This document shows, in pieces, positions 1 to 51,338 of a DNA stretch of 51,338 nt. The stretch's first letter is position 1, and every line of letters starts with the position of its first letter. The notes under the pieces were generated by a model that saw only the letters and a program-made list of their open reading frames with translations, made no database searches and had not been told where the DNA came from. Origin of the DNA: an uncultured Verrucomicrobia subdivision 3 bacterium (GTDB taxonomy: Bacteria; Verrucomicrobiota; Verrucomicrobiia; Limisphaerales; UBA11358); contig CAIKKJ010000185.1 of the NCBI GenBank assembly GCA_903827955.1, positions 1 through 51,338 on the forward strand, given 5' to 3'. Position numbers and translations under genes: made by a program.

Positions 1-1
1 C

Positions 2-265
2 GCGCGCATCAAGGCGCGCACCGAACATCTCAAAGGCGTGAAGATCGCCATCATGGGCTGTATTGTGAACGGTCCCGGCGAAATGGCCGACGCGGATTTC
101 GGCTACGTCGGCGGCGCGCCGACTAAAATAAATCTCTACGTTGGCAAGACGCCCATCAAGTTCAACATCCCCGAAGCCGAGGCGGTGGAACGGCTCGTAG
201 ATCTTATCAAAGAACACCATAAGTGGGTCGAGCCGGAGCAAACCAAATCGGCAGTTCGCCAATAG
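2..265 (+). CDS. ispG: IspG, C-terminal part (partial, runs off left edge)
   Basis: C-terminal end of 4-hydroxy-3-methylbut-2-en-1-yl diphosphate synthase, the [4Fe-4S] enzyme that makes HMBPP in the cytosolic MEP isoprenoid pathway. The reading frame is open from base 2 and reads [17 protein letters not shown], the IspG signature containing one of the three cluster-binding cysteines. It is followed by a DFGYVGG stretch and a charged tail ending at a TAG. The two upstream cluster cysteines and the TIM barrel lie outside the window. About 87 residues are visible. The gene ends 80 bases before the next one, with no clear sign of co-transcription. Assignment is firm because the motif is highly specific. 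Confidence 0.93.
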
Positions 266-345
266 TGCGGACGGGTCATATTTTCGCATGGATGTGCGGC
301 TGGATTTGTGCGGACGATTAGCGCACACTGCGGCCACTTATTCCC

Positions 346-1683
346 ATGCAAAAGCCTACCCTATCTTTTTGGCAAATCTGGAACATGAGTTTCGGATTTC
401 TCGGCATCCAGTTCGGCTGGGGGTTGCAGATGGCCAACATGAGCGCCATTTACAGCTATCTCGGAGCGGATGCGGATTCACTCGCCATGCTCTGGCTGGC
501 CGCGCCGGTCACGGGCGTGCTCATCCAGCCATTGGTCGGACAATCCAGTGATCGCATGTGGACGCGGTTGGGGCGGCGGCGTCCGTTTATTCTGGGCGGC
601 GCAATCTTGGCGTCGCTCGCGCTGGTGCTGATGCCGAATTGTCCGTCCGTCTGGATGGCAGCAGGGCTGCTCTGGGTGCTGGATGGAACCATCAATGCCA
701 GCATGCAACCCTTTCGGGCGCTAGTGGCGGACAAGCTGCCGGACGAACAAAATTCGCAAGGCTTTGCAATCCAATCGCTCTTCATCGGCCTCGGGGGAAC
801 GATCGCCTCGGCCTTGCCGTGGATGTTGACCAACTGGTTCGGCGTGGCAGCTGACAACACGCCCGGCCACATCCCGCAATCCGTGCGGCTTTCGTTTTAC
901 ATCGGCGCGGCGGCATTTTTTCTGGCGGTGCTGTGGACGGTTTCCAGCACCACTGAATATCCGCCATCCGATGCGGAGTTGAAAGCTATCCGGGCCCGGA
1001 AATTTGACTGGACGCTGGGCTTGGGCGACATCTTTGCGCTGGTTCTGCACCTGCCCCGCCGGATGTGGGAGCTCGGCCTCGTGCAATTTTTTACCTGGAT
1101 CGGGATGTTTGCGATGTGGGTTTATTTTTCCCCGGCCGTGGCCAGCCATATTTTTCATGCCGCCAAAGGCTCGCCGGAAATGGAGGCCGCCGGCGCGTGG
1201 TCCGGCTTTTGTTTCGCCGCCTACAACGTCGTGTGTTTCTTTTTCTCCTTCGTGCTGCTCTGGGGCACGAAGTATACCGGCCCCAAGGTGATGCACGTGC
1301 TGTGTCTGGCCGTGGGCGCGATTGGGTTGGCCACCGTTCCGCTGGCTGCGGAACAACATCAACTGCTGTTTTCCATGACGGCGGTGGGCATTGCGTGGGC
1401 GAGCATTCTCTCCATGCCTTACGCCATGCTGGCGCCGGCGCTGCCCAAGGAAAAAGTCGGCGTGATGATGGGCATGTTTAACCTCTTCATCGTGCTTCCG
1501 CAGATCGCTGCGTCCAGCCTGCTGGGCTACATCCTGAAAACCTTTCTGCACAGCGACCCCATGAATGCGCTCGTCCTCGGCGGCGCGAGCATGGGCTTGG
1601 CCGCACTGCTGACCTTGCTGGTGGTGAACTTCAAAAAATCCGGCGGCGAAGCGGTAAAGGTAGTCGGCGGCAGCGGCCATTAA
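346..1683 (+). CDS. MFS transporter, sugar (SLC45/GPH-like) type
   Basis: Integral membrane protein of 445 residues with about twelve hydrophobic segments. It starts at an ATG preceded by TTATTCCC, and the start helix contains SFWQIWNMSFGFLGIQFGWG. The loop between helices 2 and 3 holds DRMWTRLGRRRPF, the major-facilitator G-x(3)-D-R/K-x-G-R-R signature in the form seen in sucrose/maltose carriers (SLC45-like) and the related GPH group. From family knowledge the substrate is likely a di- or monosaccharide moved by proton symport at the inner membrane; the sequence does not reveal which. It stands alone between ispG and a radical SAM gene, so context gives no substrate clue. Length is normal for the family and no defects are seen. 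Confidence 0.85.
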   Translation: MQKPTLSFWQIWNMSFGFLGIQFGWGLQMANMSAIYSYLGADADSLAMLWLAAPVTGVLIQPLVGQSSDRMWTRLGRRRPFILGGAILASLALVLMPNCPSVWMAAGLLWVLDGTINASMQPFRALVADKLPDEQNSQGFAIQSLFIGLGGTIASALPWMLTNWFGVAADNTPGHIPQSVRLSFYIGAAAFFLAVLWTVSSTTEYPPSDAELKAIRARKFDWTLGLGDIFALVLHLPRRMWELGLVQFFTWIGMFAMWVYFSPAVASHIFHAAKGSPEMEAAGAWSGFCFAAYNVVCFFFSFVLLWGTKYTGPKVMHVLCLAVGAIGLATVPLAAEQHQLLFSMTAVGIAWASILSMPYAMLAPALPKEKVGVMMGMFNLFIVLPQIAASSLLGYILKTFLHSDPMNALVLGGASMGLAALLTLLVVNFKKSGGEAVKVVGGSGH

Positions 1684-1785
1684 ATTTCGCGCAACTCCGG
1701 GCATGCTTTCTCAGCGCCGCTGATAAGCCCTGAGCCGCCAAGGTTCGCCTTTGGCACGCGCGGGAAAATTGCTATCTTATGCGCG

Positions 1786-3318
1786 ATGTCGGACATTGTC
1801 CTCACCACGCTCAACGCCAAATTCAGCCACGCTGCATTCGGATTGCGTTATCTTTTCGCCAACCTCGGCGAACTGCAGCCGCGTGCGGTCATTGCCGAGT
1901 TTGACATCAACCAGCGCCCGCTGGAAATCGCGGAAAAAATTCTTGCGCGCAATCCAAAAATCCTCGGCCTTGGCATTTATATCTGGAATGTGGCGGAGAC
2001 AGCCGAAGTCATTTCGGCGGTAAAAAAAGTCCGTCCTGAAATCAAAATCATTCTTGGCGGCCCTGAAGTCAGCTACGAAACCGCCGGGCAGGGGATGGTG
2101 GACCTCGCCGACCATGTCATCACCGGCGAGGCGGATTTGAAATTTTCCGAAGTGTGTCGCGCGCTGTTGAAGCCCAATCCTGACGAGCCGTTGCCCAAAA
2201 TCATCGTCGCCGAACTACCAGAATTTCCCCGCCTCCAACTGCCATACGATTTTTACACCGAAGCGGACATCGCCCATCGGATCGTGTATGTCGAGGCTTC
2301 GCGTGGCTGTCCGTTCACCTGCGAATTTTGTCTGTCGTCGCTCGACATTCCTGTGCGGCAAGTGCCGCTCGATAAATTTCTCGCCGCGATGCAAAAACTT
2401 TTGGATCGGGGACTGAAACAATTCAAGTTCGTGGACCGCACCTTCAACTTGAACATACTCACCAGCAAGGCACTGTTGGAATTTTTCCTCGCGCGCTACC
2501 AGCCGGGAATGTTTTTTCATTTCGAGATGATTCCCGACCGGCTGCCTGCCGAATTGCGCGCGGTCATCGCCAAGTTTCCGCCTGGCTCGCTGCAATTTGA
2601 AGTCGGCATCCAGACGTTCAATCCTGAAGTCGGCTCGCTCATCAGCCGCCGGCAAAATTATGATAGGCTGACGGAAAATTTTCAATTTCTGCGTCAGGAA
2701 ACCAGCGTTCACATCCATGCCGATTTGATTGTCGGCCTGCCGGGCGAAACCGTGGACAGTTTTGGTGCAGGCTTCGATCGCCTCATTGCCCTCGGCCCGC
2801 AGGAAATTCAAATCGGCATATTGAAACGGCTCCGCGGCACGCCGATTATCCGTCACGACGCGGAATGGCAGATGGTTTACAACGCGCATCCGCCTTATGA
2901 CATTTTGCAAAACCGCCTGATTGATTTTGCGACGATGCAGCGGCTGCGGCGGTTTGCGAAGTATTGGGATTTGATCGGCAACAGCGGAAATTTCGTCGCG
3001 ACCCTGCCGTTGGTGTGGCGTGACGGTTCGCCGTTCGCCAGTTTTTTCCGGTTCAGCGACTGGCTTTACGCGCAGCTTGGCCGCACGGATACGATCGCCC
3101 TCGTGCGGCTGGCAGAAAAATTGTTTGAATTTCTAACTGCCGAACTGAACCACGAAGCCGGACTCGCGGCGGAAAAATTGTGGCTCGACTGGCAGCGTGG
3201 CGGACACCGCGACCCGCCGGAAAAAATTCGCGCATTTCTGGAGGATGCCAGCGCCGCCCGCCCGCGTGCCAACAAGTCCGCATTGCCCAAGCGGCAGGCA
3301 CGGCATCTTGCCGTTTAA
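1786..3318 (+). CDS. B12-binding domain radical SAM protein (DUF4080-type C-terminus)
   Basis: 510-residue putative cobalamin-dependent radical SAM enzyme. Residues 1-130 form a Rossmann-like cobalamin-binding domain (early GLGIYIWN and IILGGPEVSY segments). A radical SAM domain follows with the CX3CX2C cluster motif in RGCPFTCEFC near residue 175. The last 130 residues match the extra C-terminal domain usual in the BchE-like, DUF4080-containing group. Such proteins often act as methylases or rearrangement enzymes; the substrate here cannot be told. The stop TAA overlaps the start of the next gene by one base (TAATG), so the two are probably co-translated. No truncation or missing cluster cysteine is visible. 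Confidence 0.88.
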   Translation: MSDIVLTTLNAKFSHAAFGLRYLFANLGELQPRAVIAEFDINQRPLEIAEKILARNPKILGLGIYIWNVAETAEVISAVKKVRPEIKIILGGPEVSYETAGQGMVDLADHVITGEADLKFSEVCRALLKPNPDEPLPKIIVAELPEFPRLQLPYDFYTEADIAHRIVYVEASRGCPFTCEFCLSSLDIPVRQVPLDKFLAAMQKLLDRGLKQFKFVDRTFNLNILTSKALLEFFLARYQPGMFFHFEMIPDRLPAELRAVIAKFPPGSLQFEVGIQTFNPEVGSLISRRQNYDRLTENFQFLRQETSVHIHADLIVGLPGETVDSFGAGFDRLIALGPQEIQIGILKRLRGTPIIRHDAEWQMVYNAHPPYDILQNRLIDFATMQRLRRFAKYWDLIGNSGNFVATLPLVWRDGSPFASFFRFSDWLYAQLGRTDTIALVRLAEKLFEFLTAELNHEAGLAAEKLWLDWQRGGHRDPPEKIRAFLEDASAARPRANKSALPKRQARHLAV

Positions 3319-4223
3319 TGAACTGGCTTGCCGCCATTTTTTTGTCCGCGTTTTTTCTCGGGCTTTACGACCTCTGCACCAAGCACGCAGTGCGAGCGAA
3401 CGCTGTCACTCCCGTTTTGTTTTTCAGCACGTTCACCGGCGCGCTGGTCTGGGCAATGCTGCTCATGGTGCAATGGATTCATCCAGGTTTTTTACCGTCT
3501 TCACTTGTCCCCGATGCGCTCACGGTGCAACAGCACCTACAACTGCTGCTGAAATCCGCCGTCGTCGCCGCGTCGTGGATCGGCACTTACTACGCGCTGA
3601 AACACCTGCCGCTTTCGCTCGGTGCGCCGGTGCGCGCGACAAGTCCGCTGTTCACGTTATTCGGGGCCATTTTCATTTTGGGCGAGCGGCCGACCTGGCT
3701 TGAATATGTCGGCATTCTGACGACGTTGGTTTCATTCTTTGGCCTTTCGGTCGCGGGCGCGCGCGAAGGCATCCATTTTCACCGCAACAAATGGATCGGC
3801 TCGCTCATCGTGGGCGTGCTGTTTGGCGCGGCGAGTTCGCTCTACGATAAATATCTTTTCACCACGCTGAATTTTTCCGTGCCCACGGTGCAATGCTGGT
3901 TCTCCATTTATCTCGTGGCGCTGTTCGCACCGTTCGCGCTGGGCTGGAAGCTGCGGTGGTGGCAACGCAATGAATTCCGCTGGCGCTGGAGCATCCCGTT
4001 CATCGCTCTGGCGCTGCTGGTGGCGGATTATTTTTATTTCAGCGCGCTGAAACACCCGGACGCGCTGGTGGCGGTGGTGATGAGCCTGCGGCGGGCGAGC
4101 GTGCTGGTGGCGTTTGCCGGTGGTCTATATTTTTTTAGCGAGGTGAACGGCTGGAAAAAATTACCGCCGGTTATTGGCATCCTTGCGGGAATCGTGCTGA
4201 CCATTTGCGGCCGTCCGCACTGA
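3318..4223 (+). CDS. EamA/DMT-family transporter
   Basis: Drug/metabolite transporter superfamily protein of 301 residues with about ten hydrophobic helices arranged as two EamA repeats. The second half of the first repeat carries LGAPVRATSPLFTLFGAIFILGERPT, typical of the family. An in-frame extension upstream overlaps the radical SAM gene; the ATG at 3318 is preferred because it sits in a TAATG stop/start overlap and begins directly with a membrane helix. EamA proteins export or import amino acids, nucleosides or other small metabolites; the substrate is not visible here. Coupling to the radical SAM gene suggests the two may share a pathway, which is only an inference. Confidence 0.82.
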   Translation: MNWLAAIFLSAFFLGLYDLCTKHAVRANAVTPVLFFSTFTGALVWAMLLMVQWIHPGFLPSSLVPDALTVQQHLQLLLKSAVVAASWIGTYYALKHLPLSLGAPVRATSPLFTLFGAIFILGERPTWLEYVGILTTLVSFFGLSVAGAREGIHFHRNKWIGSLIVGVLFGAASSLYDKYLFTTLNFSVPTVQCWFSIYLVALFAPFALGWKLRWWQRNEFRWRWSIPFIALALLVADYFYFSALKHPDALVAVVMSLRRASVLVAFAGGLYFFSEVNGWKKLPPVIGILAGIVLTICGRPH

Positions 4224-4633
4224 ATTCAATAGGAATTCCCGCCAGGAAAAAATTCCCGCGTGGCTGTGTTGCAACAGTGGATATTGGACATTTTCTTCGC
4301 GTTGATCTATTCAGCTGAGCCGTCGGAGAAAACCTCGTTGCCGCCGGCGGGCAGGTTGGCAAATCCGCTTGGCGGCAAGCTGGTTGGCGTTGTCGCCCCA
4401 CCGGCCGTCGAACTTCACTACGAAATCTGCCGCGATCATCCATGACGGCTTGGCGTTCGCGAATTTTATCAGGCTGCGCGAAGGAGCGGTGCGGTTTTTG
4501 AGGTTATGGTCGAACAAGAATGTTGAAAGCTATTACGCTTGGTGTTTTTAACTATCCCCCAATTACCGGATGCTATGCGGGATGGACTGACGGATGGCAG
4601 CGGCAAAGAACCCTGGCGGCGCGCTGGGAGACT
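4224..4633. other. 410-base stretch with no recognised gene
   Basis: Between the convergent EamA transporter and prepilin-like genes. Short open frames on both strands (60-90 codons) have no recognisable motifs and overlap each other. I see no tRNA, repeat array or convincing terminator. It may contain decayed coding sequence, but I cannot name a parent gene. Confidence 0.5.
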
Positions 4634-5407
4634 TTAGAAAATATGCGCGTAAGCTTGGCGGTCACTGTCGCTGATGCACCAAAGGTTCAAGGGAAACATC
4701 GCGGCGGGGCATTTCAGATAACGTGCACTGCCGTCGGCGAAGGAGTAGTTTGAGCCGCCCGCGCCGGAGCCGGAGGCAGTATTCATCTTGATCACGGAAT
4801 GGCGGCTTTGCTCGGTCACCTGGTCAATGTCGTTGCCGTTTTGTCCTTCGAGCAGATCCATGTAATAATCTTTCGCGGCGGTAAATTTTTCTCCCAGCAC
4901 AATCGTGTCGCTCGGATGGAGGACATCATTTTCCGGCAGGCCGTTCGGATACGCAGACACCGCTGCAAAATCCGTTGAGCCGACCCGGCCGACAATCCAG
5001 TCGTTCCAGCCGTTAAACAGGTAGCTCCGGGGTGCGGCGTCGGCCGGCACGGATGAGTTGGTGTCGGTGCTCGGGTTGAGGCTATCCGTGGGGCAGCGCA
5101 GTAGTTTGATATTTTTGCCGTAGCCGTCGGAAAATTTATCGGGCCAGCGGTCTTGGTTCGAGCGCACGGGAAATTTCCCCCGGTTGTCATCCACATACAT
5201 CCGCGCTGCGAGACCGAGTTCGCGGAGATTGTTCAGGCAGGCGATGCGCCGGCCCGATTCTTTCGCCCGGCTCAACGCCGGCAGGAGCATTGCCGCTAAA
5301 ATGGCGATGATGGCGATGACGACGAGCAGCTCGATCAAAGTGAACGCCCGGCCGCCGCGAAATGTTTTTTCGCGCCGCGCGGAGGATGAATGTTTAAATT
5401 TTTTCAT
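4634..5407 (-). CDS. prepilin-type N-terminal cleavage/methylation domain protein
   Basis: 257 residues. A basic leader is followed by G-R-A-F-T-L-I-E, the type IV prepilin peptidase site (cleavage after Gly, mature Phe/Ala start, Glu5 conserved), and then the long hydrophobic helix ending [14 protein letters not shown]. The rest is a soluble domain ending in a Ser-Phe-Ala-Asp-Gly segment like the H-X9-DG group abundant in Verrucomicrobiota, Planctomycetota and Lentisphaerota. These are probably exported pseudopilin-like surface proteins; the exact role is unknown. It is transcribed away from the small membrane protein gene at 5480, with a 72-base shared upstream region. The full length looks intact. 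Confidence 0.87.
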
Positions 5408-5479
5408 AACCAGCGTGGCCGCAGTAGCGTCTGCTCCTATAGTTCGACGCGTTTTGATCCGACGTCGTTACAATAATTT

Positions 5480-5914
5480 ATGACAAAAAAAAACTGGCTG
5501 CTCATCGTGGCGGTGGCGGCGCTGGCGGTGGTCTATGTGGTTTATTTCACGGACTGGTTCCGGCCCAAGACGGTTCAGATTTTTCACACCAGCCGTAACC
5601 TGCATCCGCGCGCCCTGCGCGGCGGTGCTTTACCCAGCTTGATTTTCGGCATCAACCAGCAGCTCCGGCTCACGGAGCTCAAGGTTGTGACCGTTGCTGA
5701 TTTCCAGACGAACCTGCATCCGCTGCCGTTGTGGCATCTCGTTACGGACTCGAATTCCGTGTCGGTGAAACAGTTCCATTACGGCGAATTCATCGGCGGC
5801 ATGAAGGCCGCGGTCAAGGGTGCCCGTCCGCAGGTGCTCACTACCAACGTCGCTTACAAACTCTTGATTGCCGCCGGCGCGGTCACCGGCCAGCATGATT
5901 TTGAGTTAAAATAA
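5480..5914 (+). CDS. small membrane-anchored protein of unknown function
   Basis: 144 residues. The N-terminus (MTKKNWLLIVAVAALAVVYV) is one membrane helix with positive residues in front, so it is either a signal anchor or an uncleaved signal peptide. A periplasmic-looking soluble domain of about 115 residues follows, with no motif I recognise and no cysteines. It lies between two prepilin-like genes. A link to pilus-like surface structures is possible from the neighbours only. The start ATG is directly preceded by ACAATAATTT; no strong ribosome binding site is visible. Confidence 0.7.
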   Translation: MTKKNWLLIVAVAALAVVYVVYFTDWFRPKTVQIFHTSRNLHPRALRGGALPSLIFGINQQLRLTELKVVTVADFQTNLHPLPLWHLVTDSNSVSVKQFHYGEFIGGMKAAVKGARPQVLTTNVAYKLLIAAGAVTGQHDFELK

Positions 5915-5988
5915 AATTTCTTCGGCTGGCTTGATACTACGACATTTATCGGACAGACAAGGTTGTTCCACTTTGGTAGCCTTGCTCC

Positions 5989-6860
5989 ATGAAACCTCAC
6001 ACTCAGTTCGCGGTAGTCGTGTCGCGTCGCCGTGTCGCCGATGCTTTTACCTTGATAGAGTTGCTCGTCGTCATCGCCATCATCGCCATTTTAGCGGCAA
6101 TGCTCCTGCCTGCGCTGGCCAAGGCAAAGCAGAAAGCTCAGGGCATCAAATGCGTCAATAACCTCCGGCAAATCCAACTCGGTTGGATTATTTATTCCGG
6201 CGATTTTGGCGATCGCATCGCCTTCACCGGAGGTATGGGTCAGACCGCGCAGGCTTTGCTCGATCAGCGCATCAACAACGGCAACTGGGTTCACGGTGCC
6301 ATGAATGTTCCGGGCGCTTCGTCCACCGACCCCGGGCTCGTCAAGGCTGGGTCGCTTTTCCCTTACATCAAGGCCGTGGAGGTTTATAAATGCCCCGCCG
6401 ATATGAAGATGCAACCCAACGCCCTCGGCGTCACGACCCTCACCACCCGCAGTATGAGCATGAACGCTTGGATGAACCCACTCTGGGATAACAACCCAAC
6501 CACCTACGACGGTTGGGGCGGCAGCGGGCTGGCGCACACCTTCAAAAAACAGGCCGACATCCGCACGCCCGTGAATACCTTTGTGGTGATCGACGAATCC
6601 CCGGCAGCATCAATGACGGCTGGTTCATGTGTGACCCTTGGTCCGGCGGCTATCCATCCACAATATGGGTGGACATCCCCGCTTCGTATCACAATCGCGC
6701 CGGTGGTATTTCATTTGCTGATGGCCATGCGCAAATTAAAAGATGGAACGACAGCACAGTAATCAAATACGGGGTGCCAGGCGGTCCAACCGGAGTCAAT
6801 ATTCCGCAAGGCACACCCGCTGGCGATTTGAAATGGCTGCAAGACTTGAGCACCTACTGA
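5989..6860 (+). pseudogene. prepilin-type N-terminal cleavage domain protein, frameshifted
   Basis: The first frame (5989-6762) encodes a prepilin-type protein with the F-T-L-I-E cleavage site and hydrophobic helix ending [15 protein letters not shown], followed by the usual N-N-L-R-Q block. From about 6600 the expected C-terminus continues in another frame: [17 protein letters not shown], then [20 protein letters not shown], the H-X9-DG-like end of this family, stopping at 6860. Adding one C to the four-C run at 6599-6602 joins the frames (E-S-P-G-S-I-N-D-G). It is thus either a recent single-base deletion or a sequencing error in a short homopolymer. As read, the product would be 257 residues with a foreign tail. 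Compare the intact relative at 4634-5407. Confidence 0.82.
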
Positions 6861-6925
6861 TCGTGGCGCTGAAAAATCTTGCCGCTGCTGGAAAATTTTT
6901 CTAGCCTGCCCGTCCGTCAGGAAAC

Positions 6926-7000
6926 GCGCGGTTAGCTCAGTGGTAGAGCATTACCTTCACACGGTAGGGGTCGCAGGTTCGAAACCTGCACCGCGCACCA
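6926..7000 (+). tRNA. tRNA-Val (anticodon CAC)
   Basis: A full cloverleaf can be drawn. The acceptor stem GCGCGGT pairs with ACCGCGC, the D arm is GCTC/GAGC, and the anticodon stem TTACC/GGTAG encloses loop TTCACAC with anticodon CAC. The T arm GCAGG-TTCGAAA-CCTGC follows, and the 3' ACCA end is encoded. CAC reads the valine codon GUG. The split host gene fragment on the minus strand ends two bases beyond its 3' end. The serine-integrase island starts about 165 bases downstream but does not use the tRNA as its target. Confidence 0.96.
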
Positions 7001-7001
7001 T

Positions 7002-7166
7002 CTAAAACTGTCCCTCCTTCTCCTTGAACATCACATTGAACGTCGTCAGCGAGCCATAGCTGCGCGTGATGTATTGCTGCATTTCCACTTTTTCGCCGTC
7101 GGACAATTTTTCATGCGCATTGATCTTCTGCTCCAGCACGCGCAGATTGTTTCTGACCATCACGAT
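7002..7166 (-). pseudogene. 3' end of host SH3-like-domain gene, cut off by island insertion
   Basis: On the minus strand this encodes [18 protein letters not shown]...[17 protein letters not shown] and a TAG stop next to the tRNA. It is the missing C-terminus of the gene whose 5' part lies at 17341-17714. The intact island copy at 16737-17282 contains the same segment in register ([16 protein letters not shown]...NVLFKDKEGQF). Upstream, the reading frame runs into island DNA at the core ACGAT (7162-7166). No promoter or sensible start is visible, so this fragment is very unlikely to be expressed. Confidence 0.88.
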
Positions 7167-7186
7167 TATGTTTCTTGAAAAAACCC
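7141..7186. other. attL-like junction of the serine-integrase island
   Basis: Host gene sequence on the left meets island sequence at ACGAT (7162-7166), the five bases shared with the right junction. The 20 bases after it (7167-7186) are an imperfect inverted copy (15 of 20 by eye) of 17318-17337 at the right end. This is as expected when an attP with inverted half-sites is split by integration. The integrase gene begins 43 bases inside. Confidence 0.8.
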
Positions 7187-7208
7187 GCATATTCTCTAGC
7201 ATTTTGGC

Positions 7209-8804
7209 ATGACAGCCCCGAACGAGACACCCAAAACAACCAAAGCAAACCTCAAAATCTGTTTCTCGTATATCCGGTTTAGCAGCGGCAAGCAAGCCAA
7301 GGGCAACAGCACAGACCGCCAGCTTGAAATCGCTCCACGAGTAGCGCGGGAAAAAGGCTGGGAATTGGACGAAAATCTTTCCATCGCAGACTTGGGGCTT
7401 TCCGCCTTCAATAAGGCCAACTTGGGGTCAAAGGGAAAACTTGGCGCGGTGCTGACTGGCGTTCAAACAGGGAAGATTCCCAAAGGCTGTATTGTGATTG
7501 TTGAAGCTCTGGACAGGTTGACCCGCGCAGAACTGGACACCGCATACGATTTATTCCGCGACTTGCTACGGGCGGGGCTGGAAATCTATGTGGACAAGGG
7601 CGGCAGACACTATACCAAAGACAGCCTCAAAAATCCGATTGACCTGCTGATTGCCATTGTGGAATTGAACGCGGCAAACGAATTCTCGGCAAAGCTCGCA
7701 GACCGCGTTGGCAAGGCATGGCGCAAGAAGCGTGAGCGACTTGCAGAAAGTGGCGAACGATTGACCAAGCGCGCCGTCGGCTGGATTGACAATCAAACGT
7801 GGAAACCAATCAGCGAGCGGGTTCGCATCGTGAAGCGGATTTTCAAGCTGTATGACGAAGGCCACGGCATTTCAAAGATTGTGCGACAACTCAATCAGGA
7901 AAAAGTTTCGACATGGGGAGATAAGCGCAACGACAAGCAAGGCGACTGGAATTCGTCTTACGTTTCGCAGCTTCTTCATACCCGCGCCGTGATTGGTGAA
8001 TTTCAACCGCACGTTTGCCAGAGCGCAGATTCAGGCAGCTACTACCGCAGAACCAAGGCTGGTGAGCCAATCGAAAACTACTACCCCGCCATTGTCAGCA
8101 GGGATTTGTTTTTTCGTGTTCAAGGCAAACTTGGCAATGGCAAGAAGGCCGCAAAGACAGACCGCATTGGAAATCTCTTTTCTGGTGTCGCCTACTGCGA
8201 GTGCGGCGCGAAAATGTATATGGTCAACAGCAACAAGAAAGGCGCAGCGCGAAGGTATTACACCTGCTGGGGCAAACTCAAAGGGCTTGGCTGTAAAGCG
8301 CCTTCCATGCAATACGAGCCGATTGAGCTTTTCTTTTTGAAACTGGTGGGGGACAACGCGCACAAGTTTTTTGACGACGAAAACGGCGTTGCCGAGCGTG
8401 TGCAAACATTGAATGGAAAACTCAAAGAAGTTGAACGCCAGATTGAGAGAATCACCGAAGCCGTGCTTGGGGCTGGCGTCAATCCCGCTGCCTTGGCAAA
8501 AAAACAAGAACAGCTTGAACGCGAAGCCGACAGACTCAAAGACGAAATGGAAATCACGGAATCCAAAATCACCGCGAAGCAAAAAATGGCGGCAACCGAA
8601 TTTGTTTCAATGACCTTGGCCGACCTGTCGAAAAACATGAATGTTCGCAGACAGGTGAGGGAATTTGTTCTCGCCAACGTGGAACGCATGACCTTCGACA
8701 AAGCCAGAGACAAGGTTGGTGTTCAGTTCAAATCGGAAAACGTCGGAAAACTCGCGCACAAAATGTTGAAGAACGGGTCAAAACAAAAAACCGCAGACAA
8801 ATAA
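7209..8804 (+). CDS. large serine recombinase (integrase of the island)
   Basis: 531 residues. An N-terminal resolvase domain (about residues 17-165) has the catalytic motif YIRFSSGKQ, with nucleophile Ser25 by alignment to Y-x-R-x-S. The recombinase domain follows (around residues 190-300, including the family pattern where [16 protein letters not shown] replaces an arm of the DNA-binding region). A zinc ribbon lies near 330-365 (CECGAKMY ... CWGK ... C). A long coiled coil rich in Glu/Lys and a basic tail complete the protein. This is the layout of phage-type serine integrases, which recombine attP and attB through a two-base crossover. The gene starts just inside the left junction, the usual place for an integrase, and all key parts are present. 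Confidence 0.92.
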
Positions 8805-8891
8805 TCGGCGTAACCAGACCACGCGTTTTTCAATTTTGTTGCCTCCAGCACTGAATGTCTTACGATTCGCGCAAAGAAACCTGTTTGACCT

Positions 8892-9404
8892 ATGGCTTTT
8901 GAATCACTCACCGACGAGCGCATTGAAGCGCTTTTGCGGATGCCGAAACGCATCACCAATCCGACGGCGAGAAAAGTCCAAGACGCAAACCATGACAAAA
9001 TGGATTACGTTCTACAGAGCGACGATGGGGCAGAACGATTCAAATTGTTTGTGCGGCAGAGCAAGACCGTCACGGATGATTTTTCGTGCGGCTTGATTTG
9101 GCTACCAGCGGGCGGAGAGAGTTTGATTCTGGCTCGTTACAACGGAAGCAGTCACGAGCATCCAAACCACTTGGAGCAAACTAAAATTAGCTTTGCCTGC
9201 CACATTCACCAAGCGACGGAGCGATACATTCAGGCGAACTTAAAGCCGGAGAGTTTTGCAGCAGAGACAACGGCATATCAAACGTGCAACGGGGCTTTGC
9301 ACGAGCTTTGCGTGGATTGCAGCATCACCGGCATTGATACCCTAGCCGACCACCCAGAATTGCGGTTTGAATCGGGAGAGCGGAACATCACGCTTGAACT
9401 GTGA
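8892..9404 (+). CDS. hypothetical island protein paired with a DUF1828/1829 gene
   Basis: 170 residues, soluble. Starts MAFESLTDERIEALL and contains an HEHPNHLE stretch and several scattered Cys and His residues (ACHIHQ, CNGALHELCVDC). I do not recognise a catalytic motif. It is separated by three bases from the next gene, so the two are probably translated together. Genes of this type are seen next to DUF1828-containing proteins in mobile regions, which hints at a two-part defence or toxin-antitoxin unit; that is inference. Start chosen at the ATG of a frame that stays open and ends within three bases of its partner. Confidence 0.65.
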   Translation: MAFESLTDERIEALLRMPKRITNPTARKVQDANHDKMDYVLQSDDGAERFKLFVRQSKTVTDDFSCGLIWLPAGGESLILARYNGSSHEHPNHLEQTKISFACHIHQATERYIQANLKPESFAAETTAYQTCNGALHELCVDCSITGIDTLADHPELRFESGERNITLEL

Positions 9405-9407
9405 ATC

Positions 9408-10199
9408 ATGAGTTTTGACTTAAAATTATTGCAAGAGCAGCTTTGCAAAACGCTTTGCGGACAAGTGCAAATCCGCACCACCAAGCAAGGCCATTTGCAA
9501 CTTATCACGCCGTTCACATTTTTTGACGGCGACACTTTCCAGCTCTACCTACAAGAAATGCCCGGCGGCGGACTCCGTTTGACGGATTACGGACACACCT
9601 TGATGCACTTGAGCTACGAAAACGAAATCTCAAAATTGCGTGAAGGCACACGAGGAAAACTTTTTGAACAAGTGTTGGCGACTTCTGGAATCAAAGAACA
9701 AGACGGCCAACTTATCTGTGATGCGTCAGTTGAGAATTTGGGGAGCAGCGTCCTGAAATTTGGTCAAGGGATAACTCGCGTCTATGACCTGACGTTCCTG
9801 AATCGCTCGCGTGTGGCGAGCACGTTCTACGAAGATTTGAAAGAGCGGCTTTACGGCTTGGTTTCCCCCGACAGAATTCGCCAAAATTTTTCGTTGGCGG
9901 AAGAGGATGCGGCAAGTTATCCGATTGATTTTTGCATCACGCGGAAACAGTCGCCGCTTTTCTTGTTTGGCATTGCCAGCGTGGATAAAGCACGGCTCGT
10001 AACAATCATTCTTGAGCATTGGTTAAGGGCGAAAGTTGAGTTTGATTCCCTGCTCATTTTCCAAAACCAGCCTGATATTCCGCGCAGCGATTTGGCCCGG
10101 CTTTCCAATGTCGGCGGACAGATGGTTGCATCGCTTGATGCGTCGGAAGACTTTCAACGCAAGGTGCTCAAACTGGCAAACCAGTTTGAAAATAACTGA
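9408..10199 (+). CDS. DUF1828 and DUF1829 domain protein
   Basis: 263 residues. The N-terminal half (about 20-110) has the DUF1828 pattern, including TPFTFFDGDTFQLYL and GGGLRLTDYGHTLMHLSY. The C-terminal half fits DUF1829, with ITRVYDLTFLNRSR followed by a possible nuclease-like core IDFCITRKQSPLFLFGI. Both domains are of unknown function and are found mainly on mobile DNA, often with a small partner gene, as here (8892-9404). It starts with ATG preceded by GTGAATC right after the partner's stop. A defence or regulatory role is plausible but not shown by the sequence. Confidence 0.78.
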   Translation: MSFDLKLLQEQLCKTLCGQVQIRTTKQGHLQLITPFTFFDGDTFQLYLQEMPGGGLRLTDYGHTLMHLSYENEISKLREGTRGKLFEQVLATSGIKEQDGQLICDASVENLGSSVLKFGQGITRVYDLTFLNRSRVASTFYEDLKERLYGLVSPDRIRQNFSLAEEDAASYPIDFCITRKQSPLFLFGIASVDKARLVTIILEHWLRAKVEFDSLLIFQNQPDIPRSDLARLSNVGGQMVASLDASEDFQRKVLKLANQFENN

Positions 10200-10330
10200 C
10201 TAGCGTGCCAGAACACCAAGTTGACGTTGCGGCAGAACTATTCGTTGCGTCTCTGCTATTGTTGTGGTGAATCCTAATTCGCAGGCTGGCAAACACGTTT
10301 TCAACTTGCATAGTTTCCAATCACCGCAGC

Positions 10331-11353
10331 CTACACCAAAGCCAACAAATCTTTTTCAATCCCCTGCCAATCTTGGTTTAGATTTATCGTGCGGATGCTG
10401 ATTTTGTGCTTTTTGTCCATGAAATCAACAGACAGTGGCGAATCAACAGTTGGATAGAGCAGCATCATCTCACAAGTTTCAGTTAGTTTTCCCTCCGGCA
10501 AGTTTGTGAGGTAGGCGTTGATTTGAAAAAGATGCGCCGAGCGGAGGGTCTCGGCTTCGTAATGGTGTTGCGTAGCCTCCGGTGTAAATTTGCAGTCGAT
10601 GATGATTTTCCGGGTCGCCGAGGTAAGGCTGATGTCGGTCTGCATTTTGGGCAGCAACCCCGCAGCAACTTGGTCGGCAGCAATCCAACGCCAATAAATA
10701 TCCTCACGCTTGACCTTGTAATCCGTGTGGACTCGATAAAAAGTGCGAACGAAGCTCTCAAAGAGAATCGCCATCTGCCGCTTGTCGCGGATAAAATCCA
10801 TAAACTTGCTGTTCCCCGACTTCTCTGAGACGAGCAGATTGCGGTGAATGAGTTCACACACTTTCAGAAGAAAATCATAGAACTGATTGTTCCGGTGGAG
10901 TTGAACTCGGCCAAAGACACGACTAGTGAGTTCAATGTCCTCAATGTCAGAAAACCGACGATATAAGTGAGAAAGACTTTCGGTGGATTCTCTAGCCAAA
11001 TCCTGGGAGCGAATCAACCGCCGCATTGTTGCTTTCAAGATTTGGTTGTGCAGGACATTGTAGCTCAGTTCGTCAAACTCGCAGGGAAGGCTGCTTGTTC
11101 GGGTTGCGTTTGTTCGGATAGCCTCCTGAAAGCATATCCGTCCACGTAGTCGCCCCGTCCATTCGTGATGTGGAACGTAGCCACGGTCGAACCCGCGTTT
11201 CAACAAATGATTCGTGCCATTGATTAGCACACGGGCAAACAAATCTGCCAGATTGGTCGAGTCGAGTGGCTCTACGTCAACAATCTCCTTTTCATCAAGC
11301 TTGTCCCAAGCGTAGCAAAGAAGATAATAAACATTCTGGATTGGGATATTCAC
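10331..11353 (-). CDS. mcrC: McrC, 5-methylcytosine restriction nuclease subunit
   Basis: 340 residues. Opens with IPIQNVYYLLCYAWDKL, the typical McrC start. The C-terminal third holds a PD-(D/E)xK nuclease core: MQTDISL followed by KIIIDCKF (Asp ... Asp-x-Lys) around residues 240-260, with LFQINAYL after it. In McrBC systems McrC is the nuclease that cuts modified DNA when driven by the McrB GTPase ring in the cytosol. The gene begins seven bases after the mcrB stop on the same strand, so they form an operon. Length is normal and the active site looks complete. Confidence 0.9.
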   Translation of the reverse strand: MNIPIQNVYYLLCYAWDKLDEKEIVDVEPLDSTNLADLFARVLINGTNHLLKRGFDRGYVPHHEWTGRLRGRICFQEAIRTNATRTSSLPCEFDELSYNVLHNQILKATMRRLIRSQDLARESTESLSHLYRRFSDIEDIELTSRVFGRVQLHRNNQFYDFLLKVCELIHRNLLVSEKSGNSKFMDFIRDKRQMAILFESFVRTFYRVHTDYKVKREDIYWRWIAADQVAAGLLPKMQTDISLTSATRKIIIDCKFTPEATQHHYEAETLRSAHLFQINAYLTNLPEGKLTETCEMMLLYPTVDSPLSVDFMDKKHKISIRTINLNQDWQGIEKDLLALV

Positions 11354-11360
11354 GAATCGT

Positions 11361-14060
11361 TTATGCGAGCAGAGCGGAGCGTTGCTCTTTCACCTTTTGC
11401 TCGTTGTCGAACCAGTATTCCTGAATCAGTGGCAAGATTTCTGAATCAATCACTCGGCGATACCAATTTTCGTCCGGATTTATTCCTTTCCTTGGGCAAA
11501 AATAGCTGTGACCAATCTGGTAGCCTGTGCCAAGGTTTTTTGTATCTGCCGCAATCACTTCGTTTAGTGAATTCATTCGGCTGACGATTTTCTTGGTCAG
11601 CTCAGGAGTCGCACCTGCGGTGGCGAGAAACTTTCCGAACCCATCGCTACCAAACTCTGGACGCAATGTGATGAAACGGAATCTACGTCGCAAGGCATAG
11701 TCCACCATCGCGAGCGAACGGTCTGCGGTGTTCATCATCCCAATGAGGTGCAAATTCTCAGGAATGTAAAATCTCTCAGTATTATTTTGAGAATATGCCA
11801 GCGGGATTGCGTGTTCTTTTCCGCGCTTATCTGGTTCAACCAACATCATCAACTCACCGAAAATTTTGCTCAGGTTGCCTCGGTTGATTTCGTCAATGAT
11901 AAACACGTAGGGCTTCTTTGCAGCTTCATCTCGTTGTGCTCTGCGACAGAATTGGTAAAAGATTCCAAACTTCAAATCAAAGTGACCATTTGGGTTTGGT
12001 CTAAAACCTTGAATGAAATCCTCGTAAGAATATGACTGGTGGAACTGGATAGTCTCTATCTGACGTTGGTTGTTTGACTCGATAAGCGCGTATGCCAGAC
12101 GCTTTGCCACAAAAGTTTTTCCAACACCCGGAGCACCTTGGAGCACGACATTTTTCTTTTCCTTCAAGGCTTCAAGCATTTCGTCAAACTGTGGCTCTCC
12201 AAGGAATAGTCCATCCATTGCTTTCAGTTTGTCGTAGTGCTCAAGATTATCTTGTGGCGTTATGCTCACACCGTCATTGCCTTCGGAACCGGTAGTTTGC
12301 AAATCCAACCCAACCTTGGCTGCAATCAAAGCAACAAAATCACCATAGGCCGTAACGTCCGTAAGCGTCTTTATCGCCATCTTTTCATCCGCTGGCATTT
12401 CCCACTGGCCTTTTGCAATCCACTTCACCTTGCGCACGTGCTTGTAATTTGCTCGCGTGTCGTCAAATTCGTAACCGCCATCTTCTACAACGCCAAACCC
12501 CAAAAGTTTTGTGGAACCCTGCTTGGCAAAAATGATGTCGCCAGAATTTATGTCGTGAGCAAATTGCCAACAGGCGTGAACATCGTTTTTCTTGTCTGAA
12601 TCGCTTGGCCAAAGTTGTTGGAGTTTCTGGCGTATGTCGTCTTTGTTTTTGAATAAACGCAAGTCTCCCATTTTATCCCAACCGATTGCCATAATTCCAT
12701 TTTGGTAAAATTCCTCCCAGCTTTCAGCATCTTCCCCGGGTGAGAATGTCCAATACTTGCAATTCGAGTCTGGCATCTTGGCTACAACTTGACTGGCTAA
12801 TTGTTCCTGCTTGGCCATGCGGAAGAGCGGAAACAATCGTTCAAACAAATCGGCAATTTTTTCAGCCAACTCATCTCCCGACATCAAAACCGCTTTTTCA
12901 ATCGAGATATAAGTTTTGGCTGTAGGCCCGTATTGACCGATATTCTTTATCCATTCCTCCAGTGACTTTGTTTGGCCCGCGCCTAGCTTCATCAAAGAAT
13001 ATCCGTCATCTTGCTCGCCATAAACAATTTCACAGGAAGCTAGACTGAGGCTCAACTTCGCCATGAGGTCTGCTGGCATCGCTTTTAAATTGGATGCAAA
13101 CATTTCTCGCGCTCCTTTGCCATAATCAGCGATAGAAAATCCATACTTTAAGCCCTCGCGATTTACTGTGACGTATAGCTGTCCATCATCTATCCGCCTT
13201 CCTCCTTTGGGATAAAATGCACCCCATAAGAAATCCCATGCTCCGCCACGTCCGTAATCATTCTTCGGTATGCGTGAGAGAATTCTGTTTTCCATCTCTA
13301 GCAATTCAGTCATCTGGCTCGGCAGTCGCTCGCCAATTCTTTGAAATAAATCAGCAAGCGGGGTTTCAAGGTGAGTCTTGAACTCATTTTTGTGCTCTTG
13401 ATAAAAAATCTGCGTCGGCTGCTCATGGAGCGATTTAAGCAACTGAAATGTCTTCTCTGAAAAAAACGGGGTGACGCTCGTCTTGTCATGCAGGTGCAAT
13501 GCCGGCTTTGTCATACTTGCATATAGATTCGAGTTGGTTAAAGGGAGGTGATTACCCGTCTTTGCTGTATAAACTTCGTCCAGAATGGTAATTAACGCTG
13601 GGGGAGCGATTGTTAAATACGCTCCCTGTCGGAGCTCTAGTCTCGAATCAAAAAACAGCGAATCGTTGTTTGCGGCAATTTCTTTAAGGCGGGTTCGGTA
13701 TTCGGGTTTGTCCAGATAATCTGTGCGGTTAATTTGTTGGGGAAGTTTTGTGAAACTTTTTAACCGAATGAAATAAGCGGGTTTTCCAGCCGGCCACTGC
13801 GTTCCGTTTGGCACAACGTGTGAATCGTCGCGTTCCTCGGCCACCAAAGAAACTGCGACAATCGCGTTCCTGTCAATCAAGTGAAAGACGACATCTCCCG
13901 GCTTAACATCTCTCATCAAACGATAGGTGTCTCGCCCGTCGCTTCCACTTTGAGGCGACCATAGGGCTGAGCCAAAAGCAAACTCCCCTTGCTCTCGGTC
14001 TGGCCTCCCGGCTACGTATGTTTTTTCAACCCAGAATTGCATGAGCGCATCATGTGACAA
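11361..14060 (-). CDS. mcrB: McrB-type AAA+ GTPase with long N-terminal recognition region
   Basis: 899 residues. The motor sits at about 625-880: Walker A GAPGVGKT near 640, Walker B YVFIIDEINRG near 720, and MMNTADRSLAMVDYALRRRF as sensor and arginine region. MNTADRS is the McrB-specific GTP-binding motif. In front lie an N-terminal PUA/EVE-like domain (about 8-160, FWVEKTYVAG and PGDVVFHLID), a DUF2461-like middle region (about 195-330), and a second EVE-like module (430-560, YWTFSPGED and GIMAIGWDKMGDL). EVE-like folds read modified bases, so this protein likely detects modified phage DNA and activates McrC. The double recognition layout is longer than classical E. coli McrB (about 460 residues). 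Confidence 0.9.
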   Translation of the reverse strand: MSHDALMQFWVEKTYVAGRPDREQGEFAFGSALWSPQSGSDGRDTYRLMRDVKPGDVVFHLIDRNAIVAVSLVAEERDDSHVVPNGTQWPAGKPAYFIRLKSFTKLPQQINRTDYLDKPEYRTRLKEIAANNDSLFFDSRLELRQGAYLTIAPPALITILDEVYTAKTGNHLPLTNSNLYASMTKPALHLHDKTSVTPFFSEKTFQLLKSLHEQPTQIFYQEHKNEFKTHLETPLADLFQRIGERLPSQMTELLEMENRILSRIPKNDYGRGGAWDFLWGAFYPKGGRRIDDGQLYVTVNREGLKYGFSIADYGKGAREMFASNLKAMPADLMAKLSLSLASCEIVYGEQDDGYSLMKLGAGQTKSLEEWIKNIGQYGPTAKTYISIEKAVLMSGDELAEKIADLFERLFPLFRMAKQEQLASQVVAKMPDSNCKYWTFSPGEDAESWEEFYQNGIMAIGWDKMGDLRLFKNKDDIRQKLQQLWPSDSDKKNDVHACWQFAHDINSGDIIFAKQGSTKLLGFGVVEDGGYEFDDTRANYKHVRKVKWIAKGQWEMPADEKMAIKTLTDVTAYGDFVALIAAKVGLDLQTTGSEGNDGVSITPQDNLEHYDKLKAMDGLFLGEPQFDEMLEALKEKKNVVLQGAPGVGKTFVAKRLAYALIESNNQRQIETIQFHQSYSYEDFIQGFRPNPNGHFDLKFGIFYQFCRRAQRDEAAKKPYVFIIDEINRGNLSKIFGELMMLVEPDKRGKEHAIPLAYSQNNTERFYIPENLHLIGMMNTADRSLAMVDYALRRRFRFITLRPEFGSDGFGKFLATAGATPELTKKIVSRMNSLNEVIAADTKNLGTGYQIGHSYFCPRKGINPDENWYRRVIDSEILPLIQEYWFDNEQKVKEQRSALLA

Positions 14061-14111
14061 TCGCTCACAGATTCCAAACCGAATTTGGAAAGCCTATTGG
14101 CAGAGGCCAAT

Positions 14112-14858
14112 TTAAATCACGAAATCCTCGCAGACCGGCGCGACAGTGACAGGTTGCAGTTGCGGGATTGCTTCTTGCGGCATTACGCATGGCCTCACGC
14201 GCTTTCGGTGCATCTTGCTACGGTGAAGACAAAGCAAATTTGAATCCGGTTCCATGCGTTGAAAATTTAGCAGTTCGTAAAATCTCACCAGCTTTGTCGT
14301 GCCGTGCTTCGTTAGCTTCTCGCGCCAGTCACGCCTTTGGCGCACCGGCCATTGATTCGCCATTGCCTCTCCAAACAACGTGGACACGTTGAACTCCTTC
14401 AAATCAAAAATCGTTTTCGCAAAGCGATTGAGAATCAGGTCTTGCGCGTTGTAAAAATTTCCTTGTCTGCTTGGGAAAACAAAGACAATCAAAATGTGAC
14501 ACATCCCGGAGTCCTTCCCAAAAAAATCAAAATCTATGTAGCCGCCGTTTTTGTCCGACTGAAAACGATAGACTGTCCCTGTCGAGTAAGTCAGAAATCC
14601 CGTCGGATACTGCCCCGTGGTTTTCAAAAGTTTTAAGCCTGCCCCGTTGCGCTCGTTTGATGCAAGCAGGGCGTCAGTCATTGCGTCGCTGCCACGCGTT
14701 GCGGCATCGTCGGCTTTGAAGGTGTAAAGCATACGGCGTCCGAACAATTCAACGTGCGGTTGAATCGCTGATAACGCCGCTTGGTTGACCGCGCCAATGC
14801 GCGGCATGGAGCGCAGAAACAAATTGTGCTGGTGAAACGTGGAATCGCCGAAACTCAT
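14112..14858 (-). CDS. hypothetical protein upstream of mcrB
   Basis: 248 residues, soluble. Starts MSFGDSTFHQHNLFLRSMPR. I recognise no known domain. The middle contains an aromatic, Gly-rich part (GGYIDFDFFGKDSG) and the C-terminus is rich in Pro and Cys. It ends 51 bases before mcrB and shares its strand, so it probably belongs to the same transcript and may be an accessory factor of the restriction system. The frame is long and continuous, but without homology its reality rests on length and position. An internal start at Met18 is possible. Confidence 0.55.
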   Translation of the reverse strand: MSFGDSTFHQHNLFLRSMPRIGAVNQAALSAIQPHVELFGRRMLYTFKADDAATRGSDAMTDALLASNERNGAGLKLLKTTGQYPTGFLTYSTGTVYRFQSDKNGGYIDFDFFGKDSGMCHILIVFVFPSRQGNFYNAQDLILNRFAKTIFDLKEFNVSTLFGEAMANQWPVRQRRDWREKLTKHGTTKLVRFYELLNFQRMEPDSNLLCLHRSKMHRKRVRPCVMPQEAIPQLQPVTVAPVCEDFVI

Positions 14859-15121
14859 AATCCAAAATCCTTTCTCGCCTTAAAAAAATCGCGGAACTCA
14901 CTCTTGGCTAAAAAAATTTTACCAAGAATTGTGACAAGAAGGCTTTCTTGACGAACCTTGCAAACCGGCATTGCGAAGCAGTTGAAATTGAAAACATGAT
15001 TCGCCCCGCGCCGATTAACCCCGCCGCGAAAAATCATTCGGCAGTCAAGTCTCCGGCTTAAATTGCCTGCGACTTGCACGGCAGGAATAGTGTTACGTTG
15101 AACCGTGTCATTGACCGACAA
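14855..15121 (-). CDS. possible small gene, doubtful
   Basis: 88 codons beginning MSVNDTVQRN, overlapping the start of the next gene by four bases (ATGA). That overlap is the only support. The product is rich in Arg and Cys, with no recognisable motif, and could be a chance frame. If real, it would be the first gene of the mcrBC transcript. Confidence 0.25.
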   Translation of the reverse strand: MSVNDTVQRNTIPAVQVAGNLSRRLDCRMIFRGGVNRRGANHVFNFNCFAMPVCKVRQESLLVTILGKIFLAKSEFRDFFKARKDFGL

Positions 15122-15425
15122 CGCCCCCAGAACTTTTCAATGTAAAAGTCTGGGAGGCTTGGCAACCTTGTGACAGGCGGAGAAAGAACCGTTAAAACTC
15201 CTTTGATGCCTAGCCGTTCCTTGCGGAACTCGTCGGGGCGTGACTCACTTCTTCAGTGACTTTTTTGACTCTTGGCCGTCTTCCTTGTTGCGTGTTCCGT
15301 TCTGCCTACGGACTCTCCCGCGATGGGGCAACTTGGCAAACCTTTTCCGGTTTCTCTCGGCAGGCTAAAAGGCGACACCGCCATTTTTGTTTCCAATAGG
15401 TTGACTCCGCTCGCTGGCGGAAAAT
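15122..15425. other. non-coding stretch with hairpins upstream of the mcrBC group
   Basis: No convincing gene. A strong hairpin lies at 15126-15154: CCCAG and ACTTTT pair with AAAAGT and CTGGG around loop CAATGT, with one bulged A. A weaker stem TCACT/AGTGA at 15245-15259 is followed by a run of T on the plus strand (CTTTTTTG), as in a short terminator. The region could hold a small RNA or a leader for the downstream operon; neither can be shown from sequence alone. Confidence 0.4.
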
Positions 15426-15800
15426 TCAATTTTTCTGCTGGGCGCTCTGCCACAGCGGTAAAACCGCGCCACCGTTACGCGAGCTGATGACGTAATCCTT
15501 GCGTTTGTGCAAATAGTTCGCAGCTTGGTATTCTCGAAATTTTGAACCAGCAAATTTCTTTATCAAAGTCGGCGGCATAGATTGTTTCACGGCCATTTCG
15601 TAAAACGCATCTGCGGAAAAAATTTCCCCTCGGTTAATCAGTGCAAACATGATGTTGTCCGCGACAACGCTCCACTCGCCACTCGTTTTCATAATTTCAT
15701 CCATACCGTTAATTACACCAAATTTAACCCTACCAACCCGACTTTTTAATTGTTGAAATCCCTTTCGCCCTGTTTTCGTGTAAAACAGTTTTTTAGCCAC
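15426..15800 (-). CDS. hypothetical island protein
   Basis: 124 residues, basic and soluble, beginning MAKKLFYTKTGRKGFQQLK. It has a helical middle (GEIFSADAFYEMAVKQSMPP) and a C-terminus with several Arg and Lys residues, suggesting contact with nucleic acid. No family recognised. It is on the same strand as the mcrBC group but separated by about 300 bases, so it may have its own promoter. Composition is normal for a protein and unlike the shadow frames nearby. Confidence 0.6.
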   Translation of the reverse strand: MAKKLFYTKTGRKGFQQLKSRVGRVKFGVINGMDEIMKTSGEWSVVADNIMFALINRGEIFSADAFYEMAVKQSMPPTLIKKFAGSKFREYQAANYLHKRKDYVISSRNGGAVLPLWQSAQQKN

Positions 15801-16074
15801 CCCCCGCCCCTAGCGCGCTGGCAGCTTTGGGAATTTTTTCAAAATTAGGGTAGCCACCCCACCCGCGCCAAATCATGCTTTTCCAGTTCGCCAAAATAAA
15901 TTGAAATAAAATTCCCCGCCGCAAAGACATAACCACAAAGGCAACTGGCAAGGGGTGGTTTTGTATCTGCAAGGCGGGAAAATGCCAGTTTGAAAGACCG
16001 ACAAACAAAAAATGTCATACCTAAACGAACCTTTAGGATTGACAATACGGTGTTTTTTGGGTAGTCATGTCCCC
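15801..16074. other. intergenic region between divergent island genes
   Basis: About 270 bases between the hypothetical gene and the small recombinase. TAGCCACCCC occurs twice (near 15796 and 15851). A TTGACA lies at 16039-16044, about 17 bases before a weak TAGTCA, which would place transcription very close to the recombinase ATG. A promoter pair for the two divergent genes is expected here, but I cannot define it with confidence. Confidence 0.35.
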
Positions 16075-16734
16075 ATGAAAACACGCTTCGTCAGCTACTA
16101 CAGAGTTTCAACGGACAAACAAGGGCTTCAAGGGAACGGCATAGAGGCGCAGAAACAGTCTGTGGCGCGTTATCTCGCCTCTTTGGACTGCGAACACCTT
16201 GGCAGCTTTGAGGAAGTCGAGAGCGGGGCAAACAACCGCCGTCCTATGCTTAAAGCCGCGATGCAACTCGCCAAGAGCAAAAAGGCTATCCTACTCATTG
16301 CCAAACTCGACAGGTTGAGCCGAAATGCTGCTTTCCTGCTCCAGTTGCAGGACAGTGGCGTGGACTTCGTAGCTTGCGATATGCCGAACGCTGACAAGTT
16401 GAGCGTGGGAATCATCGCATTGCTGGCACAACGCGAGCGTGAACTGATTTCGGAGCGCACAAAGGCCGGTCTAGCCGTCGCAAAATCCCGTGGTTCAAAG
16501 CTGGGCAATCCGAATCCCGAATCGGCATTGCAGAAGGCGCAGCAAGTCATTCAAGAGCGGAAACAGGACTTTGCACAAGCCGCGCTTAAATCCATCCGTG
16601 AGATTCAGGAAACGGGCATTGCGACCCTTAATCGGATTGCTGACTGCATGAACAAGCGCGGGGAGAAAACGCCGCGTGGCGGATTGTGGACAGCAACAGC
16701 GGTAAAGCGGGTTTTGGCTACAAGCGCGGCCTAA
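16075..16734 (+). CDS. small serine recombinase (resolvase/invertase family)
   Basis: 219 residues. A resolvase-type catalytic domain spans about 3-140: YYRVSTDKQ (nucleophile Ser12), then LLIAKLDRLSRNAAF and the ERTKAGL region. The C-terminus has a helix-turn-helix-like segment (ATLNRIADCMNKRGEKTPRGG) and lacks the zinc ribbon and coiled coil of the integrase at 7209. I chose the ATG at 16075 because the homology begins at once, rather than an in-frame start 21 codons upstream. It may resolve dimers, invert DNA or be a remnant of another element. It converges with the replacement host-gene copy; the stops are two bases apart. Confidence 0.88.
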   Translation: MKTRFVSYYRVSTDKQGLQGNGIEAQKQSVARYLASLDCEHLGSFEEVESGANNRRPMLKAAMQLAKSKKAILLIAKLDRLSRNAAFLLQLQDSGVDFVACDMPNADKLSVGIIALLAQRERELISERTKAGLAVAKSRGSKLGNPNPESALQKAQQVIQERKQDFAQAALKSIREIQETGIATLNRIADCMNKRGEKTPRGGLWTATAVKRVLATSAA

Positions 16735-16736
16735 TG

Positions 16737-17282
16737 CTATTCGGCCTTTGAAGAAAACTGCCCTTCCTTGTCTTTGAACAGCACGTTGAAGGTTGTAAGC
16801 GAGCCGTAGCAGCGGGAAATGTATTGTTGCATCTCAACCTTGTCCCCGTCAGTGAGCGCGGCGTGAGCATTGATTTTTTGCTCCAATACGCGCAACTGAT
16901 TCCTGACGCCGACTACCTTGTGAAAAAACACTTCCAGCGGCACTTCCTTTGTTTGCAGGGTAGGGTCTGACGGATGCAAAACCACTTTGCCTTTGTGCCA
17001 ACGTGCGCCTAGTTCGGAAACAACCGCGTCCGGCTTTTCCACACCAAGCCGTTCAATAACTTTTTCGATTGTGGACTCCACAAAATCTTTCAACGGTTGC
17101 TCCAAGCCAGTTACTTTGATGTTTGGCTCTGCCGGTTCAAGACCGCTCAAGTCTGGTTCAACCGTGCGGACGGCATCGTTGAATCGTATCTCGGCGGTTT
17201 GCTCGGAAATTGTTTTGACCGTGCCTAGGCCGTATTGCGGATGCCTGACAGACAAGCCAACGGTAAGAGTTTGGATTTTCAT
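16737..17282 (-). CDS. island-borne intact copy of the split host gene (SH3-like domain protein)
   Basis: 181 residues. An SH3/CarD-like beta-barrel N-terminus reads LSVRHPQYGLGTVKTIS and AEIRFNDAVRTVEP. A linker region follows (GLEQPLKDFVESTIEKV) and then a conserved helical C-terminus ([34 protein letters not shown]). It aligns end to end with the host gene broken by the island: N-terminal part at 17341-17714, C-terminal part at 7002-7166. It lies in the same direction, 12 bases behind the stop of the broken 5' part, so the host gene's promoter could transcribe it. Function is unknown; the fold suggests a DNA- or RNA polymerase-binding factor. Confidence 0.85.
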   Translation of the reverse strand: MKIQTLTVGLSVRHPQYGLGTVKTISEQTAEIRFNDAVRTVEPDLSGLEPAEPNIKVTGLEQPLKDFVESTIEKVIERLGVEKPDAVVSELGARWHKGKVVLHPSDPTLQTKEVPLEVFFHKVVGVRNQLRVLEQKINAHAALTDGDKVEMQQYISRCYGSLTTFNVLFKDKEGQFSSKAE

Positions 17283-17294
17283 GGGCAGAATGTA

Positions 17295-17714
17295 TCAAAT
17301 TTGCTGGGGTTTTAGTTGGGTTTTTCCTGAAAACAAAATTACGATCTTGTGAAAAAAAACTTCCAGCGGCACTTCTTTCGTTTGCAACGTCGCCTCGGCT
17401 GGATGCAGAACCAATTTGCCGCCGTGCCAGCGCAGGCCAAGTTGTTCCACGACTGAATCCGGTTTCTCCAAGCCGAGTTTGGCGACCGCGGCGGCGAGCG
17501 TTTCCTCGACAAATTGTTTCAACGGCAAATCCAGTCCGCTTACGGTGGCGTGCGGTTCGGCAGGTTCCAGACCGGCGGCGTCCGGGGCGACGGCGCGCTT
17601 GCTGCCATCGTCGAACAGGATTTCTGCCACCGCCTCGGAAATGGTTTTGACCGTGCCGGTGCCGTATTGGGGATGGCGCACCTTGAGGCCGATGCGCAGT
17701 GAATCGATTTTCAT
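17295..17714 (-). pseudogene. 5' part of the split host SH3-like-domain gene
   Basis: Starts MKIDSLRIGLKVRHPQYGTG and matches the intact island copy through LEVFFHKIV (host sequence ends at 17341). It then runs for about 14 foreign codons of island DNA (ILFSGKTQLKPQQI) to a stop at 17295. The lost C-terminus is at 7002-7166. The SH3-like barrel and linker remain, so a truncated 139-residue protein may still be made from the original promoter. The intact copy follows 12 bases later on the same strand. Confidence 0.87.
17318..17345. other. attR-like junction of the serine-integrase island
   Basis: The island's last 23 bases (17318-17340, beginning GGGTTTTTCCTGAAAACA) lead into ACGAT (17341-17345), after which host gene sequence resumes. 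Joined to the left end they form a 48-base near-palindrome whose centre falls on the AC of ACGAT. That matches an attP with inverted half-sites around a two-base crossover. Confidence 0.8.
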
Positions 17715-17822
17715 GGCGGAAATTTAAGCACGAATGGCCGCCGATGGACACGGATTTGTGAAACAGCTTTGCAATTAAATTGCGCGACAACTTTTTCCTA
17801 TCGCGCTAGTCTGACTGCGGGC

Positions 17823-18584
17823 ATGAACCAGCCGAATTTTTTCATCATCGGAGCCGCCAAGGCCGCCACTACTTCCTTGAGTTCATTGCTGGAACAGCAT
17901 CCCGAAGCCGCCATAGTGCACGGCAAGGAGCCGCATTTCTTTTCCTACGACCAGCGCTACCAGCTCGGCTGGCAACGCTATCTCGAACTCTTCCGCCATT
18001 GTCGCGGACAAAAAGCCATCGGCGACGCCTCCACGTCCTATTCCCGCATCCGCTACCACCGCGAAACCGCCGACCGCATCCGGCGGCACGTGCCGCACGC
18101 AAAAATAATTTACATGGTGCGCCATCCGCTTCAGCGCATGGAATCCGCCTACGTCGAACACCTTTGCACGCCCGGCGGCCAGATGTTCGACTCCATCAAC
18201 GACGCCGTCCGGCGGCAACCCATGATTCTCGATTCCAGCCGCTATTGGGAAGTGTTCGACTTATACCGGCAACGGTTTAGCGCGCCGAAGATAAAAATCG
18301 TCTGGTTCGAAGAATACACCGCCAACCCCACCGCCGTGTTTCAGGACGTCTGCCGCTTTCTGGAAATCAGCGACACCGTGGTGCCCGACTTTGAGCGCGA
18401 ACGCACCAACAGCCGCGATGCTGCCGCCGACCGTCTCGCCGCGAATGGCCGCGCCGGCGTGACCATCAACACCACTTGGGACGAAGCCACCCGCCAATCG
18501 GTCATCCAACAACTGCGCGAGGACAACCTGCGTTTCCTCGCGCACTTTGGCAAACCGCTGGACTACTGGGGTAAATTATTCTGA
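17823..18584 (+). CDS. sulfotransferase family protein
   Basis: 253 residues. Starts NFFIIGAAKAATTSLSSLL, the 5'-phosphosulfate-binding loop of PAPS-dependent sulfotransferases (residues 9-18). YMVRHPLQRMESAY follows near residue 97, the usual R-x-P-x-x-R-x-x-S-x-Y-type 3'-phosphate site. It transfers sulfate from PAPS to a hydroxyl or amino group, often of a glycan or lipid; the acceptor is unknown. The in-frame extension upstream is less likely because homology begins at the ATG at 17823. It is divergent from the split host gene and followed five bases later by rnhB. Confidence 0.88.
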   Translation: MNQPNFFIIGAAKAATTSLSSLLEQHPEAAIVHGKEPHFFSYDQRYQLGWQRYLELFRHCRGQKAIGDASTSYSRIRYHRETADRIRRHVPHAKIIYMVRHPLQRMESAYVEHLCTPGGQMFDSINDAVRRQPMILDSSRYWEVFDLYRQRFSAPKIKIVWFEEYTANPTAVFQDVCRFLEISDTVVPDFERERTNSRDAAADRLAANGRAGVTINTTWDEATRQSVIQQLREDNLRFLAHFGKPLDYWGKLF

Positions 18585-18588
18585 AACC

Positions 18589-19224
18589 ATGCCCGCCAAA
18601 TTCACCAACTCTTTTGACTTCGAGCGTCCGCTTTGGCAGCAGGGCATCGCGCGCGTCGCGGGCGTGGACGAAGCCGGACGCGGGCCGCTCGCCGGACCGG
18701 TCGTGGCAGCGGCGGCAATTTTGCCGTCGCGCTGGGCGGAAAACGGTTTGCCCGCCGCGCTCGCTGGCTTGAACGATTCCAAACAACTCACCGAAACGCA
18801 GCGCGAAACCTTTTTCCAATTCATCACCACCTGCGGCGAAATCGAATTCGGCATCGCCGAGATCAGCGCGGCGGTGATTGACGAAATAAATATTTTGCAG
18901 GCCACGCATCGCGCGATGAACGACGCGCTGGGGAAATTAAATCCGCTCCCGCCGCACGCGCTCGTGGATGGTCGTCCGGTCAAAACCTTGCGCGTGCCGC
19001 AGACCGCCATCGTCAAGGGCGATGCGCGCAGCTATTCCATCGCCGCCGCGAGCGTCCTCGCCAAAGTCACGCGCGACCGGCTGATGCTGGCGTATGCCGC
19101 GCAGTTTCCCGCCTACGGTTTTGCGGAACACAAAGGCTATGGCACGGCCAAACATCTCGCGGCGATTGCGAAACACGGCGCGTGTCCAATTCACCGTCTG
19201 ACGTTCGCGCCGCTGAAAAAATGA
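18589..19224 (+). CDS. rnhB: ribonuclease HII
   Basis: 211 residues. It cuts RNA in RNA-DNA hybrids and single ribonucleotides in DNA. GVDEAGRGPLAGPVVAAA supplies the Asp-Glu of the active site (around residues 24-30). LNDSKQLT and the GDARSYSIAAASVLAKVTRD region follow, as in RNase HII. The start at 18589 (ACCATGCCC) avoids overlap with the sulfotransferase stop. It ends in an ATGA overlap with yraN, the common rnhB-yraN order in bacteria. All key motifs are present. Confidence 0.95.
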   Translation: MPAKFTNSFDFERPLWQQGIARVAGVDEAGRGPLAGPVVAAAAILPSRWAENGLPAALAGLNDSKQLTETQRETFFQFITTCGEIEFGIAEISAAVIDEINILQATHRAMNDALGKLNPLPPHALVDGRPVKTLRVPQTAIVKGDARSYSIAAASVLAKVTRDRLMLAYAAQFPAYGFAEHKGYGTAKHLAAIAKHGACPIHRLTFAPLKK

Positions 19225-19649
19225 ATCTGCTGGAAAAGTTCAAAGCCAAGTTTTTCGGCAAGGCCAAGCCGGAGCATTTGCGGCGCGGTGAATTAGGCGA
19301 GCGTGCCGCGAAAAAGTTTCTGCAAGCGCAGGGGCTGAAGTTTCTCGCGGCTAATTTCCGTTCCGAGCGCGGGGAGATTGATCTGATTTTCCGCGACGGT
19401 GATTGCCTAGTTTTCATTGAAGTTAAGACAAGGTCTTCTGAGGTATGGACTCGTCCAGCATCGGCAGTAGATGCGAGGAAGCGGAAATTACTATCACAGA
19501 CGGCACTGGATTATTTGAAGCTGCTTAAATACCCCAAAGTGAAGTTCCGTTTTGACATCGTGGAGGTATTGCTGAAGGACGGTCAGGTTTCGGAAATCCG
19601 GCATCTGCCGAACACGTTTTCATTGAGCAAGCCCTATCGCTACGGTTAA
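19221..19649 (+). CDS. yraN: YraN family nuclease-like protein, host 5' part fused to element-borne 3' part
   Basis: 142 residues of the UPF0102/YraN family, a predicted PD-(D/E)xK nuclease-fold protein: LGERAAKKFL, then GEIDLIFRDGD and LVFIEVKTRS (Asp ... Glu-x-Lys core). Codons up to Asp at 19401-19403 are GC-rich like rnhB, with which it overlaps (ATGA). From TGC at 19404 on, the codons are AT-rich (for example GTTTTCATTGAAGTTAAG) and nearly identical to the second copy at 21681. The original GC-rich 3' end is displaced to 22853-23098. I infer that an IS630-like element inserted after the Asp codon and restored the gene with its own 3' end. The protein looks complete. Confidence 0.9.
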   Translation: MNLLEKFKAKFFGKAKPEHLRRGELGERAAKKFLQAQGLKFLAANFRSERGEIDLIFRDGDCLVFIEVKTRSSEVWTRPASAVDARKRKLLSQTALDYLKLLKYPKVKFRFDIVEVLLKDGQVSEIRHLPNTFSLSKPYRYG

Positions 19650-19697
19650 ACATAGCTAGCAATCTTTCGTGCAGCCCTGTAATTAAAGTCAATCTCT

Positions 19698-21266
19698 CTA
19701 GCGTGACCACTTTGGGTCTTTGCAGTTCTGGTCCTCTGCAAACACGGAAGGCACACGCTCATGTCCCCAGATTTTATTGCCTGCCCTCTTTGGATTGCTC
19801 TGAAAGAATATATTTCGCTCTTGAAAGTAGCGGTCTATCGCAGCCTTGGCGTCGTCTTCAGACTGGTAATCACTATTGTGAATAATCGCTTTAGCCATGC
19901 CGCTAAATACGGATTCAATCACATTGAGGAACTGCGCTGATGCCGGCAACGGCACGAGTTCAATTAAAGGCATATTGTTCCCTGCTGCCGCCATTGCATT
20001 GTGGTATTTGACTATTTCGTAAAGCTTCTCGGATGCGTGCCAAGACGCAGCATCCCACGAAACATATAGCTTCTTGCATTGACCATATTGTTCAACCAGC
20101 ACCTCTAACAGCTTGATCATTTCCACTGTGTTCTTCTTTTTTGAGTAAAAGTGCGTGACCTGGTTGCGGGACAGTTCCAAAGCCGCTGTAACAATGAGCC
20201 ATCCTTTAGATTTTTGAAACTGTGCAACACTGGGATATTCACCTGGGGCGACAAGCTGCTTGCCAGCCTTCTTCTTCAAAGCAAATGGACCAAATTCATC
20301 AATAGAAAAGAACCGCTCATCCCGTCCAAGAGTGGACAGAATTCCCTTGAGATGCTCCAGCTTTTCGCGGTATTCGGGGTCGTTACTGGTCAGCACGACC
20401 TTTGCCTGCCGCCATCTGAACCCTGCTGATTTGACTATCTCACGCAGTGTGTCCTTGTTCGACGCGTATCCCTGCATACGAAGGCAACGCAGAAGGTCAT
20501 CCCACTTCCATGAGGTGCGATTGATGCCATGAGCTGACGGAGGTGAATGTAGCAACGATAAAAAGACTGACCGAAACACCCCATTCTCAGCCTGTTTCGG
20601 GCGACTTTTTCTATTGAATAGCTCAGAAGAACCGCCGGCTTGGAATTTCCCCCAATAATCTTGAATAGCATGATCTGAACTCTTAAAGAAGCGGCAGATT
20701 GACCTCGATGAAATCCCTTTAAGTTTTGCTAGCACCACAACCGCCTTCTTTCGCTCTGCCAATGAACCCGACCATGCCTTCTTCGCAATTAGTTGAAGCT
20801 CTGAATTGTGCCCGCATTCACCTTGGATAGAGGAGAAACTTAATTTCTTCTGCATAACGAGTTGCATCCACTGATGATTTTCCGAATCGGGGTTGTGGAA
20901 CTTGGATGATGTGTCGGGTGGTGCAAAGCCACTCTCTAATAATAGGCGTGTGAGACTACGGAGATCTGCAACTGGCACAGCACTTCGTGGAATTACCTGT
21001 ATCATGTCACGAATGAACGCGACCGAGTCGATGATCTTGTCCTTAATATCGGTCGCAATGTCTTCTTGTTTTGAAATTACTATTCGAAGACGCTTTGGTC
21101 GTGTTTGCCGCTTCTTGCGATTGAACTTTGGTGGGAACGGGTGTTTGAGTATTTTCTCAAGCGTGCTCCAATGAATGCCTGCGTCTCGCGCTGCCTGACG
21201 CTTGGACACCCCGCCTTTGAGCACTTGTGCGCGAATAAACCGCCAGCGAATGATGTCTTTGAACAT
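19698..21266 (-). CDS. IS630-family-like DDE transposase (intact)
   Basis: 522 residues. N-terminal helix-turn-helix region (SKRQAARDAGIHWSTLEKIL), then a second HTH-like block around 180-260, then an IS630/Tc1-like DDE domain. First Asp in FFSIDEFGPFALKKKAG near residue 322, second in YVSWDAASWH near 401, Glu in FLNVIESVFSG near 450. The usual LPxYSPxLNPIE loop appears here as LPASAQFLNVIES. At over 500 residues it is longer than typical IS630 transposases (about 340) because of the N-terminal extension. It is transcribed toward the yraN 3' end. A truncated relative lies at 21975-22586. Confidence 0.88.
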   Translation of the reverse strand: MFKDIIRWRFIRAQVLKGGVSKRQAARDAGIHWSTLEKILKHPFPPKFNRKKRQTRPKRLRIVISKQEDIATDIKDKIIDSVAFIRDMIQVIPRSAVPVADLRSLTRLLLESGFAPPDTSSKFHNPDSENHQWMQLVMQKKLSFSSIQGECGHNSELQLIAKKAWSGSLAERKKAVVVLAKLKGISSRSICRFFKSSDHAIQDYWGKFQAGGSSELFNRKSRPKQAENGVFRSVFLSLLHSPPSAHGINRTSWKWDDLLRCLRMQGYASNKDTLREIVKSAGFRWRQAKVVLTSNDPEYREKLEHLKGILSTLGRDERFFSIDEFGPFALKKKAGKQLVAPGEYPSVAQFQKSKGWLIVTAALELSRNQVTHFYSKKKNTVEMIKLLEVLVEQYGQCKKLYVSWDAASWHASEKLYEIVKYHNAMAAAGNNMPLIELVPLPASAQFLNVIESVFSGMAKAIIHNSDYQSEDDAKAAIDRYFQERNIFFQSNPKRAGNKIWGHERVPSVFAEDQNCKDPKWSR

Positions 21267-21273
21267 AAAGGAA

Positions 21274-21361
21274 ACAATACGCCACTATAAACATTTCGCA
21301 GCGATATGTGGTTTTACACGCTTTATCCGCCGGGTAAATATTTAGTCGAAATGGAACAAAC
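21274..21361. repeat. right end of the yraN-inserting element, copy 1
   Basis: About 88 bases from ACAATAC to GAACAAAC, lying upstream of the intact transposase. It shares the skeleton ATAAACATTTCGC, GGTTTTACAC and AAATGNAACAAAC with 22764-22852. The bases right after it (TGGCTGGTATTTGAAGC) look like a decayed form of the element's left end TGCCTAGTTTTCATTGAAG, as if another copy had been joined there. Confidence 0.7.
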
Positions 21362-21428
21362 TGGCTGGTATTTGAAGCAATCAATAAGGTTACTAGACTG
21401 ACTAAAGCTAACGGCTAGAAGATGACTT

Positions 21429-21434
21429 TATAAT
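21429..21434 (+). promoter_or_regulatory. possible -10 box upstream of second yraN
   Basis: A perfect TATAAT lies 21 bases before the ATG of the second yraN. No good -35 is seen at the proper distance, so this is only a candidate. Confidence 0.35.
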
Positions 21435-21455
21435 GCTTTAACCTACAAGTGGCAG

Positions 21456-21926
21456 ATGAAACTACTCACTAAATTAAAAGCCTGTTTTGCAGTCAAAGCA
21501 CAGCCAGAACATTTAAGGCGCGGCAAACTAGGTGAGCGTGCGGCAAAGAGATATTTGCAGAAACAGGGGATGAAGTTTCTCGCAGCTAATTTCCGCTCCG
21601 AACACGGAGAGATTGATTTAATCTTCCGCGACGATGGACGAAAGGGCTTTTGTAGTATATTTAGTGGAAATGAAACAAACTGTCTAGTTTTCATTGAAGT
21701 TAAGACAAGGTCTTCTGAGGTATGGACTCGTCCAGCAGCGGCAGTGGATGCGAGGAAGCGGAGATTACTTTCACAGACAGCACTGGACTATTTGAAGCTG
21801 CTTAAATACCCCAAGGTGAAGTTCCGTTTCGACATCGTGGAGGTGCTGCTAGTAGATGGTAAGGTAAGCGAAATTCGGCATCTGCCGAACACATTTTCAT
21901 TGAGCAAGCCCTATCGCTACGGTTAA
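21456..21926 (+). CDS. second YraN family protein with a 15-residue in-frame element scar
   Basis: 156 residues. The N-terminal part (LRRGKLGERAAKRYLQKQG, FRSEHGEIDLIFRD) is related to but distinct from the host copy and is AT-richer, suggesting another origin. After Asp, where the first copy continues at once, it has an extra DGRKGFCSIFSGNETN stretch. Its DNA (21655-21680, TATTTAGTGGAAATGAAACAAAC) equals the last bases of the element's right end. From TGT at 21681 the C-terminus (CLVFIEVKTRSSEV) is nearly the same as in copy 1. The frame stays open through the scar. Whether the insertion next to the nuclease-like core is tolerated is unknown. Confidence 0.8.
   Translation: MKLLTKLKACFAVKAQPEHLRRGKLGERAAKRYLQKQGMKFLAANFRSEHGEIDLIFRDDGRKGFCSIFSGNETNCLVFIEVKTRSSEVWTRPAAAVDARKRRLLSQTALDYLKLLKYPKVKFRFDIVEVLLVDGKVSEIRHLPNTFSLSKPYRYG
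21655..21680. repeat. right-end fragment of the element inside second yraN
   Basis: 26 bases matching the terminal part of the right ends at 21336-21361 and 22827-22852, directly abutting a left end at 21681. This is a right-end/left-end junction of the kind expected for tandem insertions at one site. Confidence 0.7.
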
Positions 21927-21974
21927 ACATAGCTAGCAACCTTTCATGCAGGGCTGTAATTAAAGTCAATCTCT

Positions 21975-22586
21975 CTAGCGCGTCCACTTTGGGTCTTTGC
22001 AGTTCTGGTCCTCTGCAAACACGGAAGGCACACGCTCTTGTCCCCAGATTTTATTGCCCGCCCTCTTTGGATTGCCCTGAAAAAATATATTTCGCTCTTG
22101 AAAGTAGCGGTCTATCGCAGCCTTGGCTTCGTCTTCAGACTGGTAATCACTATTGTGGATGATTGCTTTTGCCATGCCGCTGAACACGGACTCGATCACA
22201 TTAAGAAATTGTGCCGAAGCTGGCAGAGGCACTAGCTCGATCAATGGCAGATGGCTCGATTCCACTCCTGCCATGGCGTTGCGATAGTTGACTGTTTCAT
22301 AAAGCTTATCGGAAGCGTGCCAGGACGCAGCATCCCACGAAAAATACAGCTTCTTGCACTGACCATACTGTTCAGCCAGCATCTCTAGCAACTTTATCAT
22401 TTCCAGTGTGTTCTTCTTTTTTGAGTAAAAGTGCGTGATCTGGTTGCGGGACAGTTCCAAAGCCGCTGTAACTATGAGCCATCCTTTGGATTTTTGAAAC
22501 TGTGCCACACTGGGGTATTCACCTGGGGCGACAAGTTGCTTGCCAGCTTTCTTCGCCCAACCAGGCATAATGTTCACCCTGCTCAA
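21975..22586 (-). pseudogene. truncated IS630-like transposase
   Basis: From about 22555 downward it encodes KKAGKQLVAPGEYPSVAQFQ through to the C-terminus, nearly identical to the last 190 residues of the intact transposase at 19698-21266. It includes the second Asp (YFSWDAASWH) and the Glu (FLNVIESVFSG). The N-terminal two thirds, including the DNA-binding region and the first catalytic Asp, are gone. The first residues (MSRVNIMPGWA) come from unrelated DNA, so the product cannot be active. Confidence 0.88.
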
Positions 22587-22763
22587 TGAAACGGCGAGAC
22601 ATGGTCTGCTTGCCCATGAACTCCTTGTTAAGAAACCTTTTAAGCTCTAATAAACTGGTGTGTTTTGCTCTTATTAATCCGATTGTCTGGACGCAGTCTA
22701 AAATTGTTTTGACGGCAAAATCGATTTGTTCCTCTTGATCAACAGGGATTATGGACATAATGG
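22556..22763 (-). other. unrelated insert replacing the 5' part of the second transposase
   Basis: About 200 bases without a match in copy 1. On the minus strand an open frame begins MSIIPVDQEEQIDFAVKTIL and continues with LLELKRFLNKEFM, a helical coiled-coil-like stretch, then passes through GEHYAWLG into the transposase remnant in another frame. It may be the C-terminal end of some other gene (it loosely recalls the end of a type I restriction specificity subunit), but I would not name it. Confidence 0.45.
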
Positions 22764-22852
22764 GACAATACACCCCCATAAACATTTCGCTGTGATATGA
22801 GGTTTTACACATTTTGTCCGCTGGGCAAATGTTTACGTGAAATGAAACAAAC
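22764..22852. repeat. right end of the yraN-inserting element, outermost copy
   Basis: About 89 bases, clearly related along its whole length to 21274-21361 and ending AAATGAAACAAAC. The next codons (ACG CTA TGT TTC GTG GAG) are the host yraN continuation, so this marks the boundary between element and chromosome. Confidence 0.75.
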
Positions 22853-23098
22853 ACGCTATGTTTCGTGGAGGTGAAAACGCGTTCGTCCGAAGAATGGTCG
22901 CGTCCCGCCGATGCCGTGGATGCGCGGAAGAAAAAATTGTTGTCGCAAACCGCGCTCGATTATCTGCGCCGACTAAAAAATCCCGAGGTGAAATTTCGTT
23001 TCGACATCGTGGAAGTGATGCTTCGCGACGGCGCGGTGTGCGAGGTGCGGCATCTGCCGAACAGCTTCGCCCTGAGCAACCCATATCGCTACGCGTAA
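22853..23098 (+). pseudogene. displaced original 3' end of host yraN
   Basis: Encodes TLCFVEVKTRSSEEWSRPAD and onward to NSFALSNPYRYA and a TAA. This is the YraN C-terminus with GC-rich, host-like codons (GTGGAGGTGAAAACGCGTTCG). It has no start of its own and lies just right of an element end. Joined to the host 5' part ending at 19403 it would give an uninterrupted YraN with the consensus D-G-D-T-L junction. It is therefore the original 3' end separated from its start by about 3.45 kb of inserted DNA. Confidence 0.87.
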
Positions 23099-23163
23099 AA
23101 AAGTGCGGCGAGCAGGCGTGACATAATCGCGGCAGCGTTGTCTAATCGGCAGTGAACGCACTT

Positions 23164-23724
23164 ATGAACCAGCCAGTCGCTGCCCAGGAATCTCGCGTGG
23201 AAACGCCGGAAGCGTGGATGGATTCCGGCTTTGCCGCGCTCTACGACGAGCACAGCCGCGCGATTTTTTTTCTCGCGCTGCGTTTTTTTGGCGACGAGCA
23301 AAAGGCCGAGGACGCCACGCACGATGTTTTTCTAAAAGCCTTTCAGCGCATGGATCAGTTCCGCAACGAGTCGTCCATCCGCACGTGGCTCTATCGTATC
23401 GCGATCAATCATTGCCAGAATGTCGTTCAGTCGTGGCATCACCGGAACATCCACGCGACCGCTGACGATTCCATCTGGGAAAATTCCCCCGCCAAAACCG
23501 ATTCGCCGTTGCGCGTTCTAGAAACGAAAGAACTCGGCCAGCGCATCCAAAAAACCCTCGACGGCTTGTCGGAAGAATATCGCCTTCTTCTGCTGCTCGT
23601 GGCGGATGAGGAATTGAGCTACGAAGAAATCGCCATCGTCGTCGGCCAGTCCGCCGACGCCGTGCGCGGGAAATTGCATCGCGCGCGTAAAGCCTTTGCC
23701 ATCCGTTTTGAACAAACCGCCTGA
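23164..23724 (+). CDS. ECF-type RNA polymerase sigma factor
   Basis: 186 residues from the ATG (a GTG four codons upstream is also possible). Region 2 lies around 20-90: FAALYDEHSRAIFFLALRFF, then DATHDVFLKAFQRMDQF and SIRTWLYRIAINHC for core binding and -10 recognition. Region 4 lies around 130-180: GLSEEYRLLLLLVADEELSY, then EIAIVVGQSADAVRGKLHRARK, a helix-turn-helix for the -35 box. It is the first gene of a long co-directional run and is followed six bases later by a short gene in the position where an anti-sigma factor is often found. It directs transcription of an unknown stress or surface regulon. Confidence 0.92.
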   Translation: MNQPVAAQESRVETPEAWMDSGFAALYDEHSRAIFFLALRFFGDEQKAEDATHDVFLKAFQRMDQFRNESSIRTWLYRIAINHCQNVVQSWHHRNIHATADDSIWENSPAKTDSPLRVLETKELGQRIQKTLDGLSEEYRLLLLLVADEELSYEEIAIVVGQSADAVRGKLHRARKAFAIRFEQTA

Positions 23725-23729
23725 AGCCT

Positions 23730-23945
23730 ATGAAACAGCAGACCAAACTTTCGCCGGAACAAACGCACACCGAAACGCAGTCGTCAGAGACGCAGGCCGT
23801 CCGCGAATTTGCCAACGCTGACGAACTCCTGCGCTTCGACGCCTCGCAAACCGTCGTTCCGCCGCACATTGCGGAGCGGTTGAAAAATTCTACTGCCAAC
23901 ATTGCGCAGCCGAAAACCGGCTGGTTCAAACGTCTATTTAACTGA
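23730..23945 (+). CDS. short protein after the sigma factor
   Basis: 71 residues, hydrophilic at the start (TKLSPEQTHTETQSS) and ending GWFKRLFN. It has no membrane helix and no zinc-finger cysteines, so it is not a standard anti-sigma factor. In this position it could be a short regulator or partner of the sigma factor. The conserved-looking PPHIAERLK and W-F-K-R-L-F end suggest a real gene. The stop overlaps no neighbour; the next gene starts 13 bases on. Confidence 0.65.
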   Translation: MKQQTKLSPEQTHTETQSSETQAVREFANADELLRFDASQTVVPPHIAERLKNSTANIAQPKTGWFKRLFN

Positions 23946-23958
23946 AACTAAAACTGCC

Positions 23959-24624
23959 ATGAACAACCCCCTCAAAACCATATTAACCCTGCCCAAGGGA
24001 ATGTTGCTGTTTCTCGGCATCTACGCCGTGAGCTTCCCGATTGCGTATCTCGAAATGAAACTGGCTGGCCAATCCACGTTGCTTCACTGGCTCGGCCTGC
24101 AGCCATTGCTCGTCTGGAAAGGCGAGATTTGGCGAGTGCTGACGTTTGAGTTGGTCAGCGCGAGCGTGCTGGGCTGGGCGATTAATCTTTTTTGGTTGGC
24201 CACGCTCGTCAACATCCTGCGCAACGACTGGACCTCGCTGCGCTTTTGGATTTTCTGCCTCGTCGCGGCCATCGGTGGAGCTATTCCGCTGCTGTTCATT
24301 TTTCACGAAACCGAATTTCAGGTTCCGGTCACTGGTGCCGGCGCGGTGGTCTGCGCGTTGCTGTTTGCTTGGGATCGTTTTTATCATCGCGAACGCATCA
24401 TGATGCTTGGTCTCGGCGAAGTCTCGGTGCGGCAGGCGGCCTGGTTCATCATCGGGCTGAACGCGGTCATCACCTTCTTCTCGTGCGGCGGCTGGCAGTT
24501 CACGCTCTCGATGTTCTGCGGCGGCGCGCTGGGCTGGCTCTTTTTGATGATCGGCAATAAACGCGTGATGAGCCGGGGCAGCCGAGTGGTCGAATCCCAA
24601 CGCGTCGCGCGATTGGAACTATGA
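23959..24624 (+). CDS. rhomboid-like membrane protein lacking catalytic residues
   Basis: 221 residues with about six hydrophobic helices. The loop after the first helix holds GEIWRVLTFELV, the rhomboid L1 W-R motif. The helix that should carry the G-x-S-G serine reads PVTGAGAVVCALLFAW, with no serine, and the last helix reads MFCGGALGWLFL, where active rhomboids have a histidine. It thus looks like a pseudoprotease of the rhomboid superfamily, which usually binds and steers membrane proteins instead of cutting them. Start at 23959 (GCCATGAAC) gives a clean N-terminus. It ends in an ATGA overlap with the next gene. Confidence 0.7.
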   Translation: MNNPLKTILTLPKGMLLFLGIYAVSFPIAYLEMKLAGQSTLLHWLGLQPLLVWKGEIWRVLTFELVSASVLGWAINLFWLATLVNILRNDWTSLRFWIFCLVAAIGGAIPLLFIFHETEFQVPVTGAGAVVCALLFAWDRFYHRERIMMLGLGEVSVRQAAWFIIGLNAVITFFSCGGWQFTLSMFCGGALGWLFLMIGNKRVMSRGSRVVESQRVARLEL

Positions 24625-25490
24625 TTTGCAACGCGCCAGAAAAAAAAATCGCCCGCACGCAGTCGCGTCCGGCGCTCGCGCGGGAACGCGCCCGCATTGC
24701 GCGCGAACTTTTGGCGGACTGTCGCTTGTGCGCTCACGATTGCGGCGTGAACCGGCTTGCGGGCGAAACGGGTTTGTGCCACGCCACGGCGGAGGCGCGA
24801 TTTTTTTTGGCGCAAACGGAAGTGTCGGATGAACTGGAGCTGATTCCCACTTTCGCGGTGGCGTTGAGCGGCTGCGATATGCGCTGCGATTTTTGCATCA
24901 CCGGCAAGGAGAGCTGGAATCCCCGCGCCGGGCTTGGTTTTTCGGCGGCGGAAATTGCGGAGCGAGCAAAAGCTGCGCTCGCGGACGGCGCAAAAACCAT
25001 CATGTTGCTCGGCGGCGAACCGACGATTCATCTGCCCGCCGCGCTGGAATTTGTTTCGCACCTGCCCGCTGACGCCAAGCTGGTCTGGAAAACCAACGCG
25101 CACGGCTCGGCGCAAGCGCGCGAATTGCTCGACGGCATTTTTGACGTGTGGCTCGCGGATTTCAAATTCGGCAACAACGCCTGCGCACAACGGCTGGCGA
25201 AGACGCCGGATTACGTCCGCGTCGTGCGGGACAATTTGCTTTGGGCGAATGGCCACAGCGAACTCATCGTGCGGCATTTGTTGTTGCCGGGTCACGTCGA
25301 GTGCTGCTGGCGGCCGGTGGCGGCATGGCTCGCGGAAAATCTGCCGGATGTGAAGGTGAATTTGCGTTCCGGTTTCTGGCCGGCGTGGCAGGCGTCACGT
25401 CACGCTGAATTGCGCCACACAGTTTCCGTTTTGGAGACGCAGCGCGCCGGGGATATTGCGGACGAGTTTGGATTGCCTTTGATACCATGA
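24621..25490 (+). CDS. radical SAM protein, PflA/COG1313 type
   Basis: 289 residues. An N-terminal cysteine block (CRLCAHDCGVNRLAGETGLC, residues about 34-53) typical of COG1313 precedes the radical SAM cluster motif CX3CX2C in GCDMRCDFC near residue 84. Then follow MLLGGEPTIH, the SAM-binding GGE, and DVWLADFKFG. Members are annotated as pyruvate formate-lyase activating enzyme-like, but the target protein is usually unknown. No formate-lyase gene is present in the window. Linked by four-base overlaps both to the rhomboid-like gene before it and to the 55-codon gene after it. Confidence 0.88.
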   Translation: MICNAPEKKIARTQSRPALARERARIARELLADCRLCAHDCGVNRLAGETGLCHATAEARFFLAQTEVSDELELIPTFAVALSGCDMRCDFCITGKESWNPRAGLGFSAAEIAERAKAALADGAKTIMLLGGEPTIHLPAALEFVSHLPADAKLVWKTNAHGSAQARELLDGIFDVWLADFKFGNNACAQRLAKTPDYVRVVRDNLLWANGHSELIVRHLLLPGHVECCWRPVAAWLAENLPDVKVNLRSGFWPAWQASRHAELRHTVSVLETQRAGDIADEFGLPLIP

Positions 25491-25654
25491 AAAAAAGAAC
25501 GGACGAACTGAACACGGAGCTTTTAATTTTGCCGGATGGCCGGATACTGGTTCAGAACCTGACCCAACCAATGGCCGAAGTTTTACGCCAACTAAATCCG
25601 CGCGACCAGGTCATCGCCCCGCGTGCCGCCAAAAACACCAAACGTAGTTCATGA
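25487..25654 (+). CDS. 55-residue protein between radical SAM and AAA genes
   Basis: MKKRTDELNTELLILPDGRI then LVQNLTQPMAEVLRQLNPRD and a basic tail. Its ATG overlaps the preceding stop (ATGA) and its TGA overlaps the AAA gene's start (ATGA), so it is locked between two genes by translational coupling; such a pattern rarely arises by chance. The ILPDGRILVQNLT segment looks like two short beta strands, followed by a helix. No family recognised. It could be a substrate of the radical SAM enzyme or an adaptor of the ATPase; this is inference. Confidence 0.75.
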   Translation: MKKRTDELNTELLILPDGRILVQNLTQPMAEVLRQLNPRDQVIAPRAAKNTKRSS

Positions 25655-27192
25655 ATTTTCAAACTGAAATCGAGACGCTTATCCGGGCGCGCTACCCGAT
25701 TCTTTACCTCATCACCAACGAGGAAATGCGCGTGCAAAACCTGATTGTTGAAATCGCGGCGAAGCGGCAAAAAAAAGTTTACGAGTGGACGTTCAGCAAC
25801 GGCATCGTCCCGGCTGGCGCGTCCATCCAATCGAAGACCAGCCGCAACGCATCGACCAAAGACCCGCTCGCCGCGTTGGATCAGGTCATCGAGCAAGTCG
25901 AGCCGGCGATTTTTTTGTTCAAGGATTTTCATCCGTTCCTGACGAAAAACAATTACGCCATCATTCGCAAGTTGAAGGACATTGCGCTGCATCTGAAAAA
26001 CAGTTTCAAGACCATCATCCTGATTTCGCCAGTGATGGAAATTCCCGCCGAGCTGGACAAGGAAGTCACCGTGCTGATTTTTCCGCAGCCGACGAAGGAA
26101 GATTTGGGCGTGCTGCTCGACAAAATCGTCGCCGAGCTGCGCGACCACAAGCAAATCCAGATTAATCTCGACGCCGAAGGCCGCGACCGGCTGTTGTCGG
26201 CGGCGCTGGGCCTCACGCTGGGCGAGGCAGAAAATGTCTTCGCCAAAATCATCGTGCAGGAGCAGTGCTTGAACGGCAACCATGTGAACGAAGTTTTTGC
26301 CGAGAAGCAGCAGATCATCCGCAAGAGCGGCTTGCTGGAATATTATTCGGCGGATGAAGATTTTTCCAACGTCGGCGGACTGGACGTGCTGAAAGACTGG
26401 CTGAACAAGCGTTCCGTGGCGTTCACCGACGAAGCGCGGGCGTTCGGCCTGCCCGCGCCGAAAGGCATTTTGCTGCTCGGCGTGCAAGGTTGCGGAAAAA
26501 GTCTGTGCGCGAAAGCGGTGTCGCGGTTGTGGCAACTACCGCTGCTGCGATTCGACATGGGACGAATGTTTGGCAGCCTCGTCGGCTCGTCGGAAGAAAA
26601 TGTGCGGCGCGCGATTGCCGTGGCGGAATCCGTGGCGCCGGCGGTGTTGTGGGTGGACGAAATTGACAAGGCGTTTGTCGGCTCGCAAAGCTCCGGCGCG
26701 ACGGACGGCGGCACGACGGCGCGCGTGTTCGGAACCTTTTTGACCTGGCTCTCGGAAAAAAAAGCGCCGGTGTTTGTGGTTACGACGGCGAATGACGTTT
26801 CGCAACTGCCGCCGGAGCTGCTGCGCAAAGGTCGCCTCGATGAAATTTTTTATGTGGACTTGCCGAGTGCGGAAGACCGTGAGGTTATTTTTAAAATTCA
26901 CCTGACGAAACGCGGGCGCGACGCGGCGAAGTTTGATTTGCCGGCGATGGTCGTGGCGAGCGCGGAATTCAGCGGCGCGGAAATCGAGGAGTCCATCATC
27001 AGCGCTCTCTACGACGCGTTTTACGACAAGCGGGAACTGGACACCGGCCACATTCTGGCCGCGCTGGCACAGACGGTTCCGCTGGCGAAAACGATGTCCG
27101 AGAAAATCAACGCCCTGCGCAAATGGGCTGTCGGCCGCGCGCGCAATGCCAGTGCCGCCACGGTTTTTGTGCCCAGCGAAATTACGGAATAA
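25651..27192 (+). CDS. Ycf46-like AAA+ ATPase
   Basis: 513 residues. The N-terminal about 240 residues ([25 protein letters not shown]-like [10 protein letters not shown]) are characteristic of the Ycf46 group known from plastids and cyanobacteria. The AAA+ core follows: Walker [14 protein letters not shown] near 280, Walker [13 protein letters not shown] near 330, [21 protein letters not shown] as sensor and arginine region, then the small helical domain. The two partners usually found with this ATPase, DUF1257 and DUF2997, follow at 27516 and 27978. The biochemical task is not established; an ATP-driven remodelling role in the cytosol is inferred from the fold. Confidence 0.87.
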
Positions 27193-27215
27193 TAAACGCA
27201 GTCCAAGAAATTTTC

Positions 27216-27509
27216 ATGGAAAACTGGTTTGAATATTTTAAGGATCGCCGGTTCGTGCCCGTGTTTTTTGTGACGCTGGTGGTGCTTTTGCCTGGCATTG
27301 CAGCTGGTGGCATTGCGCTCCGCGCTGCCGAGAGCAACGGCCTTTTGAAATATTGGCCGGGTGTCGTGGGCATTATTTTGTTGGTCGTGGTCGTTTTAAT
27401 TTGCCGCGCCGCCGTGCAAGCCCGCGCCCGTCGGCGCAACCGGTATAAACTTTCGCCTTTGTCGCGTGACGAATTGGGCAAGGCTCGGTCTAAACTGGTG
27501 AAGCATTAA
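27216..27509 (+). CDS. small two-helix membrane protein
   Basis: 97 residues, two membrane helices (VPVFFVTLVVLLPGIAAGGI and YWPGVVGIILLVVVVLICRA) and a basic cytosolic tail ending in RDELGKARSKLVKH. No known family recognised. It sits between the Ycf46-like ATPase and the DUF1257 gene, suggesting a membrane anchor for the complex. Start at 27216 (TTTTCATGG) chosen because the frame upstream lies inside the ATPase gene. Confidence 0.72.
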   Translation: MENWFEYFKDRRFVPVFFVTLVVLLPGIAAGGIALRAAESNGLLKYWPGVVGIILLVVVVLICRAAVQARARRRNRYKLSPLSRDELGKARSKLVKH

Positions 27510-27515
27510 AATTTT

Positions 27516-27974
27516 ATGAGTTGTGTCTGCATCTTGACTCCCGTGATCATCGCCTCGTGGCCGCAATTCACCGCCGCAGTTGTGGCGGCGGCGACCACGC
27601 TCGGCTACACGGCGGTGACGGGAGATAATTCCGCGTCCACCGAGGAACGGCGGGCGGTCAGCCTGGAAATCGCCCAAAGCGAAATCGTGACGAACCAGCT
27701 CGGCCGCGACCAGAAAATCTCGGTGACGCGCGGCGGCGTGACGGTGACGTTCTCGCGCGATGCGCGCGGCAAGGCCAGCGTGTGTGTGACGGGCGAAGGC
27801 TATTCCGACGACGAGTTGCGTGCATTCGGCGAGGAATTGAGCCAGCGCGTCGTCCAAAAATACGTTCACCAAAAACTCCTCGACGAGGTGCGTGCGCGCG
27901 GCTTCAACGTGGTGGAGGAGGAAGTGGACAAGACCAACTCCATCCGCATCAAGGTGCGGCATTGGGATAATTGA
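27516..27974 (+). CDS. DUF1257 (Ycf35-like) protein
   Basis: 152 residues. The middle and end match DUF1257: a strand-rich core around GVTVTFSRDARGKASVCVTG, a helix ELSQRVVQKYVHQKLLDEVR, and a last strand GFNVVEEEVDKTNSIRIKV. This family is a regular companion of Ycf46-like ATPases and DUF2997 proteins, and here all three are adjacent. Function is unknown. The N-terminus (MSCVCILTPVIIASWPQFTA) is somewhat hydrophobic but not a clear signal peptide. The next gene begins four bases after its stop. Confidence 0.8.
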   Translation: MSCVCILTPVIIASWPQFTAAVVAAATTLGYTAVTGDNSASTEERRAVSLEIAQSEIVTNQLGRDQKISVTRGGVTVTFSRDARGKASVCVTGEGYSDDELRAFGEELSQRVVQKYVHQKLLDEVRARGFNVVEEEVDKTNSIRIKVRHWDN

Positions 27975-27977
27975 CTT

Positions 27978-28184
27978 ATGCCCCAACGCGAATTTGACAT
28001 CACCATTGCACCGGACGGCAGCGTGGAAATCCATGTGCAAGGCTACAAAGGCAAGAGCTGTCTCGAAGCGATGAAAATATTCGAGCAGGCCGTGGGCGAA
28101 ATAAAATTGCAACGCGAGACCAGCGAGTTTTACGAGCCGGACGAGCAGGTGCAATTCAACCTTGAAAACAAAGGCCGAAGGTAG
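27978..28184 (+). CDS. DUF2997 domain protein
   Basis: 68 residues. REFDITIAPDGSVEIHVQGY followed by GKSCLEAMKIFEQAVGEIK is the DUF2997 pattern (a strand pair then a helix with a conserved Gly-Lys-Cys). It accompanies DUF1257 and Ycf46-like ATPases; the conserved Cys within GKSC is a candidate functional residue. It is separated from DUF1257 by three bases. Function unknown. Confidence 0.82.
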   Translation: MPQREFDITIAPDGSVEIHVQGYKGKSCLEAMKIFEQAVGEIKLQRETSEFYEPDEQVQFNLENKGRR

Positions 28185-28219
28185 AATGCAGAACCCGCCC
28201 TAACCCGCGCACGTCACGG

Positions 28220-29116
28220 ATGAACGAAGATCAATTTGCCTCGCCCTTCTACCCGCCCCGCGCGCGGTGGTGGAGCCGGATTTTTGCTCCGTGGTTCCGT
28301 TTCCAGCGCGCGTTGCACTTGGAAAAAATCCATTGCCCGAGCGGCTACTCGTCTGGTGAAACTTTTCTGTCGCTGTTCGTGCCTGGACTTTCCTTCATCG
28401 TGTCGAATCGGCGAATGCTGGGTTTCGCTATCCTCGGAGTCTATTGCGTTTGTGTGCCGTTTTATTTTTTCCGTCTGGGCTTCGTGGAAGGCAGTTTTGC
28501 CTACGGCTTGATGCTGGCGGCACACGCAACGAGTATTTTTTATTTGATGTCCAATTGGCTTGGCGAAATGGAATTGTTCAACAAGCTTGGCCTGGCGTTT
28601 GGTTCGCTGCTCGCCGTGTGGCTGCTGTTCTATTTGCCGGCGGTGAGCTGGTTTCAACATCACATCGCCGTGCCGTTACAAGTGCGCGGACAGGTGGTGG
28701 TGATGGAACCGCATCTGCGTCCGGCGGAAGTGAAGCGCGGCGACCGCATCATGTTTCAGTTGGACGAAGTGGAAATTGGTCAGTCGCATGGTGCTGGCGG
28801 CGCGGTTATAGTTCGTTCCGGAGTCGGTTGGGGACCGGTGCTCGCGCTACCGGGCGACCGGATTTTATTTTCAACCAATATGTTTTCCGTCAACGGCGTC
28901 GGGCAAACTAACTTGGCGCACATGCCGGACTCCGGGGAATTACTGATGCCGACAAACCGCTGGTTTGTCTGGCCGGAGTTTGCTATCAACTCCCGCGGCA
29001 ACGTGAGCGAGGCCAACATTTCCGGACTCATCATGCAACTGTCATCCGTCGCCGCGACCCAGATGACCGGACGGCCATATCCGTCATGGCTCGGGCGCAA
29101 ACAAAAAATACCATGA
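28220..29116 (+). CDS. membrane protein with signal-peptidase-like domain lacking catalytic residues
   Basis: 298 residues. About three or four membrane helices occupy residues 50-150. The C-terminal half resembles the S26 signal peptidase fold: VVMEPHLRPAEVKRGDRIMF aligns with the S-M-x-P-T-L...GD box, and GPVLALPGDRILFSTNMFSV with the K-R-V-x-G-L-P-G-D box. The catalytic Ser position is Val and the Lys position is Gly, so peptidase activity is not expected. This reading is from local motif comparison only. It ends in an ATGA overlap with the TPR gene, placing it in the same operon as the Ycf46-like group and pilT. Confidence 0.6.
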   Translation: MNEDQFASPFYPPRARWWSRIFAPWFRFQRALHLEKIHCPSGYSSGETFLSLFVPGLSFIVSNRRMLGFAILGVYCVCVPFYFFRLGFVEGSFAYGLMLAAHATSIFYLMSNWLGEMELFNKLGLAFGSLLAVWLLFYLPAVSWFQHHIAVPLQVRGQVVVMEPHLRPAEVKRGDRIMFQLDEVEIGQSHGAGGAVIVRSGVGWGPVLALPGDRILFSTNMFSVNGVGQTNLAHMPDSGELLMPTNRWFVWPEFAINSRGNVSEANISGLIMQLSSVAATQMTGRPYPSWLGRKQKIP

Positions 29117-29892
29117 GCCGTTTCGTCAACTTGGAACTTGGCGGTGAATCGGAAAATCGGCCGCCGCAATCACCGTCGGCGCTGGTGAAGGACGAGGCGT
29201 ATTATCTCGCCGAGGCGCGCACGGCGTTTGAAAACGGCGACCACGAGCAAGGTCTGCGCTTCTACTCCAAAGTTCTCGAATACAATCCCAAGAACGCCGC
29301 TGCGTGGACGGGGCAGGTGCGGATGCTCATCGAAGTCGGCGAATTTCGCGAAGCAAAATTGTGGGCGGACAAGGCGCTCGAAAGATTTCCCAACGAGCCG
29401 GAATTGCTCGCGGCCAAAGCCGTCGCGCTTGGTCGCAGTGGCGATTTGCAGGGCGCGCTCGCGTTTTCCGATGCGAGCATTGAGGAGCGCGGCGACACGC
29501 CTTACGTCTGGCTCGCGCGCGGTGATGTGCTGCTGGCGCGGGCCGAGCAGCGGGCGAATTATTGTTTTGAAAAAGCGCTGCTGCTCGCGCGGAACGACTG
29601 GTTCACGCTGGTGCTGGCGGCGCGCATCCGGATGTATTACGAGCAGTTTGTGCTCGCGCTGAAATTGATCCAGCAGGCGGTGGAATTGAACCCCGGCCAT
29701 TTTCTGGTGTGGCTGGTGCAGGGCGAATGTCAGCACGCGCTTGGCATGATTGGTTCGGCGGAAAATTCCTTCAAGCAGGCGCTGGAATTAAATCCGCACC
29801 ACGCGGCGGCGGATGCGGCGGTGCAAAAAATTTCGCAAACGGGAATGGTGGCGCGACTGCGCGGTAAACTGCGGGAACTTTTCAAATCATGA
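29113..29892 (+). CDS. TPR repeat protein
   Basis: 259 residues, soluble. Tandem tetratricopeptide repeats start around residue 40 (AYYLAEARTAFENGDHEQGL, LRFYSKVLEYNPKNAAAW) and continue to GSAENSFKQALELNPHHAAA near the end, followed by a basic tail. TPR arrays bind partner proteins. The start at 29113 overlaps the preceding stop (ATGA) and the stop overlaps the pilT start (ATGA), so it probably serves the pilus or the complex encoded upstream. No signal peptide is seen. Confidence 0.83.
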   Translation: MSRFVNLELGGESENRPPQSPSALVKDEAYYLAEARTAFENGDHEQGLRFYSKVLEYNPKNAAAWTGQVRMLIEVGEFREAKLWADKALERFPNEPELLAAKAVALGRSGDLQGALAFSDASIEERGDTPYVWLARGDVLLARAEQRANYCFEKALLLARNDWFTLVLAARIRMYYEQFVLALKLIQQAVELNPGHFLVWLVQGECQHALGMIGSAENSFKQALELNPHHAAADAAVQKISQTGMVARLRGKLRELFKS

Positions 29893-30950
29893 GCATGGAA
29901 ACCTTGGGCCGCCTGCTGACGGCGGTGAACGAACACGACGCGTCCGATTTGCACCTCGTCGCAGGTGTGCCGCCGGCGTTCCGCGTGAATGGCGAAATCA
30001 TCATCGCTGACGAGGACGCGCTGTCCGAGGAAGAAATTGACTCGATGGCCGCGAGCCTGATGAACGAGCAGCAGCGGAAAAAATTCGAGCACGAATGGGA
30101 ATTGTGCATCTCCATTTTGCACAGCGCCGCTGGCCGCGTGCGCGTGACGTTTTACAAGCGGAACAATCACACCGAACTGAGCCTGCGTTTCTGCGGCGAA
30201 AAAGTTGCGGAGCGCAAGGAGCTTGGTTTGCCCGAACGCATTGACGAACTGGCGCGCAAGCCGAACGGACTTGTGCTCATCACCGGGCCGACGGGTGCGG
30301 GCAAGACGACGACGCTGAATTATCTCGTGGACCTCATCAACCGCGAGCGTCGCTGCAAGATTGTGACGATTGAAGACCCGATTGAATTCGTCCATCAAAA
30401 CAAGCGCGCCATCGTCGTGCAGCAGGAAGTGTTGACGGATGTGCGTTCCTTCAACCGCGCGCTCATCCACGTTTTGCGGCAGGATCCAGACGTGATTGTC
30501 GTCGGCGAAATGCGCGACCACGAGGCGATTTCCACCGCGCTCACGGCGGCGGAAACCGGACACCTCGTGCTGGCCACGATGCACTCGCCGAATGTTTCGC
30601 ACGCGCTGGAACGCATTATCGGCGTGTTCGAGGGCAGCGCGCAGAAACAAATTGTGCTGCAAGTTTCCAACGCCTTGCAGGGAATCATCGCGCAGGATTT
30701 GCTGCCGAGCGCCGACCGTTCGCGCCGCGTGCTGGCCTACGAACTTCTCGTGGCCACGGGCGCGGTGCGAAATCTCATCCGCGAAAATCAACTGCACCAT
30801 CTGGAGAACACGATTCAGATGGGCCGCAAGGAAGGCATGGTGCTGATGGATAATTGCCTCTACGACCTCTATTGCAAATGCGCCATCACCTACGACACCG
30901 CGATGAGCCGCGCGCGGCATCCGGAGCGGATTGCGCAGCAGAAGACGTGA
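29889..30950 (+). CDS. pilT: PilT/PilU-type pilus retraction ATPase
   Basis: 353 residues. An N-terminal PAS-like domain (SDLHLVAGVPPAFRVNGEI) is followed by the secretion ATPase core: Walker A GPTGAGKTTT near 135, Asp box TIEDPIEFVH, Walker B-like VIVVGEMRD, and the histidine region AETGHLVLATMHS. The C-terminal AVRNLIREN is the PilT-specific motif needed for retraction. It works as a hexamer at the inner membrane powering twitching or pilus retraction. Last gene of the co-directional run that starts at 23164; the PilC homologue is about 2 kb downstream. Confidence 0.93.
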   Translation: MSMETLGRLLTAVNEHDASDLHLVAGVPPAFRVNGEIIIADEDALSEEEIDSMAASLMNEQQRKKFEHEWELCISILHSAAGRVRVTFYKRNNHTELSLRFCGEKVAERKELGLPERIDELARKPNGLVLITGPTGAGKTTTLNYLVDLINRERRCKIVTIEDPIEFVHQNKRAIVVQQEVLTDVRSFNRALIHVLRQDPDVIVVGEMRDHEAISTALTAAETGHLVLATMHSPNVSHALERIIGVFEGSAQKQIVLQVSNALQGIIAQDLLPSADRSRRVLAYELLVATGAVRNLIRENQLHHLENTIQMGRKEGMVLMDNCLYDLYCKCAITYDTAMSRARHPERIAQQKT

Positions 30951-31006
30951 TGGTTTTTAGAACTATCGGCTGATAGTGAACATTTCGCGCAAGTGATGCA
31001 GGTTTT

Positions 31007-31348
31007 ATGTTTTCAGTTCGAAATGTCGTTGTGGTCGCGATGATGCAAATAGGTGTCATCGTAGCTGGTGTCTTAGGGGCAGGTCTCTGGCATAAATTTC
31101 AAGTCGCGAATGGTGTTCATATTCTTACGGCGACTGCTTTTTTGTTTGATCATGGTGTGTTTGGGTTCGTCGTTCCAGTTGTTTGGTCAGCTTTTATTTT
31201 GATGCTAAATGGTCGGCAGGAAATTTCCGATGCGGCATTATTTCTGGCATTTTGGCTGGGTGTTATGCTTCTGCTTGGACTCACAATGTTCGTCATTTAT
31301 GCGGACTTTTTCCCCTTTTTCAGAACGATGCGGGAGCTCGCTGGTTAA
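31007..31348 (+). CDS. small membrane protein of unknown function
   Basis: 113 residues with three hydrophobic helices (VVVVAMMQIGVIVAGVLGAG, a middle one around FGFVVPVVWSAFIL, and FLAFWLGVMLLLGLTMFVIY). Codons are AT-richer than in its neighbours, which may mean recent arrival or weak selection. No known motif. It stands between pilT and a TPR gene with 56 and 65 bases on either side. The ATG at 31007 is preceded by GGTTTT. Confidence 0.6.
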   Translation: MFSVRNVVVVAMMQIGVIVAGVLGAGLWHKFQVANGVHILTATAFLFDHGVFGFVVPVVWSAFILMLNGRQEISDAALFLAFWLGVMLLLGLTMFVIYADFFPFFRTMRELAG

Positions 31349-31413
31349 ATTTTTTGTTTGCGACATTATCGTGACGAGCTGAATTTATACATGTGATTTT
31401 TGCCAGCATTGTC

Positions 31414-32499
31414 ATGGAATTTTTCTGGTCGGTCATCATTCTCGTTGGTGGCGGCTGGCTGCTGTGGCGCGGGCTAAAACGTTCGGACGAGCAGGGGACG
31501 TTGCTCATCAAAATTATTGCTTCCGTTGCGCTCGCTGCCGGGGAATTTTTCTTCGTGCACGGCGAGTTGGGCCAACTGCAATCTGGTTCGCCGCCGGATA
31601 ACGCGCTGGCCACCTTTGCCAGCGTCGGCTCGATTCTGGTGGTCGGTGCGTTGCTCGCCGGGTTGTGGACGCCGCAGATCAGCGCGCTGCTGTTCAGCCC
31701 GATCACCAACCTGCTGGACGGCGGCAATGAAAAGCCGGAGCACCGGCCGTTTTATTCCATCGCCGAGTCGCGGCGCAAAAAGGGCGACATCGTGGGAGCC
31801 ATCGCGGAGGTGCGGCGACAGTTGGGAAAATTCCCCAATCATTTCGAGGGTGTGCTGCTGCTCGCAAGTTTGCAGGCAGAAAATCTAAAAGACTTTACGG
31901 CGGCAGAAATTACGCTCGAACAATTTTGCGCGTCGTCCGCAGCGACCGACAACCACATCGCTGCCGCGTGGAATGCACTAGCGGACTGGCACCTAAAAAC
32001 CGGGCGCGCCGCGAATGCCGCTCGTGCCGCGTTGCAAAAAATCATCGCGCGAATGCCGGGAACGGAACTAGCGTTGCTCGCCGAGCAACGCCTCGCGCAT
32101 TTGGGCGGAGCCGATGCCAAGGAAACGATTGAACCGGGGCGGCTGGCAGCGGCGCACATCAAACATTTGGAAAAGAATCCCGACGATGCCGAGGTGCGGG
32201 AAAAATTGGCGGTGATTTACGCGCGGGATTTCCGGCGGCTGGACCTGGCAACGGCGGAACTGCTCGTGCTCATTGACGATGCCCGCCATGCGCCGAAAGA
32301 GATTGCGCGCTGGCTGAATTTGCTGGCGAATCTCCAGATTGAGCTAGGCGCGGACGTGGCCACGGTGCGCGGCACGTTGGAGACAATTGTGGCGCGGTTT
32401 CCCGATTTGCCGGTGGCTGCCGCCACGCGCGAACGGCTGGCGCGCATCGAAGCCAAGCTGGCCGTAAAAAACGCCGGACAAAATGTCCGGCGTTGGTAA
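31414..32499 (+). CDS. membrane-anchored TPR-like protein
   Basis: 361 residues. Three hydrophobic segments occupy the first 95 residues (FFWSVIILVGGGWLLWRGLK, then two more), then a soluble region of helical repeats with TPR spacing (RPFYSIAESRRKKGDIVGAI, AAAHIKHLEKNPDDAEVREK, ATAELLVLIDDARHAPKEIA). Likely a scaffold exposed from the inner membrane. The ATG at 31414 is preferred to a GTG seven codons earlier. The last codons overlap a strong inverted repeat (32470-32494) that acts as a terminator for the opposite strand. Confidence 0.75.
   Translation: MEFFWSVIILVGGGWLLWRGLKRSDEQGTLLIKIIASVALAAGEFFFVHGELGQLQSGSPPDNALATFASVGSILVVGALLAGLWTPQISALLFSPITNLLDGGNEKPEHRPFYSIAESRRKKGDIVGAIAEVRRQLGKFPNHFEGVLLLASLQAENLKDFTAAEITLEQFCASSAATDNHIAAAWNALADWHLKTGRAANAARAALQKIIARMPGTELALLAEQRLAHLGGADAKETIEPGRLAAAHIKHLEKNPDDAEVREKLAVIYARDFRRLDLATAELLVLIDDARHAPKEIARWLNLLANLQIELGADVATVRGTLETIVARFPDLPVAAATRERLARIEAKLAVKNAGQNVRRW
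32470..32494 (-). terminator. rho-independent terminator for the minus-strand lipoprotein gene, inside the end of the TPR gene
   Basis: AACGCCGGACA and TGTCCGGCGTT form a perfect 11-base-pair stem around a three-base loop. Read on the minus strand the stem is followed by a run of T (GCGTTTTTT), the classical shape. It lies 24 bases past the lipoprotein gene's stop and is at the same time coding sequence (NAGQNVRR) of the converging TPR gene. Confidence 0.85.
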
Positions 32500-32518
32500 G
32501 CGGAAAGTTTTGGCCAAA

Positions 32519-32914
32519 TCAGCGCGCAAGCTGTAGCGCGATTTCTTTTTCCAGTTCGTGCACGACATTGATGTCGCTGACGCCCCATTTGGTGCGGGCT
32601 TGCACATCCACCTGCGTAGTTTTGGCGTCAATGCCCTCGACGCGGATATAGACCTTGGCGTCATTCACGCGGCCGAGCAGCGAGCGGACGGTGTTGGTGG
32701 TGTCATGCGGAATTTTTTCGGTGAGCATCACGCCGTTTTGTTGGATGACGGCGATGGAGGCTTGATAGACCTGATCCACGGTGCGGTTGTAGCGCCCGGC
32801 CACGGTGTCCTTGCTCCAGGTGGTGGCAAAGGCGTTGTCATCGGTCACAGTGCTAACGCAGCCAGTGGCCACGATGGCGACCCCAGCGAGAACGGCGAAA
32901 ATTTTGTTTTTCAT
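32519..32914 (-). CDS. DUF3568-like lipoprotein
   Basis: 131 residues. A signal peptide KNKIFAVLAGVAIVATGCVS has an A-T-G-C lipobox, so the mature protein would start at Cys about residue 19 and be lipid-anchored. The mature part (DTVAGRYNRTVDQVYQASIA, then a strand-rich region to DINVVHELEKEIALQLAR) fits small DUF3568 lipoproteins. The ATG at 32914 is chosen because it starts the signal peptide directly; the in-frame extension upstream would bury it. It stands alone on the minus strand, with its own terminator and a 100-base divergent region shared with the PilC gene. Function unknown. Confidence 0.82.
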   Translation of the reverse strand: MKNKIFAVLAGVAIVATGCVSTVTDDNAFATTWSKDTVAGRYNRTVDQVYQASIAVIQQNGVMLTEKIPHDTTNTVRSLLGRVNDAKVYIRVEGIDAKTTQVDVQARTKWGVSDINVVHELEKEIALQLAR

Positions 32915-33014
32915 AAGGCCGACAATCAAACGCGAAATGCCGCGCAGGTCAAGCAAGTTTCAATAAACGTTTTTTGCAACTTTCATCCGCGCCCGGTTTT
33001 GAATACAAGTCTTT

Positions 33015-34283
33015 ATGCCGCAGTTTTCCTACAAAGCCCGCAAACGTTCCGGCGAACTCGTCGAGGGCGTGCTCGAAGTGCCGGATCGTTCCGCCGCGCT
33101 GTCGCAAATCCAGCGCAGCGGGCTGTTTCCTATTTCTGTTCAGGATGTAAAGGCGGGCGCGGTCACCACCGGTAAAAGCTCTGGCAAGGGTCTGAACCTG
33201 ATGTCGCTACTGCCGCCGACGTTGCAGGCGCAGATGCAAAAAAAGCGCAAGCCGAAGTTGCAGGAGTTGGCAACCTTCACCACGCAGCTCGCGAATCTGT
33301 TGAATTCAGGAATGCCGCTGACCGTGGCGCTGAACAGCATGACGCATCTGGAAACGAAGGGCATTCCCGCCGAGGTCAGCCGCGAATTGAAACAGGAAGT
33401 GACGGAAGGTAGGGCGCTGTCGGACGCGATGCTGCGGCAGCCGCATATTTTCACCGACCTCTATATCAACATGGTGCGTGCCGGCGAGACGAGCGGTTCG
33501 CTGGTGCCGGTGCTGCGGCGCATGGCCACGCATTTCCAGCAGTTCGCCGATGTGCAGGCCAAGTTCAAGTCCGCGATGATTTATCCGTTCATGGTCATCT
33601 GCGTGGGCATTTTGCTCGTGACGTTTTTCATGACGGTGATGATGCCGAAGTTCATCGAAATTTTTAACGGCTTCAACATCCCACTGCCGCTGCCGACACT
33701 GTTCCTGATCGGCGTCAGCAAAATGTTCACGACCTATTGGTGGCTGCTCGGCATGACGGTCGTGGCGCTGGTGATTTTATTCAAGCGTTTTCAGTCCAGC
33801 GCGGCGGGCGGGCGCAAGATTGACGAGTGGCGGATGAAGGCGCCGATTTTTGGAAACGTGGTGAAGATAAATCTGTTTGGCCAGTTTGCGCGCACACTCG
33901 GCACGTTGCTGCAAAACGGTGTGCCCGTTTTGACCGCGCTGAAAATCACCGAGCAGGTCATGTCCAACATTCACATCAAGGAAGCCATTTCCAAAACGCG
34001 CGAGGCGGTGACGGACGGCAAGACGCTGGCGCAGCCGCTGGCGCAGAGCAAATTGTTCCCGCAGCTCATGGTGGATCTCGTGCGCATCGGCGAAGAAACC
34101 GGCGATGTTCCCGGCTCGCTGAACAATCTGGCGGACACTTACGAAGGTGAATTACAAATCGCCCTGCGCGTGATGAGCGACTTGATCGGGCCGGTCCTGA
34201 TTATGGTGATGGCGGTCATCGTGGGGTTTTTGCTGTTGAGCATTTTCTTGCCGCTCTTCCGCCTGATTTCATCCATCCACTGA
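33015..34283 (+). CDS. PilC/GspF-type inner membrane platform protein
   Basis: 422 residues. Starts MPQFSYKARKRSGELVEGVL, the usual GspF/PilC opening. Two T2SSF domains follow, with the repeated motif: LATFTTQLANLLNSGMPLTV in the first and LFGQFARTLGTLLQNGVPVL in the second. Membrane helices lie near 195, 245 and at the C-terminus (IMVMAVIVGFLLLSIFLPLF). It is the polytopic platform on which pilins are assembled, working with the PilT/GspE ATPase. The pseudopilin genes follow directly, so it likely leads their operon. Confidence 0.93.
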   Translation: MPQFSYKARKRSGELVEGVLEVPDRSAALSQIQRSGLFPISVQDVKAGAVTTGKSSGKGLNLMSLLPPTLQAQMQKKRKPKLQELATFTTQLANLLNSGMPLTVALNSMTHLETKGIPAEVSRELKQEVTEGRALSDAMLRQPHIFTDLYINMVRAGETSGSLVPVLRRMATHFQQFADVQAKFKSAMIYPFMVICVGILLVTFFMTVMMPKFIEIFNGFNIPLPLPTLFLIGVSKMFTTYWWLLGMTVVALVILFKRFQSSAAGGRKIDEWRMKAPIFGNVVKINLFGQFARTLGTLLQNGVPVLTALKITEQVMSNIHIKEAISKTREAVTDGKTLAQPLAQSKLFPQLMVDLVRIGEETGDVPGSLNNLADTYEGELQIALRVMSDLIGPVLIMVMAVIVGFLLLSIFLPLFRLISSIH

Positions 34284-34287
34284 CGTG

Positions 34288-34800
34288 ATGAAACTGACAT
34301 CCAGGTTTCAAGTTTCAGGTTTCGGGTTTTGCCGCCGCGCCTTTACGCTGATTGAAATCATGATCGTCGTGGCGATTCTTGGTCTGATCGCGGCGATGGG
34401 TTTGCCGTCCATTATCAAGGCGCTGCAAAAAGAAGGCATGAGAAAAGCTATCAGCGACGTGACGGATGTCTGCGCTTCGGCGCGGGCCAAGGCGATTTTT
34501 ACCGGCCAGCCCGTGGCGGTGGTTTTTCATCCAGGCGAAAAAACTTTTTCCGTCCAGGGTGGCGGGGAAGGGCACGGTTCGGTCTATGTGCATGCCTCGA
34601 AGTTGCCGGACAACGTGGACATCGCGATGCTCGATATCAACCAGCAGGATTTCGGCGCGTCGGATTGGGCGGGGGTGTGGTTTTACCAGAACGGCACGAG
34701 TGACGAGATGACCATCGTGCTGCATGATCGCACGGACTGGCGGAAAATCACGCTGGAATTTGCCACCGGCCTCACGAAGGTCAGCGACGTTGACCGATGA
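34288..34800 (+). CDS. GspH/FimT-like pseudopilin
   Basis: 170 residues. The leader ends in a prepilin site (RRAFTLIEIMIVVAILGLIA, with Glu5) and the helix continues to about residue 50, then a beta-rich soluble domain follows. KAISDVTDVCASARAKAIFT fits GspH-type minor pseudopilins. The ATG at 34288 is preferred over a GTG one codon earlier. The stop overlaps the next start by four bases (ATGA). It is part of an H-I-J-K-like order. Confidence 0.85.
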   Translation: MKLTSRFQVSGFGFCRRAFTLIEIMIVVAILGLIAAMGLPSIIKALQKEGMRKAISDVTDVCASARAKAIFTGQPVAVVFHPGEKTFSVQGGGEGHGSVYVHASKLPDNVDIAMLDINQQDFGASDWAGVWFYQNGTSDEMTIVLHDRTDWRKITLEFATGLTKVSDVDR

Positions 34801-35246
34801 AGACAAATTTTTCAGCGCAAAAAAGACACGGGGCGTTTTCACTGATCGAAGTGATGATCGCCATCGCCATCTTGTTTATCGGCACGTTTGCGATCCTCGA
34901 TCTCATCTCCAGTTCGCTGGCTAATGCGCGGCGAATCCAGCGGCCGATGGTGGATGCGGCCGTGGTGCTTTCTTACTATGTGGGTATCACCAACAAATTC
35001 GACTACGGAACCATCTCCGGAAACATGAGTGAAATCATGGGCAAACAATACAGCGACTTCCGCTACATTTTCAGTTCCAGCCCGGCGCCCAGTGACCCGA
35101 TGGGAACGAATGATCTGGTGCAACTGGATGCGGTTGTCTTGCCGGCCGCCGGCCAGAGCCGCGAGGTGGTATCGGCGGCGACGACTTTATTTTTTGATTT
35201 GGGTCACGCTACGCGCGGCCTTGGCGGTGGCTTAATGCATCGTTAA
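34797..35246 (+). CDS. GspI/PilV-like pseudopilin
   Basis: 149 residues. GAFSLIEVMIAIAILFIGTF is a prepilin cleavage site and helix of the GspI/PilV kind. The soluble domain is short and has no cysteine. It begins in an ATGA overlap with the GspH-like gene and its TAA is immediately followed by the GspJ-like ATG, so translation is coupled on both sides. A minor pseudopilin at the tip is expected. Confidence 0.83.
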   Translation: MKTNFSAQKRHGAFSLIEVMIAIAILFIGTFAILDLISSSLANARRIQRPMVDAAVVLSYYVGITNKFDYGTISGNMSEIMGKQYSDFRYIFSSSPAPSDPMGTNDLVQLDAVVLPAAGQSREVVSAATTLFFDLGHATRGLGGGLMHR

Positions 35247-36005
35247 ATGCGCGTCCAAAAACATTCCGTTCGCGCCTTCACGCTGATTGAAGTCATGGTG
35301 GCGATTGCCATCTTCATGATGATCATCGCAGTGATCTACTCGACGTGGGCGCTGGTCATGCGCGCCACGCAAGTGGGTCAGGACGCCGCCGCGCAGGCGC
35401 AACGCGAGCGCGTGGCGCTGCATACCATCGAAGATTCGCTGATGTGCATTCAGTCATTTCAGGCGTCGTTACGCTATTATAGCTTTCATGTGCCGGGCGA
35501 TGGCGACCCAACATTTTATTTTGCCTCACGGTTGCCCGATGTGTTTCCGCGCAATGGCAAATTCGACAAGTTCAATCTGCGCCAGGTGAGTTTCTCTCTG
35601 GAAAACGGCGCGGACGGTGAAAAGAATCTCGTGCTGCGACAGCATCCCATCCAGATGGACTGGGATGAGGACGAGCAAAAAAATCCACTGATCCTTCTGC
35701 GCAACGTGAAAACGTTTTCCGTGGAGTGCTGGGATACCAACCAATCCGAGTGGGTTACAGATTGGGAAAATACGAATTCCATCCCGCCCATGCTGCGCAT
35801 CGGTCTGGTGTTCGGCGGCAATACCTCCGCCGGGGGCGCGGCGCCGGAAAAATTCGTGGTGCGGTCGTTCTCGATTCCGTCGCAGATGATGCCGCTGGCG
35901 GTGCAACGGGGCGGTGGCGGTCCCGGCGGACCGGGCGGGCCGGGCGGAAACGTGCCGCCAATCAATTTCGCGCCGGGCGGAGGCCGCGGCGCGGGAAAAA
36001 GATGA
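35247..36005 (+). CDS. GspJ-like pseudopilin
   Basis: 252 residues. RAFTLIEVMVAIAIFMMIIA is the cleavage site and helix. The soluble domain includes REVALHTIE-like RERVALHTIEDSLMCIQSFQ and ends in a Gly/Pro-rich tail (RGGGGPGGPGGPGG), an odd low-complexity end that may be disordered. It starts immediately after the GspI-like stop and is followed by the GspK-like gene four bases after its own stop. Confidence 0.85.
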   Translation: MRVQKHSVRAFTLIEVMVAIAIFMMIIAVIYSTWALVMRATQVGQDAAAQAQRERVALHTIEDSLMCIQSFQASLRYYSFHVPGDGDPTFYFASRLPDVFPRNGKFDKFNLRQVSFSLENGADGEKNLVLRQHPIQMDWDEDEQKNPLILLRNVKTFSVECWDTNQSEWVTDWENTNSIPPMLRIGLVFGGNTSAGGAAPEKFVVRSFSIPSQMMPLAVQRGGGGPGGPGGPGGNVPPINFAPGGGRGAGKR

Positions 36006-36009
36006 CGCG

Positions 36010-37071
36010 ATGAAAATTCCCTTGCACAAAAATAATTCCGGCATCGCCGTCATCGTCGCGCTCGTGGCTGTCACGGTGCTGACGATTTTGGCCGGCGCGT
36101 TTGCCTATTCCATGAAAGTTGAAACGCATCTTGCCGCGAATGCGAACAACGACGAAAAACTTTTGTGGATGGGACGCGCGGGGGTCCAGATCGCGTGCTC
36201 CAAAGTCACCGAAGGAAACAATCTGCCGTATGATTCCTTAAACATGCGCTGGGCGGGCGGGCCAGGTGTTGGCCCCATCACGAATGCTGACCCGTTGCCT
36301 GATCCATACCCGGTGGGCGAGGGGACGGTTTCGGTGAAGATCATCGACATGGAACGTTTCATCAACGTGAACACCGCGCCGCCGCAGTTATTGCAGCAGG
36401 TTTTGACGGTGATGAACGTGGATGCGAGCAAAATTTCCGAAGTGTCAGATTCCATTCTCGACTGGGTGGACAGCGATGATGCCACGCGCCCTGCGGGCGC
36501 GGAGAGCGATTATTATCAAGGTCAGAATCCCCCATATTACGCAAAGAACGCGCCGCTGGATGACATTTCCGAACTGCTGCGCATCAAAGGCATCACCAAA
36601 AAAATGTATGACGGCACCGGCCAAGGAGATGAATCGGATTCGGCTTTTCACCATCATCAGATGGGTCTTGGCCACGATTTTGATCACGAACCTGACTACA
36701 AATTTTTTCTGATCAATGTTTTCAAGCCGTTTGGTTCGGGCAAGATCAACATCAACACCGCCGATGCTAACGTCCTGCAGTTGATTCCCGGCGTGGATCA
36801 GGATGCGGCGGAGGCGATCATGAAGTTTCGTGCCGGACCGGATGGACAGGACGGCACCGAAGACGACATGCCGTTTTCCAGTCCCGGTCAACTTGCGGCA
36901 GCGGGCGTGAACCCGCAGGCCATCGGCCAGATCGGAAATTTTGTCAGCACCAAAAGCACCACGTTTGAAGTCCATGTCACCGCGCACATCGCCGATCAAA
37001 CCCGTGAATTTGTGGCCGTCATCTGGCGCAACGGCCCGCAGCCGCAGGTCGTGGAGTTTTATTGGAAATGA
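36010..37071 (+). CDS. GspK-like minor pseudopilin
   Basis: 353 residues. KNNSGIAVIVALVAVTVLTI is a G-x-A type prepilin start with hydrophobic helix but lacking Glu5, as is usual for GspK. Later segments RFINVNTAPPQLLQQVL, DSILDWVDSDDATRP and SGKINININTA-like GKININTADANVLQLIPGVD are the GspK helix-hairpin-helix and saposin-like features (the N-I-N-T-A motif occurs twice). It caps the pseudopilus. The start was set at 36010, since the longer frame overlaps gspJ. Confidence 0.88.
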   Translation: MKIPLHKNNSGIAVIVALVAVTVLTILAGAFAYSMKVETHLAANANNDEKLLWMGRAGVQIACSKVTEGNNLPYDSLNMRWAGGPGVGPITNADPLPDPYPVGEGTVSVKIIDMERFINVNTAPPQLLQQVLTVMNVDASKISEVSDSILDWVDSDDATRPAGAESDYYQGQNPPYYAKNAPLDDISELLRIKGITKKMYDGTGQGDESDSAFHHHQMGLGHDFDHEPDYKFFLINVFKPFGSGKININTADANVLQLIPGVDQDAAEAIMKFRAGPDGQDGTEDDMPFSSPGQLAAAGVNPQAIGQIGNFVSTKSTTFEVHVTAHIADQTREFVAVIWRNGPQPQVVEFYWK

Positions 37072-37108
37072 GTTGAACTGCCGCCGCCGCCCGCGTTATC
37101 GTTTCGTC

Positions 37109-37555
37109 ATGCAACGGTTTGTCATCGCCATTCTCCTGTCCTTTTCCTGCGCCTCTTTTGCTGCCGACCATGCCACCGGCAAAATCGTAAAAGTGCTGCC
37201 GTTGCTGCTTGATACGCAGGGACACATCGCCAAGTCGCCGAGCCTGTTTGACCGCGACGCTTATCAGGCCTGGTTACGCGAACACACGAACGAAGTTTCC
37301 GGCATCCGCTATGACGTGCTTTGTAATGCGGGCGAGAAATTAAAGCTGCGCCTCGAATTGCGCGGCGTTGGCGAGGCCAGCCTGCCGAAATTGAAGAGCA
37401 TTGAGACTGAGGTCGCGTCCGGCTCGTTCAACAACTGGACGGAGATCAAATTGTCCGGCGATGACTACTTCAAGTTTGGCGCCATCGTCGCCTGGCGCAC
37501 GACGCTCTGGAGCGGCGACCAACAGTTGAGCGAGCAAAAATCTTTCCTCTGGTGA
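37109..37555 (+). CDS. exported protein of unknown function
   Basis: 148 residues. The N-terminus MQRFVIAILLSFSCASFAAD is a cleavable signal peptide (after A-F-A or S-F-A-A). The mature domain is beta-rich (KIVKVLPLLLDTQGHIAKSP, LRLELRGVGEASLPK) and ends in FLW. No known family recognised. Its stop overlaps the next gene's GTG start (GTGA). It follows the pseudopilin genes on the same strand and may belong to that system. Confidence 0.72.
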   Translation: MQRFVIAILLSFSCASFAADHATGKIVKVLPLLLDTQGHIAKSPSLFDRDAYQAWLREHTNEVSGIRYDVLCNAGEKLKLRLELRGVGEASLPKLKSIETEVASGSFNNWTEIKLSGDDYFKFGAIVAWRTTLWSGDQQLSEQKSFLW

Positions 37556-38085
37556 ACACCTCGGCGGTTCCAATTAAAATTTTTTGCGCCTGCGGGCAGA
37601 AATACGCCTTCGAGGTTCATCCGCACAACGGCGCGATGCCCGTGCCCGTCGCCTGTCCCGTCTGCAAGCGCGACGGCACGCATGAGGCGAACCGGATTAT
37701 TGCCAAAATTCTCAACGGCAAAACCCAGCCGCTGCCGCCGCCGAGCGTCAACGCGCTGTTGAATTCCGTCCAGTCCAGCCTCGCGCCGCATCTCGTGGAC
37801 GCGCTCAAGGACGCCGTCGTGCAGGAACTCGCCGCGCAACGCCGCGAACTGCTTGCCGCGCAGCAGGCCGCCTCCGCCGAGCTCACCACGCTCGTTCATC
37901 GCCTCGAATCCGTCCAGACGCCGCTGTTTGAACGACTCCGCGCCTACGAAACGCGCATCGCCGATTTGGAAAAAGATCTGGCCGACCAGTCGAAGGAAAA
38001 TCGCGAGCTGCTGAAGTTGAAGATTGAATTGCTGAAGGAGCAGGTGCAAACCGAGTGCGCCGCAAGCCGTTTGAATTTCAACTAA
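37552..38085 (+). CDS. zinc-ribbon and coiled-coil protein
   Basis: 177 residues from a GTG start. IKIFCACGQKYAFE and ACPVCKRDGTHEANR supply a C-x-C ... C-x-x-C metal ribbon in the first 45 residues. A long helical region follows (about 80-170, rich in Ala, Glu, Leu and Arg, for example LEKDLADQSKENRELLKLKI) that should form a coiled coil. It is probably a soluble scaffold or adaptor. The GTGA overlap with the preceding gene supports the GTG start. Confidence 0.75.
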   Translation: MNTSAVPIKIFCACGQKYAFEVHPHNGAMPVPVACPVCKRDGTHEANRIIAKILNGKTQPLPPPSVNALLNSVQSSLAPHLVDALKDAVVQELAAQRRELLAAQQAASAELTTLVHRLESVQTPLFERLRAYETRIADLEKDLADQSKENRELLKLKIELLKEQVQTECAASRLNFN

Positions 38086-38117
38086 CTTGGTGGGGCAAGA
38101 CGCCGTCGAGCCCAGAT

Positions 38118-39041
38118 TTACTTCGCCTTTTTATCCTGCGCGTTCAACGCCTGTTCGTAGCAGTTCAACGCCTCGTCATAACGCCGCAGCTTGTTCAGCA
38201 AACCGCCTTTGTGCAGGTGCGCAACGACCAACGAATTATCCGCCGCAATCGCGCGGTTGTAGCTGGCCAACGCATCTTCATCCCGTCCCAATTTTTCCAA
38301 CGTCGCCGCGCGCTTCACCAAGCCGTCGGTGCTTTCAGGATGAGTGGCAAGAAATTTGTCGAAAAATTCCAGCGCCTTTTGCGGCGCGTTTTGGTCGAGC
38401 AACGCCTGGCCTTCCGCGAGCGGATCGGGTGTTTTGGCGGCAACGATTTCCGGCAGCATTTTTTGCCCGCCTTCCAATTCATTGATGCGCTGTTCGAGGC
38501 GGCCGACGACATCGAGCAGTTGCGCGTTGGCGGTTTCCACCGTCGCGCGACCCGGTGCGGCGAGCTGGTGGACCGCGTCGGCATTGGCGATGGCCATGTG
38601 CTGCTGCCCGGAAATTTGCGCGAGCTGCGTGAACGCGCGCCATTGGAAATAAACCATCAGCAGCATGATGCCCAGCCCGGCGAGGCCGAACGCGCCGGCG
38701 AGAAACAGCGTGGTCTGCTGCGTCTTGCGTGCGGCATCGGCATCGGCGGTGCGCTGGTCGGCGATGGCTTTTTCGAGCGCCTGAATGCGGGCGTTTAGTG
38801 CGTCGGAATTGCTGCGGGCGGCTTCGAGCGCGGACTGCTGGTTTTTCTCGATGGCTAGTTGCGACTCGGTGATTCGCTCTTGTATGTGGAGAAAATTGTT
38901 GGCGATTTCTTCGTGCGTAACGTTGGACGACGGCGGCGTGGTCGTAGCGGAAGCCGTGTTGGTTTCGGCGGCAAAACCCTGTGCGCCCAGCAAAACGGCG
39001 GCGCAAATGGCAAAAATGTTCCGGTGCAAATTCGATTTCAT
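38118..39041 (-). CDS. exported, membrane-anchored TPR protein
   Basis: 307 residues. A signal peptide (NIFAICAAVLLGAQGFAA) is followed by a helical coiled-coil part (HIQERITESQLAIEKNQQSA), a central membrane helix (TTLFLAGAFGLAGLGIMLLM), and C-terminal TPR-like repeats (PDPLAEGQALLDQNAPQKAL, DEDALASYNRAIAADNSLVV, DEALNCYEQALNAQDKK). It is likely a periplasmic or cytosolic scaffold, depending on topology. It converges with the preceding gene, leaving 32 bases between stops. Confidence 0.78.
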   Translation of the reverse strand: MKSNLHRNIFAICAAVLLGAQGFAAETNTASATTTPPSSNVTHEEIANNFLHIQERITESQLAIEKNQQSALEAARSNSDALNARIQALEKAIADQRTADADAARKTQQTTLFLAGAFGLAGLGIMLLMVYFQWRAFTQLAQISGQQHMAIANADAVHQLAAPGRATVETANAQLLDVVGRLEQRINELEGGQKMLPEIVAAKTPDPLAEGQALLDQNAPQKALEFFDKFLATHPESTDGLVKRAATLEKLGRDEDALASYNRAIAADNSLVVAHLHKGGLLNKLRRYDEALNCYEQALNAQDKKAK

Positions 39042-39137
39042 GTCAGAGCCGACGAAGCGTGAAGCGGCGGCAAAATGAAGTCAAGCGCGTGGCAGCGGGA
39101 CTTATCCCCAATCGTAATCTTAACCCTGCTCGTCCCG

Positions 39138-39881
39138 TCACTTCTTTAAATCAAACTCCAGCCGCGAGCGTGAGCCGGTCTGGACGTTTTCCATCACGAG
39201 CGTCTGGACCTGCCACTGGCCGTTCACTTTCTTGATGTCCTTGGGGTAAAAATCCTTAAGCAATTTATTTTTGGAATCGTAGGCGTAGGCCTCGACGATG
39301 CCGAGTGATTCGGTGTCAATCCACGAAATCACGCGCGAATAACCATTGGTGGACGGATTCGGATTGGTGCTTTCCAAAACCGTGCAGCCGCAACTGCGGT
39401 GGACTTCCTTTTTCAAAACTTTTTGCTGCGGCCAGTGGAAAAATTCGAGGCCGAGGTCGGCTGCTGAAAAATCCGAGCCGCAAAATGGAACCAATGTTTC
39501 CTCCGCTTCGGCAACCGGCTGCATCCCCCACAAATCAAGTTGGGCAAACGTCGTGTCGGGCGAGCAGACGTGAACAACTGCATATCGGTTCGTCAAAGAC
39601 GGCTCGTGGACGACAGCCAATTTGTCGGCTTCGCGGGTTTCCGTATTGATTCCTTGAAAGATGCTCACCCAATTTGTCGGTCGAATCTTGGCTATGAACC
39701 GCACGGAAATGTTGCGCGATTTTCCTGTGGCGTCCTTAAACTTCAAAACGCCCGGGTTGGTGAACCCTTCGATAGGCTGCTGCGTCAAAATTTTCTGCGC
39801 CAGCGCACGGCCTTGAATTTCCGCATCCGACAAGGTGTTCGTCGTTTCCGCCATCGCGCCAGCGGCAAAAAATAAAACCAT
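39138..39881 (-). CDS. LolA-like outer-membrane lipoprotein-sorting family protein
   Basis: 247 residues from the ATG at 39881, where a short signal peptide VLFFAAGAMA precedes ETTNTLSDAEIQ. The mature part fits the outer membrane lipoprotein-sorting family: SGS-like FCGSDFSAADLGLEFFHWPQ, then YSRVISWIDTESLGIVEAYA, SKNKLLKDFYPKDIKKVNGQ and WQVQTLVMENVQTGSRS. A much longer reading frame runs upstream into the hairpin region and the end of lon, but its residues are Arg-rich and unlike a protein. A start somewhat upstream with a longer signal peptide (non-ATG) is possible. Cysteines in HRSCGCTV may form a disulfide. Confidence 0.78.
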   Translation of the reverse strand: MVLFFAAGAMAETTNTLSDAEIQGRALAQKILTQQPIEGFTNPGVLKFKDATGKSRNISVRFIAKIRPTNWVSIFQGINTETREADKLAVVHEPSLTNRYAVVHVCSPDTTFAQLDLWGMQPVAEAEETLVPFCGSDFSAADLGLEFFHWPQQKVLKKEVHRSCGCTVLESTNPNPSTNGYSRVISWIDTESLGIVEAYAYDSKNKLLKDFYPKDIKKVNGQWQVQTLVMENVQTGSRSRLEFDLKK

Positions 39882-39926
39882 CGCGGCTACCGCAAATTGA
39901 GTCGCGGAGCGACAGCCGGAAATTAG

Positions 39927-40145
39927 CCAGACACGCAGTGTCTGGAAAACTGTCCGCAAAAAAATCCGTCCTGAAGGGACGGTGGAAAATATCCGGCGTC
40001 CTTTCAGGACTTGGAAGAATTTTGGAATCGCGCACCAGCCACTAATTTCCGGCGTTCCTTCGGAACAAAAGCTGGTGGGGCGAGCGTCCTCGCGAGCCGT
40101 CTTTTGCAAATGATTGCCACGGCTCGCGGAGACGCTCGCCCCACC
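39927..40145. repeat. cluster of hairpins between lon and the LolA-like gene
   Basis: Several inverted repeats stand in series: CCAGACAC/GTGTCTGG (39927-39945), CCGTCC/GGACGG (39966-39982), GTCCT/AGGAC (39998-40010), and GTTCC/GGAAC (40054-40066) nested in CACCAGC/GCTGGTG (40033-40077). A large hairpin follows whose 27-base arms (40074-40100 and 40119-40145) pair nearly perfectly around an 18-base loop. The large one resembles the REP or intergenic palindromic elements common in such genomes. It lies past the lon stop on the minus strand, so it may also end or protect the lon transcript. Confidence 0.75.
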
Positions 40146-40159
40146 TTGAAAACTATTTT

Positions 40160-42565
40160 TCATTTCGGCGCGAGCGCAAGTTCCACGGCCTCGGAAATCT
40201 GCTTCACAAAATGCACCTTCAATTTCGCGCGCACTTCCGCCGGCACGTCCTGCCAGTCGGCTTTGTTGCCTTCCGGCAAAATCACCTGCTTCACGCCAAA
40301 GCGCGAGGCGGCGATGACTTTTTCCTTGATGCCGCCGACGCGCAGCACGCGGCCGCGCAAAGAAATTTCGCCGGTCATCGCCACGTCGGAACGCACGCGC
40401 CGCTTGCTCAAGAGCGACGCCAGCGCGGCGCAAATCGTCACGCCCGCGCTCGGCCCGTCCTTCGGCGTCGCGCCGGCGGGAACATGGATGTGCAAATCGT
40501 GTTTGCCGTAATCATCGAAATCCAAATCCAATTTCTTGGCTTGCGAACGTAAATAACTTACCGCCGTTTGCGCGCTTTCCTTCATCACATCGCCGAGCGA
40601 GCCGGTCAAAATCAAACCGCCGCGTCCGCGCATCCGCGTGGCTTCAATAAATAAAATGTCGCCGCCGACGGGCGTCCACGCGAGGCCGGTGGCGATGCCG
40701 AACTCGGAAATTTTCTCGGCGCTTTCGTGGACGAATTTGGGATGGCCGAGATAACTTTCCAAATCCTTGGCGTCGAATTTGACCTGCTCGGCGGAACCGT
40801 TTTTGGTGACAATTTTGCGCGTGGCCTTGCGGGCTAGCGCGGCGATTTCGCGTTCGAGCTGGCGCACGCCGGCTTCGCGGGTGTATTCGCGGATGAGTTC
40901 GCGCAGCGCGGCGTCGGAAAATTTCACGTCGCTTTTCGTGAGGCCATGTTCCTTGATCTGGCGCGGCACGAGGTAGCGCTTGGCGATTTCCAATTTTTCA
41001 GTTTCGGTGTAGCTCGGCAGTTCGATGACTTCGAGCCGGTCGCGCAGCGCGGGGTGAATCGGGTCAAGCCAGTTCGCCGTGGCGATGAACAGCACTTGCG
41101 ACAGGTCGAACGGCAAATCCAAATAGTGATCGGTAAATGTGCTATTCTGCGCGGGGTCGAGCACTTCGAGCAAGGCCGCCGCCGGGTCACCGCGAAAATC
41201 CGCGCCGACCTTGTCCAATTCGTCTAGCAGAATCACTGGATTGCGGCTTTCGACCCGGCGGAGCGTTTGAATAATTCTTCCGGGCATCGCGCCAACGTAA
41301 GTTCGGCGGTGGCCGCGAATCTCTGCTTCGTCGCGCATACCGCCCAGAGCGATGCGGGCGAATTTGCGGCCGAGCGCGTCGGCGACGCTTTTGCCGAGCG
41401 AGGTTTTGCCGACGCCGGGCGGGCCGACGAGGCAAAGCAGGGGGCCTTTGATTTGCTTGCGGCGCTGGAGCACGGCGAGAAATTCCAGCAGGCGGTCCTT
41501 GATTTTTTCGAGGCCGAAATGCTGGTCGTCGAGAATTTTTTCCGCCGCCTTCAAGTCCAGTTTGTCCTCGGTGGTTTTTTCCCACGGTAGATTCAAAATC
41601 CAGTCGAGATAATTTCTGCCGACGCCGTATTCAGCAGCGGCGGGCGGCGTTTGCTGGAGGCGTTCAAGTTCCTGTTCTGCGGCTTTGCGGGCTTCGGCAG
41701 GCAGGATGGCTTTCTCGACTTTTTCGCGAAGCGATTTCAGCTCGGCGCTGTTGGAGTCGCCGTCGCCGAGTTCGCGCTGGATGGCGCGGAGTTGTTCGCG
41801 CAGGAAAAAATCGCGCTGGGTCTTAGCGATGGACGTGGCGACATCACTCTGGATTTTGGAGCTCAGCGTCAGCACTTCCTGCTCGCGGTTGAGCATGGGC
41901 AGAAGCGATTGCAGGCGTTCGCGGACGGAAACCATTTCGAGCAGTTTCTGGCGGTCGTCCAAACTCAAATTCAAATTTGCCGAGATTAAATCGGCGAAGT
42001 GGCCGGGATGTTCGGTGTTCAGCGCGGCAATCTTCACCTGGTCGGTGAGCGCGGTGGACATCTTGGCGATTTCTTCGAACTGTTTGTGCGCGTTGCGCAG
42101 CATCGCCTGCAATTCGATGGAATCTTCCGTCTCGTCGCGCAGCAGTTCGTAGTGCGCGCGGAGATACGGATTGGGCGGGACGAAGTTTTTCACGCGGATG
42201 CGCCAGAGTCCTTCGACGAGGACGCGTGCGGTGCCATCGGGAAATTTCACCATCTTGGTCAGGCGTGAGACGCAGCCGACTTGATGCAGGTCATCGGGCG
42301 TCGGTTCGGCGGCATCGGCATTTTTTTGCAGCACCGCGCCGAACAGGCGGTCACCGGCCACGAGGTCATCCACGAGCTTGAGGCTGGGGCCGGTCTCAAC
42401 GAGCAACGGCACAACGGCACCGGGAAAAATGACGATGTCCGAAAGTCCGAGAATGGGCAGGGTGTCCGGCAGTGAGCGGGAGGAAAATTTGGTCGGCACT
42501 TCGGATTTTTCACCCGAGCCGAGGATGCTGATGAATTCCGTTTCCGGCGAATTGGTGGTCGTCAT
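40160..42565 (-). CDS. lon: ATP-dependent protease Lon
   Basis: 801 residues. The N-terminal substrate-binding domain spans about 25-225 (LPILGLSDIVIFPGAVVPLL), followed by a helical linker and AAA+ with Walker A GPPGVGKTSLGKS near 382. The protease domain at the end has catalytic Ser in KDGPSAGVT near 705 and Lys in VILPEGNKADW. Cytosolic hexamer degrading misfolded and regulatory proteins. Directly upstream on the same strand lies an Hsp20 gene, fitting a protein quality-control pair. Length is the family's normal value and all catalytic residues are present. Confidence 0.97.
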   Translation of the reverse strand: MTTTNSPETEFISILGSGEKSEVPTKFSSRSLPDTLPILGLSDIVIFPGAVVPLLVETGPSLKLVDDLVAGDRLFGAVLQKNADAAEPTPDDLHQVGCVSRLTKMVKFPDGTARVLVEGLWRIRVKNFVPPNPYLRAHYELLRDETEDSIELQAMLRNAHKQFEEIAKMSTALTDQVKIAALNTEHPGHFADLISANLNLSLDDRQKLLEMVSVRERLQSLLPMLNREQEVLTLSSKIQSDVATSIAKTQRDFFLREQLRAIQRELGDGDSNSAELKSLREKVEKAILPAEARKAAEQELERLQQTPPAAAEYGVGRNYLDWILNLPWEKTTEDKLDLKAAEKILDDQHFGLEKIKDRLLEFLAVLQRRKQIKGPLLCLVGPPGVGKTSLGKSVADALGRKFARIALGGMRDEAEIRGHRRTYVGAMPGRIIQTLRRVESRNPVILLDELDKVGADFRGDPAAALLEVLDPAQNSTFTDHYLDLPFDLSQVLFIATANWLDPIHPALRDRLEVIELPSYTETEKLEIAKRYLVPRQIKEHGLTKSDVKFSDAALRELIREYTREAGVRQLEREIAALARKATRKIVTKNGSAEQVKFDAKDLESYLGHPKFVHESAEKISEFGIATGLAWTPVGGDILFIEATRMRGRGGLILTGSLGDVMKESAQTAVSYLRSQAKKLDLDFDDYGKHDLHIHVPAGATPKDGPSAGVTICAALASLLSKRRVRSDVAMTGEISLRGRVLRVGGIKEKVIAASRFGVKQVILPEGNKADWQDVPAEVRAKLKVHFVKQISEAVELALAPK

Positions 42566-42610
42566 GCCATTGGGTTAGATGCCCGGCGCGCAAAAAAGTT
42601 CATGCGCGAA

Positions 42611-43036
42611 TCATTTTTCTCCTTCGGTGATGGGGACTTTTTTGGATTTTGACGGCGGTTGGTGTGCGGGTGGCACGTCAATGCGGAGGAACCCGTTCAC
42701 ATAAATCGCCTTGGCGGCGCCGAGGTCGTAGCCCGGCGGCAGTTCGAGCACGGTTTCAAACGGGCCGTAGGTGATTTCCATGACGAGAAAATTGCATTGC
42801 GGCGCGCGGCAGCAATCGGGGCGGTTGCCGCTGATGCGCAGGCGATTGCCGTCCACGACGATCTCCAGGCTGTCGCTCTTCATGCCAGCAAGTTCGACTT
42901 TGACGACGAGGCCGGTTTCAGTGGTGTAAACATCGGTGTTGGGCGCCCAACGGCCGGTGGTGGGTTCGCCGGCACCGCCCATGGCGGAACTGCGGGTGGT
43001 GAAATGGATGGTGGAACTGACTTTGGTTACGGCCAT
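42611..43036 (-). CDS. Hsp20/alpha-crystallin small heat shock protein
   Basis: 141 residues. The alpha-crystallin domain spans about 30-125: PNTDVYTTETGLVVKVELAG, then DSLEIVVDGNRLRISGNRPD and the closing GFLRIDVP strand that normally carries the A-x-x-x-n-G-v-L motif. An extra Cys pair in PDCCRAPQC is unusual for the family. It holds unfolded proteins without ATP. It lies 45 bases upstream of lon on the same strand, probably in one operon. The start at 43036 gives the normal length. Confidence 0.88.
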   Translation of the reverse strand: MAVTKVSSTIHFTTRSSAMGGAGEPTTGRWAPNTDVYTTETGLVVKVELAGMKSDSLEIVVDGNRLRISGNRPDCCRAPQCNFLVMEITYGPFETVLELPPGYDLGAAKAIYVNGFLRIDVPPAHQPPSKSKKVPITEGEK

Positions 43037-43063
43037 GATAAAATCGTGATTGGAATTTTTTGG

Positions 43064-43219
43064 TCAGCGCCCGTCCGGTTTCTTGGCTTCCGCATCGTGC
43101 TCATGAGCGCAACCGCAGCCGCAGCCGTGGTCGTGTTTTTTTTGGCTCGAACTGCGCCAGACGAAAAAGACCGCCACACCCAAAACCAGAACCATCGGAA
43201 GAAATTGCTGCCAGTTCAT
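43064..43219 (-). CDS. 51-residue membrane-anchored Cys/His-rich protein
   Basis: MNWQQFLPMVLVLGVAVFFV followed by WRSSSQKKHDHGCGCGCAHE and HDAEAKKPDGR. One membrane helix, then a metal-ligand-like cluster H-D-H-G-C-G-C-G-C-A-H-E-H. It resembles small FeoB-associated or metal-binding membrane peptides, though no feoB is nearby. It ends 27 bases before the hsp20 start on the same strand and may be the first gene of the hsp20-lon operon. Composition and the tight motif support a real gene despite its size. Confidence 0.65.
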   Translation of the reverse strand: MNWQQFLPMVLVLGVAVFFVWRSSSQKKHDHGCGCGCAHEHDAEAKKPDGR

Positions 43220-43319
43220 GCTGCCAACATAGCTGCAATTGCCAATCGCGCAAATGGAATTTTTTGGGTAAAAAAATGAATTGCTTGGAACTCGCCCCGC
43301 AGAATTCTAAACTAGGAAA

Positions 43320-43736
43320 ATGTTCTGCTACACGCACCGCGTCACCTACGCCGAATGCACTGTCGGCGACCACGTCTATCACTCGCGCTACCTGGACCTG
43401 CTTGAAGCGGCGCGCGGCGAATTCATGCGCGCGGCCGGCACGACCGTGTTGCAATGTCAGGAACGCGACTGCATTTTCCCCGTCATCGAGGCCCGGTTGC
43501 GCTACAAATTTCCCGCGCGCTATGACGATGTCCTGACGATTGAAGTCTGGCCGACGCTCCTGGAGCGCGTGCGTTTGAATTTCGGCCACCGCGTTTTGAA
43601 TCACGATGGAAAGTTGATTCTTGAGGCCGAGACGTTTCACGCCTGCACCACGCGGGCGGAAAAACCACGAAGGCTGCCAGAAGATTTGGCAGCCTCGCTG
43701 GTGCCACTTTTGGTGGCTGGACGAATTAATTTTTGA
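43320..43736 (+). CDS. YbgC/FadM-like acyl-CoA thioesterase
   Basis: 138 residues, a single hot-dog fold domain. YTHRVTYAECTVGDHVYHSR then YLDLLEAARGEFMRAAG is the 4HBT pattern with the Y-H-S-R-Y loop and the catalytic acid; the usual D-T-D-x-x-G-H segment is slightly altered to ECTVGDH. It hydrolyses acyl-CoA esters in the cytosol, often of short or aromatic acids. Its last 11 bases overlap the end of the convergent PEP-CTERM gene, and an inverted repeat inside its end (43671-43695) may be that gene's terminator. Confidence 0.85.
   Translation: MFCYTHRVTYAECTVGDHVYHSRYLDLLEAARGEFMRAAGTTVLQCQERDCIFPVIEARLRYKFPARYDDVLTIEVWPTLLERVRLNFGHRVLNHDGKLILEAETFHACTTRAEKPRRLPEDLAASLVPLLVAGRINF
43671..43695 (-). 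terminator. probable terminator of the PEP-CTERM gene, inside the thioesterase gene
   Basis: AGGCTGCCA and TGGCAGCCT form a perfect nine-base-pair stem with a seven-base loop. On the minus strand it is followed by TTCGTGGTTTTT, a modest T run. It is located about 30 bases past the PEP-CTERM gene's stop. A similar arrangement occurs at 32470-32494. Confidence 0.6.
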
Positions 43737-44529
43737 AGAATCTGCGGAGCGCGCTGGCTGCCAGAGCAAGCGCTCCACAAATGGCAAGGTTGCTTGAGGT
43801 GGGCTCTGGAACAGGGGTAATCACCGGGTCGAATGCGCTGACGCCAAAAATGGCGGCGTGCGGTAAAATTCCAAAATCTCCCGTGTTCGCGCCGTCGTAG
43901 GACAGCACAATGCTCTCGAGGCGTAGCGTGGTGTCCGCTTCCGGAATCGCCACCGTGGTGGCGTAAAGTGAGAAGGTGCGGCCTTGCTCCGAGTTAAAGC
44001 TGTCGTCGATGCAGATGCGGCCAAAGCCAGTGAAAGTGCCGCTGGCGGTCGGATCATACCAGTCGGAGAAAACGAAGCTTCCGCTCGCGGTCACACCGCC
44101 AGCAAAATTCAAGGTGTAATCCACAATCGTGGCCCCGTCCGCGCTGGTTCCCAGCAGTAGCAAACCGGTGAGCGCCGCGTTGTCCGCGTAGGAAACGTTG
44201 AGCGTGCCGCTGTTGCCGGAACCGAGAATCAGGGCGTTGTTGCCGGTCGCCGCCGCGAGGCTGTATTGGTTGCCGGCGGAATCCATCAGGGTGTTGCCGG
44301 CTGGCAGCGCACCGCCGTGGTTGCCGTGGCTCGCGTCGTAGGAACTGTCGTAAAAGACATTGTAGCCGAGGTCGAGCACGGTGCTCGTCGAAGTCGCGGC
44401 AGAGCTTGCGCCGTCGGCCACGATATCGGCATTGAAGCCGGATGTGATGGTCAGCGGAATCGCCGGGTCGTCCGCCGTCGCCTTCAGCGCCGTCAGCAAA
44501 ACAGCTGCAATCCATGTCACTCTTCTCAT
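43726..44529 (-). CDS. PEP-CTERM sorting domain protein
   Basis: 267 residues. Short signal peptide (RRVTWIAAVLLTALKATA), a Gly/Ser/Thr/Asn-rich extracellular domain (LPAGNTLMDSAGNQYSLAAA and so on) with few Lys residues, and a C-terminal VPEPTSSNLAICGALALAAS then RRFFKN. The latter is the PEP motif, a hydrophobic helix and a basic end, recognised by exosortase-type sorting. The protein is therefore exported and likely tied to the surface or exopolysaccharide. No exosortase is in the window. It overlaps the thioesterase 3' end by 11 bases. Confidence 0.88.
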   Translation of the reverse strand: MRRVTWIAAVLLTALKATADDPAIPLTITSGFNADIVADGASSAATSTSTVLDLGYNVFYDSSYDASHGNHGGALPAGNTLMDSAGNQYSLAAATGNNALILGSGNSGTLNVSYADNAALTGLLLLGTSADGATIVDYTLNFAGGVTASGSFVFSDWYDPTASGTFTGFGRICIDDSFNSEQGRTFSLYATTVAIPEADTTLRLESIVLSYDGANTGDFGILPHAAIFGVSAFDPVITPVPEPTSSNLAICGALALAASALRRFFKN

Positions 44530-44629
44530 GCCTGCTTCATCGGCGGAATTTTCCCGCGCTTGAGCGAAAACAATTCTGTTCCGGCTTGCGCGGCAAACGG
44601 ACGTCTGTAAAACTCACGCGACGCGCGCG

Positions 44630-46114
44630 ATGCAAAAACAAAGTAAAAGTTACCCCAAACATTACTGCGGAGTTTTCGGAATTTTCGGGCACCCGAACGC
44701 CGCCGAGTTGGCCTATTTCGGCCTTTACGCCCTGCAACATCGCGGCCAGGAAAGCGCGGGCATCGTCACCTGCCACGAGGGGAAATTTTTCAAGCATCAC
44801 GGCATGGGCCTCGTCCCGCAGATTTTCAGTGACCCGAAAATTTTGCACGATCTCGTCGGCAACATGGCCGTCGGCCACACGCGCTATTCCACCACCGGCT
44901 CGTCGCAGTTGAAAAACGCCCAGCCGCTCACAATTGATTGTGCGCGCGGCCAGATTGCGATCGCCCACAATGGCAACCTCACCAACGCCGCGCAGCTTCG
45001 GGATGAGCTGGAAGAAAAGGGCGTGCCGTTTCAGACTACCGTGGACAGCGAGACGATTCTCATGCTCCTCGCGCAACCGACGTTGAGCGGCGAACCGAAT
45101 AGCCTCGTCAAAACCATCCGGCGTGTTGAAGGCGCGTATTCGCTCGTCATCATGACGGAGAAGGAGTTGATCGGCGTGCGTGATCCGCACGGTTTCCGCC
45201 CGTTGTCCATCGGCAGAACCGCAAACGGCGCGTGGGTGCTGTCCAGCGAGACGACGGCGTTCGATTTGATCCACGCGCAGTTTGTCCGCGACGTTGCCCC
45301 GGGCGAAATCGTCATCATCAATGAAAAGGGACTGACGAGCATCCCCGCGTTTCCCGAACATCAGCGGAAGGCGTTCTGCATTTTTGAATATGTTTATTTT
45401 GCGCGGCCCGACAGCGTCATCCAGGGCCACAGCGTTTACGAAGTGCGCAAGGAAATGGGCCGCCAGCTCGCCCGCGAACACAACGTCAAAGCCGACCTTG
45501 TGATTCCCGTGCCCGACAGCGGCGTGTGCGCGGCGATGGGCTACGCCGAGGAATCAGGCATTCCCTACGAGATGGCGTTCATCCGCAATCATTACGTCGG
45601 TCGCAGTTTTTTGCAGCCCACACAGCTCATCCGTGACTTCAACGTGCGGGTGAAATTGAACCTCATCGAGTCACTTGTGAAAGGCAAACGCGTCGTCATC
45701 GTGGACGATTCCATCGTGCGTGGCACGACCTGTAAATCGCGGGTGAAAACTTTGAAGGACGCCGGCGCGTTGGAGGTTCATGTCGCCGTGAGCTGCCCGC
45801 CGCATCAAAATCCGTGCGTCTACGGCATTGATTTTCCCGACCGCACCAAGCTGATGGCCGCAAACAACACCGTGGACGAAATCCGCAAATACCTCAACGC
45901 TGACTCGCTGCATTATCTTTCGCAAGCCGGCATGGTCGCCGCCACCGGCCAGCCCAAGGAAAACTTCTGTATGGCCTGCTACGATGGCAATTATCCCGTG
46001 GCTTACGATCCATTGCTCGACAAACACATCAACGAACGCCGCCGCAAACAGACACAGACGCTCGGCGAAGCTGCCACGAAGGAAGACGAGCAGATAAAGT
46101 TGCTCAAACTGTGA
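44630..46114 (+). CDS. purF: amidophosphoribosyltransferase (PurF)
   Basis: 494 residues. It catalyses the first step of purine synthesis, PRPP plus glutamine to phosphoribosylamine. After a short propeptide, HYCGVFGIFG gives the N-terminal nucleophile Cys13. The glutaminase domain continues with ALQHRGQESAGI. The PRPP loop is VVIVDDSIVRGTT. Cysteines in AFCIFEYVYF, the SCPPHQNPC region and FCMACYDGNYP fit the [4Fe-4S]-containing class of PurF as in Bacillus. It stands alone between convergent genes. Length and motifs are complete. Confidence 0.96.
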   Translation: MQKQSKSYPKHYCGVFGIFGHPNAAELAYFGLYALQHRGQESAGIVTCHEGKFFKHHGMGLVPQIFSDPKILHDLVGNMAVGHTRYSTTGSSQLKNAQPLTIDCARGQIAIAHNGNLTNAAQLRDELEEKGVPFQTTVDSETILMLLAQPTLSGEPNSLVKTIRRVEGAYSLVIMTEKELIGVRDPHGFRPLSIGRTANGAWVLSSETTAFDLIHAQFVRDVAPGEIVIINEKGLTSIPAFPEHQRKAFCIFEYVYFARPDSVIQGHSVYEVRKEMGRQLAREHNVKADLVIPVPDSGVCAAMGYAEESGIPYEMAFIRNHYVGRSFLQPTQLIRDFNVRVKLNLIESLVKGKRVVIVDDSIVRGTTCKSRVKTLKDAGALEVHVAVSCPPHQNPCVYGIDFPDRTKLMAANNTVDEIRKYLNADSLHYLSQAGMVAATGQPKENFCMACYDGNYPVAYDPLLDKHINERRRKQTQTLGEAATKEDEQIKLLKL

Positions 46115-46127
46115 AGTTCGTTGCCGC

Positions 46128-49100
46128 TCACCACAAAACTTGCGCGCGGTAAAATCGCTTCGTTGAAACAGTCGCAGCCGGGTCAGTGAGAAAAACATTC
46201 GTGCCGTTGCCGATGACCTGGTCGGCCAGAATATCCCAATTGCCCGCGCTCAAATCGTCGCGGGCAAACACTCGGTAAACAATGCCATTGGCCGAATTCA
46301 CCGCGACGGCATTGGTGGTGGAGACAGGATTTTGCGCGGTGAGCTTGAAGATGCTCGCGGCGTTCGTCGGGTTCGTGCCGGCGAGAAATTCGTTCAAGTT
46401 GCTCACGCCGTCGTGGTCGGGATCTCCGCCGGCGTAGGAAGAGCTGTTGGTGCTGGTGCTGCCAAAAAATTTCAGTCGCCACGCATCCGGAATGCCGTCA
46501 TTTGGTGTGCTGGTCATGCTTGCCGCCACACCGGTGGAAAGCGCCGAAGTATTTCCCGCCGCGTCAGTCGCGGACGCCGTGACGGCGCGTCCGGTTGGCA
46601 GCAATGCTCCCAGCTTGGCGGTGAACGCCGACGCTGAACCGGTGCCGACCACTGAAATCGAACCGAGGTAGGTTTGCGCTTGGGCGGTGGAAGCAGGCGT
46701 GGCGTCGGAATAAAAATCCATCTGGAAGGTCTGGCCGTTCGCGCCGTTGTAAGTGCCGGAGACGGCCGTATTGGTTGTCACGACAGCGGAAGAGATCGCC
46801 GGCGCGGCCAGGAGGTTATTACCAGCACCATTGAGTGAGATGCCGCCAAAATTATTGCTGAAGATGGAATTGCCACGGATCGTATCGTTGGTGCAACTGG
46901 CATCGTTGATTCTCACGCCGTAGTATGATTTGGAACTGGCGATGATATTGGCCGCCCCGAGCGTGATGCCACCGATGGTGTTACTTGAGGCGCTGGAAAA
47001 GCAGATGATGTCGTCATAGAAGTTGGGGATGGCCGCGCCGTTTGTGCCGTTCAAGCCAATGGTGTTGCCTTGGATGATATTTCCGTTGGCGCCGTTGTTG
47101 ATGCTGATGCCGTAATTGCCATTGCCGGAAATAAAATTCCGCGCACCGCCCGCCCCGCCGATGATGTTGGCCGTCGGCCCGCCGCTCAATTCAATGCCGG
47201 ACCAGGAATTTGAAAGCGCCGCCGCTCCCGCCGCGTTCAGCCCAATGTAATTTCCTTGGATCAAATTCTTCGAGGTCAGCGAGCTGCCGAGGTAGATGCC
47301 TTGGCCTTTGTTTCTAGAAATGACATTGCGCGCGGAGCGGGTCACGCCGCCGATGAGATTGGACTGCGAGCCGGAAAAGATGCCGATGCCTGCGTAACTA
47401 TTGCCGAGCGCGCTTGTGCCAGCGGCGTTGAGTCCGATGATATTTCCCCAAACCGAATTCAAGTTGCCAGCCACTGAAACACCATAGTTGCCATTGGCGG
47501 AAATAACGTTGCTGGCGATGTTGTTGTTGGCCGAGCCGCCCTGCAACGATACGCCGTTGTAGCTGTTACCAACCGCAGCGGTGCCAACGGCGTTGAGGCC
47601 AATGGTGTTGCCCCAAATTGAATTGAAGCTGCTGACGAGATAGATTCCGTGTTGCAAGTTGCCGGAGATGACATTGCTGCTGATAAAGTTTGCCGATGTG
47701 CCTCCTTGCACATCCACGCCAACCCCATTGTTCGGCAAGGCCGTCGTTCCCGCCGGGTTGAGGCCGATGTAATTTCCCGCAACGGTGTTGGCGGTGGAAG
47801 TCGCGCCGGTGATAAGCACGCCGTCCTGGCCGTTGCCGGAAATCAAGTTGCGTGCACCAGCGGAAAATCCGCCAACGGTGTTGGCCGCCGCGCCGCCATA
47901 AATGGCTACGCCAGCGTAGGTGTTTGGCAGCGCCGCTGTGCCAGCCGCATTCAGACCAATATAATTTCCAAGAATTAAATTCCCGTTCACGCCCGTCGCG
48001 CTGAAGGCGATGCCGTAATTGCCGTTGCCGGAAATCACGTTACCTTCGCCCGCATTCGCGCCGCCGATGCTGTTGCTCGAAGCGCCGCCGTAAATTTCAA
48101 TGCCCGACCACGCGTTTGCCAACGTCGCCGCGCCGGTCGCGTTCACGCCGATGTAATTTCCTTTGATGACGTTGAAGCTCGTCCCCGCGTCGCGCATGAC
48201 CAAGCCTTGATACACGCTACCGCCGATGATGTTTCGCGCCGCCGCGGTGCTGCCGCCGATGGTGTTGCTGGAAGCGCCGGCTTCGATTTGCAGGGGGAGA
48301 AGTCCGTTAGTCACGGCGGAATTTCCCGTCGGATCCACGCCGAGGTAGCAGCCGCTGACGGTGTTGTTCAGCGCGCCGGAGCCGGTGATGAGGATGCCGA
48401 AGTTCACGAAATTATTTATCGTGAGCGAACGCACGGTGCAGTTCGGGCCCTTCAAATAAAGGCCGCTGGAATAAACATTCGGCGGCCGTGAGAGTGCACC
48501 GTTGAGCAAAATTTCCGGGCCGCTCGGATTGGAATTCGTCGGCTCGGAACTGCCGTCGAGCGTCGTGGCATTCACGAGGCTCGGCAGCGCGTCAGTTGGC
48601 AGTATGTTGAAGACATTGTTGCTATAACCGGCGTCGCTCGTCGGAATGTTGAACATGATCGTCGTGCCAGGATGGTCGTAAGCAAAATACAGCGCCGCGC
48701 GCAAACTGCCCGGCCCGCTGTCCTGTGTGTTGGTGACGATGTTCGTCGCGCCGGGACCGGCACCGTAAATCGAAATCATTCCGGAGCGGTCGTTGGCGCT
48801 TAGGACCGGATCGAACCGCTGTCCCATGATGTTCAAATACCCACTGTAAGCGGGCAGGGGAACGATGGTGTCGTTGTTCGCATTCGTGGAAAACGCGTTG
48901 CGCCGGTAGTGCATCACGGAAAGAAAATCATACGCGCCTTTGTTCTGCGAGGAAGTGAGCAGCACGAAATCCGAGAGGTGTCCGCTGACAATATTGTTCG
49001 TGTTGATGGTCACAAAGCTGTCGCGGTCGGATCGCTGGTGTTCGTGGCACATCCCGAGCGCATGGCCGAGTTCGTGGCAGACGACCGAATGCCCCCACGA

Positions 49101-49598
49101 GCCGGGACCAATCTGGAGCAGTTGCGCGCCGCCGCTCATGCCGACGGCGGAAAGCCCGCCGCCAAGTGAAGGATTATTGGTGACAAGAATGTAATTTGCC
49201 TGCACGGTGCGCGGGATGAAATGGAGGTTCGCAAACGTGGCCCACTCGGCGGCGCAGTCGAGAAAAACTTTTTGATTCGTCGGTGCCACGGAAGCGTCGA
49301 AGGCATAATAAACATTCCAGCTCGTCCACGGAGTGAAGCCGTTGTAGAACGCGCTCTTCGGTTGCGGCACGCCGGCGAGTTTATTACGCCACGTTTGCAG
49401 GTAACCGAGCGGCACTTGCATGTCGCCGATTTGCGCGAACGTCTCGCCTGGAGGCACGGCGGCGATGATTTGGTCGATCACGGTGAGATTCCAATCGTCA
49501 ACTGTGACCGCCGAACGCGCGGACGACAGCGAAACGCAGAGCGTAATCATTAAAAGCCATTGCTTGAGACACGAACCGGCGCGCAGGGGATTTTTCAT
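46128..49598 (-). CDS. secreted astacin-like metalloprotease with beta-helix repeats
   Basis: 1156 residues. Signal peptide CLKQWLLMITLCVSLSSARS; the ATG at 49598 is chosen because the longer frame has no sense upstream. An astacin-type zinc protease domain spans about 60-280, with VVCHELGHALGMCHEHQR (HExxHxxGxxH) near 175 and the later Met-turn-like VMHYRRNAFS. Then comes a long parallel beta-helix (about 340-960) of repeats such as GNYIGLNAAGTAALPNTYAG, then a DHDGVSNLNEFLAGTNP calcium-binding-like repeat and a C-terminal domain ending FYRAQVLW. Exported; it may cut host or environmental proteins. The repeats are recent-looking at the DNA level. Confidence 0.85.
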   Translation of the reverse strand: MKNPLRAGSCLKQWLLMITLCVSLSSARSAVTVDDWNLTVIDQIIAAVPPGETFAQIGDMQVPLGYLQTWRNKLAGVPQPKSAFYNGFTPWTSWNVYYAFDASVAPTNQKVFLDCAAEWATFANLHFIPRTVQANYILVTNNPSLGGGLSAVGMSGGAQLLQIGPGSWGHSVVCHELGHALGMCHEHQRSDRDSFVTINTNNIVSGHLSDFVLLTSSQNKGAYDFLSVMHYRRNAFSTNANNDTIVPLPAYSGYLNIMGQRFDPVLSANDRSGMISIYGAGPGATNIVTNTQDSGPGSLRAALYFAYDHPGTTIMFNIPTSDAGYSNNVFNILPTDALPSLVNATTLDGSSEPTNSNPSGPEILLNGALSRPPNVYSSGLYLKGPNCTVRSLTINNFVNFGILITGSGALNNTVSGCYLGVDPTGNSAVTNGLLPLQIEAGASSNTIGGSTAAARNIIGGSVYQGLVMRDAGTSFNVIKGNYIGVNATGAATLANAWSGIEIYGGASSNSIGGANAGEGNVISGNGNYGIAFSATGVNGNLILGNYIGLNAAGTAALPNTYAGVAIYGGAAANTVGGFSAGARNLISGNGQDGVLITGATSTANTVAGNYIGLNPAGTTALPNNGVGVDVQGGTSANFISSNVISGNLQHGIYLVSSFNSIWGNTIGLNAVGTAAVGNSYNGVSLQGGSANNNIASNVISANGNYGVSVAGNLNSVWGNIIGLNAAGTSALGNSYAGIGIFSGSQSNLIGGVTRSARNVISRNKGQGIYLGSSLTSKNLIQGNYIGLNAAGAAALSNSWSGIELSGGPTANIIGGAGGARNFISGNGNYGISINNGANGNIIQGNTIGLNGTNGAAIPNFYDDIICFSSASSNTIGGITLGAANIIASSKSYYGVRINDASCTNDTIRGNSIFSNNFGGISLNGAGNNLLAAPAISSAVVTTNTAVSGTYNGANGQTFQMDFYSDATPASTAQAQTYLGSISVVGTGSASAFTAKLGALLPTGRAVTASATDAAGNTSALSTGVAASMTSTPNDGIPDAWRLKFFGSTSTNSSSYAGGDPDHDGVSNLNEFLAGTNPTNAASIFKLTAQNPVSTTNAVAVNSANGIVYRVFARDDLSAGNWDILADQVIGNGTNVFLTDPAATVSTKRFYRAQVLW

Positions 49599-49738
49599 GG
49601 GCGTGAATTGTTGGCTTCGCCACTTTAAGGCGGCTCGCGGTTTGGACAAGCCAAATGTTCGTTCGCTGGCGAGCGTGAATTTGTGTGTTGTGAAACCGCA
49701 TTGACGCGGCGCAGTTCGCAATTCAGAATCGCGCCAAT

Positions 49739-50674
49739 ATGAAAGCGTTCGCCGCACCCGCAGGATTTCGCAACTCGGCGGTTTCAAAATTCTCCGCGCC
49801 CACCGTGGACGCCGTGATGGTCGAGGAACGCGCCGCGTCCTTCGGCAAGCGCAGCATCAAGACTTCCGCCAAGCTCGCCGGCCTCAAGCTCGCCGTCTCC
49901 ATGTGCGACCTCACCACGCTCGAGGGCAAGGACACGCCCGGCAAAGTCGCCTATCTCTGCCGCAAAGCGCTCCAGCCAATCGAGGCGAAATACGACGTGC
50001 CGAGCTGCGCCGCCGTGTGCGTTTATCAGAACATGGTGAAATACGCGCGCAAGTTTCTCGGCGATGTTTCGCCCGTGAACATCGCCGCGGTCGCCACCGG
50101 ATTCCCGAGCGGCCAATATCCGTTGCGCACCAAGCTCGAAGAAGTCCGCCGCACCGTGGCGGATGGCGCGGATGAAATTGACATGGTCATTGACCGTTGC
50201 GCCTTTCTCGCCGGCGACCACGCGAAAGTCTTCGACGAAATCGCCGCCACGAAGGAAGCCTGCGGCGCGGCGCATTTGAAGGTCATTCTCGAAACCGGCG
50301 AACTCGTCACCTACGACAACGTCCGCCTCGCGAGCGAAATCGCCATGCAGGCCGGCGGCGATTTCATCAAGACCAGCACTGGCAAAGTTTCGCCCGCCGC
50401 GACCATGCCCGTCACTCTCGTGATGCTGGAAGCCATCCGCGATTATTTTTTTGCCACCGGCATCCGCATCGGCATGAAGCCCGCCGGCGGCATCCGCACG
50501 TCCAAGCAGGCGCTCGCCTACCTCGTGATGGTCAAGGAAACCCTCGGCGACGACTGGCTCAACCCGCAGATGTTCCGCTTCGGCGCAAGCACGCTCGTCA
50601 ACGACGTGCTCATGCAAATCGTGAAAAACGTCGAAGGCAATTATCAAGGCCCGGATTATTTTTCACTGCCTTAA
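49739..50674 (+). CDS. deoC: deoxyribose-phosphate aldolase
   Basis: 311 residues. It cleaves deoxyribose 5-phosphate to glyceraldehyde 3-phosphate and acetaldehyde. DeoC signature: AAVATGFPSGQ, then LKVILETGELVTYD, and the Schiff-base Lys in GGDFIKTSTGK near residue 210, followed by GIRIGMKPAGGIRTSKQAL. The N-terminus is longer than E. coli DeoC. The gene at 51205 that continues past a small inserted gene may be its partner, a possible aldehyde dehydrogenase. A regulatory region lies in the 140 bases upstream, shared with the divergent protease gene. Confidence 0.95.
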   Translation: MKAFAAPAGFRNSAVSKFSAPTVDAVMVEERAASFGKRSIKTSAKLAGLKLAVSMCDLTTLEGKDTPGKVAYLCRKALQPIEAKYDVPSCAAVCVYQNMVKYARKFLGDVSPVNIAAVATGFPSGQYPLRTKLEEVRRTVADGADEIDMVIDRCAFLAGDHAKVFDEIAATKEACGAAHLKVILETGELVTYDNVRLASEIAMQAGGDFIKTSTGKVSPAATMPVTLVMLEAIRDYFFATGIRIGMKPAGGIRTSKQALAYLVMVKETLGDDWLNPQMFRFGASTLVNDVLMQIVKNVEGNYQGPDYFSLP

Positions 50675-50680
50675 TTTTTT

Positions 50681-50709
50681 AGACAGAATTAACAAAATTT
50701 ACAGAATTA
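50681..50709 (+). repeat. left inverted repeat of the GxxExxY cassette
   Basis: 29 bases starting AGACAGAATTAACAAAATTT, seven bases after the deoC stop. Its reverse complement matches 51172-51201 with only about three differences; the same sequence type also occurs inside the gene's first codons at 50748-50776. Confidence 0.8.
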
Positions 50710-50715
50710 AAACCC

Positions 50716-51174
50716 ATGAATTCATCAGCCAAAATTTCTGAAAAGGAAATTCTGCATAATTCTGTGAATTCTGTCTCAAAACCTGAATACGATCTTGCCG
50801 GTCAAGTCATTGGACTCGCGATGAAAGTCCATCGCACGCTCGGCTCGGGCTTTCTCGAATTAGTTTATCAGAAAGCGTTGCTCTACGAATTGGTCAAAGC
50901 CGGTTTCAAAGTTGAGTCCGACAAACCAATTCAAGTGTGTTACGAAGGTGTGATTGTTGGCGATTTTAAGTCCGATTTGATCGTGAATGAGGAATTGATT
51001 ATCGAACTAAAAGCCGTCTCCTGTATCATCGTCGAACATGAGGTGCAACTCGTGAATTACCTCACCGCGACTGGCAAGGATAACGGCCTGCTGATTAATT
51101 TCGGCGGACGCAGTCTTGAATACAAAAAGAAATTTAAAAACCCAAAGCCAGCGGAGATTCCGGCCTTCCGCTAA
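50716..51174 (+). CDS. GxxExxY protein
   Basis: 152 residues. Named for the motif in LGSGFLELVYQKALLYEL (G-x-x-E-x-x-Y; here GSGFLELVY). The core strand FKSDLIVNEELIIELKAVSC has the Asp ... Glu-x-Lys pattern of PD-(D/E)xK nuclease folds. The family is multi-copy in Verrucomicrobiota and related genomes and its function is unknown. Here it sits between deoC and the following gene and is flanked by 29-30-base inverted repeats. The right repeat overlaps its stop codon, and a third copy forms codons 11-20 (KEILHNSVNSVSK). This looks like a mobile cassette. Confidence 0.88.
   Translation: MNSSAKISEKEILHNSVNSVSKPEYDLAGQVIGLAMKVHRTLGSGFLELVYQKALLYELVKAGFKVESDKPIQVCYEGVIVGDFKSDLIVNEELIIELKAVSCIIVEHEVQLVNYLTATGKDNGLLINFGGRSLEYKKKFKNPKPAEIPAFR
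50748..50776 (-). repeat. internal copy of the cassette repeat within the GxxExxY gene
   Basis: AATTCTGCATAATTCTGTGA and the nine bases after it (to 50776) are in the same orientation as the right flank repeat at 51172-51201 and inverted to the left one. It is part of the coding sequence. Confidence 0.75.
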
Positions 51175-51201
51175 TTCTGCATAATTTTGTTAATTCTGTC
51201 T
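51172..51201 (-). repeat. right inverted repeat of the GxxExxY cassette
   Basis: 30 bases starting TAATTCTGCATAATTTTGTT. The first three bases are the gene's TAA stop. Inverted relative to 50681-50709. Confidence 0.8.
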
Positions 51202-51204
51202 AAA

Positions 51205-51338
51205 ATGAAAACGAAATCCAAAGCTGTGAAACTTTCTCCCAAGCGCGCCGTCGCTGCTTCAACTCACGCAGTTGTGCCGTTGAAAGACCGCAAACTCAAT
51301 TTCGGCAACAAGTGGGACTTTGCGCCCGCGCCGGAGGA
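51205..51338 (+). CDS. start of a gene after deoC, possibly aldehyde dehydrogenase (partial, runs off right edge)
   Basis: Open from the ATG at 51205 to the window end (44 complete codons): MKTKSKAVKLSPKRAVAAST then LKDRKLNFGNKWDFAPAPE. The first half is basic, as in the targeting or flexible leaders of some enzymes. The F-G-N-K-W-D-x-A-P-A-P-E segment recalls aldehyde dehydrogenases linked to deoC in this group, and acetaldehyde from DeoC would be its natural substrate. I cannot confirm this from so short a piece. The ATG lies three bases after the right repeat of the GxxExxY cassette. Confidence 0.5.
   Translation, partial: MKTKSKAVKLSPKRAVAASTHAVVPLKDRKLNFGNKWDFAPAPE

Follow-up and report, generated by a model that had tools for sequence, protein, structure and literature searches.

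A candidate self-rescuing integrative island that splits a conserved gene in Limisphaerales bacteria

How can a site-specific island settle in the middle of a conserved protein-coding gene? This question is raised by a 51,338-nt contig of an uncultured Verrucomicrobia subdivision 3 bacterium (CAIKKJ010000185.1, assembly GCA_903827955.1; hereafter the window), in which an island of about 10.2 kb, of the large-serine-integrase type and equipped with McrBC-type and candidate defence genes, lies between the two halves of one host gene (Table 1). A preliminary description of this DNA had claimed that the host gene is split at ACGAT and that the island carries a full-length homologue in the same direction, starting 12 bases beyond the stop codon that ends the truncated 5' part. 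Our analysis confirmed this homologue (hereafter the spare gene), and the split itself is borne out by a restored reading frame and by empty sites in relatives.

Table 1. Coordinates of the split gene, the island ends and the island genes in the window
Feature	Position	Strand	Basis or remark
3' part of split host gene, ATCGT core to stop	7002..7166	-	
attL: island arm GGGTTTTT-15 nt-GT, ATCGT core	7162..7186	-	
Large serine integrase (Resolvase, Recombinase and Zn-ribbon domains)	7209..8804	+	Pfam
Cargo: DUF6978 / candidate defence PDC-M24A	8892..9404	+	
Cargo: DUF1828 / candidate defence PDC-M24B	9408..10199	+	
Cargo: McrC-like	10331..11353	-	Pfam PF10117; NCBIfam McrC 344.9 bits, cut-off 338
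Cargo: McrB-like AAA protein, 899 aa	11361..14060	-	McrB model matched below its curated cut-off
Cargo ORF, no family above a cut-off	14112..14858	-	
Cargo ORF, no family above a cut-off	15426..15800	-	
Small serine recombinase (resolvase type), convergent with spare gene	16012..16734	+	
Spare gene, full-length homologue of split gene without att core, 181 aa	16737..17282	-	
TACATT, -10-like box ending 6 nt before spare ATG	17289..17294	-	
attR: CACAAGATCGT, then island arm ending in AAAAACCC	17318..17351	-	
5' part of split host gene, 124 codons and two bases	17341..17714	-	Groups with native same-genus genes in tree

On the minus strand the gene is cut at ATCGT, copies of which occupy 17345-17341 and 7166-7162, and joining the flanks at this core restores one frame of 177 aa (...FFHKIV/MVRNN..., with the slash marking the join). 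The open frame of the 5' part continues into the island as far as 17295. The uninterrupted gene that had been expected in relatives was found with both flanks, rnhB and tRNA-Val, at four loci of same-genus genomes (L065, L069, L081, L090); the unoccupied site there is flanked by rnhB on one side and by a convergent tRNA-Val on the other. We examined 39 native loci. The available stretch included rnhB in 21, divergent and upstream in every one, and tRNA-Val(cac) lay at most 600 nt from the 3' end of the gene in six, convergent as in the window in five of them. Exactly three matches to the island homologue occur in the window's own genome, namely the homologue itself and the two fragments. The reverse interpretation, in which the island copy is the native gene and the fragments are the foreign part, is excluded by synteny and trees, as the fragments in the window and in a second genome, G005, adjoin native neighbours and are placed by the tree with native genes of the genus.

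The inserted DNA has the hallmarks of a large-serine-integrase island: a three-domain integrase beside attL, a short att core, empty sites in relatives, and a reconstructed attP that forms an imperfect dyad centred on GT. The attP dyads score 17, 15 and 16 of 23, each matched by at most 1 in 10,000 of 20,000 shuffles. Among the cargo, a McrB-type AAA protein adjoins McrC, the latter above and the former below its NCBIfam cut-off; the McrC-like gene had no PADLOC match. No relaxase or conjugation gene scored above the Pfam cut-off among the eight longer island ORFs scanned, the spare gene being excluded. A close relative of the integrase was found in only 2 of the 320 genomes of the order, with at most a few candidates scored per genome: the window's genome (G000) and G108, where the relative (57-59% identity) adjoins the 3' fragment. 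A sample of 387 genomes of the phylum, searched at E 1e-80, returned only the window's own genome, no relative was confirmed in viral contigs, and the 76 matching phage records all lie below 60% identity (best 28% among the matches listed).

The same junction with a homologue inside recurs in 4 of the 320 genomes of the order, spanning three families: G000, G005, G164 (family f46) and G108 (family f20). The three additional elements sit at the same codon, each with a homologue, as the earlier suggestion that related islands use this gene and carry its copy had anticipated. An attR pattern, built from these four junctions, matched them and nothing else in the 320 genomes, and its reversed control matched nothing. 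At all four junctions the homologue lies at the attR side and is oriented like the broken gene, and in three it starts 12-33 nt behind the truncated-gene stop; in G108 an extra 208-aa ORF lies between the junction and the spare, which is partial (the first 103 codons, up to the contig end) and forms a long branch in the tree. The whole arrangement is on single contigs in the window and in G005, and the G108 junctions lie on two contigs, unjoined by sequence. The G005 island is whole at 1.1 kb and that of G164 is cut by a contig end; no integrase was seen in either. Two further contigs end at the crossover, that of G002 in CACAAAATCGTG and that of G289 at the same codon with a different sequence, and each may represent a further island outside this count.

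Phylogenetic analysis placed the four spares within one clade of 17 rows (support 100/92) and the host genes of G000 and G005 in a separate 46-row clade, mostly of the window's genus. An origin of the spare as a duplicate of the host gene was ruled out by AU tests (29 rows), which rejected a single clade of spare and own host gene in the three cases tested (p 1.4e-5, 2e-12 and 0.009); the spares alone as one clade gave p 0.069 on 72 rows and 0.025 on 29 rows. The spare retains its full length and the invariant columns of the alignment, and dN/dS between spares and own-lineage copies in other genomes is 0.05-0.10, with dS near saturation and, in one comparison, saturated. GC3 of the four spares (0.45-0.57) is below that of all 38 native genes (0.60-0.87) and of the 12 spare-lineage copies outside islands (0.60-0.80). 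As judged by its phylogeny and composition, the spare is a foreign member of another gene lineage, constrained, with an island-like base composition. A phage or plasmid origin was also rejected, no relative having been found in viral contigs, plasmids or phages at the sensitivity of those searches.

The spare has also diverged at the att region. Of 38 native genes, 14 contain the core ATCGTGATG, and so does attB in each of the three hosts for which the two halves of the gene are available. None of the three full-length spares contains ATCGTGATG or ATYGT; where the native gene has the core, the spare carries GTAGTCGGC or a similar sequence. The central GT is kept in two spares, the differences there being limited to the flanks. 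Because it differs from the native gene at the core, the spare is expected to be recognised poorly by the integrase of its own island, and its DNA identity of 61-66% to the native 5' part should also disfavour homologous recombination between it and the fragments.

The target gene is present in 45 of the 49 genomes of the family (the window's own counted), in 214 of the 320 of the order and in 114 of the 154 more complete ones. No Pfam or NCBIfam family matched it. Its fold model (pLDDT 78, pTM 0.38) suggests a UvrD-C-terminal-like Tudor domain together with a helical domain; the high-probability matches cover the N-terminal domain only, the best being the UvrD C-terminal Tudor domain 7egt_B (E 1.6e-3, TM by target 0.90), with no fold match below E 0.001 and a best profile-search E of 0.056. 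The preliminary description had taken the target to be important to the host, a claim that we soften: the gene is conserved in the family, yet absent from some near-complete genomes. Since it is not universal, rescue may not be needed. Similarly, the proposal that the original promoter can drive the replacement holds in part, in that transcription from the host promoter may extend to the spare, but a separate -10-like box precedes three of the four spares. Of 39 native genes, 29 have a -10-like TANNNT whose end lies 6-7 nt upstream of the ATG, and the occurrence of such a box at native spacing in three of four spares (that of G108 has none) was equalled by 2 of 20,000 shuffled sets, for a motif picked after looking at the sequences. 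The spare may therefore have its own promoter, and either route of expression is possible.

These observations suggest that the island is probably self-rescuing, with its integrase breaking the gene and its homologue substituting for the lost function. The large serine integrase would recombine attP (the dyad GGGTTTTT...ATCGT...AAAAACCC) with an attB located in coding sequence midway in the conserved Tudor-domain gene, and integration would thereby break the gene. The complete homologue from another lineage would then replace the lost function, and precise excision would restore the native gene. The island could afford this site because the complete homologue comes along just inside attR. We infer from the sequences that the integrase is active and that the spare is protected, expressed and able to substitute.

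In the strongest rival explanation, the homologue is ordinary cargo with its own job in the island (e.g., as a Tudor-domain protein that partners RNA polymerase or UvrB), and the host tolerates the loss of its gene. Against this stands the finding that four of four junctions have, at their attR side, a homologue of precisely the gene that was broken, in the same direction. Such tolerance would fit the near-complete genomes without the gene, such as G014 (94% complete), in which rnhB and yraN are present and no copy of the target gene was found, and an independent job would fit the fold match to a UvrD Tudor domain confined to the N-terminal domain and the ORF that separates junction from homologue in G108. 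However, the spare keeps its full length and invariant columns, and a spare-lineage copy is the only copy found in G033, G047, G025 and G024, so that we regard the cargo explanation as unlikely. Regulated gene integrity, in which the island keeps the gene off until excision and the homologue is incidental, could draw on a gene that is truly broken, an attP with no replacement segment, and 5' fragments in G000 and G005 that show no decay (dN/dS 0.14-0.19 against native genes). The gene comM/yifB is a known target of regulated-gene-integrity islands, and in the same-genus genome G047 comM is split by another island, whose small recombinase is 77% identical to that of the window. No second comM copy was found there, in contrast to the homologue in the islands at the present site, and this contrast fits self-rescue. 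A homologue inside the junction in four of four cases nevertheless makes a pure off-switch very improbable. A foreign origin of the fragments, or an arrangement produced by faulty binning or assembly, is scarcely credible even though the genomes are fragmented (25 of 26 named records are titled MAG, and G108 is on two contigs), since the arrangement is whole on single contigs in the window and G005, the fragments in these two cluster with native genes from the genus and lie beside native neighbours, and the junction is common to four genomes.

A bolder extension of the self-rescue interpretation is that this is a natural bacterial home-and-rescue element, whose att-proof rescue lineage is long-lived and mobile and has been left as the only copy after island decay, displacing the native gene here and there within the order. 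This extension is conceivable, and we hold it to be rather doubtful. Spare-lineage copies outside recognised islands are scattered over families f1, f26 and f59; none lies within 1.5 kb of rnhB in the nine such genomes with rnhB located, and their neighbours differ (for example, a gmhA-like gene in G033 and G047 versus hypothetical genes in G118). The copy in G118 adjoins a decayed native-type C-terminal fragment that starts about at the crossover codon (inverted, E 1.6e-8). Such a fragment lies beside 1 of the 12 copies, and the best match near the 46 of 47 native controls that were correctly masked had E 0.056.

If the substitution is real, it would represent a further route to a conserved coding landing site, by bringing an integration-proof substitute, distinct from both rebuilding via attP and use as a switch, and it would offer mobile elements a way to swap versions of a conserved gene. 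It would also give engineered cleave-and-rescue elements a natural counterpart that is open to testing. Synthetic home-and-rescue and cleave-and-rescue drives disrupt a gene and carry a recoded copy that their own enzyme cannot attack; unlike them, the present element is natural and bacterial and would integrate site-specifically without homing through repair, and the likeness is an analogy only. In addition, the locus yields a candidate large serine integrase whose attP and attB have been predicted.

The known targets of regulated gene integrity include sigK, comK, yifB and others. In that concept, integration within a protein gene inactivates the gene (PMC10111431); our island is alike in its integration inside a protein gene and differs in supplying a full homologue, as found in four of four islands. 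Other islands rebuild their target through attP, as described for icd and tRNA genes (PMC10111431, PMC12884075). They share with the present case site-specific integration into a conserved gene whose function is kept (here, as proposed), but the island end here shares only a short core with the target, the truncated frame in the window continues for 14 codons beyond the hybrid codon before its stop, and repair would come from a second, complete gene. Serine-recombinase IMEs of Firmicutes (rumA and others) disrupt genes that the authors call dispensable (PMC5704250); a serine recombinase, a site in a coding gene and a very short core are common to both, whereas the present island has a homologue and no recognised mobilisation gene, and no replacement is described in that account. 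The closest parallel is 11capE, a helper-embedded PICI of E. coli NRG857c that resides in a phage late capsid gene (PMC10111431), disrupts that gene and encodes its own member of the gene's family. The same source cites a 2020 paper for a search for islands encoding a homologue of their target. Among the islands in the literature that we found, 11capE is the only one described with such a homologue (PMC10111431), although a chromosomal case may exist in print. A homologue of the disrupted gene inside the island was likewise found in the window and in G005, G108 and G164. Unlike 11capE, a satellite in a phage gene, the island here has a chromosomal target, and the only integrase seen complete is of the large serine type; the pattern extends over three families, with spares that come from a separate lineage and lie 12-33 nt behind the truncated stop in three of four cases. 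With 11capE as its precedent (PMC10111431), the present locus is a variant of that kind of island in a chromosomal gene.

A minus-strand gene of 177 codons in the window is broken after FFHKIV, and the joined flanks read AAG ATC GT|G ATG, so that the frame is kept. The island between the two junctions spans about 10.2 kb and has a GC content of 0.485, compared with 0.566 in the left flank and 0.597 immediately to the right. It carries two serine recombinases, candidate defence and Mcr-like cargo, and a full-length homologue of the split gene, hereafter the spare (table). The window is an entire contig of a 3.86 Mb genome in 213 contigs, in which matches to the target gene were confined to three pieces, namely the 5' part, the 3' part and the spare.

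Features of the window's island and of the comM island in G047 (locus L137)
Feature	Position	Strand	Remark
5' part of split gene	17714-17341	-	ATCGT at border
3' part of split gene	7161-7002	-	ATCGT at border
Large serine integrase			adjoins attL (left junction)
DUF6978 and DUF1828 proteins			island cargo; match PADLOC candidate defence models
McrC-like and McrB-like proteins			island cargo
Two ORFs without family			island cargo
Small serine recombinase			island
Spare, 181-aa homologue of split gene			adjoins attR (right junction); start 12 nt past stop of truncated frame
comM C-part	L137 5643-7025	-
comM N-part	L137 about 13950-13760	-

The target gene was present in 45 of the 49 family genomes, the window's own included, all bearing a single genus label: two were split (the window's G000 and G005), four had a copy of another lineage only, and 39 were of native type. 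Among these 39 loci, rnhB was seen on the available stretch in 21 and was divergent and upstream in all of them, while tRNA-Val(cac) lay within 600 nt of the gene's 3' end in six, convergent in five, as in the window. Four native loci held an uninterrupted gene with both flanks, which shows that the two fragments once formed a single native gene and that the island copy is the newcomer, as the preliminary description had proposed. One genome (G123, L169:5856-7351) has an intact gene and, about 750 nt downstream in the same direction, a second C-terminal fragment (residues 104-176); G087 (C79/C182) and G157 (C121/C155) each have two full copies on separate contigs. In the window at 19182-22586, two yraN genes adjoin transposase-like ORFs, one of 522 aa and the other a shorter relative of it, the neighbouring yraN element of the preliminary description.

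A search of the family, named genomes and the order (320 genomes) revealed three further cases of a split gene with a homologue inside, G005, G164 and G108. The element in G005, of the same genus (L063:3140-4240), is 1.1 kb long, sits at the same codon with att arms, and comprises a spare 33 nt past the truncated stop and a 139-aa ORF; it is complete on a single contig and has no integrase, and is perhaps a non-autonomous or reduced island. In G164 (family f46), beside rnhB-yraN, the spare begins 12 nt past the truncated stop and is followed by a PIN-domain protein; this island is cut by a contig end, and the 3' part of the target gene was not found. In G108 (family f20) the pieces are spread over two contigs: one holds the 5' part, a 208-aa ORF and the spare's first 103 codons, the other the 3' part together with an integrase 57% identical and a small recombinase 53% identical to the window's. 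Contigs of G002 (L064:10259) and G289 (L170:8326) stop at the crossover codon, as would happen if an island carried by only part of the population had interrupted the assembly there.

The attR pattern, derived from these four junctions, matched just the same four in 320 genomes with one mismatch allowed, and its reversed control gave zero matches. The three rebuildable attP sites have arms forming dyads around a central GT, with 17, 15 and 16 of 23 positions matching; no more than 1 in 10,000 shuffles scored at least as high. With the best few candidates scored per genome, a close integrase relative occurred in two of the 320 order genomes (G000 and G108) and, among 387 sampled phylum genomes, in the window's own only.

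In a 79-row tree, a 17-row clade (100/92) united the four spares and 13 copies found in other genomes, including four from the window's genus; the position of the G108 spare is unsure because it is partial and long-branched. The host genes of G000 and G005 belong to a 46-row clade in which the window's genus predominates, and the host genes of G164 and G108 are in neither clade. Grouping of a spare with its own host gene was rejected for G000, G005 and G164 (p 1.4e-5, 2e-12 and 0.009; 29/79 rows), and the tests of the spares alone as one clade gave a mixed outcome (p 0.069 in one, 0.025 on 29 rows). The spares' dN/dS against same-lineage copies was 0.05-0.10, with dS near saturation and saturated in one comparison, and for G000 and G005 the 5' fragments showed no decay against native genes (0.14-0.19). 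GC3 was 0.45-0.57 in the four spares versus 0.60-0.87 in 38 native genes, and also higher, 0.60-0.80, in 12 spare-lineage copies outside islands; this composition suggests that the spares have long resided on mobile DNA and are not recent captures.

At the crossover, 14 of 38 native genes carry ATCGTGATG and 28 of 38 carry ATYGT. The corresponding sequences of the three full-length spares are GTAGTCGGC, GTTGTCGGC and CTGATTGGC; spare-lineage copies elsewhere kept ATYGT in 4/12 and ATCGTGATG in 0/12. The central dinucleotide is altered in the G164 spare and the flanks alone in the other two, changes that would block the integrase from the spare.

In 29 of 39 native genes a -10-like TANNNT ends 6-7 nt upstream of the ATG, the spacing expected for leaderless mRNAs, and one lies in the same place in the spares of G000 (TACATT), G005 (TACATT) and G164 (TACCAT); none was found at that spacing in the G108 spare. 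The three boxed spares were matched by 2 of 20,000 shuffled sets, for a motif picked post hoc and scored as TANNNT alone without a -35. Since three of four spares thus have their own -10-like box, read-through from the host promoter, proposed in the preliminary description, is possible but not required. Upstream of the box, several of the genus's native genes (e.g., L077, L078) have repeated ATCCGTGTNCATCCGTGG words, possibly a promoter-associated repeat.

The target protein matched no Pfam or NCBIfam family. Its predicted N-terminal domain resembles the UvrD/PcrA C-terminal Tudor domain (7egt_B, E 1.6e-3, probability 1.00, TM by target 0.90), and the island cuts within the long helix that opens the predicted C-terminal half. 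Some near-complete genomes lack the target gene, among them G014 (94% complete), which has rnhB and yraN; the importance to the host claimed earlier is therefore softened, the gene appearing useful, not indispensable. In G047, of the same genus (L137:5643-13950, contig C59), an island splits comM (yifB) after GKTTI and carries a DNA adenine methylase-like ORF, a distant serine integrase (28-30%) and a small recombinase that shares 77% identity with the window's. In that genome the C-terminal part was the sole match to comM, so this island supplies no substitute, one case that fits retention of a substitute only where target loss is costly. Phage WO of the sr1 type likewise uses a magnesium chelatase gene (PMC9203015).

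The only complete target-gene copy of G118 is of the spare lineage, and immediately upstream lies a decayed, inverted native-type C-terminal fragment (L203:7489-7656, C178). On a bolder reading, less likely than not, the spare lineage would have displaced native genes; its grounds are patchy sole copies with differing neighbours and this one fragment. That an island can encode a homologue of its target is already in print: a search for such islands yielded 11capE (PMC10111431), which interrupts the capsid gene of a phage and supplies a capsid gene of its own that has diverged in the att region. Within the literature searched, and with earlier chromosomal cases possible, the new features here are a chromosomal target gene, a serine integrase, a spare placed immediately after the truncated gene (three of four cases), recurrence in three families, and a rescue copy belonging to a distinct gene lineage that is apparently mobile.
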